Assembly: GCA_024998685.1 (NCBI GenBank) | Contig: JACOEH010000031.1 | Span: 1-56,161 of the forward strand | Reading direction: 5' to 3' | DNA: 56,161 bases | Source of the DNA: Nitrospira sp. | Lineage (GTDB): Bacteria; Nitrospirota; Nitrospiria; Nitrospirales; Nitrospiraceae | Shown: positions 1-56,161 of the stretch, in pieces | How the letters are laid out: each line of letters opens with the position of its first letter | Position numbering within the stretch: the stretch's first letter is position 1 | Translations under genes and position numbers: made by a program | The notes under the pieces: model-generated | Told to the model about the DNA's origin: nothing | Database searches by the model: none | The model's input: the letters and a program-made list of their open reading frames with translations, nothing else

Positions 1-372
1 CAGCCCCGGGGCTCATTCATCACTCCGATCGCGGGGCTCAATATTGTGCCCAGGTATATCAAGCAACGCTGAGGCAGTTCGGGATGATCCCATCCATGAA
101 TCGGAAGGGGACTTGCTCTGACAACGCGCCGCTGGAGAGTTTCTGGGGAACGCTGAAGAATGAGCTGGTGCATCATCGTCACTACAAGACCCGTGAGCAG
201 GCTCGGCGCGAGATCTCGGAGTACATCGAGATCTTCTATAACCGTCAGCGGCGGCATTCGCGGCTCGGGAATCGCTCGCCCGCTGCGTTTGTCCAGCAAT
301 GGGTCCGTCAACAGCCGGCGGCGTGAGGCTGCAATTCATGGCGTCCACTATTGACAACCGGGGTCACTTCCA
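1..372 (+). mobile_element. 3' part of an IS3-family insertion sequence
   Basis: The element enters from outside the window and carries the C-terminal part of its DDE transposase. The likely right end is the stretch after the stop that finishes near base 372 with CACTTCCA (reading inward from the end, TGGAAGTGACC). This placement rests on the fact that recognisable IstA coding resumes directly after it. The left end is outside the window, so the terminal repeats could not be matched. It appears to have inserted into the istA gene of an IS21-family element. Confidence 0.5.
3..326 (+). CDS. IS3-family transposase OrfB, C-terminal part (partial at window edge)
   Basis: This is the last part of an IS3-type integrase-like transposase; the frame is open to the left edge of the window, so the start is missing. 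Two catalytic-core landmarks are visible: HHSDRGAQY, which carries the second Asp of the DDE triad, and LESFWGTLKNEL, which carries the catalytic Glu. They are followed by the typical tail with YNRQRRHSRLG and SPAAF. These fit the rve domain of OrfB. The protein would catalyse strand transfer of the element. The OrfA part and the first catalytic Asp lie outside the window, so it is not possible to say whether the whole copy is functional. Confidence 0.85.
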   Translation, partial: APGLIHHSDRGAQYCAQVYQATLRQFGMIPSMNRKGTCSDNAPLESFWGTLKNELVHHRHYKTREQARREISEYIEIFYNRQRRHSRLGNRSPAAFVQQWVRQQPAA

Positions 373-904
373 GGCCCAACTCGATGAATGGACCGCGACG
401 ATTGCCGACCGGCGGGTGCATGGCACGACGCATGAGGAGCCGCTCGCCCGGTTTGCGCGAGAACGCGACCACCTGGTGTCGCTGGCGAGCCAGCGCGGTT
501 TTCAGCAGAAGGCACGGGTCTCGCGGATCGTGGCCGAGGACTATTTGGTCAGCCTGGCGACGAACCGCTACTCCGTCCCGTTTCGCTTCATCGGGCAGCG
601 CGTCGAGGTGCATCGACGGGGGGACATGGTCTACATCTTTCACCGGGACCAGGCGATCGCGACGCACCCGGTGCTTCCCGGCACCCATCAGTTCCGGATC
701 CAGCCGGAGCACGGCCTTGGGGCCATTGCGCGAATCGCCCGCCACCGGCGGTCCACCGTGAGCGATCGGTCCCCTCGCCCCGATGCCTTGCCGGAGGTCG
801 AAGTACGGGATCTGGCCTGCTACGAGGCACTGTGCGGGAGCGCCGTGGCCCATGAGGTGCAGCCATGCGCGCAGCCCAACTGGACCGGCTCCGTGATCAA
901 TTGA
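373..904 (+). pseudogene. istA: IstA transposase fragment (IS21 family), C-terminal part only
   Basis: The conserved IstA tail starts at FQAQLDEW and includes RRVHGTTHEEPLARFARER, the usual end of the integrase core. A C-terminal domain of about 130 residues with YSVPFRFIGQRVEVHRRGD follows, typical of Mu/IstA-type beta-barrel regions. Everything before this is replaced by IS3 sequence, so the open frame that reaches back to base 299 is a chance junction and not a real start. The stop lies about 40 bases inside the istB start, the normal istA-istB overlap. The IstA catalytic triad is not present here. Confidence 0.75.
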
Positions 905-1646
905 CGCGCTTGCGGCTCTTGAAGAGTCGGAAGCGGCTGGAGGCCCTCTTACAAGAAGCGGCCGCCAAGGAGCTGCCCTATGCCGACTTCCTCGACCAGG
1001 TGCTCGGCGAAGAAGTTGCGTCCAAGGCCGCGAAGAATATTGCGATGCGGACGAGTTTGGCGCGGTTTCCATTCGTCAAGAGTCTGGAGGTTTTCGACTT
1101 CAGCTATCAGCCCTCGTTGGATAAGAAGCAACTGCAGCAGGTAGCGACCTGCCACTTCATCGAGCACGGCGAGAATGTGGTGCTCTGGGGCCACCGGGGA
1201 TCGGCAAGAGCCACTTAGCCATTGGGGTCGGGCTCCACGCGATTGCGCAGGGCTACCGGGTGTTGTTCACGACAGCCGCCGCCATGATCGCCACGCTGAC
1301 TCGGGCGCTCACGGAGAATCGGCTGGAGGACAAGCTGAAGCTCTATACCATTCTCCGGTTGCTGATCATTGATGAGATCGGCTATCTGCCCATTGACCGC
1401 ACCGGGGCGAACTTGTTCTTTCAGCTCATCTCACGCCGCTATGAGAAGGGGCCGATGATTTTGACCAGTAACCAAAGTTTTGGGGCTTGGGGAGAAATCT
1501 TTGGCGACCGGGTGTTAGCAACCGCGATTCTGGATCGGGTGCTGCATCACGCGATCACCATGAATATCCGCGGCCATTCGTATCGGCTGAAGGAGAAACT
1601 CAAAGCCGGACTGGTGCGAGTCGAAGAAGCGTCAACGACAACCTAA
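865..1646 (+). pseudogene. istB: IstB helper ATPase (IS21), single-base frameshift in the Walker A region
   Basis: IstB is the AAA+ ATPase that selects target DNA for IS21 transposition. The first frame (865-1218) gives the N-terminal helical region and ends just after ENVVLWG. A second frame, entered near 1185, continues with the intact P-loop GPPGIGKSH, the Walker B segment LLIIDEIGYLP and the conserved SNQSFGAWGEIFGD. Restoring one C around 1183-1185 (CTCTGGGG to CTCCTGGGG) rejoins the two into a normal protein of about 260 residues. I read this as an inactivating deletion; a sequencing error at this short C/G run is the alternative. Confidence 0.8.
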
Positions 1647-1702
1647 CGGGGTGGGGGAATTTTCGATGACCATACCTGGGGAAATTTGGGTGACCCTTGA
1701 CA

Positions 1703-1954
1703 GTGAGCCGGGCATGCGTGCGGAGGACCGCCTGCTCGAACGTGGCCGATACCCTCCGGGCCAGCTGATGCAGTCGTCGGGATCGCTCCAAAAACCACGT
1801 CGGATCTCCTTGGCGATACCGCCGAATCCATTTGTGCACCCACTCCCGACTGCGTCGCAGAAATCGCGCAACCCAACTGATCGACCGCTGGTGCAACCAC
1901 CAGCCGACGCATCGCTTGCGCTCCTCGATCAGCTCCGCACTTTTTTTGACTCAT
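1703..1954 (-). pseudogene. IS481-like transposase, N-terminal fragment with a poly-A frameshift
   Basis: The protein would begin MSQK and then needs a one-base shift at a run of seven A (plus-strand T run, about 1940-1947) to continue SAELIEERKRCVGWWLHQRS. The next segment, ISWVARFLRRSREWVHKW, is a helix-turn-helix as in IS481 and related transposases, followed by a basic RRYRQGDPTWFLERSR linker. Coding stops at the IS21 boundary, so the catalytic domain is absent. The A7 run could be a slippery site in the parent element, but with the 3' half gone it has no function here. Confidence 0.55.
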
Positions 1955-2060
1955 ATCATTCCCTCCTGATGGACTGGAGGGATCTTTCTATCCGTTTTGT
2001 CGGTGTCGGCCAAGTGTCAGCGATGTCTTGTCAGTTCGCTGTCAACGATGTGTGTCATGT
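1703..2060 (-). mobile_element. Remnant of an IS481-like element truncated by IS21
   Basis: The interval keeps the first ~80 codons of a transposase plus its upstream end. Upstream of that gene lie two copies of CATCG(T/C)TGACA (about 2029-2060), which may be part of the terminal repeat. The gene is cut at 1702 by the end of the IS21 element. The rest should sit on the far side of the IS21 copy, outside the window. The family assignment rests only on the helix-turn-helix N-terminus, so a related DDE family is possible, and the outer boundary is approximate. Confidence 0.4.
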
Positions 2061-2072
2061 GACCACTAAAGG

Positions 2073-2957
2073 TTATCCGGCCTGGAGGTCGTGAATCTGG
2101 TCGATGAGCCGTTGGAGTTTCGCGACGGCGTGACGGCGCTGGTCAGGAGTCATGCGCTGGTCAATGGCTATGACCATAGCCTTGGCATTTTCACGCATTT
2201 GGAAGACCGCATTTTGATAAGGCTGGGGAGCAGTCTGATCGTGGTACAAGAACATGGAGCGAAGTTCTCGGGTGATCTGCTCGGGAGTCCGGTACTGATA
2301 GAGGAGGTTCACGAGCTCCTGCCGGCGTTGCTTCTGATAGGCGACCCACATCGGTTGCACATCGGGTAGCGCGAGGCTCCAATCGCGGATCTGTGCCTGC
2401 TGCTCTTTAGTCAGCCACCCCAACCAGTCTTTCGCCAACTCCAAGGTGGTCTGAGCCCTTTCTTTGAGCCGCTCCGGCGTGGAAATCTGGACGAGACGCG
2501 AGGCGTTGGCGTTGTCCTTCTGCAATGCCGATTCAAACCTGCGCACCTGCCGGGCCTCGATCGAAGCGAGGAAGACCCCGCTGTCGGCCACGACACGTTC
2601 AAAGAGGTCCGTGCGCAGACGATCATAGGTGGCATAGGCCCAGTCGATATCAGAACCGGTGAGCCCTCGCTCGACTCGCTGACCGATCTCTCGAAGAAAA
2701 ATTTCATACTGCGGCAAGGCGTCGTGCCGATGTCTCGCAAGTAAGAGGGGAAGGCGTTGTACCAGATCCTGGCGCTGGTCATGATTCAGGGCAAAGTAGT
2801 GGTCGAGTTTCCAGAGGATGATTCGGTCGGCATACCGATAGGCCGTAGTGGTGAATGAGCAGCCTGTGAGAGCCGCCAACACGATTACGGCTGGACACCA
2901 CGTCCACCAGCTGCGCCATCTCCGCTCACGTCCATCTCTTCTGGTCCAGTAACTCAT
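2073..2957 (-). CDS. DUF6279-type lipoprotein
   Basis: This is a 294-residue protein with a basic N-terminus, a hydrophobic stretch (PAVIVLAALTG) and a lipobox LTGC, giving a lipidated Cys at residue 33 for export by Sec and signal peptidase II. The body is almost entirely alpha-helical and rich in Arg and Gln (for example RYADRIILWKLDHYFALNHDQRQ and LAKDWLGWLTKEQQAQI). This matches what I know of the DUF6279 lipoprotein family, whose function is not established. It stands alone downstream of the transposon remnants; no strong ribosome site is visible before the chosen ATG. Confidence 0.75.
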   Translation of the reverse strand: MSYWTRRDGRERRWRSWWTWCPAVIVLAALTGCSFTTTAYRYADRIILWKLDHYFALNHDQRQDLVQRLPLLLARHRHDALPQYEIFLREIGQRVERGLTGSDIDWAYATYDRLRTDLFERVVADSGVFLASIEARQVRRFESALQKDNANASRLVQISTPERLKERAQTTLELAKDWLGWLTKEQQAQIRDWSLALPDVQPMWVAYQKQRRQELVNLLYQYRTPEQITRELRSMFLYHDQTAPQPYQNAVFQMRENAKAMVIAIDQRMTPDQRRHAVAKLQRLIDQIHDLQAG

Positions 2958-3070
2958 ATCGGCAGGGATATGTTCTCAAGCAAAGTGCAATGATGCAAGG
3001 TGATGTCGGAAGAAAAATTGCTGTGTACTGAGTTTCTGTGTAAGGCGGGCTGCCCAGCAGAAGTGAATAC

Positions 3071-3349
3071 TCACGTAGGAATATCGCGGGTGCCGTCGTA
3101 GGTGGTACGGGATTGGAACGAGAACTTGACGACGTCGCCATCTCGGACTGGCGAATCTTCCGACCCGATCTTCTTGTTGATCGTAATCAGTGCTTCACGG
3201 CTCTTGATGTATTGAAGCAGCCCGCCCAGTTGCGCCTGGTTCGCTTGAATGAGTTGGTTCACGGTGGTCACGCCGGTAACAGGCACGTCGAGCTCACTTT
3301 CATCGACAACTGCGCGCAATGTTCGGCCAAAAATTTGTATGGAAACCAT
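3071..3349 (-). CDS. MoaD/ThiS-like beta-grasp small protein
   Basis: This 92-residue protein has the size and strand pattern of a ubiquitin-like beta-grasp fold: VSIQIFGRTLRAVVDES, then TTVNQLIQANQAQLGGLL, then ALITINKKIGSEDSPVRDGDVVKFSF. The 'VRDGDVVKF' loop is the usual hallmark of MoaD/ThiS proteins. It lacks the C-terminal Gly-Gly needed for thiocarboxylate formation and instead ends RDIPT, so it is unlikely to be a conventional sulfur carrier. It follows the fused FAD/Fe-S dehydrogenase on the same strand, 81 bases downstream, and may be co-transcribed with it. No partner E1-like enzyme is nearby. Confidence 0.6.
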   Translation of the reverse strand: MVSIQIFGRTLRAVVDESELDVPVTGVTTVNQLIQANQAQLGGLLQYIKSREALITINKKIGSEDSPVRDGDVVKFSFQSRTTYDGTRDIPT

Positions 3350-3430
3350 CGAATCCTCTATCGAGTTAATCGACGACCTCGTCTCACCGGGAGCTCGGCG
3401 CGGACTCTACCTGATCAGAGAAAATGGATC

Positions 3431-6268
3431 TCAGCTCTGCTCACGTTCTGCCGCCTGATAAGCTTCCTGCAGAAGCTGGGCGACATGTTTGACCTGTACC
3501 GACTTCCCCACTCCGTTCTTGAGCTGGATCATGCAGGCCGGACAACTAGTGGCGACCACGTTCGCCTCGATTTGTGTGATGGCTCGGGCTTTCCGGTCGA
3601 AGATCTTCTGCGATGTGGCGTAATCTTTTATGAGGTACGTGCCCGCGCCGCCGGCACAACGGTCGGCATCCTGCATTTCCACGAAATTGACCCCCGGCAA
3701 TGACGATAGCACCTGCCGTGGCTCCTTCGTCACCCCGGCTGCACGCAAATGGCAGGATGAATGATAGGTGACACGTGTCGTCGTCCCGTCGGCTTTGGCC
3801 ATCGGAGGATGCTGCGGCGAGCGGGCGACGAATTCAGAAATATGCACCACTTTCTTGGCCAGTTCTTCGGCTTGCTGCCGTTCCGCCCCGTCCGGGAAGA
3901 GTGTGGGATAGTCTTTCAGCATCAGCGTGCACGATGCGCAGCCGGTCACGATCGTCTCATACAAGACGAACGAGCGAATGTTGAATCGCGCTCCCTCGCG
4001 TGCGAGGTCGACGTGCCCATAGGTTTGGATCGGTGTCCCTGAGCAGCGTTGCGGTGGCAGGGCGGGCTCGACCCCATGTTTCTTCAACACTTCGATCACG
4101 GCGTCTCCCACTCCATCATCGAAATAGTTTGCGGCACAGCCATGGAAATAGGCTACCCGACGTGTCGGCGGTGAGTCTGACTCATTGGGGATCAAATGTG
4201 CATACCGTTCGCGCAAGTGCAGTGGAGCCAGTTTAGGTAGCACGAGATCGTGCGGCAAGCGCGCCGTCGGCGCCAATGCCTTGATGATCGGCCTTGTGAT
4301 CCGTTCGAGCAGGCGTCTTATGACTGGACGACCCCAGATTCTTTGTGTGCTTGCCAAGAAACGCAAAAACGATTCAAAGACTGTTCCCTTCGCTTGTTGC
4401 TTGAATATCCAGCCGGCCAACCGGTTGGGATGCTCTGCTCGCTTCTGAAGAATCAGATCGGACACGTCCACACCGGCCGGACAGATGGTACGACAGGATT
4501 TACAGTTCAGACAGGCCTCCACCACCCGCTTGGAATTGAGATAGCTGTAATCCTTCGCCGTGACGATCTCAAACCAGCCTCGTGAGCTCATGTCCTCGGA
4601 TTGAAAGACGTCATACACGGGGCAGACTGAATTGCATTTGGCACAGGTCGCACAGGATTTGGACAGTCTGGTGTAGTCGATATGATCGGTAAACGCTGCC
4701 TCGCTCAACTTGATCCCGGGATTGAGCACGTTGCCTGGGTCGAACGATCTTTTGACTTGAACGAAGAGGTCGTAAAGTTCCTCGCCGAACATCTGTTTGA
4801 CGAACTCGGCACGGACGCGGCCATCGCCATGTTCACCACAGATCGAGCCGCCAAAACGATTCAGGACGGTCGCATGGATATCTCGATAGGCGCTTACCAT
4901 CTTTTCGAAATCGCCGGAATCGTTCACGTCCAGCAGGGGAACGATGTGCGCGTTCCCATTTCCAATATGGCCGAAGATCGCAACCGGGACTCGCTGCCCT
5001 TCGAAGAAGTTTTCCAGATAACGGATCAGCTCGCTGATGCGCTCCGCCGGCACGACAACATCATCCACAAAATTGATGGGCTTCTTCTTCGGATCGAATC
5101 GATAGAGAGTCGGATAGAGTGCCTTCCTCGCTTTCCAGAGTTGCTCCCGACGCTCCGGAGCGAACGCAAGTGTAAGTTCTGACGCTAGTTTGTAAGGCCG
5201 ACAGACTGTGGCCATGGCTTCAGCCCGCTCACGGAGATCGGTCTCGGGGGAATCAGCATCCAGTTCCACCAGCAACGTGGCCGCTGCATCAGCCGGAATG
5301 CCATGCCTCCCTCTACCGATCAAGTTGAGCGTATTGGCATCCATGACCTCCAAGGCGCTTGGTTGGAGCGTCAGGAGCTGAGGCACGGCCTCGCCGACCT
5401 CTTCGAGACTCTGGAAATGAATGAGGGCGGTCAGCGTGGCCTTGGGCTTGTCAACCAGCGTGAGCTTGGCTTCACTCACCACACCCAACGTCCCTTCGCT
5501 CCCGACGAATAACTTCGGGAGGTCGAAATACCCGCGCGTTACCCCATCGGCTAATGCAAACAAATTGTATCCGCAGCTGTTCTTGCTGACCGTCGGCTGC
5601 TTCGCGGCGATGAGGCCCGCATGGGATTTCGTCAACATCATGACGTGACGCAACGCCTCCACGGCTGTCAGCAGAGGCTCAAGCGCCGGATCATCGAGGG
5701 CATAGGCTCGCGCCTCGATCCAGGACGACGAAGTGAGGCATATCCGGAGACTCTGGACATTGTCCTTTACCGAGCCATAGCGCAATGTATGAGGCCCGGA
5801 AGAATTATTGGCGACCATGCCACCGAGTTTGCACATGTCCCCGCTCGACGGATCCGGCCCAAATAACAGCCCCTGCAAGCTGAGTTGTTTGTTCAATTCG
5901 GCCAGCACGATTCCCGGTTGAACCCGAGCCCACCTCTCTTCCCGATTCACTTCAAGGATTCGATTCAGACGCGAGACGTCGAGAATGATGCCTGACCCGA
6001 TGGCAGACCCGGTTAAATTCGTCCCGGCTGCCCGAGGCGTAAGAGGAATGCCGCGTGTCACCGCATAGGCGACGGTTGCAGCGATGTCCTCTTCTGATTC
6101 AACAAGGACGACCGCCTGTGGAGGAATACGATACATGCTGGCATCCACGGCATAGGCCGTGATCGTGGGCACGTCATCTTTGACTTTCTCCGCTCCCAGG
6201 AGAGCGCGAAGATCACGAGCGACTGCGTGAGCTCTCGTCGGCAGGATCAATGTCGATGAAGCCATCAT
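3431..6268 (-). CDS. Fused FAD-linked oxidase / 4Fe-4S dehydrogenase (GlcD-GlcF type)
   Basis: This 945-residue enzyme joins the two halves of glycolate- or D-lactate-oxidising complexes. Residues ~48-270 form the FAD-binding PCMH-type domain (PRAAGTNLTGSAIGSG, SSGDMCKLGGMVANNSSGPH). Residues ~280-520 are the FAD oxidase C-terminal domain, with FGHIGNGNAH and CGEHGDGR. Two 4Fe-4S motifs follow: C539/C542/C545/C549 and C586/C589/C592/C596. Two CCG-type segments end the protein (around CSGTP and CAGGAGTY), each with the first paired Cys altered. It likely oxidises a D-2-hydroxy acid and passes electrons to the quinone pool at the membrane; the substrate (glycolate, D-lactate or 2-hydroxyglutarate) is not readable from sequence. 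It is divergent from a D-2-hydroxyacid dehydrogenase gene, which makes glycolate/glyoxylate chemistry plausible. Confidence 0.85.
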   Translation of the reverse strand: MMASSTLILPTRAHAVARDLRALLGAEKVKDDVPTITAYAVDASMYRIPPQAVVLVESEEDIAATVAYAVTRGIPLTPRAAGTNLTGSAIGSGIILDVSRLNRILEVNREERWARVQPGIVLAELNKQLSLQGLLFGPDPSSGDMCKLGGMVANNSSGPHTLRYGSVKDNVQSLRICLTSSSWIEARAYALDDPALEPLLTAVEALRHVMMLTKSHAGLIAAKQPTVSKNSCGYNLFALADGVTRGYFDLPKLFVGSEGTLGVVSEAKLTLVDKPKATLTALIHFQSLEEVGEAVPQLLTLQPSALEVMDANTLNLIGRGRHGIPADAAATLLVELDADSPETDLRERAEAMATVCRPYKLASELTLAFAPERREQLWKARKALYPTLYRFDPKKKPINFVDDVVVPAERISELIRYLENFFEGQRVPVAIFGHIGNGNAHIVPLLDVNDSGDFEKMVSAYRDIHATVLNRFGGSICGEHGDGRVRAEFVKQMFGEELYDLFVQVKRSFDPGNVLNPGIKLSEAAFTDHIDYTRLSKSCATCAKCNSVCPVYDVFQSEDMSSRGWFEIVTAKDYSYLNSKRVVEACLNCKSCRTICPAGVDVSDLILQKRAEHPNRLAGWIFKQQAKGTVFESFLRFLASTQRIWGRPVIRRLLERITRPIIKALAPTARLPHDLVLPKLAPLHLRERYAHLIPNESDSPPTRRVAYFHGCAANYFDDGVGDAVIEVLKKHGVEPALPPQRCSGTPIQTYGHVDLAREGARFNIRSFVLYETIVTGCASCTLMLKDYPTLFPDGAERQQAEELAKKVVHISEFVARSPQHPPMAKADGTTTRVTYHSSCHLRAAGVTKEPRQVLSSLPGVNFVEMQDADRCAGGAGTYLIKDYATSQKIFDRKARAITQIEANVVATSCPACMIQLKNGVGKSVQVKHVAQLLQEAYQAAEREQS

Positions 6269-6356
6269 AGACGATCGTGCATCTTAGCTCGCGGACTCTT
6301 TGAAGAACCAGAGTCGTTGTCGGTCACCTATGAATTCTCTTACAATGGAGAGATCC

Positions 6357-7313
6357 ATGGAACATCCGACTTTATATGTTACCCGCCTGTTGCCTCAACC
6401 GGTGCTGGATGCAATTCCCAGACAGTATCGGATGCTGACCGAACCGACGGATCTGCCGTCGACGGAGGAGACGCTGCGCCGCGGCTTCGCCGCGGCGCAG
6501 GCGGTTATTTGCACGCTGACGGACCGTATCGATGCATCAGTGTTGTCCCACGCGACGAAACTGAAAATCATCGCGAACTATGCGGTAGGTTACAACAATA
6601 TCGATCTTCCTGCCGCGGCTCAGCGCGGCATCATCGTGACCAATACACCGGATGTGCTGACCGATGCCACCGCTGACCTAACCTGGGCTCTCTTGCTCGC
6701 GTTGCCGAGGCGGGTTCTTGAAGGAGATGCCTGGGCTCGAACCGGTCGCTGGCCGGGATGGACACCGACACAGATGCTGGGTGCCGATGTGTCAGGAAAG
6801 ACGCTGGGGATCATCGGCATGGGGCGGATCGGACAAGCGGTCGCGCAACGAGCAGTGGGGTTTCGGATGCCGGTGATCTACGCAGGCCGTCACAGCATTT
6901 CCAGCCCGCCCGGCGTCTCATGGACTCGGCGCCCTCTCGATGACGTACTCGCGGAGTCTGATTTTGTTTCGCTTCATGTTCCGCTCACCGAGGCCACTCG
7001 TCATCTCATCGACCGGCGCAGGCTTGCTCTGATGAAGCCGACCGCCTTTCTCATCAACACGTCGCGCGGCCCGGTCATCGACGAGGCTGCCTTGATGTCG
7101 GCGCTTGAGACAAAAACCATCGCAGGAGCCGGCCTTGACGTCTACGAACATGAACCGGTTGTTCCCGTCCGGTTCGTGTCTCTGCCAAACGTGATCCTTC
7201 TTCCTCATCTAGGATCAGCCACACTCGAGACACGTGTCCGTATGGGACTTATTTGCCTCGATAATATTGCAGCTGTGTTGGAAGGTCGACCGGCACTGAA
7301 TCAGGTGAACTAG
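6357..7313 (+). CDS. D-isomer-specific 2-hydroxyacid dehydrogenase (glyoxylate/hydroxypyruvate reductase-like)
   Basis: This NAD(P)H-dependent cytosolic reductase has about 318 residues. The Rossmann motif is GIIGMGRIGQAV. The catalytic set is readable as Arg in NTSRGPVID, Glu in YEHEPVVP and His in LLPHLGSAT. The start is placed at the ATG of MEHPTLYVTR because GGAGAG stands four bases upstream; the open frame extends 19 codons further, but those have no family resemblance. The closest functional guess is glyoxylate reductase (GyaR/GhrB type). It runs divergently from the FAD/Fe-S oxidase, so the two could interconvert the same acid pair. Confidence 0.85.
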   Translation: MEHPTLYVTRLLPQPVLDAIPRQYRMLTEPTDLPSTEETLRRGFAAAQAVICTLTDRIDASVLSHATKLKIIANYAVGYNNIDLPAAAQRGIIVTNTPDVLTDATADLTWALLLALPRRVLEGDAWARTGRWPGWTPTQMLGADVSGKTLGIIGMGRIGQAVAQRAVGFRMPVIYAGRHSISSPPGVSWTRRPLDDVLAESDFVSLHVPLTEATRHLIDRRRLALMKPTAFLINTSRGPVIDEAALMSALETKTIAGAGLDVYEHEPVVPVRFVSLPNVILLPHLGSATLETRVRMGLICLDNIAAVLEGRPALNQVN

Positions 7314-7339
7314 AAATATGTTGAAAATGTGGGTAAGTA

Positions 7340-9325
7340 CTACGATGCATATCGAAAACCGGCTTCCCCTCTCACTTGCCGACCCCGTAGAGCCGCCAGT
7401 CGCTGAGGGACGTCATGAAACGAAGGAATAGACTCAAATGCGTGAGCGGCCTTTTCCCACTGTTCCTCCGCTTCATAGAGTAAGCCCAACTCATAGCGAA
7501 TGGCTTGCGCCTTCGCACCTTGGCACCGCGGATCGGCCATGACGTTTTCCAATTGCTGAATCGCCTGGGTGATGTGCCGTTCCTCTTTGAGGCAGACCGC
7601 AGTTATCAGCGCCGAATCGAGATAAAACGAGTCACTGTTCATCGACACCTGAAATTCTTCCTTTGCCTCTTCGTACAATCCCATGTTTTTGTATGCCACC
7701 CCTAAGGTATAGTGCGCCTCGTAGTCGGGCGTCGCGGTCGATGTTTTTGTCGACGAAGCAACGGCTGGTTCACTGCGGATTACTGATCCGGTTGAAGCGG
7801 GGCCAGATGCAAACTCGGTTGGATAGGCAACGGGTGATGCGTGACCGTCGGCCTCATACGCGTCACGTGTTTGTGATGCGGATATTTTTTCACTCGATAG
7901 AGTCTTCACCGACTCGACGCCGGTTTGACGCCGCCCATTGTCCTTCGTGAACGGGCCGCCGTCGTCTGGCTCCGCACCTGCCGGCGAACACTCTCGATCG
8001 TCCCTCATCCGGCCATTTGAATGGACTGTCTGAACACCGTCAGAACCAGTTTCCAATGATCCATCATCCGCTAATATCGGGTGGACGAGATTCGGCGGCG
8101 TCTCCGCCTCAGGCGTATTCTGAGCAGATTCGATCCGATCGACCGTAGACTCTCCCTTCATTCTTGCCGCCAGGCAATTCACCAAGCCTTCATCACCGGA
8201 CAACGATCGTACTTTTTCGAAGAGCTCTTCGTGCAGACTTTCCATGCCGGGCTCGGGATGCTCCAATAAGAGCTCGATGGCTTTCGCATACTGAAGTGCG
8301 GCTCCTCCGCCATCGCCTTTTTCTTCGTGCAGTTCCCCGTTCAGTTCCAGCAAGGGGACGGAGTTTGGGTCAGCGGACAAGAATTCCTGAATCAGCGATT
8401 CAGCAAGAATCAGGTCATGTGCCCGCAACGCCGCCCCGGCTAAGAAGCGATATTCCCCCAATGCCACTTGCACATCACCGCGTTGCAAATGCAACCGAGC
8501 CAAGAGTTGGCAGACTTGAGGGTTCCCTGGTTCACGTGTGAGCATTTGGTTCAGGATCGCTTCGGCGCCGGCATACTGCTTTTCGTCAATGCGACGAACG
8601 GCCTCAGCCAGTAAGTCGACCGGTTCGGACGGTTTCTGCATTGGTACGGCGGATCCTGGTTTGACTGTTTTGATCGACCCGGCTCCACCTTTCTTCATGC
8701 TCTCCACGAACTGAGCCGCCTCGTTGTTCGCCGGATCGATTCTGAGTACGGCGAGATACGCGTCTTTTGCCTCATCGTATCGCCCTTGCGCTGATCGCTC
8801 ACGGCCCAACTGGAGATACACTTTAGTGGCTTCATCTTGTTGGTTTTCTTGGACACACAGTTCGGCGACGCGCTGCTGGGCGTCGAGATTCGATGGATCC
8901 TGGAGGACGATCTTCTTATAGATTTCGAGCGCGTCTTTTCCTCGACGCTCTTTCAGATAGTACTTCCCGAGAGTGAGATAATCTTGAACCGCACTGCTGA
9001 TGAGTCCGCGTTCAACGTTCAGATCTCCGAGGTGGCGATAGACTTCGTATCGAGAGGGATCGCATTTAAGGGCTTTTTTAAAGGCAGCAATGGCCTTAAG
9101 GGTGGCACCTTCGGCCCGGAAGGCTGAAGCAGCCTGCAAGAATGCAGCGGCGGCTTCCCCCGGAGCGTTTCGCTTCAATTGCAAATCACCGATCGTATTG
9201 TGAATGGTGCCGTCAGCAGGGGTTTCTGTGGCCAACCTTTTCCATTCACCTATGGCCGCTTCATACTGTCCGCGGGATGACAGGAGCTGAGCTTGCTGAA
9301 GAATACGACTTCGGTCCGAAGGCAC
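7340..9325 (-). CDS. Large tetratricopeptide-repeat protein
   Basis: This 661-residue protein starts with GTG, preceded by a near-perfect ribosome site (GAGGAGGT). Residues ~1-390 are consecutive TPR helices, with the typical A/G/Y spacing (for example RYEVYRHLGDLNVERGLISSAVQDYLTLG). A region of about 130 residues follows that is acidic and low in complexity (~400-525). A second TPR block occupies ~530-650 (HYTLGVAYKNMGLYEEAKEEF). There is no signal peptide or membrane segment, so it is probably a cytosolic scaffold. Partners cannot be told from sequence. The next gene upstream on the same strand encodes a cold-shock protein. Confidence 0.8.
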   Translation of the reverse strand: MPSDRSRILQQAQLLSSRGQYEAAIGEWKRLATETPADGTIHNTIGDLQLKRNAPGEAAAAFLQAASAFRAEGATLKAIAAFKKALKCDPSRYEVYRHLGDLNVERGLISSAVQDYLTLGKYYLKERRGKDALEIYKKIVLQDPSNLDAQQRVAELCVQENQQDEATKVYLQLGRERSAQGRYDEAKDAYLAVLRIDPANNEAAQFVESMKKGGAGSIKTVKPGSAVPMQKPSEPVDLLAEAVRRIDEKQYAGAEAILNQMLTREPGNPQVCQLLARLHLQRGDVQVALGEYRFLAGAALRAHDLILAESLIQEFLSADPNSVPLLELNGELHEEKGDGGGAALQYAKAIELLLEHPEPGMESLHEELFEKVRSLSGDEGLVNCLAARMKGESTVDRIESAQNTPEAETPPNLVHPILADDGSLETGSDGVQTVHSNGRMRDDRECSPAGAEPDDGGPFTKDNGRRQTGVESVKTLSSEKISASQTRDAYEADGHASPVAYPTEFASGPASTGSVIRSEPAVASSTKTSTATPDYEAHYTLGVAYKNMGLYEEAKEEFQVSMNSDSFYLDSALITAVCLKEERHITQAIQQLENVMADPRCQGAKAQAIRYELGLLYEAEEQWEKAAHAFESIPSFHDVPQRLAALRGRQVRGEAGFRYAS

Positions 9326-9477
9326 AACGATACCTCCTCAAAGCTAAACGCTAACAGTGTCGTTTTTTTTTGTCTAGGAAATGGAGGATTCAGACAATGA
9401 AATACTCAGGCAGAAGCGCCGACCGCTCTTGCAGGAAGATCGGCCCTTCTACCGAGTCAAACGGAAGAGGTGACGAT

Positions 9478-9696
9478 TTAGGATGCGGCAATCGCCGATT
9501 TGAGCACATTGGCCGCCTGGGGGCCCTTGGCTCCCTGTACGATGTCAAACTCGACGTTTTCTCCCTCCTTGAGAGTCTTGAAACCGTCTCCTTGTAACGC
9601 GGAATAATGGACGAAGACGTCTTCCCCGCTATCCAGTCGGATGAATCCAAAACCTTTTCGATCGTTGAACCACTTGACCGTTCCTTTTGTTTTCAC
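9478..9696 (-). CDS. Cold-shock domain protein (CspA family)
   Basis: This 72-residue single-domain nucleic-acid-binding protein begins with GTG and has AGGAGG eight bases upstream. It carries RNP1-like KGFGFIRL and RNP2-like DVFVHYSAL motifs and the conserved VKWFND opening. Proteins of this family melt RNA secondary structure or bind single-stranded DNA. The length is normal for the family. A leader of nearly 300 bases lies upstream before the next gene on the other strand, which is common for csp genes with structured 5' UTRs, but I could not define the promoter. Confidence 0.95.
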
Positions 9697-9931
9697 AGAA
9701 TCCCTCCTTTTGTCAACAACTACGACCGGTTACATAGCGGCCACACTCAATTGTCTCGGCATCAAAATCCAAAATAGATTGGGAAAGAATTCGGTTGGTA
9801 GAAGGGACGGGCACCTGAAGGAATGATGCATCGCTCACGGAACCCATCATTTGAGGGAAAGTCGCGCTGCATGTAGCATAGGCTTCACGCTCTGTCAAGC
9901 GAATCTTTACGGCGAGGATTTTTCTCCTGTA

Positions 9932-9960
9932 TTTACAGGCGAGAAGGACTATTCTATAGT
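9932..9960 (+). promoter_or_regulatory. Sigma70-type promoter of the lptF operon
   Basis: A TTTACA box (9932-9937) and a TATAGT box (9955-9960) are separated by exactly 17 bases, and the lptF GTG start lies about 30 bases downstream. The -35 box overlaps the right arm of a small dyad (CCTGT-ATTT-ACAGG), a possible operator. This is by sequence match only. Confidence 0.6.
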
Positions 9961-9989
9961 GTTCAAAATTTCTCCGATTCAGACATTCT

Positions 9990-11081
9990 GTGATCTTACG
10001 AACGCTGCTCGATCGCTACATTTTCACGGAACTTCTCTCTCCGTTTGGTCTCAGCCTCGGCGCGCTCTGCTTTGTCATGTTGACCAGGGAACTCTTGCGT
10101 CTTGTCGAGCTGCTGGTGTCCAAAGGTGTTGGGTTCTGGGCGGTTCTCAAAGTGATCGCCATGCTGCTCCCCTCCGGTCTCGTGCTCACGCTTCCGATCG
10201 CAGGTCTGATCGCGTCGATTACGGCATTCGGCCGGCTGTCCTTTGACAAGGAACTGGTCGCTATGCGCGCAACCGGGCTCAGCCTATTTCGCCTGTCTCA
10301 GCCGGTCCTCCTCTTCTCGGTGTGCGTCTTTATGCTGACCCTGGTCTTGTCTCAATGGGGGCAGCCATGGAGTTCATTGAATCTCAAGAAGGTGGCTCTT
10401 AATCTGCTCAAAGATCAGCTTGTTCTGGCTTTGGAACGGGGCACATTCAATGAGCCGATTCCGCGCATGACGATCTATGTTCCGGAGGGAGAGCCGGGCC
10501 GTTCGGCCGAGGGCATCTTCATCTCGGATGAACGTTTGCCCGATGAACCTCGCGTCATTGTGGCGGAGCAATATCACGTCTTTATGGATACCGCCCATGC
10601 ACAGGTCGCGCTCCGGCTGGTAAATGGCGTGATTCATAGCCGACCGAGCCAGGACGACCAGTATCGACAGATTGAGTTCGCCAAGTACGACCTCAAGATC
10701 GATCTGAACCTCAGCAGCTATTCGGCCACCGAAGAGCGCCCATCTTATACGCAGATCATGACTCGGCTGGCCGAGTCCGGCGGCAAGGATGCAGGCTCGC
10801 TTCGGCGTCTGATGGAATATTATAAAGATTTGGCTTTTCCAACCGCTTCGCTCGTTTTCTGTCTGCTTGGCGTGCCGGTCGGCATCGTCTCGAAACGATC
10901 CGGACGTGTGGGAGGGTTTGCCGTCGGCGTGGGCATCATCATCGCGTTTTATATCCTGAATGTCGGGTGCGACTTTTTGGTGACGGCCTTGATCCTTCAT
11001 CCTTTCTGGGGTGCCTGGTTGCCCAATATTATATTCGTCGTAATCACCATCGTTTTATTCTGGCGAATGAGCAGGCAATAG
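9990..11081 (+). CDS. lptF: LPS export permease LptF (YjgP/YjgQ family)
   Basis: This 363-residue inner-membrane permease belongs to the LptB2FGC transporter that extracts lipopolysaccharide and passes it to the periplasmic bridge. The protein shows the family layout: N-terminal membrane helices starting LDRYIFTELLSPFGLSLGALCF, a periplasmic beta domain (about residues 125-260) and C-terminal helices with CLLGVPVGIVSKRSG. GTG is used as start because it leaves the standard family N-terminus; the ribosome site is weak. The gene following four bases later encodes a second permease of the same family, the expected LptF/LptG pair. LptF and LptG are assigned by order, not by a diagnostic residue. 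Confidence 0.85.
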   Translation: MILRTLLDRYIFTELLSPFGLSLGALCFVMLTRELLRLVELLVSKGVGFWAVLKVIAMLLPSGLVLTLPIAGLIASITAFGRLSFDKELVAMRATGLSLFRLSQPVLLFSVCVFMLTLVLSQWGQPWSSLNLKKVALNLLKDQLVLALERGTFNEPIPRMTIYVPEGEPGRSAEGIFISDERLPDEPRVIVAEQYHVFMDTAHAQVALRLVNGVIHSRPSQDDQYRQIEFAKYDLKIDLNLSSYSATEERPSYTQIMTRLAESGGKDAGSLRRLMEYYKDLAFPTASLVFCLLGVPVGIVSKRSGRVGGFAVGVGIIIAFYILNVGCDFLVTALILHPFWGAWLPNIIFVVITIVLFWRMSRQ

Positions 11082-11085
11082 CATC

Positions 11086-12177
11086 ATGACGATCCTATTC
11101 CGGTACATCCTTCGTGAATACTCCAAAATTTTCGGGATGTGCTTTTCCGGCTTGGTGACCATCTATCTCGTGATCGACTTTTTCGAGAAAGTTCGCCGGT
11201 TCTTGCGCTATGAATCGGGAATCATTCCCATCCTCACGTACTTCGCGTTGAAGATTCCCTCTATTTCGTTCCAAGTCGCTCCGTTCGCGATCTTGGTGGC
11301 GACCTTGCTGACGCTCGGTCTATTCGCGCGCAGTAACGAAATCACGGCCATGCGCAGCTGCGGGATCAGCTTGTTGTGGATGACCTCGCCGTTTCTCCTG
11401 TTTGCCGGCGCCGTGTCTATGATTCTCTTTCTCTTCAGCTCGACCGTCATCCCGCTCGCCTCAGAGAAGGCCGAAGAAGTCCGTGTCGTCCAGATCGAGC
11501 AAAGACCGGCGCCGGTCACCGTCAAAGCCACCCAGCCATGGGTCCGTATCAGCGCCGACGGCCTGATGGAAGTCAATGAGATCGATGTCGCAGGCAAGGT
11601 CCTTCGAGGCGTACGAATCTTTTTTTTCCGTCCGCCGTTTAAGCTCGATCGGATTACTGAGGCGGCTGAAGCCCGCTATACTCCTGAAGGCTGGATCTTG
11701 CTGAACGGAAATCATCGTCGGTTCCAATCGGATGATACCGTCGAGCTGGCTCTGTTCACGGAACAGACGATCAACATCCCGTTGATTCCCGATGATTTCT
11801 CCTCCTCGCTTGTGGGGAATTCAGAGACCATGACGTTTCGGGAGATCCGAAATTACCTTGATCGTTTTCGGCACGAAGGTTTCTCGTTCGCTCGTCTGCT
11901 GACGGACTACTACGGCCGTGTCGCATTCCCATTAGTGACGGTCGTGATGGTGCTCGTCGGAATTGCGTTGAGTTTGCGGCGAAGCGGAGTCCGCGGGGGA
12001 AATATGGCCGCAGGTATCGGGCAAGCGTTCATCATCGGATTCTGCTACTGGACGACACACTCCGTCGCCATTGCACTCGGACGAGGAGGAGCCTTGGCTC
12101 CCATGCTGGCTGGTTGGATGGCCAATGCGCTGTTTCTCAGCTTCGGCCTCTATCTGTTGTTAAAAGTCAGGCATTGA
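11086..12177 (+). CDS. lptG: LPS export permease LptG (YjgP/YjgQ family)
   Basis: This is the second 363-residue permease of the LPS transporter. It begins FRYILREYSKIFGMCFSGLVTIY, has a periplasmic beta domain in its middle third (VRISADGLMEVNEIDV, YTPEGWILLNG), and ends in helices with LVGIALSLRRSGVRGGNMAAGIGQAFIIGFCYW, a classic LptG-like segment. It works with LptF and the ATPase LptB, which is not in this window. The lptF stop and lptG start are four bases apart, so they are translationally linked. Confidence 0.87.
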   Translation: MTILFRYILREYSKIFGMCFSGLVTIYLVIDFFEKVRRFLRYESGIIPILTYFALKIPSISFQVAPFAILVATLLTLGLFARSNEITAMRSCGISLLWMTSPFLLFAGAVSMILFLFSSTVIPLASEKAEEVRVVQIEQRPAPVTVKATQPWVRISADGLMEVNEIDVAGKVLRGVRIFFFRPPFKLDRITEAAEARYTPEGWILLNGNHRRFQSDDTVELALFTEQTINIPLIPDDFSSSLVGNSETMTFREIRNYLDRFRHEGFSFARLLTDYYGRVAFPLVTVVMVLVGIALSLRRSGVRGGNMAAGIGQAFIIGFCYWTTHSVAIALGRGGALAPMLAGWMANALFLSFGLYLLLKVRH

Positions 12178-12254
12178 ACAGAGGTTTCCTAGTTGACTGT
12201 CTATCGGTCTTCCGGTAAGAAAGGCGCCGTGAGCGCCCATAAGGAGGGAAAAAT

Positions 12255-13511
12255 ATGGCCTCGCGTGTGGTCATTACCGGTCTCGGAGTAGTATCCCCCA
12301 TCGGGATCGGCGTCAGCGAATTTTGGAAGGCGGCCCTCACAGGTCGTTCTGGAGTTACCGCGATCCCTTCCCTAGGATGGTTTCCCATGTCCGGCTATCG
12401 TTCACGCGTTGCCGGGCAAGTTCACAATTTTTCACCGGAACAGTACTTGCCGACCATCCAAGCGAGTCGCGTGGATCGTTACGCGCAATTCGCCTTGGTT
12501 TCGGCGAAAGAAGCGCTCGCCGATGCCGATCTGAGCATGGCTAAGGAAGCTCCCCACCGCGTCGGTGTCATTGTCGGAGCCGGCATGGGTGGGATGGTGA
12601 TGGGCGAGCGTGAGATCACACAGCTCTTTAAAACTCAACGACCGCATCGCGTACATCCCAATTTCATTCCCACGATCACGCTGAATTCCGCTTCGGGCAT
12701 CGTCGCGATGGCACACGGCGCCAAAGGACCGAATCTCACGATCTCGACGGCCTGCTCCTCCAGCGCCCATGCTCTTGGTCAGGCCCTTCAATGCATCCGC
12801 AACGGTCAGGCCGACGTCATTATCGTCGTCGGGGCCGACGCGAGCATTACTCCGTTGGTCTTTGCCGGATTCTGTTCTTTGCGCGCCCTCTCCAGCGAGT
12901 TTAACGATGCTCCGGAGCGAGCCTCACGTCCCTTCGACCGACGTCGCGATGGATTCGTCATGGGCGAAGGTGCCGCCGCATTAATCGTGGAATCATGGGC
13001 GCATGCCAAGAAGCGGAAAGCGAGAGTCTATGCCGAGCTCGCCGGATATGCCGCCACCAGCGAAGCCTATCACATGGTCATTCCTCAGGAGGATGGTCAG
13101 GAAATTTCCACGACCATGAGAATCGGTCTCGATTCTGCGGGCATCGGGCCGGATCAAGTCGACTACATCAATGCCCATGCGACTTCCACGACGATCGGCG
13201 ATGCCGTCGAGACCAAAGCGATCCGAAGTCTTTTTAAGAATCGTGCGGACAAAATGGCCGTCAATGCTACGAAGTCGCTCATCGGTCATACCTTGGGGGC
13301 TGCTGGGGCGATCGGCGCTGTGGCAACGACCCTCTCAATCCATACCGGGCAAATCCACCCCACAGCGAACTATGAGGAACCGGATCCAGCCTGTCGTTTG
13401 GATGGGATCCGACGTGCCGTCCAAGAACGAAAGGTGCGTTACGCCCTCTTGAACGCATTCGGATTCGGCAGCAACAATGCCACGGTTGTCTTTAAAAAGT
13501 TTGTGGCATAA
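12255..13511 (+). CDS. fabF: Beta-ketoacyl-ACP synthase II
   Basis: This condensing enzyme of type II fatty-acid synthesis elongates acyl-ACP with malonyl-ACP in the cytosol. Its catalytic triad is clear: Cys167 in STACSSSAHALG, His308 in NAHATSTTIGD and His345 in SLIGHTLGAAGA, with Lys340 in NATKSLIGH. The length of 418 residues is normal. The start ATG follows AAGGAGGGA. It sits between lptG and a carrier protein gene, so it may act on the unusual ACP encoded next, possibly making acyl chains for lipid A; that link is inference. Confidence 0.92.
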   Translation: MASRVVITGLGVVSPIGIGVSEFWKAALTGRSGVTAIPSLGWFPMSGYRSRVAGQVHNFSPEQYLPTIQASRVDRYAQFALVSAKEALADADLSMAKEAPHRVGVIVGAGMGGMVMGEREITQLFKTQRPHRVHPNFIPTITLNSASGIVAMAHGAKGPNLTISTACSSSAHALGQALQCIRNGQADVIIVVGADASITPLVFAGFCSLRALSSEFNDAPERASRPFDRRRDGFVMGEGAAALIVESWAHAKKRKARVYAELAGYAATSEAYHMVIPQEDGQEISTTMRIGLDSAGIGPDQVDYINAHATSTTIGDAVETKAIRSLFKNRADKMAVNATKSLIGHTLGAAGAIGAVATTLSIHTGQIHPTANYEEPDPACRLDGIRRAVQERKVRYALLNAFGFGSNNATVVFKKFVA

Positions 13512-13589
13512 GAAACGGTTGAACGATGTCGAGAATCCTGGCCGAATTCATGAGTGAAAAGCCTCATTCCACTTGAAGGAGTATCCATA

Positions 13590-14045
13590 ATGGCTGAACC
13601 GATCGACCCCGCGATTACCTCTAAAATCATTCAGGCGTTGGCCAGCTATCTCAAGCGAGATCCTGCGTCGATTACCGAGTCTCATCATCTCCGTGATGAT
13701 CTCGGCCTCGACTCAGTGGCCATCATTGAACTGCTGTTCGAGATCGAGGAACGATTCAAACTCCAAATTCCGGATCAAGACCTCCCGGGGTTGAGCACCG
13801 TTGGTACCGTCGCTGCCTATGTCCAGCGGCGGCTCGCTGAGCCTAAAGCTGAATCCAAGCCTGAACCGGCCAAATCTGCAACCGCCGCAAGCAAACCGAA
13901 ATCAGCCAAGTCGACCACGGCCAAGACAGGTTCGGCCAAGTCTCCGGCTACCAAGAAGACGGCTTCACCAAAACCCGCCTCCGCCAGAAAACCGAAGAAG
14001 GCATCCGCCGTGACATCCGGGAAGAAGAAAGTCGCGACCCGATGA
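13590..14045 (+). CDS. Acyl carrier protein with a Lys/Ala/Ser/Pro-rich tail
   Basis: Residues 1-80 form a standard four-helix carrier domain with the phosphopantetheine Ser42 in [10 protein letters not shown]. Residues ~87-151 are low-complexity and strongly basic, repeating blocks such as [11 protein letters not shown] and [12 protein letters not shown], much like histone H1 or AlgP tails. ATG at 13590 is preferred over an upstream in-frame ATG because GAAGGAG precedes it and it starts the carrier domain. The gene lies between fabF and lpxD, whose start overlaps its stop (ATGA), so it probably supplies acyl groups for those enzymes. A tail on an ACP is unusual; it may bind membranes, nucleic acids or the basic-tailed LpxD neighbour, but its function is unknown. 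Confidence 0.85.
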
Positions 14046-15187
14046 ATAAACCCCAACTGCCTTCTCCGATCACATTGGCTCAAATCCATGAGGTTGTCGG
14101 AGGGACGATTCACGGCGACAGCCGAACACCGATCTCCGGCTTAACGACTCTCGGCGAAGCCGATCCAAACGCGTTGTCGTTCATCGCCAACGACAAAATG
14201 TCGAAGGCGGCGGCCACTCTTCGCGTAGCAGCGCTACTGGTCCATCGGCATGTGGCTGATCTCGCTGTGCCGCAAATCGTCGTGGACAATCCGATGTTGG
14301 CTTTCGCGCGTGTCGCGCAGACCTTTTTTGTTCGTCCGCAGGCTCCACGGGGCATTGCCGAACATGTGATGCAGGGCGCCGATGTGCGGATCGGAACCGA
14401 TCCTTCCATCTGGCCTTTCGTCACCTTGGGTGACCGCGTGATGATCGGCGATCGTGTCACGATCTATCCGGGGGTCTTTGTAGGATCGGACTCCACGATC
14501 GGGGACGATTCCGTTCTGTATCCCAATGTCGTCGTTCGCGAAGGCTGTTCACTTGGTGCGCGGGCGATCGTGCACAGTGGGACCGTCATCGGAGCCGACG
14601 GGTTCGGATACGTGCAACATCAAGGCCGCCATCATAAGATCCCGCAACTCGGCGGCGTTGTCATTGAAGACGACGTTGAACTGGGAGCCAATGTGACGGT
14701 CGACCGCGCGACGTTCGGCCGGACCTTGGTGAAGCAGGGCACCAAAGTCGACAATCTCGTCCAGATTGCCCACAATGTCATAGTGGGAGAGCACTGCATC
14801 CTTGTTGCGCAGGTCGGCATCGCCGGCAGCACAACCATCGGGCACCATGTCATGATCGGCGGCCAGGCCGGGCTTGCTGATCATCTCACCATCGGAGACC
14901 AGGTCATGATCGCAGCCAAAGCCGGAGTCAATCGGAGTATTGAATCCAATCAAGTGGTAGGCGGCATTCCGGCAATGCCGCGCGAAAAAGCTCTGCGAAT
15001 CCAGGGAGGTATTTTCCAGCTTCCCGAAATGAAAGAACTGGTCCGCAATTTAGAACAGCGCGTGGCGATACTTGAAACAGAATTAAAAAAGACGTCGAAT
15101 CGAGTGTCTCGATCAAACGCAGCTCGTTCTAAAAATGGCTCGCAGGCTGATAAAAAAGTCCGCCACCAGCGTTCTCGCGGCGCTTAA
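14042..15187 (+). CDS. lpxD: UDP-3-O-(3-hydroxyacyl)glucosamine N-acyltransferase LpxD
   Basis: LpxD adds the N-linked hydroxyacyl chain from acyl-ACP in lipid A synthesis. The first ~100 residues are the uridine-binding domain, followed by a left-handed beta helix of hexapeptide repeats ([20 protein letters not shown] and onward). The catalytic His244 lies in [12 protein letters not shown], and GADGFGY is conserved. The C-terminus carries a helix and then a basic extension of about 35 residues ([16 protein letters not shown]...) that is not part of the usual fold. It overlaps the ACP gene by four bases, so the acyl donor may be that ACP. Confidence 0.92.
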
Positions 15188-15214
15188 AGGCTCATAACGT
15201 ACGGCTTGGGTAAA

Positions 15215-15232
15215 CGCCTGTTCCGACAGGCG
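15215..15232 (+). other. Small perfect stem-loop downstream of lpxD
   Basis: CGCCTGT-TCCG-ACAGGCG forms a 7-bp perfect stem with a four-base loop. No T run follows, so it does not look like a simple intrinsic terminator. It lies in the 190-base gap after lpxD. No other structure was recognised in that gap. Confidence 0.35.
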
Positions 15233-15377
15233 ACGGGTGGGTCTGGTAAAAGTTGTTACTCTTCACCCCTAAGACATGTGGCGCTCTTTCTTCATCGCGC
15301 CATGCGCCTCACTATTCTTCGCGTGGCGGACTTGCTGCGGCCTTGCCGGACGGCTTTTTGAACAGCCTGTGGGCGCT

Positions 15378-15965
15378 TTATCTCTCAACTTTTTCTACTT
15401 TGATCACTCTCCGCCATAAGAACAACCTTATCCAAAAGAACCCGGCCCAGGGCATCAAGAGTGCCGGAACCATGCTTACACGGCCATAGGCATATGCCGC
15501 AATGGTCCCTCCGATTAAAATCATCACACCCAGCAGATACACAAGCGGCACGAACTGACGTCCTGGATGCTCGATAGTCGTCGCGTCCGCTCTCTTCTTG
15601 AGCGTTCCTCTCTGCCGATTCAGCCTTTCTTTCATACGGGCCGCCAGTGCTTCGGGAAACTCCCGCAAGAGATACCGTTGATAGAGCGTCTGCAATGCTC
15701 CCAGGCCTACACCCGACATGAGCAACCCCGAACTCTGATAAAAGGTCTCCAAGGTATAGCCGTCGGTTGAAAGCCATTGGTATCCTAGACCACCGATCGC
15801 CCCGATCATACAGATGAGTCCGAAAAGGCCGGACGGCATGAGGATGTACGTTTTTATATACCCCTGGGCTTGCTGTATCGTCTGCTGTGTATGATGAACA
15901 TTGATGAGTTTCGGCACGTGGTTCCTTTTATGATCGTCAAGACACTTGAAGGTTAGGGTAGCCAT
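15378..15965 (-). CDS. Hypothetical membrane protein
   Basis: I do not recognise the family. The 195 residues include four hydrophobic segments: about 41-63 (ILMPSGLFGLICMIGAIGGLG), 80-95 (short), 138-158 (VPLVYLLGVMILIGGTIAAY) and 164-182 (MVPALLMPWAGFFWIRLFLW). A basic, soluble loop with EALAARMKERLNRQRGTLKKR separates the two halves. The N-terminal ~35 residues look cytosolic. An alternative start is the GTG at residue 17, which has AAAGGA just upstream, whereas the listed ATG has no clear ribosome site. Its orientation is opposite to the lpxD operon. No functional inference is safe. Confidence 0.55.
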   Translation of the reverse strand: MATLTFKCLDDHKRNHVPKLINVHHTQQTIQQAQGYIKTYILMPSGLFGLICMIGAIGGLGYQWLSTDGYTLETFYQSSGLLMSGVGLGALQTLYQRYLLREFPEALAARMKERLNRQRGTLKKRADATTIEHPGRQFVPLVYLLGVMILIGGTIAAYAYGRVSMVPALLMPWAGFFWIRLFLWRRVIKVEKVER

Positions 15966-16040
15966 TATAACTATCCGGATCTCTACAGCAAAGAGCAGAA
16001 TAGGGTCCTACTTGTAAGCCACCATGAACAGAGTGCGGCG

Positions 16041-17129
16041 TTATTGCTCTGGTCTTTGCACGCGCGCGGGGCAGGTATCGGTATCAACATCTGGTGACTT
16101 CAACGAGGTCCTCTTGCTGTCCACCACACCTTGTAGTGTTAACGCAACCGCGTCAAGACTTTCGAGCAACAAGGTGAAGGAATCAGAAACGGTGGTCGGC
16201 ACAACAGATATTGCAGGTTTGGGGGATGCTTCCGAAAATGTGATGCGTCCGACTACGGGAGGATATAGAATCTCCGCAATCGATACTAATGGCATGCGGC
16301 TCAAATCAATCTCACAAGAACAGCTTCCTTCATATTCCTGCTGATCATCCATTCGCACGACCGGGCGAAGGGGATAGCGGCTATTCACTTTGACCACCGT
16401 TCCTACTTCTCCGGTCGTCAATCGCACTGTCGTCCCAAGTGGGTAAACCGAAAATTGCTCCACGAGCGCCTTCAGGATTTCTCGCGGGAAAGTCCTTCGT
16501 TCAACAATCAGAAGTTCCTTGACCGCTTCGTGCGGGAGCAGGCGGCGGCGATAGGGACGCTCGCTCACTAATGCATCGAATACGTCCACCACACCCAAAA
16601 TCTGAGCCATTTCATTGATCTCTCTTCCCGCGAGTCGATTGGGGTAGCCCTCTCCATTGAAGCGTTCGTGAGCCTGGCGCGTCAATTGTGCCAACCAGTG
16701 GTACGTTGGTCCGCAATTCTCGACAACCCGATATCCCAGCTCAGGATGCCGTTCGATGAGTTCCCGCTCTTCCTGGGTCAAACGACCGGCCTTGGTGATC
16801 AAGGGTTTCGGCACGGCAAATAACCCGATATCATGGACGAATCCGGCCAGTGCCAGCCGGTGTAGCTCTTCCCCATAGTACCCAAGACCGATTCCGACTT
16901 TTGTTCCGAGTATGGCCACATTGATCAGATTGGTGATGAGTGGTGAGCCTGACGGTCCGGCTAATGCTTGCACCACGAGCTCATCATTGCACTGCAGCGA
17001 TGAAACGACGTCTTTCGCAAGGGCTTCAAGTGGTTCTAGTGATATGGAACGGTGCTCTTGAACGGCGGTCGCTATCTCGCCTAATGCGTATTCTGCATTG
17101 TGATACCAGTTCGTCAAGACATCACCCAT
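16041..17129 (-). CDS. HD-GYP-like protein with altered metal ligands
   Basis: Residues ~60-225 are an HD-GYP-type fold: FVHDIG (H99, D100), ERHPELG (H128), AHERFNGEGYP (H154, E155) and VVDVFDALVSERPYR (D182). Canonical c-di-GMP phosphodiesterases have HHExxxGxGYP and an early HS motif; here the first His of HHE is Ala153 and the early His is missing (LITNLINVA). Two metal ligands are therefore gone and activity is doubtful. The C-terminal part (~240-360) has beta-rich sequence (TTVRLTTGEVGTVVKVNSRYP) as seen after HD-GYP domains. It ends the chemosensory cluster and may sense or bind c-di-GMP rather than cleave it; that is inference. No ribosome site precedes the ATG. Confidence 0.75.
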   Translation of the reverse strand: MGDVLTNWYHNAEYALGEIATAVQEHRSISLEPLEALAKDVVSSLQCNDELVVQALAGPSGSPLITNLINVAILGTKVGIGLGYYGEELHRLALAGFVHDIGLFAVPKPLITKAGRLTQEERELIERHPELGYRVVENCGPTYHWLAQLTRQAHERFNGEGYPNRLAGREINEMAQILGVVDVFDALVSERPYRRRLLPHEAVKELLIVERRTFPREILKALVEQFSVYPLGTTVRLTTGEVGTVVKVNSRYPLRPVVRMDDQQEYEGSCSCEIDLSRMPLVSIAEILYPPVVGRITFSEASPKPAISVVPTTVSDSFTLLLESLDAVALTLQGVVDSKRTSLKSPDVDTDTCPARVQRPEQ

Positions 17130-17330
17130 GCGCCGGTATTGTCTCGTCGATGGAGCACATGATTGAGAAGAGTTTTCCCACTTCCGATCTCACCGGTGAG
17201 TATCACGATCCCTTTAGGGCATGAATTCTGTACAGCCTTCGTCCCATTACCGTTTCATGTTTGGTCAATGGGACATACAGAACTTCGGATGCGGTACATC
17301 CAATTGGCGGAAATGCAGCTCCCAATGAGC
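17130..17330 (-). pseudogene. Remnant of an ExeA/GspA-type AAA ATPase
   Basis: On the minus strand one frame reads VLYVPLTKHETVMGRRLYR and, after a frameshift near 17222, another reads KGIVILTGEIGSGKTLLNHV. Joined, this matches the start of secretion or polysaccharide-export ATPases ('..LY-T--H-EAL--LLYGI---KGFVVLTGEVGTGKTTL'), including the P-loop GEIGSGKT. Stops occur on both sides, so nothing functional remains. It fills most of the 306-base gap between the pseudo-Hpt gene and the HD-GYP gene, and the HD-GYP start lies at its 3' end. Confidence 0.5.
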
Positions 17331-17435
17331 CTCAGAGGTCGAATCTTGAATCAGACTATGACCTCGTACCGGATCGATTAGTGGCACTAGTAGGTCCATT
17401 TCATTCCAGGACCCCGCTCAGAGCGGAGAGCTGAT

Positions 17436-18374
17436 TCAATGAGGTAATATGTCTTGTATCGCCATGCGCTCCGTCCGTCCGCTTATCACCCATTCCTCAA
17501 TTCCCTTCACGCTCTGGTCAAGCCGTGATTGGATCGCGTCATAGTTTTTCGCGTACACCACCAAGCGGCGCTGGGTCACGATCGTGAGGAAACTGTGCAA
17601 TCCCACAAAAAACACCATTGCCTGGGAAGCATTGACCTGCTGAGCGGCAGACCATAGCTGTGCGACACGTTCAACAACATTTCGTAAGTCGGAGGACGGT
17701 TGGCCCGGGACGATGTCATCATTCTTGAGGATCTGCAGGACAGCCTTCAGATGGGGAAGTTCTTGTCGAACGACTTGGAGAAAGCCTTGGTCTTCTTCGG
17801 CAGAACGGTCGAGGAACTCCTGGATGGAAGCCACATTGCATTGTTCCACCCCACGCTCCATCAATTCTTCAGCCTGAACCATCATCGTCTGAATCACATT
17901 TCGATGGAATGTGTTGCCCGCCGTGCATTGATCTTGAACCCCGCGGAGCAACACCAAAAACTTCTTCGTCTCGATCATCGTTGACGGGTCGTCGTTGGAA
18001 GCCGGTACATGTTTCTCATCAAATGCCACACCCGTTGCTCTCGTCAGAGCTCCATGGACGTGCCCCAGCTGCTTACAGAGCGCGATGAAGTCATCAACGG
18101 AGATTCTGATAGAAGGGTCTTGAACGGCTTCAACGAAGGGAAGGGCTGCGAAACTAGCCCGCTCGACATCGCTCAGAGTGAGCGTGGCTGCTGACCCACC
18201 GAGGTTCGTAATGCCGATCTTGATCGTCTGGGCCAAGGCGCGATGGCGTTCGAAAGGTGGGGCTTGCTGTAATTCATCGAGCGCGACATGAATTTGCTGG
18301 AGCCATTCCTGTGCTTCTTGAACGAACAGTTCAACGAGCTCTTTCTGGAACGCATCTTCGGGTTCAACGGACAT
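17436..18374 (-). CDS. Hpt-like protein lacking the phosphorylatable histidine
   Basis: The N-terminal ~120 residues look like a CheA P1/Hpt domain: ELVELFVQEAQEWLQQIHVALDEL, then a helix aligning with the Hpt active-site helix. Where the neighbouring CheA has AHTLKGSA, this protein has ITNLGGSA, so Thr replaces the phosphorylated His while the GSA turn is retained. The remaining ~190 residues are helical with no motif I recognise. I chose the ATG at 18374, just after the upstream gene ends; the frame is open to 18464 but that part overlaps the previous coding sequence. It could be a decoy or adaptor that binds receiver domains or CheA without carrying phosphate (inference). Confidence 0.65.
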   Translation of the reverse strand: MSVEPEDAFQKELVELFVQEAQEWLQQIHVALDELQQAPPFERHRALAQTIKIGITNLGGSAATLTLSDVERASFAALPFVEAVQDPSIRISVDDFIALCKQLGHVHGALTRATGVAFDEKHVPASNDDPSTMIETKKFLVLLRGVQDQCTAGNTFHRNVIQTMMVQAEELMERGVEQCNVASIQEFLDRSAEEDQGFLQVVRQELPHLKAVLQILKNDDIVPGQPSSDLRNVVERVAQLWSAAQQVNASQAMVFFVGLHSFLTIVTQRRLVVYAKNYDAIQSRLDQSVKGIEEWVISGRTERMAIQDILPH

Positions 18375-18408
18375 CGGCTTCGACTCTTCAGCAATACTAT
18401 CTCGATGT

Positions 18409-19773
18409 TCAGGTTGACTCTCCCCTCCCATTTCCAACCTGGGAGGCCAATCCTGCGATCTCACTTAACTTGCGCGCCATTTCCTCAAGTCGTTTTGTGG
18501 CGTTCTCGGAGGCTTGTTCGGCTTCCACCACATGCCGAGCGAGCATTCCGTTGCGATCTTGTTCTGCGGTCAGAAGCCCTTCCATCTCTCGAACTCTCGT
18601 CGCCACGTTCTCCAATTCGTGAAGTTGCCCCTTTGTCTCTTCTCCCTTCCGTCGTTCCATCGAGAGTTCGGCTTCGAGATTCTGAACACTTCGGTGAAGT
18701 TCCGCTTTCTGCTGTTCAGCAGCCGCGAGTTTTGCTTCCGCGTCTCTTGTTCTGATCGAAACCTGCTCCAAATCCGCCAATTGTTGCACAAGTTGTTCTG
18801 CCGCCGTCCGTTCAACGTGCAGAGCGGACTCCAGGTCTGCAATTCGACCGGAAGCTTTTTGCCAATTCACGGCTTCCTGTCTGTAGGTGTTGATCGCATC
18901 CTGTTCCGCCTTCAGTGCCGATTCCAGCTCAGGGATTCTTGATAGTTGTTGCACGAGTTGCTCTGCCGTTACCCGTTCAGCGTACAGAGCGGACTCCAGG
19001 TCTGCAATTCGACCGGAAGCTTTTTGCCAATTCACGGCTTCCTGTCTGTAGGTGTTGACCGCATCCTGTTCCGCCTTCAGTGCCGATTCCAGCTCAGGGA
19101 TCCGTGATACTTGTTGCTCTACTTTGGCGAGTTTTTCTTGAAGATCGTTGGCACGTTTGCGTTCGGTTTCCAGCAGTGCTCCGCTTTCCTTGGCTCTGGC
19201 GAGCTGCTCAGTGGACTCAGACAATCGTTTAGTCAATTCTTCACAGCGAACTCGGTTTTCCCGTAATTGCTCTTCAACCTCCTTGAGTCTTCCGGCCTCC
19301 TGGCTCAGACTCAGTGGCGGTTGGTCCGACATCTTTATCGTTTTCTCAGCGGGAGCCGCCGCAGGGGCGGTAGTAGGCCCATCGACAACGGCCGGTGCCG
19401 GTTCCTGCCGTTTTGCGATCAACTCGAGGACTCGATCTTTTAGCGATGTACCTTGAAATGGCTTTTTCAATACCCCATCTGCTCGACAGGAGTCGGCCTG
19501 TCTGGTCACTTCATCGTTCACAATTCCTGAGATGAGCAACACGGGCGTCCCTGCAAGGGTCGCATTTCCACGGATAAATGCACAGACTTCATACCCGCTT
19601 TTGTCCGGCATGATGACGTCGGACACGACAACGTCCGGCTGTTCTTTTTCCAGATAGGCCAATGCTTCTTCTCCGTTTGCCGCAAGCGTGACGCCGAGGC
19701 CGGCCTCGGTCAACAGTCGCTCTGCCACTTTGCGAACTGCGATGCTGTCATCAGCTATTAAGATCTTCGGCAT
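18409..19773 (-). CDS. Response regulator receiver domain with a long repetitive coiled coil
   Basis: Residues 1-~120 form a CheY-like receiver: KILIADDS acidic pocket, phospho-acceptor Asp in VVVSDVIMPDKSG, and Lys in GVLKKPF. After a Pro/Ala linker comes about 300 residues of heptad-rich coiled coil up to the C-terminus. This includes a near-identical 55-residue tandem duplication (RIPELESALKAEQDAVNTYR... and RIPELESALKAEQDAINTYR...). There is no output enzyme domain. The ATG at 19773 is chosen over one ten codons upstream because it starts the receiver and has AAAGGTG before it. It lies between CheW-like genes and the pseudo-Hpt gene and could form a filament or scaffold whose state depends on phosphorylation by the cluster CheA. 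Confidence 0.8.
   Translation of the reverse strand: MPKILIADDSIAVRKVAERLLTEAGLGVTLAANGEEALAYLEKEQPDVVVSDVIMPDKSGYEVCAFIRGNATLAGTPVLLISGIVNDEVTRQADSCRADGVLKKPFQGTSLKDRVLELIAKRQEPAPAVVDGPTTAPAAAPAEKTIKMSDQPPLSLSQEAGRLKEVEEQLRENRVRCEELTKRLSESTEQLARAKESGALLETERKRANDLQEKLAKVEQQVSRIPELESALKAEQDAVNTYRQEAVNWQKASGRIADLESALYAERVTAEQLVQQLSRIPELESALKAEQDAINTYRQEAVNWQKASGRIADLESALHVERTAAEQLVQQLADLEQVSIRTRDAEAKLAAAEQQKAELHRSVQNLEAELSMERRKGEETKGQLHELENVATRVREMEGLLTAEQDRNGMLARHVVEAEQASENATKRLEEMARKLSEIAGLASQVGNGRGEST
18821..19107 (-). repeat. In-frame 165-bp tandem duplication
   Basis: The block 18821-18942 recurs at 18986-19107 with one mismatch that I can see (GATC versus GACC), giving a period of 165 bases, or 55 codons. 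The period keeps frame and is compatible with the heptad register only approximately (55 is not a multiple of 7). A more diverged third unit lies on the low-coordinate side. It is coding sequence of the receiver-coiled-coil protein. Confidence 0.85.
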
Positions 19774-19812
19774 GCCTGCACCTTTCGCCCATTCTGAAAG
19801 CACGAGGAATCG

Positions 19813-20259
19813 TCACACAGTCGACCCAAGTCGTGATACCGAAAGAATCGGGATCTCATCTAGGCCATTGGTATAACTGCCTTCGGCCGGCAAATCCTTG
19901 TTTTGGTATGTCTGAATCGTGGCAGGATCACAGGTATGAAGGACCGGAATCTCCTCATCAATGCACATCGCCATCTCTCCGAGGGGGTGCCTTATTGTTA
20001 AACACAAGGGACTGCTCCCTTGTACGGTAAGCCGAAGGGACGCAGCCAGATCGAATACCGGCAGCACAGTTTGCCCCTGACGAACGAGCCCTGTGACAAA
20101 AGGGGTTCGACCAGCGACTGGGATAGATTCATTCCACAGAGAAATACCCGACACATCAAATGTCTTCACTGCCAGTCGCCTTCCTCCCACCGAAAACACC
20201 AACAGCGGCCATGATTGACGTGTTGTTTCCCGCTGATACTTGTGACTGGCTCTCAGCAT
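19813..20259 (-). CDS. CheW-like coupling protein
   Basis: This 148-residue protein has the two-barrel SH3-like CheW pattern: LLVFSVGGRRLAVKTFDVSGI at the start, TPFVTGLVRQGQTVLPVFDLAASL in the middle, and IPILSVSRL at the end. The conserved 'GLVRQ-G--LPV-DL' motif fits the CheW receptor/kinase interface. It is diverged relative to the 26201-26710 CheW and has a short N-terminal tail. It lies between another CheW-like gene and the receiver-coiled-coil gene. It probably links a receptor or the coiled-coil protein to the CheA. Confidence 0.65.
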   Translation of the reverse strand: MLRASHKYQRETTRQSWPLLVFSVGGRRLAVKTFDVSGISLWNESIPVAGRTPFVTGLVRQGQTVLPVFDLAASLRLTVQGSSPLCLTIRHPLGEMAMCIDEEIPVLHTCDPATIQTYQNKDLPAEGSYTNGLDEIPILSVSRLGSTV

Positions 20260-20289
20260 ATCGACTGCCGTCCACCGAAATCTTCGGAG

Positions 20290-20757
20290 CTACCACGTTC
20301 CCCCTGCCCTCTTAGCCGGACCCTCTTCATTGAGGACCCACGTTGCATTCAGCACCAACGCAATGCTTTTTGCGAATAGGATCATGCCTTGATACCAGTG
20401 TCGTTCCGGTCCACAGAACTGCATGGGGAGCGGCAGGACTTGAGACGGTGAGAGTTCAAGAAGTCCCTCTACCGTGGTGACTCGGATGCTCCCGCGCATT
20501 TCTCGTTTGGAAAGCAATACGATACGTGTGTTCGCCCCACCCCGATCATTCGGTAAACTCAATCGATCGGCCAGATTGATGGCTCCATACATTATGCCGT
20601 GAATCATAGGATCCTCATCGTTTCCCGCCTCTTCGAAAGTCAACAACCCACATATAGATTCGGTATCCAATGCCAGATACCGTCCGCCCAATGTCACGAT
20701 GAGAAATCGTGATGGAGAAGCTGGCGACGGAGTTTCCATCGGTTCTCGGATGCCCAT
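20290..20757 (-). CDS. Diverged CheW-like protein
   Basis: About 155 residues with a CheW-like start (RFLIVTLGGRYLALDTESICGLL) and a central IMYGAINLADRLSLP corresponding to the GLINLRG..IP-LDL region of CheW. TTVEGLLELSPSQVLPLP matches the VEG(V)-E segment. The C-terminal 40 residues (WYQGMILFAKSIALVLNATWVL) also fit a CheW barrel end. ATG at residue 7 is an alternative start. It immediately follows the hybrid CheA gene, so it is likely an accessory coupling protein for it. Low similarity makes a loss of one binding surface possible. Confidence 0.55.
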   Translation of the reverse strand: MGIREPMETPSPASPSRFLIVTLGGRYLALDTESICGLLTFEEAGNDEDPMIHGIMYGAINLADRLSLPNDRGGANTRIVLLSKREMRGSIRVTTVEGLLELSPSQVLPLPMQFCGPERHWYQGMILFAKSIALVLNATWVLNEEGPAKRAGGTW

Positions 20758-20832
20758 GCCTAGGCTAGGCCTTCCTTCCCATTCTCTGTAACAAGTTACA
20801 TTTCGTCAATTGATACGAGTATTTCCGCAAGG

Positions 20833-23800
20833 TTACTTGCGCAGCGTCGGAGCCTGTCCAAGCCACCGTTCAACCTCATGCAGCAACAACCGTTCTTCTA
20901 CCGGCTTAGGAATGTATGAATTGGCACCGAGGCTCATCGCCATTTGCCGATGCTTGTCTCGAGCCCTCGTCGTCATGACAACCACCGGTGTGTGTCTGGT
21001 TTCAGGACGACTTCTAAGAGCTTGAATAACTTCAAATCCGTTAAGCTTCGGCATCTCGAGATCGGTGAGAATCATCCGATAATTAGTCGCCGATGCTTTT
21101 CGGAGTCCATCTTCTCCATCAACTGCCGTATCGAACGGATATCCCACCGACTCCAGCATCCTTCCGATGAATTTCCGAATACTTAAGGAATCGTCTATCA
21201 AAAGCAGGCGCGCCTCTTGTGGCGTATTCGACAATAGCTCTTCTGGTAAGGACTGTTTCCGAAGTGGTGTGGTTTTGGAAAAAAGAATGGGAGCAGCCCA
21301 TTCCTTCGTTTCCCTGGACGTCAAACGGCTTGGATCGATAACAAGCACTACCCGTCCTTCCGGATCAATGGTCGCTCCTCCGAAAAACGAATGTTCCAAC
21401 GGTTTTAGTGGTCCGAGCGGCTTAATGACGATTTCTTGGCGGCCCAACAGCTCGTCGACCGCTAACCCTATCGGCGCGCCAGCCGTCCGAACGATCACGA
21501 TCGGCATGGTCCAGTCCATGCTTCCTGGTTTTCGATGAAGGATGTGATAGAGCGATTGCAATTCAACAACTTGTTCGTCGATCTGTAAGAGTTGACGATC
21601 ACCTTCCTCTCGCACGGAGGATGGCGTCGGAATCGAAACTTCTTGAATGCTCAGTAATGGAATCGCATATTTCTCGGTACCCACCCGCACGAGCAACGCG
21701 GTCGCGATGAGAAGGGTAAGAGGGAGATTCAAGGTAAATTTTGTGCCGACACCGAACTCAGATTCCACGTCGATATGGCCGTTCATGCCCTCAATGACTC
21801 GTTTGACCACGTCTAGTCCTACGCCTCGACCTGCTTGATCGCCTACCTTGTCGGCTGTTGAAAAACCAGGCATGAAAATCAATCGAAGGAGGTCTGCATC
21901 CGACATCGTTTGTATCTGGTGTGATGGTACGAGTCCCATCTTGCCGGCTTTGCCCCGTATTTTCTCCAAATCCAACCCAGCTCCATCATCTTCCACCTCG
22001 ATGATGACCGAATTCCCCCGATGAGCCGCATGGAGGTAGACTGTTCCTACGGCCGGTTTACCCTTCGCGATGCGGTCGGCCGTCGGCTCGATACCGTGAT
22101 AGACAGCGTTTCTAACCAAATGCACCAATGGATCCACCAATCGTTCTACGACTGCGGTATCGACTTCCGTCTGCTCGCCTGATGTGACCAAGGACACTTC
22201 CTTATTTAAGGCTCGGGCGCTCTCTCTGACCGCTCGACGATACCTCGTGAACGGTGTTCCGATCGGAACCATGCGGGCGCGGGCGATTTCGTCCCGCATC
22301 AACAACGTCAGGTGTTGGAGATGATTCATCTCGTCATGAGATCGTTTGATGGACCCATCCAGCTGCGACATCGACTCACTGATATCGGCGGTGACCTCTC
22401 CGATGCGCCGAGCCAAAATATTGAAATCGTCGTACTTATCCAGCTCGAGACTGCCAAAATCACCGAATACGGGAAGCCCTTGACTCACCGGCGTGGTCGA
22501 GCTGCTCGATGTGTCCTGATAGCTAAAGGTATGTTTGTCTGCAAAGGATTGGACGGAGTCCACTAAGCGACTTTTGTATACCAATACTTGCTGTGACAGT
22601 TGTTCCAGGATTCGCAGCCGCTGTTCCAATCTGCCGCGTCCGATGACGAGTTCTCCTATGAGGTTCATCAACCGCTCGAGCCGTGCATAACTGACACGGA
22701 TGACCTCGCGTTCCTCTCGCGATTTCTCACCTTGAACTCTTTCCTCCTGTGCACGAGGCTCGTCGTTTTCCGTCTGTCCCACAGTCGCTGAACCGGAGTT
22801 GTCATCCTGTTGATGTGCGGGCGTCGCCTCGTCTGCGATGCCTTGATCTAATTGTCTCAGTTCGGTACGCGCGGCGTCGAATCGTTGCCTCGTGTCGTCC
22901 ATCTTGTTGATGTCTCTTCGCATGAGTACTCGCACAACATCGATGGAGCGAAGCATAAGATCCGTATGCCCGCGTAATACCCTGAGGCTACCGTCACGCA
23001 GCGCTCCCATGAAGTCTTCGACATGATGGATGAGGTCGCCGATTGACTGAAATCCAACGGTGTAGGCGGAACCCTTCAAGGTGTGTGCGCTTCTAAACAA
23101 CTGATTGATCAGTTCCTTGTTTTGCGGATCTTTGTCCAATCGCAGGAGATTGGCTTCCAACAGCTCCAGATACTCTTGTGCTTCAGGGATAAAGTAGGAG
23201 AGCACTTCCGGATCCAAATCCGGAATCAAATACCCATCGAGCAAGTCCGCGGCCGGCGTTTCTCCGCTGACAATGGGCTCATGCCGGACAGGATTCGAGC
23301 TATCCGTATCGAGGCCGTGAGATGGAGTTGCCGGTGCAGGGGAAACGGTCGTCCCTTCAATCATTTCGGTGAGACGATTGAGAAGAAGTGGTATAGCATG
23401 CCGGAGTTGCTGCTTATTTGCCGGCTCATGCCGAAGAATGAGCCGGATCAATTCAGCCGCCTTCGCAAGCCCGCCAAGAAGGTCATCGCTGATGGGAAGA
23501 CGATGTTCACGAACCGCTGCCACACAATTTTCCATCGGATGAGCGATATCTCCGATGACTTGAAATCCTACGGTGTACGCTGAACCCTTCAGTGTATGCG
23601 CCGCACGAAAGAGCCGGTAGATCGAGTCTGCATCATCCCGCTTGTCTCTGAGGATACGAAGCAACCCGTCAATGGTGCCGAGATATTCCTCAGCTTCGGG
23701 GATGAAATAGGATAAGATCTCAGCATCAAGTCCGGGGGACAGGTAGTCTTCATGGATTGTTGACGTGGAAGATGTAGATGCTGTCGTATCGCCTGTTTCT

Positions 23801-24189
23801 CCTTCTCGTTGTTTTATCGATGTCCAACAGCGTTCTATGACCTCTGCATCCTCAACGCCGCCCTGCCCGATAGCTTGAACGACTATCCGAAGGCTTTGCG
23901 TAATGTTCCGCATCGAGCCTACCGCTCGATCCCATTCAGCCGCAGGAATCGGCGTCGCTTGCTCAAGTAGCGTCTCCAAGTACTCAGCCAGCTGAGCGAC
24001 TCCGCTGTAGCCATATAAGGCAGCGGCTCCGCAAATACGGTGGGCGACAATATATTGGTCGGCAAGTTCTTGGGGAGAAGGAACAGCACCGCCGGCCGGA
24101 TGCAATGCCTTGGTCAAGACATCCAACCCATCCGATGCTTCAAGGACAAAAATGCTGATGAGATTTTGCCTGTCGAACTCCGAGCTCAT
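20833..24189 (-). CDS. cheA: Hybrid chemotaxis kinase CheA with three Hpt domains and a receiver (ChpA/PilL-like)
   Basis: This cytoplasmic 1118-residue kinase reads: Hpt1 (His50 in AHRICGAAALYG), Hpt2 (His198 in AHTLKGSAYTVGF), Hpt3 (His369 in the same motif), dimerisation helices (~495-640), HATPase (N box HLVRNAVYHGIE, residues 690-701; G1 DDGAGLD, 734-740; G2 GRGVGLDVVK), CheW-like domain (~825-955) and C-terminal receiver (Asp1043 in LTDLEMPKLNG, Lys in YIPKP). Hpt1 is the most diverged. Such kinases (ChpA, PilL) control type IV pili in other bacteria; the pilus link here is inference from architecture. It should autophosphorylate in response to the adjacent chemoreceptor and pass phosphate to its own receiver and to the CheY-like protein of the same cluster. 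Confidence 0.9.
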   Translation of the reverse strand: MSSEFDRQNLISIFVLEASDGLDVLTKALHPAGGAVPSPQELADQYIVAHRICGAAALYGYSGVAQLAEYLETLLEQATPIPAAEWDRAVGSMRNITQSLRIVVQAIGQGGVEDAEVIERCWTSIKQREGETGDTTASTSSTSTIHEDYLSPGLDAEILSYFIPEAEEYLGTIDGLLRILRDKRDDADSIYRLFRAAHTLKGSAYTVGFQVIGDIAHPMENCVAAVREHRLPISDDLLGGLAKAAELIRLILRHEPANKQQLRHAIPLLLNRLTEMIEGTTVSPAPATPSHGLDTDSSNPVRHEPIVSGETPAADLLDGYLIPDLDPEVLSYFIPEAQEYLELLEANLLRLDKDPQNKELINQLFRSAHTLKGSAYTVGFQSIGDLIHHVEDFMGALRDGSLRVLRGHTDLMLRSIDVVRVLMRRDINKMDDTRQRFDAARTELRQLDQGIADEATPAHQQDDNSGSATVGQTENDEPRAQEERVQGEKSREEREVIRVSYARLERLMNLIGELVIGRGRLEQRLRILEQLSQQVLVYKSRLVDSVQSFADKHTFSYQDTSSSSTTPVSQGLPVFGDFGSLELDKYDDFNILARRIGEVTADISESMSQLDGSIKRSHDEMNHLQHLTLLMRDEIARARMVPIGTPFTRYRRAVRESARALNKEVSLVTSGEQTEVDTAVVERLVDPLVHLVRNAVYHGIEPTADRIAKGKPAVGTVYLHAAHRGNSVIIEVEDDGAGLDLEKIRGKAGKMGLVPSHQIQTMSDADLLRLIFMPGFSTADKVGDQAGRGVGLDVVKRVIEGMNGHIDVESEFGVGTKFTLNLPLTLLIATALLVRVGTEKYAIPLLSIQEVSIPTPSSVREEGDRQLLQIDEQVVELQSLYHILHRKPGSMDWTMPIVIVRTAGAPIGLAVDELLGRQEIVIKPLGPLKPLEHSFFGGATIDPEGRVVLVIDPSRLTSRETKEWAAPILFSKTTPLRKQSLPEELLSNTPQEARLLLIDDSLSIRKFIGRMLESVGYPFDTAVDGEDGLRKASATNYRMILTDLEMPKLNGFEVIQALRSRPETRHTPVVVMTTRARDKHRQMAMSLGANSYIPKPVEERLLLHEVERWLGQAPTLRK

Positions 24190-24242
24190 CGGTCCCTCGT
24201 TACACCGGAAGACTTTCCACGCTCAGCGGATGAGGGAAATTC

Positions 24243-26132
24243 TCAGGCCAGCTTGAACTGTGACACCGACGTAGTCAGATCTTCAGCCAACGTCACCATG
24301 TCCTCTACTGTCGCACGCGCCGAATCGGTAGCTTTTTGTGTCGCCACTGCACCTCCGGTAAAGTCCTTGATTGAGCGTCCGACCTGATCGGTTGAAACCG
24401 TTTGAGTAGCCGCCGATGTCGCAATGCTTTGGGCGAGTCCTGCAGACCGTTGAGCGATCGTCGAAATTTCCTTAAATACATCGCCTGTACGCAAGGCCGA
24501 GGCCGACCCAGCCTCGACCGCCTGAGTTTCATGCTCCATGGCAACGACCGCATGCTGCGTTTCGCTTTGGATAACTTTCACGAGGTCCGCGATTTCTCGG
24601 GTCGCCTGTGTCGAGCTCTCCGCAAGCTTTCGCACTTGATCGGCGACCACGGCGAAGCGTGCTCCAGCCTCACCGGCACCGGCTGCTTCAATAGCAGCGT
24701 TGAGCGCCAAAAGGTTGGTTTGATTGGCGATATCCCGAATGGTCGATACGATTTGTGAAATTTCCAATGACCGGTCACCGAGCGCCTTGATCTGTTTCGA
24801 CATACGTTGGACTGCCAACTGAATGCGCTGCATATCCTGAACAGTTTCCTGCACCGCGAGCCGACCGGTTTCAGTGGCCTGTAAGACTTCGCGGGCTGCT
24901 TCGGATGAGGCTCCCGCCGTCTCCGTCACTTGGCGCATCGATGATGCCAACTGTTCGACCGCGCCGAGTGCCTTGATCGATTCGTCGGCTTGATGTCTTG
25001 CGGTTCCGGCCATTTGTCCGGCATTGTCCCTCAGCTTGCTCGCCGAGGTATTGACGCGTTCCGCCGCCTGGCGCACTTGTTTCATCAGCTGTGAAAAGCG
25101 TTGAATCATGAGATTGAATCCGTCCGCCAGATTTCCAAACATATCGGCCGTCACTTCACCGCGCTTGGTCAAATCTCCCTTTCCGACATCGGATACCAAC
25201 ACAAGAAACTGCACGAGTTGTTTTTGCATCCTGTCCCGCTCTTCTTCCGTCGAGACCAGCGTCGTGATTCGATCCAACATGATGTTGAACGCTTTGGCCA
25301 TATGACCGACTTCATCGTCACTCTCCAATTTTGCGCGGGCCCTCAAATTTCCTGCAGCGGCCTGTGTCGCAACGTCGGCTACATGAATGATGTCTCTTAC
25401 GATGCTGTGCGCGAGGAAATAGCCGATGGCGATCGCCAGGAGGAGTGCCGCAACTGCTCCTCCGAGCATCACCTTGGTAAGGTATACGGCCATGCGCTGC
25501 CCGCTGTCATTCAATTCGCTCGCCAAGTCTCGAATGAGCTGCGCGACCCATTGGAAGCGCCATATCGATCGTCCATGCCACAAAGTCACCTCAGTTGACA
25601 GCACCGTGGTAGCCAATTCTCTCATCGACTGCCGTTGCTCATCCGTGAGCGAAAGGTCAAAGCTATCGTGTAAGGCTCCCACTGCGCTTTCAGCCGACGC
25701 GAAGTATTCTCTCAACGTAAAAAGGAGGACGTCCAACTCTTGCCCGTCACGACGGCCATCCACCGTCTCGTGCGTGGCGGACGTTCGATACGTTTCAAGC
25801 GGCGTCAGGGTGCGTCTCTTCAGTTCGGCGAGGGGAATGATGGCCTCGTCGAAATCACTCTTTTGTCTCTGGTCCGCCACGCTCAATAACGCATTGTGAT
25901 AGAGGCTGAGATTAGTACTGCTCACCGCGACGTGCGACACTCCCGCTGTCGATTCGTCATAGATGGAACTCAGCTGACCCTGCAGCCGACTGAGGCCCAT
26001 CAAACCGATCAGACCGATCGCCAGCATGGCGACAATGATGACGGAAAACCCTATAAGGATCTTGTGCAGAGCCTTCAGATTTTTAAACCACGCACGAGGC
26101 GACCACTTCCATGTCTCCTTAACCTTCGCCAT
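24243..26132 (-). CDS. Methyl-accepting chemotaxis protein
   Basis: This is an inner-membrane chemoreceptor of about 629 residues. Transmembrane helix 1 ([20 protein letters not shown]) is followed by a periplasmic helical domain of about 170 residues, helix 2 ([21 protein letters not shown]), and a HAMP domain, with a second HAMP-like segment after a short linker ([15 protein letters not shown] region). The signalling tip is present as [31 protein letters not shown]. The ATG at 26132 is used because AGGAGG sits six bases upstream. The C-terminus has no pentapeptide tether. No CheR or CheB is encoded nearby, so adaptation may rely on unlinked enzymes. Its order next to CheW and CheA fits a PilJ position, although the periplasmic domain is not obviously PilJ-like. 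Confidence 0.9.
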
Positions 26133-26200
26133 GATTGTCCTCCTGCGCACTGCTCGTGATAGTGCTTACCTTGCCGGCCTAATCGTCCATAAGTAGGACG

Positions 26201-26710
26201 TTATGGATTCTGATCATTGGTCGTCCTTTCTATGGACGCCAACAGTCGCGACATTTCTAATATGGCGCTGGATTTCTTGTCGATTTTGACGAATCCAGAA
26301 AACAGGGGAAGGCTTTCGGTCGCAGTGCGAACCGAGGTAGTCACGAGATCGTCAGATGTAATCGTGCGAATTTCCGGTACGTTTTCGACTAGGATACCGA
26401 CTCGTTGAGTCCCATGACGAACAACCACTGTGTATTTCGGAAGGCAGGAAGCGGATACGCCCAAAACGGCCCTCACATCCGCAAGAGGAATGATGGCTCC
26501 ACGTAAGTTGGTAACGCCGACCAATGCGGCAGGCATCCCTGGTACAGGCGTGATTGATTCCGGCACGAAGACCTCGGCGACTTGACCTAAGTCTATGGCG
26601 AATATTTGTTCTCCTAGTGCGACTAAGCAAACCCTCAATGATTCAGCGGATTGTCTCTGTGCTGGGACCGAATCCGAATGAAGTTGAGGCAACTCACCTA
26701 TGGAAATCAT
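26201..26710 (-). CDS. cheW: CheW coupling protein
   Basis: This 169-residue protein carries a full CheW domain: VCLVALGEQIFAIDLGQVAEVF, PGMPAALVGVTNLRGAIIPLADVRAVLG, and RVGILVENVPEI. The 'GVTNLRGAIIPLADVR' segment is the most conserved signature of the family. It should bridge the adjacent chemoreceptor and the hybrid CheA. It is the most canonical of the three CheW-like proteins in the cluster and lies between the CheY-like and receptor genes, the position of pilI in Chp systems. Confidence 0.88.
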   Translation of the reverse strand: MISIGELPQLHSDSVPAQRQSAESLRVCLVALGEQIFAIDLGQVAEVFVPESITPVPGMPAALVGVTNLRGAIIPLADVRAVLGVSASCLPKYTVVVRHGTQRVGILVENVPEIRTITSDDLVTTSVRTATESLPLFSGFVKIDKKSSAILEMSRLLASIERTTNDQNP

Positions 26711-26741
26711 CGTGTCGCGGTCCCGCGCGGTATCGGTTCCC

Positions 26742-27104
26742 TCAGCGTAGTGCCAGCTTCACCGCTTGCAGAAGGTCCTCCGATTTGAAGGGCTTCACCA
26801 CATGTCCATTGGCTCCCTGTTGCTGCCCCCAAAACTTGTCGCTTTCCTGTCCTTTCGAGGTGCAGAGCACAATCGGAATGCTCTTGAAGCGAGCATCGGT
26901 TTTCAAATCCCTGCATGCTTGAAATCCATTGCGGCCCGGCATGACCACATCCAAGACGATGAGGTCCGGTTTTTCAGAAGCGATTTTGTCTTCCAACCCA
27001 TCTGCGGTTGAAAACGAGACCACGGTGTGTTGGGCAGCCTTCAGATACGACTCGATCAACTGCAGTTCTGCGTACGAGTCATCGACAACCATGATTTTGC
27101 TCAT
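26742..27104 (-). CDS. Single-domain CheY-like response regulator (PilH/PilG-like)
   Basis: This 120-residue receiver domain alone has an acidic pocket MVVDDSY, phospho-acceptor Asp in LIVLDVVMPGRNGF, a Thr/Ser in VLCTSKGQ and the conserved Lys in HVVKPFKS. The 'SKGQESDKFWGQQQGA' stretch is typical of PilH/PilG-type regulators. It heads the minus-strand chemosensory cluster, with AGGAAGGGG just before the ATG, and is the likely phosphate acceptor or sink for the cluster CheA. There is no DNA-binding output domain. Confidence 0.88.
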   Translation of the reverse strand: MSKIMVVDDSYAELQLIESYLKAAQHTVVSFSTADGLEDKIASEKPDLIVLDVVMPGRNGFQACRDLKTDARFKSIPIVLCTSKGQESDKFWGQQQGANGHVVKPFKSEDLLQAVKLALR

Positions 27105-27368
27105 ACACCCCTTCCTCTCTCATCTATAAATCTATCCGTAATGCACAAGAGGACACACTGGACATGCGGCAGCAGCGACATGCTCGCGTCCAAGGTATTT
27201 CTCCGTATCCTTACAAATCCGATTCGTGCTGTTCTCAAGCAGTGTAACGACTTGTTGATGGTTGGCAAGAAAACGGTGAATATCGACATTTATTTGAACG
27301 AGGTGAATGTGAATGCTGATGTGGGGACGAACGATGGGAATGAAATTGGAGATGCAGGGAAGACGACT

Positions 27369-28904
27369 TCATCGAAGAAGATCGGACAGGTCGACATTGC
27401 TCGATAGATGATCGGCCCACCGATCGAGTTCACACTGTGATCGAGAGGTAACCGATTTCGAAGCCTGAATATCAAGAAGAGGAAGCCTTTTCCTCATGCG
27501 GGCACGATTGAGCCAGACACGACGAAAGCCAGGCTCATCAAACACACCATGGATGTACGTGCCCCACACAAGACCGTCTTTTCGAATGGCTCCATCGAAC
27601 TCTTCTTCTTTCGTCGCGTTCGAGAGGCGAGTTTCCTCACTCAGTGCTGAGTGACGGTGGTGAACTCTAAAACAGGGAAGTTCGTCGTTCACGCGTTGCG
27701 TGACGCCCATATGAATTTGATATCCCCGGATCAAGAGCTGACCTCCCACGAAGACATTTTCCATGCTGGCTTCCACTTGCGTGGTGCACTTGGCTTGCGT
27801 GAGCTCCGTCTCTATGTTCAAGTAGCCGAGTCCGCCACTCATCCCGCCTTGCTCAACCGCGCAAGGATCCGAGATTGTTCGGCCGAGCATTTGATAGCCG
27901 CCACAAATACCGATCAGTTCTCGCCGACTGTGCAGATGATTATTCAATGCGGAGACATATCCTTTTTCCTTCAAATAGGAGAGATCTGCCAGCGTATTTT
28001 TGCTGCCGGGGATTATCACGACGTCGGCCTCGGCAAGCGTGGAGGGCGAGGTGACATATCTCAAGGCAACATCTGTTTCCGACGCTACAATATTAAAATC
28101 GGTAAAGTTGCTCATATGCGGCAGTAAAATGACGGCAATATTGACTCGGCCGGATACAAAACGTGTTTGTGGATGCCGGCCGAGATCGAGGCTATCTTCT
28201 TGATCGAGCATCAGATCACGAAGAAACGGCACAACACCCAACACCGGCAGCCCACTTCGTGTTTCCAAGAACCTCACCCCGTCGGCAAATAACTTGGCAG
28301 CACCACGGAATTTATTGATGATGACGCCACAGACTCTGGCGCGTTCGTCAGACTCCAGCAAATCCAACGTCCCGAGGACTTGAGCAAAGACACCGCCCCG
28401 ATCGATATCGGCGACCAGTACGACCTGCGCATCAGCCAATTTGGCAACCGACCAATTGACCAGATCATACTCACGAAGGTTGACTTCTGCCGCACTGCCT
28501 GCCCCTTCAATCACAAGTACTTCATACTGCCTGGCCAACCGAGCGTAGCTTTCTTCGACCACAGACCAGAGCCCCTGTCGACCGTCGAAGTACGCCGATG
28601 CCTCACGCTTCTCCAACACCTTGCCAAGGGCTACAACCTGCGAGCAGTTATCAGATTCGGGCTTGAGTAGGATCGGGTTCATATCAACATGCGGCGGAAT
28701 CCCGCAGGCCTCTGCCTGCAGGGCTTGAGCTCTTCCAATTTCATGACCCTCAGGAGTGACGAACGAATTCAATGACATGTTTTGAGCTTTGAACGGTGCC
28801 ACACGGACACCGGAACGATAAAGCAGTCGACAGATCCCGGCGGCGATCAAACTCTTCCCTACATCTGAGCCAGTACCGAGAATCCCAATCGCTCGCGCCT
28901 TCAT
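27369..28904 (-). CDS. cobQ: Cobyric acid synthase CobQ/CbiP
   Basis: CobQ amidates four side chains of adenosylcobyrinic a,c-diamide using glutamine and ATP. The N-terminal dethiobiotin-synthetase-like domain has the P-loop GTGSDVGKS and the AQNMSLNS motif; the C-terminal class I amidotransferase domain has nucleophile Cys in IGICGGYQM and His in TYIHGVFD. The start is placed at the ATG of MKARAIGILG because it overlaps the cbiZ stop (ATGA) and has AGGAG upstream; the frame is open for 17 more codons. It is the last gene of the cobalamin operon. The length of about 511 residues is normal. Confidence 0.92.
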   Translation of the reverse strand: MKARAIGILGTGSDVGKSLIAAGICRLLYRSGVRVAPFKAQNMSLNSFVTPEGHEIGRAQALQAEACGIPPHVDMNPILLKPESDNCSQVVALGKVLEKREASAYFDGRQGLWSVVEESYARLARQYEVLVIEGAGSAAEVNLREYDLVNWSVAKLADAQVVLVADIDRGGVFAQVLGTLDLLESDERARVCGVIINKFRGAAKLFADGVRFLETRSGLPVLGVVPFLRDLMLDQEDSLDLGRHPQTRFVSGRVNIAVILLPHMSNFTDFNIVASETDVALRYVTSPSTLAEADVVIIPGSKNTLADLSYLKEKGYVSALNNHLHSRRELIGICGGYQMLGRTISDPCAVEQGGMSGGLGYLNIETELTQAKCTTQVEASMENVFVGGQLLIRGYQIHMGVTQRVNDELPCFRVHHRHSALSEETRLSNATKEEEFDGAIRKDGLVWGTYIHGVFDEPGFRRVWLNRARMRKRLPLLDIQASKSVTSRSQCELDRWADHLSSNVDLSDLLR

Positions 28905-29623
28905 CGGTGCATCTCCTGCCGCTTTCTTGCTCTGGCTAAGCCACGGGAGACGCAATTGGAGACTGCTCTTCCGACCAGTGCGCCCATAATCGTATGAGTC
29001 CCGCTGTAGGTGTGCAGCGGTCCCTCACCGCGCAAGCGGCATGCAATGACGACTGCATCGGTACCCGTCCCAGTCGCAAGGTCTTTTCCTTTCCAACTCG
29101 GTATGGTGTGGTCACGCAAGACGCCGGTCTTTGTCTCCGTGGCCACCTGCACCGCGCCGACCATGGCGGAGGTCGAGAGACTCCCACTCGTGACAAGGAT
29201 GAGATTGATCGTTCCGACTCTCGTCGAATGTGTTTCCTTCCGACGAGCAGAATGCAGCGGCCACTCTCCGGCACGGACCGCATTCGTGATGCCGACTGTG
29301 GCAAAACACTCTACCCAGAGTATCCCAGCCGTGACTCGGGACATGACAAGCTGTGTCATCGGTACTGCAGTCATGAGTCCGACAGTGTGGATTCCGATGC
29401 TGAGCTGTGAAGCCAGTTTCCTCAAGTAACGCGCTGGATCAGGAAAGTGTCCATTCATAACGAGGTTCGCCTCGACTTGATGATTGATGATGTGCGAGGC
29501 AGACCGGAATCCACCCCCCTGCGGTGCGGATGAAAGTACGCGCCGTCGGCCACCGAGATGGATCACGAGCGTGCGTCCAATCACCTGATGTCGAGTGCGG
29601 ACATGTCTGGAGGTTCCCTTCAT
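28901..29623 (-). CDS. cbiZ: Adenosylcobinamide amidohydrolase CbiZ
   Basis: CbiZ cleaves the aminopropanol bond of adenosylcobinamide or of corrinoids with foreign lower ligands to give cobyric acid, allowing them to be rebuilt with dimethylbenzimidazole. The 240-residue protein has the family pattern: VTAGILWVECFATVGITNAVRAGE, then ILVTSGSLSTSAMVGAVQVATETKT, and TGTGTDAVVIAC. The start at 29623 overlaps the cobD stop (ATGA), and the stop overlaps the cobQ start in the same manner. It feeds the CobD/CbiB and CobU/T/S steps encoded next to it. Confidence 0.88.
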   Translation of the reverse strand: MKGTSRHVRTRHQVIGRTLVIHLGGRRRVLSSAPQGGGFRSASHIINHQVEANLVMNGHFPDPARYLRKLASQLSIGIHTVGLMTAVPMTQLVMSRVTAGILWVECFATVGITNAVRAGEWPLHSARRKETHSTRVGTINLILVTSGSLSTSAMVGAVQVATETKTGVLRDHTIPSWKGKDLATGTGTDAVVIACRLRGEGPLHTYSGTHTIMGALVGRAVSNCVSRGLARARKRQEMHR

Positions 29624-30735
29624 TGCAACACTTCGTGGTGAAGGAGGTTCGACAAGGCTTGGATGAGCCGATCGTTCTCTTGCGGAGATCGTACGGCAAG
29701 TCGGATCGAACGAGTGTTGCATCCTGGAACGGATGAACAATCTCGAACCAGCAGTCCCTCATTTCGCAACTGCCCCGTCAATTCACGCGCGTGCCATCCA
29801 CGAGGCAACTCCATGAGGAAATAATTGGCATAGGTCGGCAACACTGAACAGCCGGGCAAGGCAGCAAACAATCCTTTCAACCGTTCGCGCTCTCCTGTCA
29901 TAAATCTCAGACTTTTTCGTGCATGTGCCGCATCGCTCAGGGCAGCCAGTGCGGCGATCTGTCCCATCACGCTGATCGACCAAGGCGGCAGCTGCCGTCG
30001 CAATCGCCCGGCAACTGTACGCGTTGCCACCGCATATCCCACCCGCAGTCCGGGCAAGGCATAGAATTTGGTCATGCTGCGTAAGACGACGACATGCGGC
30101 CAGGACGCCGCCTGCGGGAGAACGGATCGCTCTGGACAATAGTCGGCAAACGCTTCGTCGATCACCAGCCAAAGACCTTGCCGCCTGACGATGGTGGCTA
30201 ACCGCGCGATATCATCGGCTGAGCAGGCTTGTCCTGTCGGACTATTGGGATGGCAGATGACGATTCCATCAATGGAGAGGCCGTCGCTTTGTCCCGTTTT
30301 CATCAGCCGACAGAGACGATCGATCGGAATGGCATATTGGTCTTTTCGGTCTGAGTAGAGGGCTGTGACCTGTCCTCCAGCTCGTTCCATCGCAGCGGCA
30401 TATTCGGAAAAAGTGGGCTGGACGACGAGGAGCCGATGAAGCCCCAATGCACGAGGAAGTACATCGATCAACTCAGTGGAACCATTACCGACCACGATCT
30501 GTTCCGGATCGATACGCCAGAACGTGGCCAGCGCCTGCCGTAGATCCCAACAGTGGGGATCGGGATAGTGGCTCAACAGATACCTGGATGCCATGATGGC
30601 TTTCCAGACTTGCGAAGAAGGGCCCAGCGGGTTGATACTGGCGCTGAAATCAAGAATCTCGGCGAGATCGCGGTTCAGCTCTCGTGCGGCACCATAGATA
30701 TCCCCGCCATGCAAACACGCTTTCAGGCGAGGCAT
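29620..30735 (-). CDS. cobD: Threonine-phosphate decarboxylase CobD
   Basis: This PLP enzyme of the aspartate-aminotransferase fold makes (R)-1-aminopropan-2-ol phosphate, the linker between corrin ring and nucleotide loop. The N-terminus HGGDIYGAAREL and LDFSASINPLGPS are hallmarks of CobD rather than HisC. The Schiff-base lysine is in LRSMTKFYALPGLRVGYA, and ICHPNSPTG carries the conserved Asn. The length of 371 residues is normal. It overlaps cbiB upstream by 13 bases and cbiZ downstream by four. Its product is used by CbiB, encoded directly before it. Confidence 0.92.
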   Translation of the reverse strand: MPRLKACLHGGDIYGAARELNRDLAEILDFSASINPLGPSSQVWKAIMASRYLLSHYPDPHCWDLRQALATFWRIDPEQIVVGNGSTELIDVLPRALGLHRLLVVQPTFSEYAAAMERAGGQVTALYSDRKDQYAIPIDRLCRLMKTGQSDGLSIDGIVICHPNSPTGQACSADDIARLATIVRRQGLWLVIDEAFADYCPERSVLPQAASWPHVVVLRSMTKFYALPGLRVGYAVATRTVAGRLRRQLPPWSISVMGQIAALAALSDAAHARKSLRFMTGERERLKGLFAALPGCSVLPTYANYFLMELPRGWHARELTGQLRNEGLLVRDCSSVPGCNTRSIRLAVRSPQENDRLIQALSNLLHHEVLQ

Positions 30736-31679
30736 CTGAAACCCACTGCTAGAGAGACACCGAGCACAGAGGCTACCACCATGACCCTCGCTGCCGACAT
30801 GATGTCGCCTGGTCCAGCCTCCCGTCCTTCTTGGCCGAGAACGGGGCGTTCTTGTGCGATGCCGTCATAGAAGTTGGTGCCTCCTAATTTCACTCCTAAG
30901 ATCCCTGCCATGGCCGCTTCAGGTCTACCGCTGTTGGGGCTTGGATGTTTGCTCCCGTCACGGCGAAAAACCTCCCATCCGTTGCGGACCTGTTCCAGTT
31001 GCCCTGTGGCCAATCCGGTGCTAATGATGAGCAAGACTGCCGCGAGACGAGCCGGAATCCAGTTGGTCAGGTCGTCGAGTCTGGCCGATGCCCATCCAAA
31101 ATCCGCATAGCGCTCGTCTTGGTGACCGATCATCGAATCCAGAGTGTTGACGGCCTTATAGGCCAAGGCCAATGGGGCACCGCCGATGACCAAATAGAAC
31201 AGCGGAGCAATCACGCCGTCTGCCGCGCTTTCCGCGATCGTTTCCACCGTCGCGCGGGCCACCTCGGATTCGGAAAGCTCCGCTGTGTCTCGTCCGACAA
31301 TCATGGCGACAGCTCGGCGTGCGGCCGGCAGATCGCCTACGCCAAGCGGTGCGCTCACCGCACGGACATGATCCCATAGATCGCGCGCGGCAAGCGTCGT
31401 CGAAGCCAATCCAATCGACAGGACCGACCCCAGCCATGCCGCGAAACGTTCGGCCTCTTCAATCATGACCGCGCTGATACAATACGTCATAATCGGCAAT
31501 CCTCCGGCCAGACAGACTCCCGCAAAGCGAAGACTCGTCCCACTCAGGCAGATCATTCGTACTCGGTGATCGAGCCACGTAATGCACCTCCCCATCACAC
31601 GGACTGGATGCGGCAGCTTGCGCGGATCGCCGAACATCGCATCGAGCGCGGACGCTATGAGGAGTTCGCCGCCGGTCAT
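30723..31679 (-). CDS. cbiB: Adenosylcobinamide-phosphate synthase CbiB
   Basis: This membrane protein of about 318 residues attaches aminopropanol phosphate to cobyric acid. Family motifs include DAMFGDPRKLPHPVRVMGRCI near the N-terminus, the long helix with VGRDTAELSESEVARATVETIAES, and GVKLGGTNFYDG near the C-terminus. The open frame extends 104 codons further upstream, but those residues are unrelated and overlap cobS. The ATG at 31679 overlaps the cobS stop (ATGA) and begins the family N-terminus MTGGELLIASALD. Confidence 0.9.
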   Translation of the reverse strand: MTGGELLIASALDAMFGDPRKLPHPVRVMGRCITWLDHRVRMICLSGTSLRFAGVCLAGGLPIMTYCISAVMIEEAERFAAWLGSVLSIGLASTTLAARDLWDHVRAVSAPLGVGDLPAARRAVAMIVGRDTAELSESEVARATVETIAESAADGVIAPLFYLVIGGAPLALAYKAVNTLDSMIGHQDERYADFGWASARLDDLTNWIPARLAAVLLIISTGLATGQLEQVRNGWEVFRRDGSKHPSPNSGRPEAAMAGILGVKLGGTNFYDGIAQERPVLGQEGREAGPGDIMSAARVMVVASVLGVSLAVGFRCLA

Positions 31680-32440
31680 GGTAACCGGAGCAAGAGAGGA
31701 ACGAACAGCAGGAAGAGAATCTCGATCACTTCGTTGGCCGCCCCAAGCGTATCTCCGGTGATCCCACCGAACCAGCGATGGCAGGCTCTCCAAGCGACAA
31801 GGATAATCAGAGTGCCGGCCAGGAGGATCAGACATGCATCCACCGCTCCGAAACCGATTGCCAGTGCCGTCGTCAAAATCACCGTGGACATGGCGACGTG
31901 CCGCCATGACAGGTGAGTGAGGAACGGCGCCGCCAATCCTCCTTCCGTCCTGGCATAAGGCGACATCCAAGCCAGCGTGACCATCGCCCAACGTCCCATC
32001 GCCGGCATGCAGAGCACCGCGGGAAGCCGCAACTCATGCGGCAGTGCCATCAACCCGGCATACCGGAGAATCAGCGAGAGGAAGAGGCCTGTTGCGCCGA
32101 TCGCACCGATGCGCGGGTCGCGCATGATCGAAAGCCGTTCCGCCGCGGTACGGCCGCCCGCCAATCCATCCAATGTGTCGGCCAGCCCATCCTGATGAAG
32201 CCCGCGAGTCAACAGCACCAAGAGGGCGATCAACAGCACATTCACGACGGCAGGCGATAACATCGCGGTCAACCCCCAATCAACCACGATGAGCCCGACG
32301 CCGATCAGCAAGCCCACAACCGGATACCATGCCATCGATGCGGCCAGCTCCGGCGCAGTGGGTTCATGATGATTCCGGCTCAAGGAGATCATCGTCAAAA
32401 AATGCCAGGCAAAGATAAATGGACGAGCCACGGTTCCCAT
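31676..32440 (-). CDS. cobS: Adenosylcobinamide-GDP ribazoletransferase (cobalamin synthase) CobS
   Basis: CobS is a polytopic membrane enzyme that joins adenosylcobinamide-GDP with alpha-ribazole to complete cobalamin. The family signature is GLHQDGLADTLDGLAGG, followed by SIMRDPRIGAIGATGL, which contains the metal-binding acidic residues. About six to seven hydrophobic segments are visible over 254 residues. It sits just after cobT and overlaps cbiB, matching the order of use in nucleotide-loop assembly. Confidence 0.92.
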   Translation of the reverse strand: MGTVARPFIFAWHFLTMISLSRNHHEPTAPELAASMAWYPVVGLLIGVGLIVVDWGLTAMLSPAVVNVLLIALLVLLTRGLHQDGLADTLDGLAGGRTAAERLSIMRDPRIGAIGATGLFLSLILRYAGLMALPHELRLPAVLCMPAMGRWAMVTLAWMSPYARTEGGLAAPFLTHLSWRHVAMSTVILTTALAIGFGAVDACLILLAGTLIILVAWRACHRWFGGITGDTLGAANEVIEILFLLFVPLLLRLP

Positions 32441-32445
32441 ACGTA

Positions 32446-33498
32446 TTACGCCTTGTCGGACACGCCTGCTTCGTCGAATGTCGCCATTTCCGTGTAGATC
32501 TTAATCGCCGCACAGACCAGATCCATTCCCAAACAGGCTCCTGTGCCCTCGCCAAGGCGCAAGTCGAGGTCCAACAGCGGTTTCAGTCTCAGATGGTCCA
32601 AGACGATACGATGGCCCTGCTCGGCCGAGCGATGGGAGGCAATGAGATACTCTCGGCACAAGGGCTGAAGTGCAACAGCAATCAGCGCCGCGGCGCCAGT
32701 GATGAACCCATCCAACACCACAGGCACCCGAGCCGCCGCTGCGCCAAGCATCAGCCCGGCCAATCCACCGATTTCCAGTCCTCCGACCTTCGCCAAGGTA
32801 TCGAGCGGGTCTGCCGGATCAGGACGATGCCGTTGCAGCGCCTGCTGTATCAATGCCGCCTTGTGCATACGGGCCGATTCGTCAATGCCGGTCCCCCGTC
32901 CAGTTACCTCTGCTGCAGACCGATCAGTCATCACCGCCGTGATAGCGGCACTGGGTGTCGTATTGCCGATGCCCATCTCACCGGTGCCGATCAGCCCGAC
33001 GCCCTCTCGCACGGCTTCTGTCGCCAGTTCAACTCCGACCATCACCGCCTGCTCCGCTTGGCTGCGTGTCATCGCCGATTCAACCGCCAGATTGCGCGTG
33101 CCCTTCATGATTTTTCGAGCGAGAAGACCGGGCACGGCGCCGAACTCATGATCGACGCCGATATCCACTACTCGCACGCTCAGGCCGGCATGATCGGCCA
33201 ATACATTCACACCGGCACCGCCTCGCAGAAAATTCAATACCATTTGAGGGGTGACCTCCCGCGGATAGGCGCTCACTCCTTCAACAGCCACTCCATGATC
33301 GGCGGCAAAGGTAAATACGACACCACGCGGAATATTCGGCTTCAGTTCGCCGGTGACGGCGACGTAGGACGCCGCCAATTCTTCAAGACGCCCCAGGCTA
33401 CCGAGCGGCTTGGTCAGCCGATCCAGTCGGGCTTGTGCTTTCCCATGCAGACTCATATCGAGAGGTTGAATTCGACGGCACAGGTCCTGTATCGACAT
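32446..33498 (-). CDS. cobT: Nicotinate-nucleotide:dimethylbenzimidazole phosphoribosyltransferase CobT
   Basis: CobT activates the lower-ligand base: it transfers ribose phosphate from nicotinate mononucleotide to dimethylbenzimidazole to give alpha-ribazole phosphate. Motifs seen are TFAADHGVAVEGVSAYP, GEMGIGNTTPSAAI, and KVGGLEIGGLAGLMLGAA, which carries the catalytic Glu. The length of about 350 residues is normal. The ATG at 33498 has GAGGAG upstream; the in-frame ATG six codons earlier overlaps the end of cobU. The base substrate would come from BluB of the same operon. Confidence 0.93.
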   Translation of the reverse strand: MSIQDLCRRIQPLDMSLHGKAQARLDRLTKPLGSLGRLEELAASYVAVTGELKPNIPRGVVFTFAADHGVAVEGVSAYPREVTPQMVLNFLRGGAGVNVLADHAGLSVRVVDIGVDHEFGAVPGLLARKIMKGTRNLAVESAMTRSQAEQAVMVGVELATEAVREGVGLIGTGEMGIGNTTPSAAITAVMTDRSAAEVTGRGTGIDESARMHKAALIQQALQRHRPDPADPLDTLAKVGGLEIGGLAGLMLGAAAARVPVVLDGFITGAAALIAVALQPLCREYLIASHRSAEQGHRIVLDHLRLKPLLDLDLRLGEGTGACLGMDLVCAAIKIYTEMATFDEAGVSDKA

Positions 33499-33512
33499 GA
33501 CGGCTCCTCTAT

Positions 33513-34073
33513 TCATTTCAGGCGAAGCGGTAACCCGCTGACGATCAGATGCACTTCATCTGCTCCGGCGGCGATCTGCTGATTCACCCGGCCTGCAAGA
33601 TCACGAAATGCTCGTGCCGACGGCTCAGTCGGAACCAGACCGAACCCTAGCTCATTGCTGACGATGACGACCCGGGCCGCTGCAATCCGCATCGTCTGCA
33701 AAAGCATTCCGACTCGCGCCAGAACGTCCGATTCGTTGAGGCCGGTTCCGACCAGATTACTCAACCACAACGTGACGCAATCGAAGAGAATCGACCGGTA
33801 CTCAGCCCCCCGCTTGGCAAACCATGCTTCCACCTCGAGCGGCTCTTCAACCGTCTCCCAATCCGCCGAACGTGCGGCCTGATGCCGAGCGATTCGTGCC
33901 GCCATTTCATCATCGAACCCCCGCCCCGTGGCGACGAAGGCGCGCGGCCCCCGTGGGCCGGCCAAGTGGATAGCGGCCTCACTTTTGCCTGACGATGCGC
34001 CGCCAAGCACAAGAATGATGCGGCTTTGCGCTCGTCGCGCCGGTCGACGTTTACTCGACTTTCTTTGCGACAT
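33513..34073 (-). CDS. cobU: Adenosylcobinamide kinase / guanylyltransferase CobU
   Basis: This bifunctional P-loop enzyme phosphorylates adenosylcobinamide and then transfers GMP. It shows the P-loop LVLGGASSGKSEAA, the ARHQAARSADWETVEEP segment whose His is the guanylylated residue in this family, LFDCVTLWLSNL, and IVSNELGFGLVP. It begins with a short basic stretch (SQRKSSKRRPARR). The ATG at 34073 lies 23 bases inside the 3' end of the upstream adenosyltransferase gene; the frame is open further, but those residues are shadow coding. Confidence 0.9.
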   Translation of the reverse strand: MSQRKSSKRRPARRAQSRIILVLGGASSGKSEAAIHLAGPRGPRAFVATGRGFDDEMAARIARHQAARSADWETVEEPLEVEAWFAKRGAEYRSILFDCVTLWLSNLVGTGLNESDVLARVGMLLQTMRIAAARVVIVSNELGFGLVPTEPSARAFRDLAGRVNQQIAAGADEVHLIVSGLPLRLK

Positions 34074-34647
34074 CGCGTTCCCATAAGAATTCCGGTTCAC
34101 CTTGTGTCTTGGCCACCCAGCGACCCAAGACGAACAGCGCATCGCTCAGCCGATTGAGAAACTTGATGATCTCCGGATCGACCGGCTCGACTTTCGACAA
34201 AGCGATGCATACCCGTTCGGCTCGTCGGCAGATCGTCCTGGCCTGATGAAGAAAACCCGACACTTTTCCGCCGCCCGGCAAGATGAACTCTTTGAGCGGC
34301 TCGAGATCCTTTTGACAGCGATCCATCAGTTTTTCCAAGCGCAACACATCCTGCGCCGCTACTTGCGGCATATTCTTGAACGTCTGGCCCGGCGCCGTGG
34401 CAAGAATGCTCCCGACGTCGAACAGTTTATTTTGCACCCAACGCAACTCGTCTTCGAGTTGTTGGACCGCTGTGGATTCCTCTCTTCTGTCGGCATTGAT
34501 GACCCGCACCACACCGACCGACGCATTGAGTTCATCGACGGCTCCATAGGCTTCGACGCGCAAACTGTCTTTCCAGACTTGCTGTCCGCCGGCCAATCGC
34601 GTTTTCCCTGCATCGCCTGTTCTGGTATAGACCTTCGTAATCCGCAT
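34051..34647 (-). CDS. PduO-type cob(I)alamin adenosyltransferase
   Basis: This trimeric-type adenosyltransferase transfers adenosyl from ATP to cob(I)alamin or cobinamide. The ATP-binding N-terminus ITKVYTRTGDAGKTRLAGG and the second motif TICRRAERVCIALS, followed by KFLNRLSDALFVLGRW, are diagnostic of the PduO family. A second, unrelated adenosyltransferase of the CobO/BtuR type is encoded in the same operon at 35550-36158, so two enzymes for one step are co-expressed. The ATG at 34647 overlaps the bluB stop; an in-frame GTG lies one codon earlier. Confidence 0.9.
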   Translation of the reverse strand: MRITKVYTRTGDAGKTRLAGGQQVWKDSLRVEAYGAVDELNASVGVVRVINADRREESTAVQQLEDELRWVQNKLFDVGSILATAPGQTFKNMPQVAAQDVLRLEKLMDRCQKDLEPLKEFILPGGGKVSGFLHQARTICRRAERVCIALSKVEPVDPEIIKFLNRLSDALFVLGRWVAKTQGEPEFLWERDVAKKVE

Positions 34648-35333
34648 CACCCTCTCCCCTTACGCTCAGCCACTGTATTGCCCCAGGATTCATGGTGGAT
34701 GAGACGTTCCACCGGAATCCGCTCACGCCATCCGGCAGTGGCCAAATCCGGTTGTGTCGCAAAGTTCGATACATACCCGAGGCAAAGATACGCCAGTACT
34801 TTGACCGGCTTGGGCACTCCCAGTATCCGTTTTAAGGTGCTGTGATCGAGAATACTGACCCATCCCACTCCGATGCCTTCCGCACGCGCAGCCAGCCAGA
34901 GGTTTTGAATGGCGCAGCACGTGCTATAGAGATCCGTGTCACGCACCTTGGAACGACCCAGCACATGAGGACCTCCCCGCTGGCGACTGCAGGTCACGCC
35001 GATATTGATCGGAGCTTCCTCGATCCCTTCAAGCTTGAGATTTCGGTAGAGCGCAGCGCGTTTTCCCTGGTAGCGTGTGGCGGCTTCGGCATTGGCTTTG
35101 AGGAACAACTTTTTCACCGTACTCTTGACGGCTCGATCCCTGACCACCACAAAATCCCAGGGCTGCATGAATCCAACGGACCCGGCATGGTGGGCTGCGG
35201 TCAACACGCGCATCAAAATATGATCCGGAATCGGCGTCGACAGAAAATTGCGGCGGACATCACGGCGCTCGAAGATCGCCCGATAGACGGCATCGCGCTC
35301 CGCATCTGAAAATCGACCGTCGATCCGCATCAT
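34647..35333 (-). CDS. bluB: 5,6-dimethylbenzimidazole synthase BluB
   Basis: BluB is a nitroreductase-fold flavin destructase that turns reduced FMN and oxygen into 5,6-dimethylbenzimidazole, the lower ligand of cobalamin. Family features are the N-terminal VYRAIFERRDVRRNF, GSVGFMQPWDFVVV, and the C-terminal EGIGVGWVSILD. The ATG at 35333 follows directly after the stop of the small CWC gene. It implies an aerobic or microaerobic host, since BluB needs O2. Its product feeds CobT, encoded downstream in the operon. Confidence 0.9.
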   Translation of the reverse strand: MMRIDGRFSDAERDAVYRAIFERRDVRRNFLSTPIPDHILMRVLTAAHHAGSVGFMQPWDFVVVRDRAVKSTVKKLFLKANAEAATRYQGKRAALYRNLKLEGIEEAPINIGVTCSRQRGGPHVLGRSKVRDTDLYSTCCAIQNLWLAARAEGIGVGWVSILDHSTLKRILGVPKPVKVLAYLCLGYVSNFATQPDLATAGWRERIPVERLIHHESWGNTVAERKGRG

Positions 35334-35334
35334 C

Positions 35335-35553
35335 TCAGTCGGCTCGCCAATTGCCTGTCGGATCCGGATGAATCCCGAGTTCACCGATTGTGATTTGTCC
35401 CAAGCAGGCGGGACAGAGACAGTCCTCATACCGGGCTGCGATCCAATCCATTTGTTCTTCCGTCACACCGATCGTCCCGCACCAACACTGATATCCGTCG
35501 CATTGAAACGCCTGTCCGCAGCGCCCGCAGGTTTTCTGGACCGGGCCCCTCAA
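35335..35553 (-). CDS. Small Cys-rich CWC-family protein
   Basis: This 72-residue protein has seven Cys including CGRCGQAFQC, a CWCG motif and CLCPACLG, consistent with a zinc- or metal-binding knuckle as in the cysteine-rich CWC family. It starts with TTG that overlaps the cobO stop (TTGA), and bluB starts right after its stop, so it is translationally embedded in the cobalamin operon. CWC proteins are of unknown function. Its fixed position suggests a role with adenosyltransferase or BluB, such as metal or flavin handling, but that is inference. The rare start codon lowers confidence in the exact N-terminus. Confidence 0.65.
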   Translation of the reverse strand: MRGPVQKTCGRCGQAFQCDGYQCWCGTIGVTEEQMDWIAARYEDCLCPACLGQITIGELGIHPDPTGNWRAD

Positions 35554-36158
35554 AATTCAACTCCCGGCTGCGCCTTAATGCCGTTTCGGAAAGGATGCTT
35601 TACTTGCTTCATCTCCGTCACCAGATCGGCCTCTTCCAGAAGTGCCGCTGGGCCCCCTCTACCGGTGATCACCACATGTTGCATCGTTGGACGATCGCGA
35701 AGCACCGGTAGGACCTCTTCAAGACGGACATAGCCATATTGCAGCGCGATATTGAATTCGTCGAGGAGGACCATGGCATAGGAAGCATCGCGCAGAAATT
35801 CACAAGCCGTTTTCCAGGCCTGTTGTGCGAACTGCGTATCTCGCGCGCGATCTTGAGTTTCCCAGGTATAGCCTTCTCCCATCCGGAGGAAGATGACCCG
35901 ATCGCCAAAAGATTTTAGAGCACGCTCTTCCGCAGTGTCGATGACGCCTTTGATGAATTGCACCACCGCGACCTTCCAGCCATGCCCGATACAGCGCAAC
36001 ACCATTCCAAGCGCGGCAGTCGTCTTTCCTTTGCCGGCGCCGGTGTAAACGATCAAGAGACCTTTCTCCTGTTGTGCCTCCTCAATGCGCCGATCAACCG
36101 ACGCCTTGAGGCGTTCCATTCTCGATGTATGTTCGCCTTGATCCATCATGACGATCAA
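35550..36158 (-). CDS. cobO: Cob(I)yrinic acid a,c-diamide adenosyltransferase CobO/BtuR
   Basis: This P-loop adenosyltransferase has about 202 residues. The motif VYTGAGKGKTTAALG, the WKVAVVQFIKG strand, and LLDEFNIALQYGYV are the family hallmarks. A PduO-type enzyme with the same chemistry is encoded 0.9 kb further on. The start overlaps the cobB stop (ATGA), and the stop overlaps the CWC gene start. ATG at residue 4 or 5 could be the true start. Confidence 0.92.
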   Translation of the reverse strand: MIVMMDQGEHTSRMERLKASVDRRIEEAQQEKGLLIVYTGAGKGKTTAALGMVLRCIGHGWKVAVVQFIKGVIDTAEERALKSFGDRVIFLRMGEGYTWETQDRARDTQFAQQAWKTACEFLRDASYAMVLLDEFNIALQYGYVRLEEVLPVLRDRPTMQHVVITGRGGPAALLEEADLVTEMKQVKHPFRNGIKAQPGVEF

Positions 36159-37549
36159 CCCTCATTCATGAACATCCGAACGGTGGATTGACGGGCAGCG
36201 TCCACCAGCGCTGTCCCGACTCGCGATTGGCCGGCAAAGTGCAAATGGGTGTAGAGCGCCAACACGTTGTCTTTTGTGAGTCCGTCCTGCCCCTTTGAGC
36301 TATCTCCTACATCGCTCAGTGCACAGGAGTACTGCAGCGGCCCTCTCGCAATCAGCGTGGAATAATGGAACTCATGGCCCCGTGCCGTGACGCCCACTTC
36401 ACCAAGGATGCAGCGTCGTGTACATTCCACCGTTCTATACCCCAATGTGAGGCTCTGTTTCCGCATGACCGCTTCGGCCGGAAAGATGCCGGTCATTTCA
36501 TGCGAACGGCCTTCGAAATCGCGGATCGATTCCGTAAGATACATCAACCCGCCGCACTCCGCATAAATGACGCCGCCGCGCTCGGCAAACCGCTTGACGG
36601 CTGCTCGCATGGTTGCGTTCTTGGCCAATGCTTCGCCATACAATTCCGGATATCCGCCGCCAAGATACAGCATCTCGACATCCGGCAATGCCTGGTCGCT
36701 TAACGGAGAAAACGTCACGACTTCAGCACCGGCAGCTTCCAGCACTTCAAGATTGTCCGGATAGTAGAAACAAAACGCCCGATCGTGCGCAACACCGATG
36801 CGAACGGTACGACCGTGGGTTTTCATCACCGGCTGAGAGAACGCTTCTGATAACGTGCCACATGAATGGGCAAGTAACTCGATACGATCCAGGTCGACGG
36901 TCTCCAGCGCTGCTTTGGCCAATCGCCGGTAGAGCCGGCTATCGTCTTGTTCCATTGCCGTGACCAACCCCAGATGCCGATCCGGAATTGCCGTGGCGAC
37001 ATCCGAACGCAAATATCCAACGGGAACCACGGCTGTTTCTTGTTCCACCGCCGCCTTCAATAGGCGGTAATGTCCCTCGCCTCCAACACGATTGAACAAA
37101 ACCCCCGCAACACGCAACGCAGGATCGAAACGTGCGTAACCCGTCACCATCGCCGCAGCGGAACGAACCATGGCGCTTCCATCAACAACCAGCAGCACCA
37201 GCGCACTCAATTGCTTCGCCAATTCTGCCGTGCTGCCGACCTCGTTCACCGGCGAGCTCCCATCAAACAACCCCATCATCCCCTCGATAATGGAGATATC
37301 CGCATCGGCTGCGGCGCGAGCGAAGATCGAGTGATTAAGCTCCGGTCCGAGCATCCACCCATCGAGATTTCGAGACAGGCGGCCTGTGGCTGCTCGGTGA
37401 TGACTTGGATCGATAAAGTCGGGCCCGACCTTGAACGGCTGGACTTGGCGGCCTCGCTCGCGCAAGGCCGCCAGGATCGCCAATGTGGCCGTCGTCTTTC
37501 CGACGCCGCTTGATGTCCCGGCAATAACCAGTCGGGGATAATGCTTCAT
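36155..37549 (-). CDS. cobB: Cobyrinic acid a,c-diamide synthase CobB/CbiA
   Basis: This glutamine-dependent amidase of 464 residues amidates the a and c side chains of cobyrinic acid. Its N-terminal P-loop is AGTSSGVGKTT, followed by VGPDFIDPSHH and GMMGLFDGSS. The C-terminal glutaminase domain carries YLGGGYPELY, the nucleophile Cys in YAECGGLMYL, and HEFHYSTL. It implies that cobyrinic acid itself can be used, which is a biosynthetic intermediate, yet no ring-building genes are visible in the window. It overlaps cobO by four bases and starts just after btuB. Confidence 0.92.
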   Translation of the reverse strand: MKHYPRLVIAGTSSGVGKTTATLAILAALRERGRQVQPFKVGPDFIDPSHHRAATGRLSRNLDGWMLGPELNHSIFARAAADADISIIEGMMGLFDGSSPVNEVGSTAELAKQLSALVLLVVDGSAMVRSAAAMVTGYARFDPALRVAGVLFNRVGGEGHYRLLKAAVEQETAVVPVGYLRSDVATAIPDRHLGLVTAMEQDDSRLYRRLAKAALETVDLDRIELLAHSCGTLSEAFSQPVMKTHGRTVRIGVAHDRAFCFYYPDNLEVLEAAGAEVVTFSPLSDQALPDVEMLYLGGGYPELYGEALAKNATMRAAVKRFAERGGVIYAECGGLMYLTESIRDFEGRSHEMTGIFPAEAVMRKQSLTLGYRTVECTRRCILGEVGVTARGHEFHYSTLIARGPLQYSCALSDVGDSSKGQDGLTKDNVLALYTHLHFAGQSRVGTALVDAARQSTVRMFMNEG

Positions 37550-37555
37550 CCGACG

Positions 37556-39580
37556 CTAGAGCGGCAGATCATAATTGATCCGCACGCCTCCAAAAATAGA
37601 GCGAATGGGGGTTCCGAAGAAGAGGACCTCCTCATACTTCTCGTTGAACATATTATCCAAACGCACATAGGCCTGGACTTGCTTTGTGACATCATAACTG
37701 GCGGACAGATTCCAGACGAATAGCGAAGGGATCGATCCTTCATTCCCAACGTTGTTAAACCGCTGGCCAAAGTAGCGTCCCTCCAGATTGGCGCGCAGAC
37801 CTTCAATGGGCTGATAGCTGATGATCGTCGTGACTTGATGCAGCGGCCACTTTGGAAGACGCGTATCCGGGCCGTTCGTCAGATCGCGCGTGGCCGCGTA
37901 GGTATAATGGATTTGTACATCTAAGCTCTTGACCCAGCGTCCGTCACGATACAATTTCAACTTCGTGTTGACTTCCACACCTTGCGCACTGGCTAACCCC
38001 GCATTCTGCGCACAGAATCCGAACGAATTAGGAGCCGTGCATACGGCCGGATCAAACACCGACAAGATAAGGTTACGATAGCGCGTCCAAAAATACCCGA
38101 CACTGATACTGCCTCGATCATGAGGCAGCGTCTGTTCGATGGCCGCATCCAACGCCTGACTCTTTTCCGGTTGCAGATTTGGGTTGCCAAAACCCGGGAA
38201 AAACAATTGATTGATCGTTGGCGCACGAAATCCAGTGGCATAACTCCCGCGCAACTTTGTACCGGTTTCCTTGACCAGATACCCACCCGTCACCCGATAC
38301 GTTGTGGCGCTTCCGAAGACGTTGTAAGCGTCATATCGAACGCCGGCGGTTCCGAACACACGATCCCAAAGATTCAACTGGGCTTCTCCAAATCCCGCAT
38401 TGCTGCTGAGAGTCTTGTTCGAAAGGGTAGCCGTCTGAGTGAGTAGATCTGTATTGTTGCCGATCTGCTCTCGAAACTGATAGCCGGCCGTCAGCAAGAG
38501 CGGTTTGCCGACCTGAACATTGTGCTGCCATTCAATCCGGTTGCTCGTCGTCTCGATTTGAGACCTGAAGGGGAACCCGATTGGTCCTGTCACTCCGGTC
38601 ACCAGATCTCGCTCGAAGGTTCCTCCATCGCTGAGGAGAGAGTCGGTCGCTCGCGACAAGGTCAGCTTTTGCGACCACCAATCGGTAATCGGCTGTGCAT
38701 AGTTGCCCGCGAAAACGTATTGTCTGTCTTTTGATCCCGCGCCGAATACATCGGCTGGATCGGAGGCGAATGTGACGGGATTGAACGCAAATCCGTCATA
38801 ACTCACAATTCCGTTCAGCCAGCGGAAACTAAACTCCAGTCTCCCCTCTTTGGGAAGGTCCGCTCCCAGCCGAACCGATCCTTGCCAATTGTGGTATCCG
38901 TCGCGCTCAGCCGCCCCACGCCGATAATTGATCGCCGAGAAACCGGCCGTGTCCCAGCGGGTGATTGATCCGGAGAAATCTATAGGCCCCTTCTTACCGG
39001 ATAGACTGGCTCCGCCTCGAATGGTATTGAAGGATCCGTATTCAGTAAACGCGGAGATATTGGGTGTGTCCCGTCCTCGCTTGGTCGTGATGTTGATGAC
39101 ACCGCCCATGGCGTCCGAACCCCAGAGCATGCTTTGGCTTCCACGCAAAACTTCGATCCGCTCGATATTGTCCGAGGTCAGGTTGGCAAAATCGTAACTG
39201 CCGATGGTGGCGCTGTTGACGATGGCGCCATCGATCAAGACGAGCGTTTGCTCCGGTGTTCCTCCGCGCATCCGTACGTCTACGGCAGTGCCGGGCCCGC
39301 CGCTTTGGTTGACTGAAAGTCCTTGTGCCCAGCGAAGCGCGTCTGCAACGGTTTTGATTTTTCGCTGTTGCATCTCCTCGCCGGTGATGACCTCGACGGC
39401 GCTGGTGACTTGTTTGGCCGGGGTGGGAGTCTTGGTCGCGCTCACGACGATGTCCGGAGCCTCAAGCTCTGGTTGGTCGGCCATCGCGACTTCCTGAGCC
39501 GAAGCCGGATATGGGACACCCACGACACACGGGAGAAGAACACATAGACGAACAACACGACGAGCTCCGAACCTTGACAT
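37556..39580 (-). CDS. btuB: TonB-dependent vitamin B12 receptor BtuB
   Basis: This outer-membrane receptor takes up corrinoids using TonB energy. After a signal peptide (VRLCVLLPCVVGVPYPASA), it has the TonB-box region PDIVVSATKT, a plug domain (MQQRKIKTVADALRWAQGL; IERIEVLRGSQSMLWGSDAMGG) and a C-terminal 22-strand barrel ending in an aromatic-rich strand. The length of about 675 residues is typical. The ATG at 39580 has GGGAGG upstream. The cobalamin riboswitch directly before it, the B12 neighbours and the btuFCD genes upstream make B12 or another corrinoid the substrate. Confidence 0.9.
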   Translation of the reverse strand: MSRFGARRVVRLCVLLPCVVGVPYPASAQEVAMADQPELEAPDIVVSATKTPTPAKQVTSAVEVITGEEMQQRKIKTVADALRWAQGLSVNQSGGPGTAVDVRMRGGTPEQTLVLIDGAIVNSATIGSYDFANLTSDNIERIEVLRGSQSMLWGSDAMGGVINITTKRGRDTPNISAFTEYGSFNTIRGGASLSGKKGPIDFSGSITRWDTAGFSAINYRRGAAERDGYHNWQGSVRLGADLPKEGRLEFSFRWLNGIVSYDGFAFNPVTFASDPADVFGAGSKDRQYVFAGNYAQPITDWWSQKLTLSRATDSLLSDGGTFERDLVTGVTGPIGFPFRSQIETTSNRIEWQHNVQVGKPLLLTAGYQFREQIGNNTDLLTQTATLSNKTLSSNAGFGEAQLNLWDRVFGTAGVRYDAYNVFGSATTYRVTGGYLVKETGTKLRGSYATGFRAPTINQLFFPGFGNPNLQPEKSQALDAAIEQTLPHDRGSISVGYFWTRYRNLILSVFDPAVCTAPNSFGFCAQNAGLASAQGVEVNTKLKLYRDGRWVKSLDVQIHYTYAATRDLTNGPDTRLPKWPLHQVTTIISYQPIEGLRANLEGRYFGQRFNNVGNEGSIPSLFVWNLSASYDVTKQVQAYVRLDNMFNEKYEEVLFFGTPIRSIFGGVRINYDLPL

Positions 39581-39584
39581 GAAA

Positions 39585-39605
39585 ACCTCCCTTTGACTCG
39601 AAGGG
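39585..39605 (-). promoter_or_regulatory. Possible Shine-Dalgarno sequestering hairpin before btuB
   Basis: On the minus strand CCCTT and AAGGG flank a 7-base loop (CGAGTCA), and the right arm contains the start of the btuB ribosome site AAGGGAGG. It lies between the riboswitch B12 box and the ATG and could hide the ribosome site when cobalamin is bound. The five-pair stem is short, so this is a hypothesis. Confidence 0.35.
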
Positions 39606-39780
39606 TGTCGATAATCCCGGCAGTTGGGTCTCCTGACTTGCGGCTCGTCGCGTCTCTGCGCCTTCCCATGTGCCGAGGCACACAGTGACATCTTGCAGAG
39701 TCACTCCCCGCTTACAGTGGCGGCACCGTGATGGATTTGCACCATCTTCCCCGTCGCTGACGGTCTGGTTTAAAGAATCC
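39605..39780 (-). promoter_or_regulatory. Cobalamin riboswitch upstream of btuB
   Basis: On the minus strand the class signatures appear in order: GGTGCAAATCCATCACGGTG, then CCGCCACTGTAAGCGG, then a GGGAAGGC element, and finally the B12 box as AGTCAGGAGACCcaaCTGCCGG (about 39617-39640). It ends about 36 bases before the btuB ATG. Binding of adenosylcobalamin should lower expression of btuB and the 12 genes that follow. The boundaries are approximate. Confidence 0.9.
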
Positions 39781-39813
39781 CTCCAGAAAAATGTTACGCA
39801 CCCGGTTTCTTCT

Positions 39814-39840
39814 GCAGGAGAGGGGTGCCTCTCTTCCTGC
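39814..39840 (-). terminator. Stem-loop after the nitrilase gene
   Basis: On the minus strand GCAGGAAGAGAGG and CCTCTCCTGC pair with a short loop, 19 bases after the nitrilase stop. The nearest T run (ATTTTT) is about 20 bases further, so it is not a classical intrinsic terminator. It could still separate the btuFCD unit from the next riboswitch-controlled unit. Confidence 0.35.
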
Positions 39841-39858
39841 CCACGATCAACCGTCGTA

Positions 39859-40626
39859 TCAATGTCGAATGTAATCGATGGAGTACCTTGCGGAACGTGG
39901 CATCATGCCGTCGAAATCCCAATTGAATGTGAGCACGGCGGATTTCTTGGAGGTGTGTGCGAGCAGCCGCGTACCGTTCTGTACGACCAGACTCGGAGCG
40001 TTCCAAAAATCCAGCGTTTGTTCTGCCCCGGTTCTGTTACAGACAATCAACGGAAGTCCTGTTTCATGAGTCCGCTGCTCCCATTCCCCGTTCGGACCGT
40101 GAATGCCCGGGCCCCAGGATGCCGGCGACACGAACATTTGCGCACCTTCAAACGTAAGCGCTCGGGCAATATTCGATGTATAGACGTCGCTGCAGATGAG
40201 TATTCCTACCTTGACCCCATCGCACTCGATCGGAGCGATAATGTCCCCGGGACTCGACCATGACCGCGAATCGCTTACCACGTTGATCTTGCGATGTTTA
40301 CCCAGAATCTCACCGGTCGGACCGATGACAAACACCGAATTATAGAACCGGTTGCCTTCCCGCTCAGGGCACCCGAGAAATACGGTTCGTTTCAATGTTC
40401 CGACCAGCTTGCAAACCTGCTGCATCCATGGGTCGGGTTGCGGCTGTATCCAGTCGGACCCGACGTGTGCGAACTGAAGTCCACAGACCGCAAGCTCCGG
40501 TGTCACGATCCACTCGGCACCTTTTCCGGCAGCGTGTTTGATGGCCTCGACAATCACGTATCGGTTCCGCTCGATTGCCCCGGGAACTGTTTCGAGATGA
40601 AGCAGCGCGATCTTGCCCGTTCTCAT
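39859..40626 (-). CDS. Nitrilase-superfamily carbon-nitrogen hydrolase in the btu operon
   Basis: This 255-residue protein has the nitrilase fold with all three catalytic residues: Glu44 in WIVTPELAVCG, Lys113 in GKHRKINVV and Cys145 in ILICSDVY. It should hydrolyse an amide or nitrile in the cytosol; the substrate cannot be read from sequence. The ATG at 40626 lies one base after the btuD stop, so it is co-transcribed with btuFCD under the first cobalamin riboswitch. This suggests a role on corrinoid amide side chains or on cyano-ligands, or as an unrelated passenger; I know of no established B12 function for the family. Confidence 0.8.
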   Translation of the reverse strand: MRTGKIALLHLETVPGAIERNRYVIVEAIKHAAGKGAEWIVTPELAVCGLQFAHVGSDWIQPQPDPWMQQVCKLVGTLKRTVFLGCPEREGNRFYNSVFVIGPTGEILGKHRKINVVSDSRSWSSPGDIIAPIECDGVKVGILICSDVYTSNIARALTFEGAQMFVSPASWGPGIHGPNGEWEQRTHETGLPLIVCNRTGAEQTLDFWNAPSLVVQNGTRLLAHTSKKSAVLTFNWDFDGMMPRSARYSIDYIRH

Positions 40627-40627
40627 A

Positions 40628-41530
40628 TCACGTTCCACCGGACAGACCGCGTCCAGGAATCGTCACCCGAGGCAAGCCGGTAATCGGATGCCGATCCACC
40701 AACACCCGGCACCGATATACCGACTCCAATGCCCCCGGCTCAATGACCTCTTCAGGACGACCAAGCCGTACCACTCGGCCGCGATCCAACAACAGAATTC
40801 GATCGCAATACTGACTCACCAGATTCAAATCATGCGATACCAGAATGACAGTTAATCGGCTTTCCTCTTTCAGGCGGAGCAACACTGAACAGATTTCGAC
40901 CTGATGTTGCAGATCGAGAAACGCGGTCGGCTCGTCGAGCAACAACACCTTCGGCGTCTGGGCAAGCGCTCGCGCGATCATGGCCCGCTGCCGCTCTCCC
41001 CCGGAGAGATCCGTCACCGCACGATGCGCTAAATGGAGGATGTCCACCATCATCATCGCCTGCTCCGCGATGGTCACATCTTCTCGGCTCTCCCATCCAA
41101 ATCCGCCGCTCCATCGGCCATGAGGCCGATGAGGGAAGCGCCCCATGAGTACGGTTTCGGCAACAGTAAATGGAAACAGCTGCTGTGTGTCTTGTTGAAC
41201 GACACCGACAAGACGCGCGATCTCTTGTTGCGCCATCGAGGCTAACTCTTGTCCGAACAAGTCGATGCGGCCTTGCAGCGGGCGCATGAGCCTCGCCAGC
41301 ACTTTCAGCAAAGAGGTTTTTCCCGATCCATTGGGACCGACAATACCCAACACTTCACCTTCTTGAACGCAAAAGGAGACGTCCTCAAGAATCCATCGAG
41401 CGGCATCCGATCCTCGAGATCGGTAGCGGAACCGAACGGATTGCACGTCGTACGTCGGCCATGGCCGGAGGACGCCGACTGAACCGACGATCGCCGTCCG
41501 TGTTGATCGGCTGTCGGACAACTCACTCAT
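40628..41530 (-). CDS. btuD: Cobalamin ABC transporter ATP-binding protein BtuD
   Basis: This ATPase of an iron-siderophore/B12-type ABC importer shows Walker A GIVGPNGSGKTSLLK, signature LSGGERQRAMIARAL, Walker B LLLDEP and switch His in ILVSHDLN. The 301-residue length includes an N-terminal extension of about 25 residues with no known role. Its start overlaps the btuC stop (ATGA). The B12 assignment comes from the riboswitch and neighbours rather than the ATPase itself. Confidence 0.87.
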   Translation of the reverse strand: MSELSDSRSTRTAIVGSVGVLRPWPTYDVQSVRFRYRSRGSDAARWILEDVSFCVQEGEVLGIVGPNGSGKTSLLKVLARLMRPLQGRIDLFGQELASMAQQEIARLVGVVQQDTQQLFPFTVAETVLMGRFPHRPHGRWSGGFGWESREDVTIAEQAMMMVDILHLAHRAVTDLSGGERQRAMIARALAQTPKVLLLDEPTAFLDLQHQVEICSVLLRLKEESRLTVILVSHDLNLVSQYCDRILLLDRGRVVRLGRPEEVIEPGALESVYRCRVLVDRHPITGLPRVTIPGRGLSGGT

Positions 41531-42681
41531 GCCAAACGATCCTTTCGCCAGAGCAGGAGATACACGAAGAACGGCCCCCCGGCCAGGGCCGTAATGATGC
41601 CCACTGGAATCTCCGCAGGCGATATCATGGTCCGCGCAATCGTATCGGCACCCATAAGAAAGGTGCCGCCCACCAGAGCTGACGCGGGAAGAAGCAACCG
41701 ATGGTCCGCGCCTGTGACCAAACGTACCGCATGAGGAACGACCATGCCGATAAATCCGATCATTCCGCTGACCGACACAACCGCTCCTGTCACCAGTGCC
41801 GCCAAGACAAAGAGAGACCGCTTTGCCCGTTCCGTATCGATACCGAGAGTGCGAGCGGATTCTTCTCCCAACGCCAAAATGTTCAATGCCCGCATTTGGC
41901 CGAACAGGAGGACAAGGCCGATCGACAGATAGACGATGAGTCCGGCCAGACTGCCGTAGGTAGGGGCGGTCAACGTGCCCATCAACCAGGCCATCATCCC
42001 GTACGAACGATTCGGCTCCAGGATCGACGTAATGAACATGATCAAGGCCGAAAAGACGGCATTCAGAATCACCCCGGTCAACAACAGACTATGGATGGGC
42101 AACTGCTCATCGCTGGCGGCCATTCGATAGACGATCACTAACGCCAAGAGGCCTCCGGCAAATCCGCAAACCGGCAAAGCGGTTCCCCCCAAAAATGTGG
42201 TACCCGCTCCGAGCAAAACCCCCACCGCCGCTCCGAGCGCAGCTCCACTGGAAACACCAAGCACATAGGGATCGGCCAAGGGATTCCGCAACAGCGCCTG
42301 CAAGGCCACGCCCACCGTTGCCAAGGAACATCCGACCAAGAAACCCAACAGCATTCGTGGCATTCGGACCTGTAGCAGAATGGTGCTCGCGACATCCGCT
42401 GTTCCGTCGTCGATTTCCTTGCGGTGTATGGCGTCGACAAACACCCGCAGAATCTCGCCATACGCAATCGGTTGCGCGCCGAAGTGAAGACAGATGAAGC
42501 TGACCGCTACCGCTGTGAGGGCAAGAATTCCCAGCGTCGCCATCCAGCGGGAATTCGTGAGGATGGCGCCTTGAGCGACAATGCCGCTTGCCGAGTCCAC
42601 GCGACACGATTCGTTGGGCAAGACTCCGGCACACGAACCAGACTGAACCGTGGCAGGCCTCTGCTTCAAAAGGAACCTCAT
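41527..42681 (-). CDS. btuC: Cobalamin ABC transporter permease BtuC (FecCD family)
   Basis: This 384-residue inner-membrane permease has about ten hydrophobic segments. Family signatures include RMPRMLLGFLVGCSLATVGVALQALLRNPLADPYVLGVSSGAALGA-type sequence (residues ~105-150) and the GMIGFIGMVVPHAVRLVTG segment. It carries an unusually long N-terminus of about 45 residues (starting MRFLLKQRPATVQ), so a later start is possible. The ATG overlaps the btuF stop. It pairs with BtuD and receives corrinoid from BtuF. Confidence 0.87.
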   Translation of the reverse strand: MRFLLKQRPATVQSGSCAGVLPNESCRVDSASGIVAQGAILTNSRWMATLGILALTAVAVSFICLHFGAQPIAYGEILRVFVDAIHRKEIDDGTADVASTILLQVRMPRMLLGFLVGCSLATVGVALQALLRNPLADPYVLGVSSGAALGAAVGVLLGAGTTFLGGTALPVCGFAGGLLALVIVYRMAASDEQLPIHSLLLTGVILNAVFSALIMFITSILEPNRSYGMMAWLMGTLTAPTYGSLAGLIVYLSIGLVLLFGQMRALNILALGEESARTLGIDTERAKRSLFVLAALVTGAVVSVSGMIGFIGMVVPHAVRLVTGADHRLLLPASALVGGTFLMGADTIARTMISPAEIPVGIITALAGGPFFVYLLLWRKDRLA

Positions 42682-43745
42682 GGATGAACCGCGCCTTCGC
42701 CGGAACCGAACATTTCCGGATGGATGGCACGGGCGAGTTGTTCCAAGGCCTCGATGACCCGAGGGCCGGGACGATTCAATAAGCTGGAGGAGACTTCATG
42801 AAAACGCTGCTGCTTGACGGCCGAAAGCGAGTCCCAGCGCCGCCATTGCTGTTGCTCGCTGCGCGGCACCGTTTCCACTTCGCCACTGGGGAAGATCAAC
42901 ACCTCCGGATCGTCTTTCAGCACCGCCTCCATGCTCAGTTTCGGATAAGCAACACCGGCCTGTGCCGCAATGTTGATCCCTCCGGCGAGGCCGATCATTT
43001 GGTGGATGAAACTGCCCGGCCCCACCGTAATCAACGGCTGGCTGTTCAGCACATACAGCACGCGCCGTGCCGGCGATGTTTCGACTTTACGTCGAATCTC
43101 GGCGATGCGTTGCCGTATGCGCTGCGTCACTTCGTTGGCGGCCGAAACTTTCTCAAACATCTTTCCAAATGTATGAATTTGCAGCAGGATATCTTCCAAC
43201 GTTTGCGCGTCGAGAACGAAAAGAGGAATTTTCAGCTGCTCGAGCTTCGCCTGCAGATCAGGACGGAGAAAATCTTTGGGGGCAAGGACTAATTCCGGCC
43301 GTAGGATAATCAAGACTTCCGCACTCGGATTCGAATATCCCACCTTGGCTTTCGCTTTCGCCGCCGCCGGATAGTCACAAAACTCGGTCACGCCGACGAT
43401 CTGTTCATCCAGCCCGATCGCAAACAGCATTTCGGTAATACTCGGAGCGAGCGAGACAACCCGAGCAGGCGGCTTGGCGAGGTAGATCCTATGCCCGGCA
43501 TCATCCACAAACGATCGTGACGACACATGCGCCATAAAGGGCATGCCGGTGAGGATTCCCTGTGGCCGTCGCTTCATCTCACCATAATCTCCCTGCCCGC
43601 ATTCAGCGGCCTGTGCAAGAAACGCCGACAGCACCGCCACAAGACACATGCTCATGACGGGGCGATATCGACACCATGGTCTCAAAAGAAAAATCCCCAA
43701 GGCCTGAATAGACCCTGAGGATTGCACCCGCTTCTTCATCCTCAC
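42678..43745 (-). CDS. btuF: Periplasmic corrinoid-binding protein BtuF
   Basis: This is the substrate-binding protein of the corrinoid ABC importer. A hydrophobic export signal is seen at about residues 31-47 (MSMCLVAVLSAFLAQAAEC), so the first ~30 residues may be an overlong start; ATG at residue 31 (43655) is an alternative. The mature part has RVVSLAPSITEMLFAIGLDEQIVGVTEFCDYP, the class III binding-protein fold, and a helix-linked second lobe (VLYVLNSQPLITVGPGSFIHQMI). The riboswitch ends about 30 bases upstream. Confidence 0.87.
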   Translation of the reverse strand: MRMKKRVQSSGSIQALGIFLLRPWCRYRPVMSMCLVAVLSAFLAQAAECGQGDYGEMKRRPQGILTGMPFMAHVSSRSFVDDAGHRIYLAKPPARVVSLAPSITEMLFAIGLDEQIVGVTEFCDYPAAAKAKAKVGYSNPSAEVLIILRPELVLAPKDFLRPDLQAKLEQLKIPLFVLDAQTLEDILLQIHTFGKMFEKVSAANEVTQRIRQRIAEIRRKVETSPARRVLYVLNSQPLITVGPGSFIHQMIGLAGGINIAAQAGVAYPKLSMEAVLKDDPEVLIFPSGEVETVPRSEQQQWRRWDSLSAVKQQRFHEVSSSLLNRPGPRVIEALEQLARAIHPEMFGSGEGAVHP

Positions 43746-43777
43746 CCGCTCCCCAGCCTCGAGGGAACGACGGTCAA

Positions 43778-44003
43778 TTCTCCGAGCAGGTCTTCTGGCT
43801 CATGGTTCACCCTACTCCCCGGCCTTCCCATCTCTTCATGGACGTTCAACGTGAATCGTTACACGTTAATCGCAAAAAATTACGTATAACGATCAACGAA
43901 TAACGGTTAACGTCCTATCAAGACAGTGGCTCTACGGGTTTCGTCCCCATTGACAGCGGCGGGACCGCGAGGGATTCACACCCTCTTCCCTTACTCAGAA
44001 GTC
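43778..44003 (-). promoter_or_regulatory. Cobalamin riboswitch upstream of btuF, with an inserted hairpin
   Basis: On the minus strand the conserved parts are GGTGTGAATCCCTCGCGGTC with CCGCCGCTGT (about 43955-43990), GAGCCACTGTC, GATGGGAAGGC, GGAGTAGGGTGAACC, and the B12 box GAGCCAGAAGACCTGCTC (43783-43801). Between CCACTGTC and GATGGGAAGGC lies an AT-rich insert of about 70 bases that folds on itself. The core appears intact. The distance to the btuF ATG is about 30 bases, consistent with control of translation initiation. Confidence 0.88.
43841..43914 (-). repeat. AT-rich imperfect palindrome inside the riboswitch
   Basis: The stretch starts and ends with GACGTT and AACGTC and repeats CGTTA/AACG words (for example CGTTATTCGTTGATCGTTA against GTGTAACGATTCACGTTG). 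It can fold into one long imperfect hairpin around a TTTTTT loop. It resembles the small dispersed palindromic repeats found in many bacterial genomes. It sits in a peripheral, variable stem of the riboswitch. Confidence 0.6.
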
Positions 44004-44169
44004 ACAACGGACAGCACAATAGGAGACGGCATCAAAACTTGTCAAGCTCAATAATATTCGGCTTTTATTCAACTCTCTCGCGGAAGCGTCTGACGCTTGT
44101 GAGTACTCAGCAGGCTATGGTACTATCCGCACGCTGACTTCGATTCACTCAGTGAAAGGGAGTAGACCT
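44004..44169. other. Intergenic region between the btuF riboswitch and rpmB
   Basis: This gap must hold the divergent promoters for the btu operon and rpmB. Nothing can be marked with confidence apart from the rpmB ribosome site AAGGGAG at about 44157. Confidence 0.3.
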
Positions 44170-44361
44170 GTGGCGTTACAATGTGAGATTTGCCAAAAGA
44201 AGCCTGTATCCGGCAACAATGTCAGTCACGCGAACAATAAGACCAGGCGAGTGTTCAATCCTAATATTCAGACCGTTCGTGCCCTGGTCGGTAAGAGCCA
44301 TCGGCGTATTCGGGTGTGCACCCGCTGTTTGCGTTCCGGATTAGTCCGCAAAGCAGTCTGA
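44170..44361 (+). CDS. rpmB: 50S ribosomal protein L28
   Basis: This 63-residue L28 of the large subunit has two CxxC pairs, CEIC near the start and CTRC near the end, giving the zinc-ribbon form of the protein. [17 protein letters not shown] is the conserved rRNA-contact segment. The GTG at 44170 is used because AAGGGAG precedes it and the family N-terminus begins there; the frame is open to an ATG at 44152. It is a lone gene that ends 23 bases from a convergent gene. Confidence 0.93.
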
Positions 44362-44384
44362 CGGCTTTCCTCTTCGCACAGAAG

Positions 44385-44699
44385 TTACGGCGCTTCCCAG
44401 AGAATCCGACCTCCTCGTTCGACCAACTTGATGACCGACGGTTCGTCAGGAGAGAGTGCCAAGGTACGGTTGCCGTCTTTGCTCCGAAGCACGAGTCCGA
44501 TTTCGCCGTTCGCGTCCAACCCCAAGCCGGCACGAGCTCTCCCTTTTGCATCCAACAGTAAGAACTCCTCGGCATGTATTCCATTCGGTTTCTGCGCTTC
44601 AACCGGCCTTGGTAACAGCGACTGAGTGCTAAGCACGCCACCGACGATTCCACCGAGAAATGCTGCCGCGCAAAGCGCAAGTATCTGTTTGGGCATCAT
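44385..44699 (-). CDS. Small exported protein with a beta-repeat domain
   Basis: About 105 residues with a hydrophobic N-terminal helix (ILALCAAAFLGGIVGGVLS), which can be a signal anchor, then a short beta-rich domain with FLLLDAKGRARAGLGLDANGEIGLVLRSKDGNRTLAL as its core (positions ~44450-44560). This 'LxDxxGxxRAxLGxD' pattern occurs in uncharacterised bacterial proteins; no function is known to me. ATG at 44699 or 44696 may be used; AAAGGTG stands before them, whereas the longer frame to 44801 looks non-coding. Confidence 0.6.
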   Translation of the reverse strand: MMPKQILALCAAAFLGGIVGGVLSTQSLLPRPVEAQKPNGIHAEEFLLLDAKGRARAGLGLDANGEIGLVLRSKDGNRTLALSPDEPSVIKLVERGGRILWEAP

Positions 44700-45002
44700 G
44701 ATCACCTTTCGTGAAGGACAACGCGATGACAATTGTGGAACATCAAAAGATCTTATGTGAGGCGTCATCCAACGGCAACCGGCCCGCCAAGGATCAAACA
44801 AGTCGTCGCTTTTGTAAGTTTTGGTTGGGAGGGATAGAAAACTGCGGACTGCATTGACAGGTAAGGGAAGTTATTCCATTTAGGCTTCGTTGATGTGAAG
44901 ATTGTGCGTTGCACAGGACGAAATCGGCGGCAGCTTCCGAAGTGCCTCCCCTCGAAGCGGAGTCGCCGCCAAAAGAGAACGTCCCGTCCCGTGCTCTATT
45001 GA
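44700..45002. other. Intergenic region with a GC-rich stem-loop
   Basis: GGCGGC (44926-44931) pairs with GCCGCC (44965-44970), with additional GCTTC/GAAGC complementarity inside, about 30 bases downstream of the next minus-strand gene. No T run follows on either strand, so terminator activity is uncertain. Otherwise nothing recognised. Confidence 0.4.
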
Positions 45003-45323
45003 TTACGACTTCGTGCCGATAAAGACAACTCCGTTCGTCTTGTCATTATTCAATGCGGCGCTGTAGAGCTTTCCGGCATGAAAAAATCCAACTCCCTTCA
45101 CGGTAGCGGTTCCATTACTACAACCACGCTCTCCCTTGAATGTGATGGTCACGTCAAATACATTCCCATGTACTCGTGGCTTAAATAAACCGCTGAAGGT
45201 GCATCCAGCAGGAGAGAGATCAGTAATAGAGTGGCCGGTGATGTCTCCAGTGGCGGAGACCAAATCGAGAGCGTCGCCACGCAACACGCGCAGCACCACA
45301 TCCATCTTCTTGCGCGAGGACAA
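45003..45323 (-). CDS. Hypothetical protein, possibly 5'-truncated
   Basis: About 100 residues, beta-rich, with SATGDITGHSITDLSPAGCTFSG and a C-terminus GVGFFHAGKLYSAALNNDKTNGVVFIG that resembles the end of small secreted beta-barrel-like proteins. I do not recognise the family. The start here is TTG; an ATG six codons later (45305) is an alternative. No signal peptide is seen, and another frame upstream gives a short helical peptide starting at 45385, so the true N-terminus may have been lost by a frameshift. Confidence 0.4.
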   Translation of the reverse strand: MSSRKKMDVVLRVLRGDALDLVSATGDITGHSITDLSPAGCTFSGLFKPRVHGNVFDVTITFKGERGCSNGTATVKGVGFFHAGKLYSAALNNDKTNGVVFIGTKS

Positions 45324-45457
45324 CCGGCCTCGCGCTGCTCCATCATCTCACAGACGACATGTGCAATTTCTTGGTGCTTATTCATGGCGAATCTTGCGAT
45401 TTGGCCTTGTCCTTGTTAAGGTGGCCACACGCGAGTTGAATAGAGCGCGAGGTGCAT

Positions 45458-46018
45458 ATGGCGACCCAGGCCGGTCATGTGAGACTGACATACGAAGACT
45501 ACCGGCTTATTCCGGACGACGGAAAACGCCATGAGTTGATCGACGGAGAACATGTCATATCGCCGTCGCCCAACACCAAGCATCAACGCGTAGCTCGATC
45601 GCTCTTGACTGCTTTGGCGAACTTTCTTCGCGATCATCCACTGGGCGAGATTTTCATCGCGCCCTATGATGTCGTCCTATCCGACTTCGATGTCGTACAA
45701 CCCGATCTGATTTTTGTCGCCACAGCCCAAGCTGCAATCGTGACCGAAGCCAACATTCGTGGGATTCCGACCTTGGTCGTTGAAATTCTGTCGGAGGGTA
45801 ACCGGAAGCTGGACGAAACCATCAAACGCCAGCGGTACGAGCATTACGGCATCCCCGAATATTGGATCATCGACCCGGCACTGGATCAGGTGAAAATTTA
45901 CCGTCTTGCCGACGGCCGCTATGGCCAGGCCTCGGTCCTAAGCCTCGAAGCCCAAGAGCAGCTCACCACCCCACTGCTGCCGGCCCTGAGCCTGCCCCTC
46001 GCCACGCTGTTTACGTAA
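45458..46018 (+). CDS. Uma2-family (DUF820) putative restriction-type nuclease
   Basis: This 186-residue protein of the PD-(D/E)XK-fold Uma2 family has acidic landmarks QPDLIFVA and LVVEILSEGNRKLD, then YEHYGIPEYWIIDP, the typical family sequence. Biological roles are poorly known; many copies occur in bacteria with mobile content. The ATG at 45458 has GAGG five bases before it; an in-frame GTG lies two codons upstream. A decayed copy of its last ~50 codons lies 1.8 kb downstream. Confidence 0.85.
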   Translation: MATQAGHVRLTYEDYRLIPDDGKRHELIDGEHVISPSPNTKHQRVARSLLTALANFLRDHPLGEIFIAPYDVVLSDFDVVQPDLIFVATAQAAIVTEANIRGIPTLVVEILSEGNRKLDETIKRQRYEHYGIPEYWIIDPALDQVKIYRLADGRYGQASVLSLEAQEQLTTPLLPALSLPLATLFT

Positions 46019-46094
46019 GCGACGGAACTTCTCTCATTTGCAGACACTCGGTCAGTTTGGCTATGCTTCATAAAATCTTTAGGATGGGGTGACC

Positions 46095-46298
46095 ATGAAA
46101 CTCACGATCGTATTAGAACCAAGCGACGAAGGTGGTTTTACGGCATTTGTGCCTACGCTTCCAGGATGCATCAGCGAGGGGGAGAGCAAAGAAGACGCCG
46201 TCAAGAATATTCGAGAGGCCATTGAATTATACTTGGAGCCCGTCGAAGATGACTTGGCGCTGAGTCCTAATGCTGAACAGATCGAGTTAGCCGTATGA
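46095..46298 (+). CDS. hicB: HicB-family antitoxin
   Basis: This 67-residue antitoxin has the partial RNase-H-like HicB fold: KLTIVLEPSDEGGFTAFVPTLPGCISEGES, then a helix KEDAVKNIREAIELYLE. The 'PGC-S-G-S-EEA--N--EA' pattern is diagnostic. It lacks a C-terminal DNA-binding domain, as in short HicB proteins. The stop overlaps the hicA start (ATGA). Order is antitoxin first. Confidence 0.88.
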   Translation: MKLTIVLEPSDEGGFTAFVPTLPGCISEGESKEDAVKNIREAIELYLEPVEDDLALSPNAEQIELAV

Positions 46299-46522
46299 GC
46301 AAAGTCCCGAGCATCTCGTACATTGAGGTGCTTCGCGCCTTACAACGAGATGGCTGGGTGGTCGTACGGCAGAAGGGCAGCCATATCCGACTTCAGAAGC
46401 ACCTTTCGACAGAAGTCCTGAAACTCACGGTACCAGCTCATCGCCCGATCAAACGTTCTACACTTTCTCATATTCTCAAACAAGCTCGGCTGTCCGTCGA
46501 ACAGTTCGACAAATTGTTATAA
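46295..46522 (+). CDS. hicA: HicA-family mRNA interferase toxin
   Basis: This 75-residue dsRBD-like toxin carries the catalytic His30 in RQKGSHIRLQK and the C-terminal VPAHRPIKRSTLSHILKQA motif. It should cleave mRNA when freed from HicB. It overlaps hicB by four bases, so the pair is co-translated. All known key positions are present. Confidence 0.9.
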   Translation: MSKVPSISYIEVLRALQRDGWVVVRQKGSHIRLQKHLSTEVLKLTVPAHRPIKRSTLSHILKQARLSVEQFDKLL

Positions 46523-46789
46523 GCAACAACATCCAGCCGCCGCGTTTTTGAAGGGTATGCCCGCTCACGACTGACGCATGAGCGCACATAATATATAGCC
46601 CGTCCAAATTCGTGTCGCCGTCATCTCCTTAGCCTGGATTCCGCAGTTGAGTTGAGATGAGGGTGAGGCCCCAGATGCGTCACCTTGCGTCCTCCAAATC
46701 CGCCACAAAATGACCTACGCCTTGGACTTCGTCCCTCTTGAAACTCTGAAACTGACCTAAACTGATCCCACGGAAACTAAGAGTACCCC

Positions 46790-46819
46790 TTGCCATTCCT
46801 GCAGGTATCTGTTTATAGT
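46790..46819 (+). promoter_or_regulatory. Promoter of vapBC
   Basis: TTGCCA (46790-46795) and TATAGT (46814-46819) are spaced by 18 bases and lie just before the palindromic operator. Assignment is by sequence match. Confidence 0.5.
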
Positions 46820-46822
46820 TCA

Positions 46823-46839
46823 TGTACATACTATGTACA
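46823..46839 (+). promoter_or_regulatory. Perfect palindrome, probable VapBC operator
   Basis: TGTACATACTATGTACA is a perfect 8-1-8 inverted repeat, four bases after the -10 box and ahead of the ribosome site of the antitoxin gene. Toxin-antitoxin complexes commonly repress their own promoter by binding such dyads, so it is the likely operator. Confidence 0.6.
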
Positions 46840-46851
46840 CAGGGAGGTATT

Positions 46852-47055
46852 ATGGGGGCCGCGCTGAAGCATAAACATCTCGTGCTGGATCAACGGAAGA
46901 TTGACGCAGCGAAGCGCTACTTCGGGGTGGATTCTGAGCAGGAAGCGATCGATAAAGCACTGTCGCTGCTGATCGAGGAACAGAGGCTGAGCAAAGCGTT
47001 GCGCCCACTGAAGGGGATCTTGATGGGTGATGAGAGACCATGGCCCTACCGATAG
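46852..47055 (+). CDS. vapB: VapB-like antitoxin
   Basis: The 67-residue protein begins with a helix-rich region, HLVLDQRKIDAAKRYFGVDSEQEAIDKALSLLIEEQ, fitting a ribbon-helix-helix dimer, then an acidic/hydrophobic tail for toxin binding. The ATG at 46852 is preceded by GGGAGG. Its stop overlaps the start of the PIN-domain toxin gene by 16 bases. The 'D--ID-AK---G--SE-EA-D-AL' pattern is typical of antitoxins of PIN toxins. Confidence 0.78.
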   Translation: MGAALKHKHLVLDQRKIDAAKRYFGVDSEQEAIDKALSLLIEEQRLSKALRPLKGILMGDERPWPYR

Positions 47056-47474
47056 GCGGGAAGGTTCTACTCGACACCAATATCCTCATCGATTTCCTGC
47101 GCGCAGGCATGCACACACAATGGGTCTTAGGTGGCCATGGGACCGTCGTGCGGTTCATCTCGGCTGTCGCTCTGCTGGAATTGCGGCTCGGCGCTGACAC
47201 GCCCAAACGCAAGAAAGCCGTTGACCGGATTCAACAAGCCTTTCAAGCCGGGCGCACCCTCGGCCTGACACCTTCGACTCTCGATCATGCCGGACGACTC
47301 TTTCGAGCGATGTATGGAAACGCTTCTGGGTTAAACGATCGCCTGGGGCCTATGAACGATGTGCTCATGGCCCTGACGGCGAGAGAAATCGGCGCCACCG
47401 TAATCACGAATAACGTGTTGGAATTCCGCCGCATCGCCGGGAAAATCCCAGGTCTCAAAGTCGCAGCGCCCTAA
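47040..47474 (+). CDS. vapC: VapC-family PIN-domain ribonuclease toxin
   Basis: This 144-residue PIN domain shows acidic active-site residues Asp12 (LLDTNILID), Glu47 (ALLELRLG) and Asp107 (MNDVLMA). The fourth position reads TNNVLEF, with Asn where Asp is common. VapC proteins cleave tRNA or rRNA. It overlaps the antitoxin gene by 16 bases. Whether the Asn lowers activity is unknown. Confidence 0.85.
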   Translation: MALPIGGKVLLDTNILIDFLRAGMHTQWVLGGHGTVVRFISAVALLELRLGADTPKRKKAVDRIQQAFQAGRTLGLTPSTLDHAGRLFRAMYGNASGLNDRLGPMNDVLMALTAREIGATVITNNVLEFRRIAGKIPGLKVAAP

Positions 47475-47640
47475 CCATGCCCCGTTTGTTTCCCAAGATA
47501 ACCAGATCTCAGGTTTGGTCGAGATATCAGGGCCGGACTCCATCCGCCTGACACTGGAATGGTTTATATGATAATGACGCAGAACAAGCATCACGGATAA
47601 AGTGAACCTGCTACTTCAAATATGTGATTACGAGGCCCGA

Positions 47641-47805
47641 CCCCTTGTTCATCTTGATCAGGTGAAAATTTACCGCCTCACCGATGGCCGCTATGGCCAA
47701 GCCTCGGTGCTGAGCTTAGAAGCCCAAGATCAACTCCCCACACCGCTGCTGCCGGCCCTGAGCCGGCCCCTCGCCACGCTGTTCGAAGTCAATAGTCATG
47801 CCTGA
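47641..47805 (+). pseudogene. 3' fragment of a second Uma2-family gene
   Basis: The frame reads LDQVKIYRLTDGRYGQASVLSLEAQDQLPTPLLPAL in the style of the C-terminus of the intact Uma2 gene, with about 85% base identity between 47655-47788 and 45885-46015. The first ~130 codons and start are missing. It closes the region that holds the HicBA and VapBC pairs. No ribosome site or start is credible, so it is a remnant. Confidence 0.75.
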
Positions 47806-47878
47806 CCCCCTAATTCTGGTTTATCCCTCGACGGCTTGAATTGTCCGGTACCTTTTCTGGTCTCTCCAACCTATAGAG

Positions 47879-50584
47879 CTACCAAGCTTCAGATAATTTT
47901 TCGATCACGTCTTTTCTGGCCAGAACTCTGGAACAGAGTTCCCAACGATCTTTGTCGGGATCAATTGTTTCCTGATACCGCATCTCGAAGACGTCGCGAG
48001 CCTTCTGCCGAAGATGTACATACTCGTCCATCATTCTCTCCAGCATCTCTTGGCTTTCAATCCAATCGTCCTCGATGGTGTCCGGTAGGCCGCCAAAGAT
48101 ATCGAATCTATCTTTCATGCGGCGGGACAGCGCGTGATACACCGTTTCGTCTTGAGTATCATGATAGACGAGATTGAGCATATCGACGGTGCGCCGCGCT
48201 TGACCGAAGCGTTTGATGCGGCCCAAACGCTGTTCGAGTCGCGATGGATTCCAAGGCAGATCAATGTTGATGAGGGTGCCGAGAGTTTGGAGGTTCAAAC
48301 CCTCACAGGCTGCATCGGTAGCCACGAGCAGGCGAATGTCTCGCTTCTTCACAGCGGCCTTGATGTCCTCACGCTCGACGGAGGCGAAGTCGTCCCCTTT
48401 GAAGATTCCACTCTTGCCTGCACCGACATAAATGCCTATAGGCTCATTGGGCATCAGCCGTGCGAGCTCTTCGCCCACAGAATACGCTGTGTCGTAGTAC
48501 TGACTAAAGACGATGCAGCCATGATCGAGCCAGGTCTTTCCTTCAGTTCGATGCTCAGTGAGGAAATATCGAACGGCAGTGAGTTTCGGGTCCCTCGCTT
48601 CAGGTCGCGAAAGTTCTTCAACAATGGTACGCAAATGACCAGCCTCTTCAGGCGTCAGTCCACTCAATGCATCGTGGATCAGCTTTGCCTGCTCTTCCTC
48701 TTCAACGACTTCTCGCCTCAACATCTTCTCTGCGGTTGCTCGCCCAGAGGCAAAGCTTGAGCAAATGCGCTGCAGGAGGATGGTTCTCATAAACCCCGCT
48801 GCCTTCGTGCGCTTCTTCAGCACAGCAATGAACGCTTCCGCCGCCTTATAGGCCAGGTCGAATGGAAGGTGGGTCAGCAGACCGAGTCCACTGAAGCCAA
48901 TTCCTACATACGCAGTCGCGGGTGCATCGGGATCGGGATGAATGTTTACTCCCACTCTTTCCAATAAGCCCGCATCTTCAAGTGTCTCCCGTCGGCGTAG
49001 GACTGTGTGGCGGACAATTGGATTGTGCTCCCGGAAAAAACCAGGCGCGAGGGTTTGCCCAATGGCCTGTTGCTCTAGAAATCCAAGCGAACCGAATCCG
49101 CGGTCGGTAAAAAAGGTCTGATCGGGCAGTCCCAGCTGCAATCGTAGTGTGGCAAAGAGGGCATCTTCACTCGCTGGGGGCAAGGGATTGCGCAGCCATT
49201 CCCAGGCGTCCTTCTCGTCCGCCGGACTCCTCTCACCCTTTACGATGGGTAGCGCCTTTTCCCAATCAGACCAGAGCCCGAAATACTCGCGGCCAAGAAC
49301 GAAGTCAGCACCGGCATTGAGAATGCTCAGCAAATCCCAAAGTTCATAGACCTCGGTTTGGATTGGTGTCGCAGTTCCTAGCAGCAGATTCTTCGTGCGC
49401 GCTCCGATTTGCAGCATGAAATCGAGCAAATTGTTCGGTCCATTATTGTCCTGACCGAAGCCGCCTCGGCGGCGCGCCTTGTGTGCTTCGTCGAGAATGA
49501 CGGTGCCGTACCTACGTTCAAGCAAATGGCGACGCTCTTCCGAATCGTGGACGATCAAGCCGGTGGAAACAATGGCAATGCGAAGCGGACAGCGGACGAT
49601 GTCCTCTGGCCCGCGAGTTCTGATGATATGGCCCTTCGGGTCCATCCACTCCTTTTTAGCAGATAACCAAACTGTGCTCGGGATGCCGAGCTTATCTGCC
49701 AGCTCTACCTGCCACTGAAGAGTCAATGTCGAAGGACAAAGGATGAGTACGGGGCCGTCGTCGAGCAATACCGATATCATGGCACTGGCAGCGAGCGACA
49801 ATGTTTTGCCGACACCCACCTCATCTGCGAGCAACAGCCGAGCTTTACCGTACGTCTCCCGGTGCTGTAGAAACATGGTCACGAAGGAACGTTGCCAAGG
49901 CTGGAGTTGTTCCCCTCCACGGTAGATGGGGCTTTCGGCCAGCGCAGCCGCCGGTAACTCTTCAGGGGTGGCATCCTGGAAGCGGATCTCCACGCGATCG
50001 GCGACCCGTTTGATCTCTTCAACGATCGCTTGCGGCAAAGGATAAGCATCCTTCCACAGCGCGTCGAACTCCTCCTCAACCCAGGCGACCCCTTCCGGTG
50101 AGGGATCTTCCCAGAGAATCTCATAGTTATGTGCGAAGGCGCTTTTCGTCTCGTTGATGGAGCCAAGAAAGCACGTCTTTAATCCGTCTGCTGCTTCGAT
50201 GACCCCTGCCTTGCCATGGATAAACACGCGATCCTTGGGCACGACCCGAATTTCGACCCGACCTGTTGTCAGTAGGTCATGCAGTCGACGGTATCGGTCT
50301 CGATGCAACAGCGCCTCAACCTCGGACGGTGCTTCATTCCAACGCTCTTTCAGTGCGGTCTCGCGTACATGCTTTGATACTACGACATCGGCTGCATCCA
50401 GTTCACTGTTGCAGACAATCTGAACTTTGGGAATTCCGGCAATCTCTTCGCCGACAAGCTCAAAGATTGAGCTACGGAAGTAGCCTGCGATACGCCGGTA
50501 GGACTTGGCACCCTTCAGCTTCGTACGTAAAAAGGCATGACTGAGAGGCTGCCGTCTGGAGGAAAAGCGATTCATAGCGTCCAT
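47879..50584 (-). CDS. PLD-domain SNF2-type helicase of a defence operon
   Basis: This 901-residue protein starts with a PLD-like domain (residues ~1-190) with one HxK motif: His123-Gly-Lys125 and GSINETKSAF. A SNF2/DEAD-like helicase follows: Walker A ADEVGVGKT (253-261), DEAH (365-368), motif III LLLGTATPIQ, then C-terminal helicase motifs ATDAACEGLNLQTLG and NPSRLEQRLGRIKRFGQ. It likely moves on DNA using ATP; the PLD domain could cleave or bind nucleic acid. It lies downstream of the small ORF and the DUF1156 methylase, as in helicase-methylase-ATPase defence loci. ATG at residue 4 is an alternative start. Confidence 0.85.
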   Translation of the reverse strand: MDAMNRFSSRRQPLSHAFLRTKLKGAKSYRRIAGYFRSSIFELVGEEIAGIPKVQIVCNSELDAADVVVSKHVRETALKERWNEAPSEVEALLHRDRYRRLHDLLTTGRVEIRVVPKDRVFIHGKAGVIEAADGLKTCFLGSINETKSAFAHNYEILWEDPSPEGVAWVEEEFDALWKDAYPLPQAIVEEIKRVADRVEIRFQDATPEELPAAALAESPIYRGGEQLQPWQRSFVTMFLQHRETYGKARLLLADEVGVGKTLSLAASAMISVLLDDGPVLILCPSTLTLQWQVELADKLGIPSTVWLSAKKEWMDPKGHIIRTRGPEDIVRCPLRIAIVSTGLIVHDSEERRHLLERRYGTVILDEAHKARRRGGFGQDNNGPNNLLDFMLQIGARTKNLLLGTATPIQTEVYELWDLLSILNAGADFVLGREYFGLWSDWEKALPIVKGERSPADEKDAWEWLRNPLPPASEDALFATLRLQLGLPDQTFFTDRGFGSLGFLEQQAIGQTLAPGFFREHNPIVRHTVLRRRETLEDAGLLERVGVNIHPDPDAPATAYVGIGFSGLGLLTHLPFDLAYKAAEAFIAVLKKRTKAAGFMRTILLQRICSSFASGRATAEKMLRREVVEEEEQAKLIHDALSGLTPEEAGHLRTIVEELSRPEARDPKLTAVRYFLTEHRTEGKTWLDHGCIVFSQYYDTAYSVGEELARLMPNEPIGIYVGAGKSGIFKGDDFASVEREDIKAAVKKRDIRLLVATDAACEGLNLQTLGTLINIDLPWNPSRLEQRLGRIKRFGQARRTVDMLNLVYHDTQDETVYHALSRRMKDRFDIFGGLPDTIEDDWIESQEMLERMMDEYVHLRQKARDVFEMRYQETIDPDKDRWELCSRVLARKDVIEKLSEAW

Positions 50585-50654
50585 GCATAGATGTATTCTG
50601 GTCAGGAACCACGCTGTGGGTCACGGCAGAGCTGGCTGACTGAAAACCCTGGGT

Positions 50655-50864
50655 TCATCCAAGTCGTTGGTTCCTCACCAGGTCACGCAAAATACGAGCG
50701 GCACGGGCCTCCTCTGGTCGCAAGGTTTCGAGTTTATTTGCCAAATAGTCGGAGAGTTCGACCACAAGTTCGCGCTGCCGCTGATTTGAGTAATAATCAG
50801 GCACGTTTAACGTGAGATGAGCGAGCACGTAATTGCTCTCTAGGTTGTTCACCAATTCCATCAT
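50655..50864 (-). CDS. Small helical protein between methylase and helicase genes
   Basis: About 69 residues, mainly helical, starting MMELVNNLESNYVLAHLTL, with Arg/Leu-rich C-terminus TLRPEEARAARILRDLVRNQ. I do not recognise a family. The gene starts inside the 3' end of the methylase gene (about 68 bases of overlap) and ends 70 bases before the helicase start. The overlap and operon position suggest a real gene, perhaps a regulator or small subunit, but size and lack of homology knowledge keep this uncertain. A TTG at 50882 could extend it by six residues. Confidence 0.55.
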   Translation of the reverse strand: MMELVNNLESNYVLAHLTLNVPDYYSNQRQRELVVELSDYLANKLETLRPEEARAARILRDLVRNQRLG

Positions 50865-53313
50865 GGCGGTCTCTGCTGTCAATCATCGAGTATCGAGTGA
50901 GTACGCGAAGGGCCGCTGCATAACCAGCTATTTGAATATCAACATCTTCGAAGACGTTCTCATCGCGATACAGCCCCTTGGCCTGCTGGTTGAGTCCAAC
51001 GAGATCGCCGACCTGTTTTTGGACCTCTTCTTGGATCTCCCAGGCCAGATCGTCACGAGTAGTCTTGTGTGTGCCTTGCCGTTTGCGGCAAACAAGCAGA
51101 ACGGTACCCTTGACATAGTTACCTTCGCGCAAAGCGCTGTCCGTTTCCGTGGCAACGCACCAGGCAGCGGTGACTTGCAAGCCGGAGGCCCAAACAATAT
51201 TGGCCATATCCGCCCAGATTGAACCAGACTGGTGGGTAAACATAATGACCTGGATGCCATTGCCAGGCATACATTCGGTCATGCGCTTATAAGCGGTCAC
51301 CATGCCGCGACGGAAATGTTCATCTTCGCCCTTAATCGCAAGAGAGCGTCGGCTGTCCCAAACCCAATTCGAGAACTCGAGTGGCGGATTCTTACGCAGC
51401 CAGGCGATGAAGAACTCCAGGATCTCCTCATATTTCACCGCATCGCCATAAGGCGGGTCTGTAATGAAGATGTCAGCACGTTCGCGAAGGTCAGCAACTG
51501 GATGGTTCTTCGTTATCAATTTCAGCCGATTATCGAGCGGAAACCGTCTCCCCCTAGTTTTGAGTAGGTCGGAACAGGTCGCGAAACTTCTACAACCATA
51601 GGTGAGAAGTGTATTCAGAGCTTGGTTGTAGAATGTGTCCTGAACGCTGCCGCCGCCGCCACTTCCGACGTTCCATCGGCACAAACGACTGTTCCAATTG
51701 ACGAGTTGCGTAAGACCAAACGTAAGCTTCTCATCCACAAACTGATTCACCAGGCCACTTATCAATAACTGCCGAGGGTTGAACAAGTGGTGCCAGTGTG
51801 TCCAGCCGCGCTCGCGAATCGGCTGATCCGTGTTGTAGCCAGGCTCGATCCGCATGTCGGGAATCCAGCCCTTCTCCTGCCAGGCTGAGAAATGTTTTGC
51901 AATGAAGTGATCGACGACGCGCTCACGCTTCAAATCGTCCGATGTTATGGCACGGAACTCGTACTGATCGCCCCTGCCTTTCTTCTTGGGCCGCATCCAC
52001 TGCACGCAATAGAGACGCTCCTGGAAAATGTCGTCGGGTCGAGGCTTGAAGTCTTGCTTTTCCCACAGGCGCAATCGGTTGGCGTTTGAGCCATTCTCTT
52101 GGCGGTAGTCACCGCGCAGTGTTGAGATTTTCGTGCGGTGTTCAACACCATTTACGCTGTGAATCAGATATGGGTCATTTCCTCTCGCGTCAGTGCGCAC
52201 CGTGCCTCTCTCAGCAGCCACCAGTTCTTCATCCGATACATCGGAGCGGATGGCAATGTCATAGCGTTTCGCTCTCCGGTCAGGTACCAGTTCGGCGATC
52301 ACGTTGATCCTTTCGCCGGTTCTAGGCTTGCTAATCACGAGGCTTGGAATGAGCGGCACCATCCATCCCGTCTGCGGGCAGCGAACTTCCGCACAATAAA
52401 GAAAAACCTTGGCCTGCCACCCTTTGCCGTCTGCCTCGATCGCAAGCTTGTCAATCTCCGCCTGTACCCGGCGTACTAAGTCCTGCTGGTCCTTCACCAG
52501 CTTCTCACTATTCTGCGGAGAGCCGCCAATAATGTTGAATGCTCCCCAAGTAAGCATGGAGGCCACCGGGTTGAGGTCAGAAGCATAGACGTCGCAGCCG
52601 AGCCGGGCCGCTTCGAAGGGAATTTGGCCAGAACCGCAAAATGTGTCGGCCATGCTCGGGCGGTGACCGTAGCGCATGATGCCGAGCTGCTCGACCAATT
52701 CGGGAAACGATTGGGCACTTGTGCCCAGATGAGCGTTGACCGCATCCCAAATGTGAACGTGGACAGCATCCAAAACTTCTTCTGGACGATTGGCCTCGCC
52801 TACTCGTTGACGATAAGACGTCTTTGGCAGCATTTGTGACTCAAGCTGCCGACGCTCCAACTCGCTGATGTCCTTACGCCATGTCACCTCGACCTGATCG
52901 TATTCGGGGTTCGACCAGTCAATCGGCGCGGCAAGCGGTAAGGCGCTGTCAGGTTCTACAGTGAAGTAGTCGGCGATGCGGGCAATACAGAGGGTAGCAA
53001 GAATTTCCTTCGGTTTTGAGCGGTGCTCCCAGCGGGCAACAAAAGACTCATCGTCCATCGCCATCAGCTTCTCGAAAATTGCAAGATCCTGAGCTGGGTC
53101 GTCGGTGGCGGGTAACAGACAGCCGAGAATGCAAGCCTTATTGAGAATGAGCGGCTTGCGACCTTTCCAATAGCTGCCAAGCGGAGTAAGCGTCTTGCCG
53201 CTACCCGCCATTTGCTCTTTATGGGCCTCGGCAGAGAGTTTCTGCACAGGCAGTAGCCGTTCGATGAGCGCGGGAGCGTTCTTGAGAGAAAACGGCGTAA
53301 CTGGCCGAGTCAT
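50797..53313 (-). CDS. DUF1156 DNA methyltransferase
   Basis: This 838-residue protein begins with the DUF1156 segment (SLKNAPALIERLLPVQKLSAEAHKE..), has the SAM-binding motif FCGSGQIPFEAARLG (residues 225-239) followed by VYASDLNPVASML, and the catalytic DPPY motif in FITDPPYGDAVKYEE (617-630). The family is predicted to modify adenine or N4-cytosine; the base is not known. ATG at 53313 overlaps the DUF3780 stop (TAATG). It may protect host DNA in a restriction-like system with the neighbouring ATPase and helicase. Confidence 0.88.
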   Translation of the reverse strand: MTRPVTPFSLKNAPALIERLLPVQKLSAEAHKEQMAGSGKTLTPLGSYWKGRKPLILNKACILGCLLPATDDPAQDLAIFEKLMAMDDESFVARWEHRSKPKEILATLCIARIADYFTVEPDSALPLAAPIDWSNPEYDQVEVTWRKDISELERRQLESQMLPKTSYRQRVGEANRPEEVLDAVHVHIWDAVNAHLGTSAQSFPELVEQLGIMRYGHRPSMADTFCGSGQIPFEAARLGCDVYASDLNPVASMLTWGAFNIIGGSPQNSEKLVKDQQDLVRRVQAEIDKLAIEADGKGWQAKVFLYCAEVRCPQTGWMVPLIPSLVISKPRTGERINVIAELVPDRRAKRYDIAIRSDVSDEELVAAERGTVRTDARGNDPYLIHSVNGVEHRTKISTLRGDYRQENGSNANRLRLWEKQDFKPRPDDIFQERLYCVQWMRPKKKGRGDQYEFRAITSDDLKRERVVDHFIAKHFSAWQEKGWIPDMRIEPGYNTDQPIRERGWTHWHHLFNPRQLLISGLVNQFVDEKLTFGLTQLVNWNSRLCRWNVGSGGGGSVQDTFYNQALNTLLTYGCRSFATCSDLLKTRGRRFPLDNRLKLITKNHPVADLRERADIFITDPPYGDAVKYEEILEFFIAWLRKNPPLEFSNWVWDSRRSLAIKGEDEHFRRGMVTAYKRMTECMPGNGIQVIMFTHQSGSIWADMANIVWASGLQVTAAWCVATETDSALREGNYVKGTVLLVCRKRQGTHKTTRDDLAWEIQEEVQKQVGDLVGLNQQAKGLYRDENVFEDVDIQIAGYAAALRVLTRYSMIDSRDRHDGIGEQPREQLRARSSHVKRA

Positions 53314-53885
53314 TACGCGGTCTTGCATAAGGACAGGTCGAACAATTCCCTTTCTGCCGGGCGAGGCCGTTTACGTAGAGAGGGTGGTTTCTCGCCGTCT
53401 GAAAGGGCCAGGAATAGCGCGCGGCGCCAGCCGCGTTGGATATCCTCCGGCAGACCTGCCTCAGCCACGGTCATGGCAAAGAGCCACCAGCGCTCCTCGG
53501 GGCGCAGAGCTGCCCACTTGTTGGAAATGATGAGGATCTGCTCTTCGCTCGCCGTCTCAGCGGCCCAGGCGAGGACGCAGAGCTCCTTCCCGAGCAAGCG
53601 GTCCACGAGATTCGTACCGGTGTGCCAGCGACCGGTCAGCATCTTGGCGGTCTTGAGTCGACCGTTAAATTCCTGCCGGGCGATGTCGGCAATAGCCGCC
53701 CAGATGTGCCGAGGGAGACTCACACGTTGCTCTTCACGTGGGATTCCACCTTCCAAGCCTCGATACCCGAAGTCTTCCACAATCGAGACCGGCTTGTTCC
53801 GTGCGTCCGGGATCTCGACGCGGAAAACGTGAGCGCCGGACCAGTCCGGCGCGCCAAAGTCCACCGTCTTCTCGATTGCATTCAT
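53313..53885 (-). CDS. DUF3780 family protein
   Basis: This 190-residue protein resembles the DUF3780 family, known mainly as a companion of DUF499 and DUF1156 genes. Visible parts are the N-terminal FGAPDWSGAHVFRVEIP, RVSLPRHIWAAIADIARQEFNGRLK, and WKALRPEERWWLFAMTVAEAG-like helix. No catalytic motif is seen. It overlaps the DUF499 stop by four bases (ATGA) and the DUF1156 start. A recruiting or specificity role is possible; this is inference. Confidence 0.8.
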   Translation of the reverse strand: MNAIEKTVDFGAPDWSGAHVFRVEIPDARNKPVSIVEDFGYRGLEGGIPREEQRVSLPRHIWAAIADIARQEFNGRLKTAKMLTGRWHTGTNLVDRLLGKELCVLAWAAETASEEQILIISNKWAALRPEERWWLFAMTVAEAGLPEDIQRGWRRALFLALSDGEKPPSLRKRPRPAERELFDLSLCKTA

Positions 53886-56161
53886 TGCTCGATGTCTCCC
53901 ATCTGGAGTTCCATGCCAAGTTTCTCAGCAAAATCATTGAGGTCATGCCCAGAACTAAAGTGCGCCTTGCGGAAAGTCATCGTCACTGGCGTGTCAGACT
54001 TGAATTTGTCCAATACCTTGCCCAATAACGCCTCAATGAAGGTTGCATCTACCGCAATCTCACCCACAGTGACAGAGATCACCTGGCTGCCTTGGCCGAC
54101 ATTGAGCACGATACCTTCGAATGTGACCGACTTCTGAGCAGCCTGCTTCAATGCTTCAAACGTCTTAGGAAGCGAGTCGAGCTTCCGACCGGTACGCGAC
54201 ACGAGTCGGCAAGGTTTCACTTCATCGATCTGTACGCCCTTCTTGCCCTTGGCTTGGAAACGAAACTCGGCCTTGGTCCAAAGCTCCTCAGCTTCAGCAA
54301 AGACACGCAGTATAGTTTCAGCGTCGGCAATGGAAATTGGCTCCTCGTACGGCGTGCCGTCACGCGGCTCTCTGCCATCGAGGCTGTACCGTATGGAGCC
54401 CTTGGGCGCGACGAAGAGTTCGACAATGCGGCGGCCGGCCTTCTCAGAGAGTTGATTGCGGAGGACTAGTTTGTTAGGCCAGGTAATCGGCTCGCCTGTC
54501 TCGTAGAGGCCCGACGGATCGCACACCAGGAAATTCACATGAAGAGCGGACGTGGTGTATGTTTGATCTTTGAGTACCGCACTTGACTCTGAGACGGGTG
54601 CGTTCTCTTCGTAATGTATCCGTGGAGCAGGTCCGGCGTTCTGCGGGTTGATGCTGAGACGCACCGTCCCATTGTCGTCCGGTTCGGACTCGGGAATGAT
54701 CTGGGCCGAGGTGCGCTTCTTCTTTGGTTTCTTCGTGACATAACCATTTCCAAGATCCTCCCAGAGCCCACGATTACACGCTATGGATTTGAGCTGGTCG
54801 AGTCCCTTGGGCGGCAACCACGGCATCCCAGGCTGTTCCGCGTATCGATCAATGACATCCGACCAGCGGACATCATCCTGGTTCTCCGGCCACAATAGAT
54901 CTTCTGCCTTGTCCCGGATCGCATCGAACTCCTTCTCGATATCGAGATAGAGCTTCAGAGGGTCTGAAGTGAGTGTTTTCTCGATCTGCTCCTCACCATT
55001 AAAAGGTTTGGTGGCATCACGCGTCATATCCAATACCTTGGAAGTAAGTTGGGCCTGCCTACCCGCTCGCTGGATCGGAAAGAGGACCTTGTCGAACAAG
55101 GTGAAGATGGTAGAGCTGAAGTCCAGCTCGTAGGCCTGTTGCTTGCGTTCGAGTTCATCCCGCTGAGAGTGTCCTTTGGGAATGCGAACGTCTGCTTTCT
55201 GCGCGGCATAGAGTTGGCGTGCAGCCTTTTCCACGTTTCCCATGGCTGTCCTATCGCCGGTGAGAACGCATAGGTTGTTCTTCTGGCTTAGGCCATCGAA
55301 GAATTTTTGCACTTCTTCCGGTGAAATCTTTGAGTCTGGGCTGACGATGAGCAGGACACGCCCCTTGCGTATGCGATCCGCAACCTCTTCCAATCTCGGC
55401 AGCGGTATGACCTCTTCGTAACCTGTCTTGCGGGACGCTTTGAACATCTCTCGCAGGCGATGTCTGATGAGGTCCTCAACCTGGTTCTCCGGCGCATCAT
55501 GGGCCAGGCTCTGTAGCAGCTTCGTCAGATTCTCCTGTCGATCGAAATAGTATCGGCCTTCAGGCGTGTGGTGCACATACCAAGCGACCTTTTCAAGTTC
55601 CTCGAACGCCGTGAGGAAGTCGGACGGCTCGCGTAGAGGTGAGATGAGACACTCGACCATCTCCTCGCGCGTGAGTCCCTTTACTGCGTTCACCGCCGTA
55701 GATAGACTGGCAGTAAGGAGAAGCGCACCAATCTGTGTCGCCGCTTCTTTGCCGGTTTGGAGCTCGATGACTTGAGCGTGTGCGGATTGCTCTCCGTCCC
55801 AGAGATCTTTGGCGATGACATCGCGCATACCCGAGATTTCCGTGAGCTTTTCGCGGACGTCCGAAATGGCCAGGTCGAAATGCTGTGGTCCGATCAGAAA
55901 GACATCGTTGTCCCTACGCTCCCAAACTGATTTAAGCAGGCGCGAAACCAACTCGATCAGCCCCCGAGTCTGTTTGAACTGTTCATTTTCCTTGAACAGC
56001 GCGATGACGTTTTTAAGACGCGGGTGGAACGGATAGGTCGCGGCTACTTCTCGCGCAATCGCTTCGGCGCCACGACTCGCAGTTTTGGATTTGGAAGCTT
56101 CTTCCAGCTCTTCTCCTTGGTGAGTGGGTAAACGAAGCAAGAGAAACGGCATTTCTTGAGG
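53882..56161 (-). CDS. DUF499 ATPase, C-terminal part (partial at window edge)
   Basis: The frame is open to the right edge, so the N-terminus including the P-loop lies outside. The visible ~757 residues start in an AAA-type arrangement (AREVAATYPFHPRLKNVI, then QFKQTRGLIELVSRLLKSVWERR), matching the DUF499 family, and end in beta-rich sequence (RIVELFVAPKGSIRYSLDGREPRDG) like a chitobiase-type C-terminal domain. It is the first visible gene of the defence operon. DUF499 proteins are large predicted ATPases found with DUF1156 methylases. Confidence 0.85.
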   Translation of the reverse strand, partial: PQEMPFLLLRLPTHQGEELEEASKSKTASRGAEAIAREVAATYPFHPRLKNVIALFKENEQFKQTRGLIELVSRLLKSVWERRDNDVFLIGPQHFDLAISDVREKLTEISGMRDVIAKDLWDGEQSAHAQVIELQTGKEAATQIGALLLTASLSTAVNAVKGLTREEMVECLISPLREPSDFLTAFEELEKVAWYVHHTPEGRYYFDRQENLTKLLQSLAHDAPENQVEDLIRHRLREMFKASRKTGYEEVIPLPRLEEVADRIRKGRVLLIVSPDSKISPEEVQKFFDGLSQKNNLCVLTGDRTAMGNVEKAARQLYAAQKADVRIPKGHSQRDELERKQQAYELDFSSTIFTLFDKVLFPIQRAGRQAQLTSKVLDMTRDATKPFNGEEQIEKTLTSDPLKLYLDIEKEFDAIRDKAEDLLWPENQDDVRWSDVIDRYAEQPGMPWLPPKGLDQLKSIACNRGLWEDLGNGYVTKKPKKKRTSAQIIPESEPDDNGTVRLSINPQNAGPAPRIHYEENAPVSESSAVLKDQTYTTSALHVNFLVCDPSGLYETGEPITWPNKLVLRNQLSEKAGRRIVELFVAPKGSIRYSLDGREPRDGTPYEEPISIADAETILRVFAEAEELWTKAEFRFQAKGKKGVQIDEVKPCRLVSRTGRKLDSLPKTFEALKQAAQKSVTFEGIVLNVGQGSQVISVTVGEIAVDATFIEALLGKVLDKFKSDTPVTMTFRKAHFSSGHDLNDFAEKLGMELQMGDIEQ

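Follow-up and report, generated by a model that had tools for sequence, protein, structure and literature searches.

A nitrilase-superfamily hydrolase of Nitrospira sp. (P0001) is encoded within the vitamin B12 uptake operon. Because members of its subfamily also accompany B12 genes in unrelated lineages, where the loci are arranged differently, the link of P0001 with B12 is, as far as genome sequences can tell, most likely functional and not incidental. We propose that the enzyme acts as an accessory amidohydrolase in the salvage or remodelling of imported corrinoids, with a corrinoid as the presumed substrate, and we give this reading a probability of roughly 0.45.

The gene lies on the minus strand of the window (the whole stretch of DNA analysed, 56,161 nucleotides; Table 1), and the plus-strand reading of the same positions contains an in-frame stop. 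The order of features on the minus strand is a cobalamin riboswitch, btuF, btuC, btuD, the nitrilase gene, a second cobalamin riboswitch, btuB, cobB, cobA, bluB, pduO, cobU, cobT, cobS, cbiB, cobD, the gene of a CbiZ domain protein and cobQ; some of these names rest partly or wholly on context, the B12 models of btuF, btuC and btuD having scored below their cut-offs and btuB, cobA, pduO, cobT, cobS and cobQ being named by means other than a profile. Since btuF, btuC and btuD overlap end to end and the nitrilase gene starts one base after the btuD stop, the plain reading of their positions is that the four genes form one transcript behind the first riboswitch. By position, the nitrilase thus belongs to the B12 regulon, taken as the units led by a cobalamin riboswitch. 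These results bear out the original prediction, made from the DNA letters, of a nitrilase-family hydrolase one base after btuD and under a B12 riboswitch. The presence of cobB and cobQ in the same locus, also part of that prediction, is supported by profile for cobB and by context for cobQ. The CbiZ domain, which holds the only PF01955 match of the genome, had not been mentioned in it. Elsewhere in the window, two ORFs have by eye the look of defence or toxin-antitoxin genes: one for a 901-aa helicase-like protein (47879-50584, minus strand) and a PIN-domain-like one (47040-47474, plus strand).

Table 1. Position and assignment of B12-related features and of the catalytic codons of the nitrilase gene in the window.
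Feature	Position	Strand	Basis
Nitrilase-superfamily hydrolase (P0001)	39859..40626	-	255 aa from ATG, translation; PF00795 98.6 bits
Catalytic Glu44 codon	40495..40497	-	Computed from translation, read in sequence; invariant 100/100
Catalytic Lys113 codon	40288..40290	-	Computed from translation, read in sequence; invariant 100/100
Catalytic Cys145 codon	40192..40194	-	Computed from translation, read in sequence; invariant 100/100
Cobalamin riboswitch ahead of btuFCD-nitrilase	43769..44024	-	RF00174, 86.5 bits, E 5.5e-20
Second cobalamin riboswitch, ahead of btuB and cob run, after nitrilase stop	39605..39799	-	RF00174, 92.4 bits, E 1.1e-21
btuF, substrate-binding protein	42678..43745 (ORF as listed)	-	NCBIfam TroA_like above cut-off; PRK03379 BtuF 117.9 bits, below cut-off of 234
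btuC, permease	41527..42681	-	Best NCBIfam match B12 permease BtuC, 270 bits, below cut-off of 461; name also from context
btuD, ABC ATPase	40628..41530	-	Corrinoid ABC transporter ATPase model, 232 bits, below cut-off of 537; name also from context
btuB, TonB-dependent receptor	37556..39580 (ATG at 39580; ORF as listed begins 39691)	-	Identity from sequence and context
cobB, cobyrinic acid a,c-diamide synthase	36155..37549	-	NCBIfam PRK01077, 509 bits, above cut-off
cbiZ, adenosylcobinamide amidohydrolase domain, same gene run	28901..29740	-	NF038002 98.7 bits, below cut-off; PF01955 180.1 bits (28949-29554), above cut-off
cobQ, cobyric acid synthase	27369..28955	-	ORF; name from sequence and context

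Analysis of the P0001 protein revealed CN_hydrolase (PF00795; cut-off 23.2 bits, residues 5-233) as its only Pfam match at E up to 0.001, the CbiZ family PF01955 not being matched at this level. The complete Glu-Lys-Cys triad noticed in the original prediction (E44, K113 and C145) is intact, and it is identical in 100 of 100 different aligned sequences of the subfamily, as are W59, W123 and W171; W182 is identical in all of them except one stop-shortened copy. Repeats and the paralogue L036 were left out of this alignment, as were copies that are broken or cut at an edge (L032, L033, L067 and L098-L100); L152 and L163 stand outside the count, the triad being present in both by eye. A further mark of the subfamily is the pattern W-x-PG-x-HGP-x-GEWE...CNRTG. 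The window copy is one residue short at residues 54-55 (40462-40467), with HVGSDW in place of the HVVGSDW or similar of near relatives, and this one-codon difference is close to the invariant W59.

An AlphaFold2 model of P0001 (pLDDT 83, pTM 0.88, with low-confidence loops at 116-125 and 173-175) had the nitrilase fold, with a Z score of 27.0 to the PH0642 amidase structure 6ypa over 233 residues (rmsd 2.6). Among the closest solved folds were PH0642 amidase (Z 27), Bacillus formamidase (Z 26) and Nit2 (Z 26); the best matches include many amidases, and several solved relatives are, according to their structure titles, bound to small amides or amines (glutaramide, putrescine, urea). Seven NCBIfam families matched P0001, none of them near its cut-off. 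The protein fell far from the NAD+ synthase with its glutaminase part (PRK13981, the best of the seven with 69.4 bits vs a cut-off of 479, matching only profile positions 5-244 of 546), from N-carbamoylputrescine amidase (TIGR03381, 62.8 bits vs 410.25) and from nitrilases proper (nitrile_Arch, 63.7 of 500 bits; Nit6803, 29.4 of 502.6 bits). Action on deaminated glutathione, the Nit1-Nit2 role that the original prediction had kept in mind as a sign against its proposal, found no support either (NF033621, 54.5 bits vs a cut-off of 355).

A scan of GTDB contigs returned 35 loci, 33 of which belong to the btu-linked clade of P0001 (L001-L033; by title 30 Nitrospira, 1 Nitrospirae bacterium and 2 Nitrosospira), together with two other nitrilases. 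In all the 33 clade loci, btuD is next before the nitrilase gene and/or btuB is next after it. We then considered 295 genomes of the phylum, 79 of which belong to the family Nitrospiraceae, and a clear score gap was observed in this search. The btu-linked clade was present in 29 of the 79 Nitrospiraceae genomes, with the gene or a remnant of it in the btu operon in 29/29 (L040-L067 and L099), again with btuD directly preceding and/or btuB directly following it. A second clade, 44-53% identical to P0001, was found in 31 of the 79 as a lone gene among varied unrelated neighbours. No genome carried both kinds of copy, and 19 carried neither. A tblastn search of the 31 solo loci with 16 B12 proteins of the window found no btu or cob gene, except for distant ATPase matches in L082 and L091; the neighbours were defined with a crude gene caller that resolved 29 loci, the centre gene being unresolved in L078 and L087. 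The genomes with a solo gene have btuC in 30/31 cases and cobalamin riboswitches in 30/31, with the nitrilase gene elsewhere in the genome. One genome (G212) has the solo gene without btuC or a detected riboswitch, yet CbiZ is present. A hidden riboswitch over the solo copies was also considered, and an Rfam scan at gathering score of 16 of the 31 loci found none within the stretch scanned. Scanning for the motif GCCACTG in 30 solo loci was discarded as a riboswitch test: seven have the motif 497-1490 bases upstream, but five of ten known riboswitches are without it.

The original prediction had taken a general linkage of the subfamily to unrelated genes as a sign against a B12 role. This applies to part of the subfamily, since 31 of the 60 gene-bearing Nitrospiraceae have a solo copy without B12 neighbours. 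Given that 17 of the 19 nitrilase-less Nitrospiraceae have btuC, and given the existence of broken copies, the nitrilase is an accessory component that B12 uptake does not need. Such dispensability, the stand-alone copies in Nitrospiraceae and in Peribacillus, and the mutual exclusion of btu-linked and solo copies, as if one does the other's job, are what would be expected if P0001 were an amidase of general metabolites, or a repair enzyme, that came under riboswitch control as a passenger of the btu operon and has no B12 role. There is a model for this situation in E. coli btuE, which encodes a peroxidase in the btuCED operon. Several of the observations presented below disagree with a passenger of this kind.

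Altered operons were also observed in the family. The nitrilase gene is reduced to a 65-residue remnant in one btu operon (G070, L099) and frameshifted in another (G151, L067 and L100), with btuF, btuC, btuD and btuB in place; in G169 it has an inner stop, and in G258 only a piece was matched. In five loci (L002, L003, L006, L011 and L012) the nitrilase is 84-92% identical to that of the window and the adjoining btuF and btuC are only 58-65% identical (btuC only in L011), as if the nitrilase gene had kept its place through a replacement of the transporter genes.

Genome searches were carried out in Nitrospirota and Pseudomonadota, and a single contig scan for close relatives extended beyond these phyla. 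A plasmid copy from Peribacillus (250 bits) was the only member among the best 15 of 289 matching plasmid records, the rest of these reaching 91 bits or less, and the same record alone was recovered from the plasmid collection at E 1e-15 with a copy of the pseudomonadotan genome G483 as query. Neither a B12 gene nor a riboswitch was found beside the Peribacillus copy. When the Peribacillus protein was used as query on 398 Pseudomonadota genomes, reached via a Neomegalonema locus, members were found only in G483, and G483 was again alone among 199 genomes of its order. This genome contains two copies (L109 and L110), each located 130-225 bases before a cobalamin riboswitch (132 and 131 bits) that leads genes for a TonB-dependent receptor, a DUF7676 protein, a membrane protein and CbiZ; the receptor and DUF7676 were assigned by Pfam on one copy and by tblastn on the other. 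The two loci are likely the result of one duplication, because mobile-element ORFs are nearby (an integrase and a group II intron piece by Pfam, transposases by eye) and the nitrilase copies are 78% alike. The duplicated corrinoid locus extends over L109 6897-13092 and L110 7091-12894, its TonB receptor being of siderophore type and its membrane protein having no Pfam match. Near the nitrilase locus of L109, an ORF at 5078-6142 (minus strand) matches PF02329, named histidine carboxylase PI chain, with 201.5 bits.

When 385 genomes from the same class as G483 were searched with a profile, two more member genomes came to light (G1188 and G1117), and in the order of these two the subfamily gene was present in 25 of 76 genomes. 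Twenty-three of the 25 copies are directly before btuF, 17 in the order btuB-nitrilase-btuF, four as riboswitch-nitrilase-btuF without btuB and two at a contig start. The copy in L162 is located 2.2 kb ahead of a riboswitch-btuB operon, and that in L158 is second behind a riboswitch, after the gene of an AMP-binding enzyme. Of the 25 loci, 22 contain a cobalamin riboswitch; L146, L156 and L164, which make up the remainder, begin at contig edges. The subfamily is therefore linked with btuFCD and other B12 genes beyond Nitrospira, in unrelated lineages whose loci are ordered differently (riboswitch-btuB-nitrilase-btuFCD, and nitrilase-riboswitch-TonB receptor-DUF7676-membrane protein-CbiZ). As to other features of this order, a riboswitch directly precedes an AMP-binding enzyme gene, which would thus be B12-controlled, in L158 (5330-7437, PF00501), L154 (12006-14080, PF00501) and L163 (11607-13681, similar by eye), and an inverted repeat lies between the nitrilase gene and btuF in L120 (7576-7658), its microRNA match, far below cut-off, being surely due to chance. 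Several hits were rejected as other nitrilases: L034 (24%), L035 (38% over a fragment), L121 (94.9 bits vs 249 or more for members) and, in the class search, those in G331, G1167 and G1139 (90-104 bits). Phage hits corresponded to NadE or to partial and unannotated proteins, with at best 65 bits among the best five of six records.

The distribution of the nitrilase was compared with those of CbiZ and BtuC. CbiZ is present in 60 of 60 nitrilase-bearing Nitrospiraceae vs 9 of 19 nitrilase-less ones (Fisher p 6e-8), and in 10 of 25 nitrilase-bearing genomes of the pseudomonadotan order vs 1 of the 51 others (Fisher p 3e-5), both p values ignoring kinship and being descriptive only. In the same order, a BtuC orthologue (490 bits or more) was found in 25 of 76 genomes, 24 of which have the nitrilase gene. 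Only one of the 51 genomes without the orthologue has it (G1260, whose contig ends inside btuF), one genome (G1225) has the orthologue without the nitrilase, and the nitrilase is absent from all nine genomes whose BtuC is diverged (261-274 bits). This association with BtuC, the presence of CbiZ in every nitrilase-bearing Nitrospiraceae genome, those with solo copies included, and the recurrence of the btu/cobalamin-riboswitch link in three distinct groups that differ in gene order argue against a general amidase or repair enzyme riding along, and P0001 reached none of the NCBIfam functional models. We consider such a passenger role improbable.

The co-occurrence of nitrilase and CbiZ indicates that the former is not simply a substitute of the latter. 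An enzyme that took over from CbiZ the cleavage of the aminopropanol amide, in cobinamide or in pseudo-B12, would employ the same bond chemistry and would suit the 15 of 25 nitrilase-bearing genomes of the pseudomonadotan order that are without CbiZ; moreover, DUF71-B12 is an example of such a substitute proposed elsewhere (PMC3541065). However, substitutes should exclude each other, whereas the two proteins coexist throughout the nitrilase-bearing Nitrospiraceae and even in the gene run of the window. We rejected this as the main reading and regard it as very improbable. In Rhodobacter, the bacterial CbiZ acts on pseudo-B12 but leaves cobalamin intact (PMC7733943), so there is room beside it for an enzyme with another preference.

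A tree was built from 65 sequences (20 btu-linked Nitrospira, 18 solo, 23 from the pseudomonadotan order, two from G483, Peribacillus and one outgroup). The outgroup branch was very long and the root unsure, and only the unrooted split was used. A deep and well-supported split (97/94) separated the btu-linked Nitrospira and Peribacillus sequences from those of G483, the lone Nitrospiraceae clade and the pseudomonadotan btu group. B12-linked groups thus occur on both sides, the 18 solo copies branching with pseudomonadotan B12-linked ones, so the link is old or arose more than once: it may be ancestral and lost in the lone clade, or it may have arisen several times, and either history points to function.

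The clades also seem to differ around residue 121. Amidases of the superfamily have as fourth catalytic residue a second Glu after the Lys. At the column of P0001 residue 121, in a loop of unsure alignment, E was found in 23 of 23 pseudomonadotan rows, in both G483 rows and in 32 of 33 solo rows (the other having Q); among the 62 rows of btu-linked Nitrospira the residue is L in 55, R in 6 and S in 1, P0001 having R, and Peribacillus has D. These rows include repeats of one gene, and one of the 33 solo-group rows is the paralogue L036. All the 62 btu-linked Nitrospira rows carry D119, and the solo and pseudomonadotan clades have G at 119 and E at 121. The difference at residues 119-121 could possibly reflect a change at the fourth catalytic position.

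Inspection of protein starts revealed a Tat-like N-terminus (RR-N/D-LL, a hydrophobic run and mostly A-x-A) in 17 of the 25 copies of the pseudomonadotan order and none in the other eight, the RR motifs being recognised by eye; three of the 17 (L120, L148 and L150) have no ATG, GTG or TTG before the motif, so that CTG would have to serve as their start codon. Both Tat-like and non-Tat copies have B12 genes or a riboswitch beside them. The Nitrospira protein begins directly with the enzyme domain. If these starts are real, some homologues would be exported and the same enzyme would serve B12 loci on both sides of the inner membrane. This situation favours a substrate found on both sides, that is, the corrinoid, which is what the B12 system carries through both compartments.

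The compartment also bears on whether the nitrilase, although a member of the B12 regulon, might act on a small companion molecule, such as a piece of the nucleotide tail or of the lower ligand, an amide encountered in the course of uptake, or the cyanide that cyano-corrinoids release. All the evidence of B12 linkage fits this possibility too, as do the small amides and amines bound in solved relatives, and cyanide dihydratases are found among the remote relatives of P0001 (27-29 bits). On the other hand, a cytoplasmic fragment would not explain the Tat-like starts, and the cyanide and nitrile families match only remotely, as noted above for nitrile_Arch. We regard the companion molecule as a tentative and rather unlikely substrate, and cyanide removal was kept only as a part of it. 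Two further candidates were dropped. A glutaminase feeding CobB or CobQ was set aside, as each of these two has a glutaminase domain itself. Involvement with by-products of BluB was abandoned: the pseudomonadotan copies adjoin btu genes, and the tblastn search, which included the bluB product of the window, lists no bluB there.

Returning to the corrinoid as substrate, the riboswitch before btuF would, by its position, govern the transcript, and the enzyme would be made when B12 is scarce. From the triad and the fold, a nitrilase mechanism can be expected, in which Cys145 would attack the amide carbonyl with the assistance of Glu44 and Lys113, leading to an acyl-enzyme from which water would free the acid. 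The substrate would be a corrinoid imported by BtuB-BtuFCD, the bond cut being either the secondary amide to which the nucleotide tail is attached or the primary amide of a side chain, and the product would feed salvage or remodelling by CbiZ, CbiB, CobU, CobT and CobS of the same locus. That the acyl group may be a corrin side chain is suggested by the place of the gene, its regulation, its recurrence and the compartment of the protein. The original prediction had named side-chain amides and the cyano ligand as possible targets; both are guesses, the cyano ligand being the less likely one.

In weighing the action on corrinoids, we counted in its favour the btu linkage, the co-occurrence with BtuC and CbiZ, the G483 loci, the tree, the occurrence of copies with and without a Tat-like start, the triad and the amidase folds. 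Against it we counted the 31 solo genomes, Peribacillus, G212, the 19 nitrilase-less genomes, the broken copies, G1225 and the CbiZ-less 15 of 25, along with the facts that CbiZ already makes the obvious amide cut and that the superfamily cuts many small amides. A bolder and doubtful extension is that these proteins form a new cobamide-processing family: a nitrilase-fold amidase, cytoplasmic in Nitrospira and Tat-exported in some Pseudomonadota, that would cut an amide in the cobamides being taken up (in the simplest case, the tail amide of those that CbiZ spares) and would thereby widen the range of usable corrinoids. If so, the exported form would begin remodelling before the inner membrane is crossed.

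Nitrospira are nitrifiers. One enriched Nitrospira is described (PMC12542776) as having btuBDCF without complete cobalamin biosynthesis pathways, and for this reason the processing of scavenged B12 may matter for nitrification. In addition, a previously unplaced hydrolase becomes a directly testable enzyme with a short list of substrates. A search of the open-licence PMC literature found no description of a nitrilase link to B12 uptake, cobalamin riboswitches or CbiZ, and by term search the word nitrilase was absent from the main text of the Nitrospira B12 papers examined. A B12-uptake role for the nitrilase family seems not to have been described previously.

Regarding known systems, the P0001 group, if its proposed role holds, would join biotinidase and vanin pantetheinase, nitrilase-superfamily amidases that free a vitamin or vitamin precursor, as another amidase of vitamin salvage. 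These are animal proteins acting on biotin and pantetheine compounds, and to our knowledge they have no link to B12. PH0642 amidase from Pyrococcus horikoshii (1j31, 6ypa) and mouse Nit2 (2w1v, Z 26.2) have the same fold and Glu-Lys-Cys type as P0001 but are only 24-25% identical to it, and we know of no B12 link for their genes. Differential marks of the P0001 subfamily are the loop W171...HGPxGEWE and H10, the related chain 7ovg having Gln at the H10 position. In terms of role, CbiZ resembles the nitrilase as proposed here in being an amide hydrolase of B12 salvage (PMC3541065) that shares some loci with it; however, it belongs to a separate sequence family (PF01955), and the two co-occur without replacing each other. 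For DUF71-B12, a subgroup of COG2102, a B12 salvage role was likewise predicted from its place beside btuCDF and cbiB, with 75 of 102 members beside B12 transport genes (PMC3541065). DUF71-B12 is of a PP-loop ATPase family and, in contrast to the nitrilase, which co-occurs with CbiZ, it is anticorrelated with CbiZ in bacteria (PMC3541065). Finally, CbiR of Akkermansia is a cobamide-remodelling hydrolase from an unrelated superfamily that is often found beside transport or cobamide genes; it differs from the enzyme proposed here in belonging to the AP endonuclease 2 superfamily and in cutting a phosphoribosyl bond (PMC7733943).
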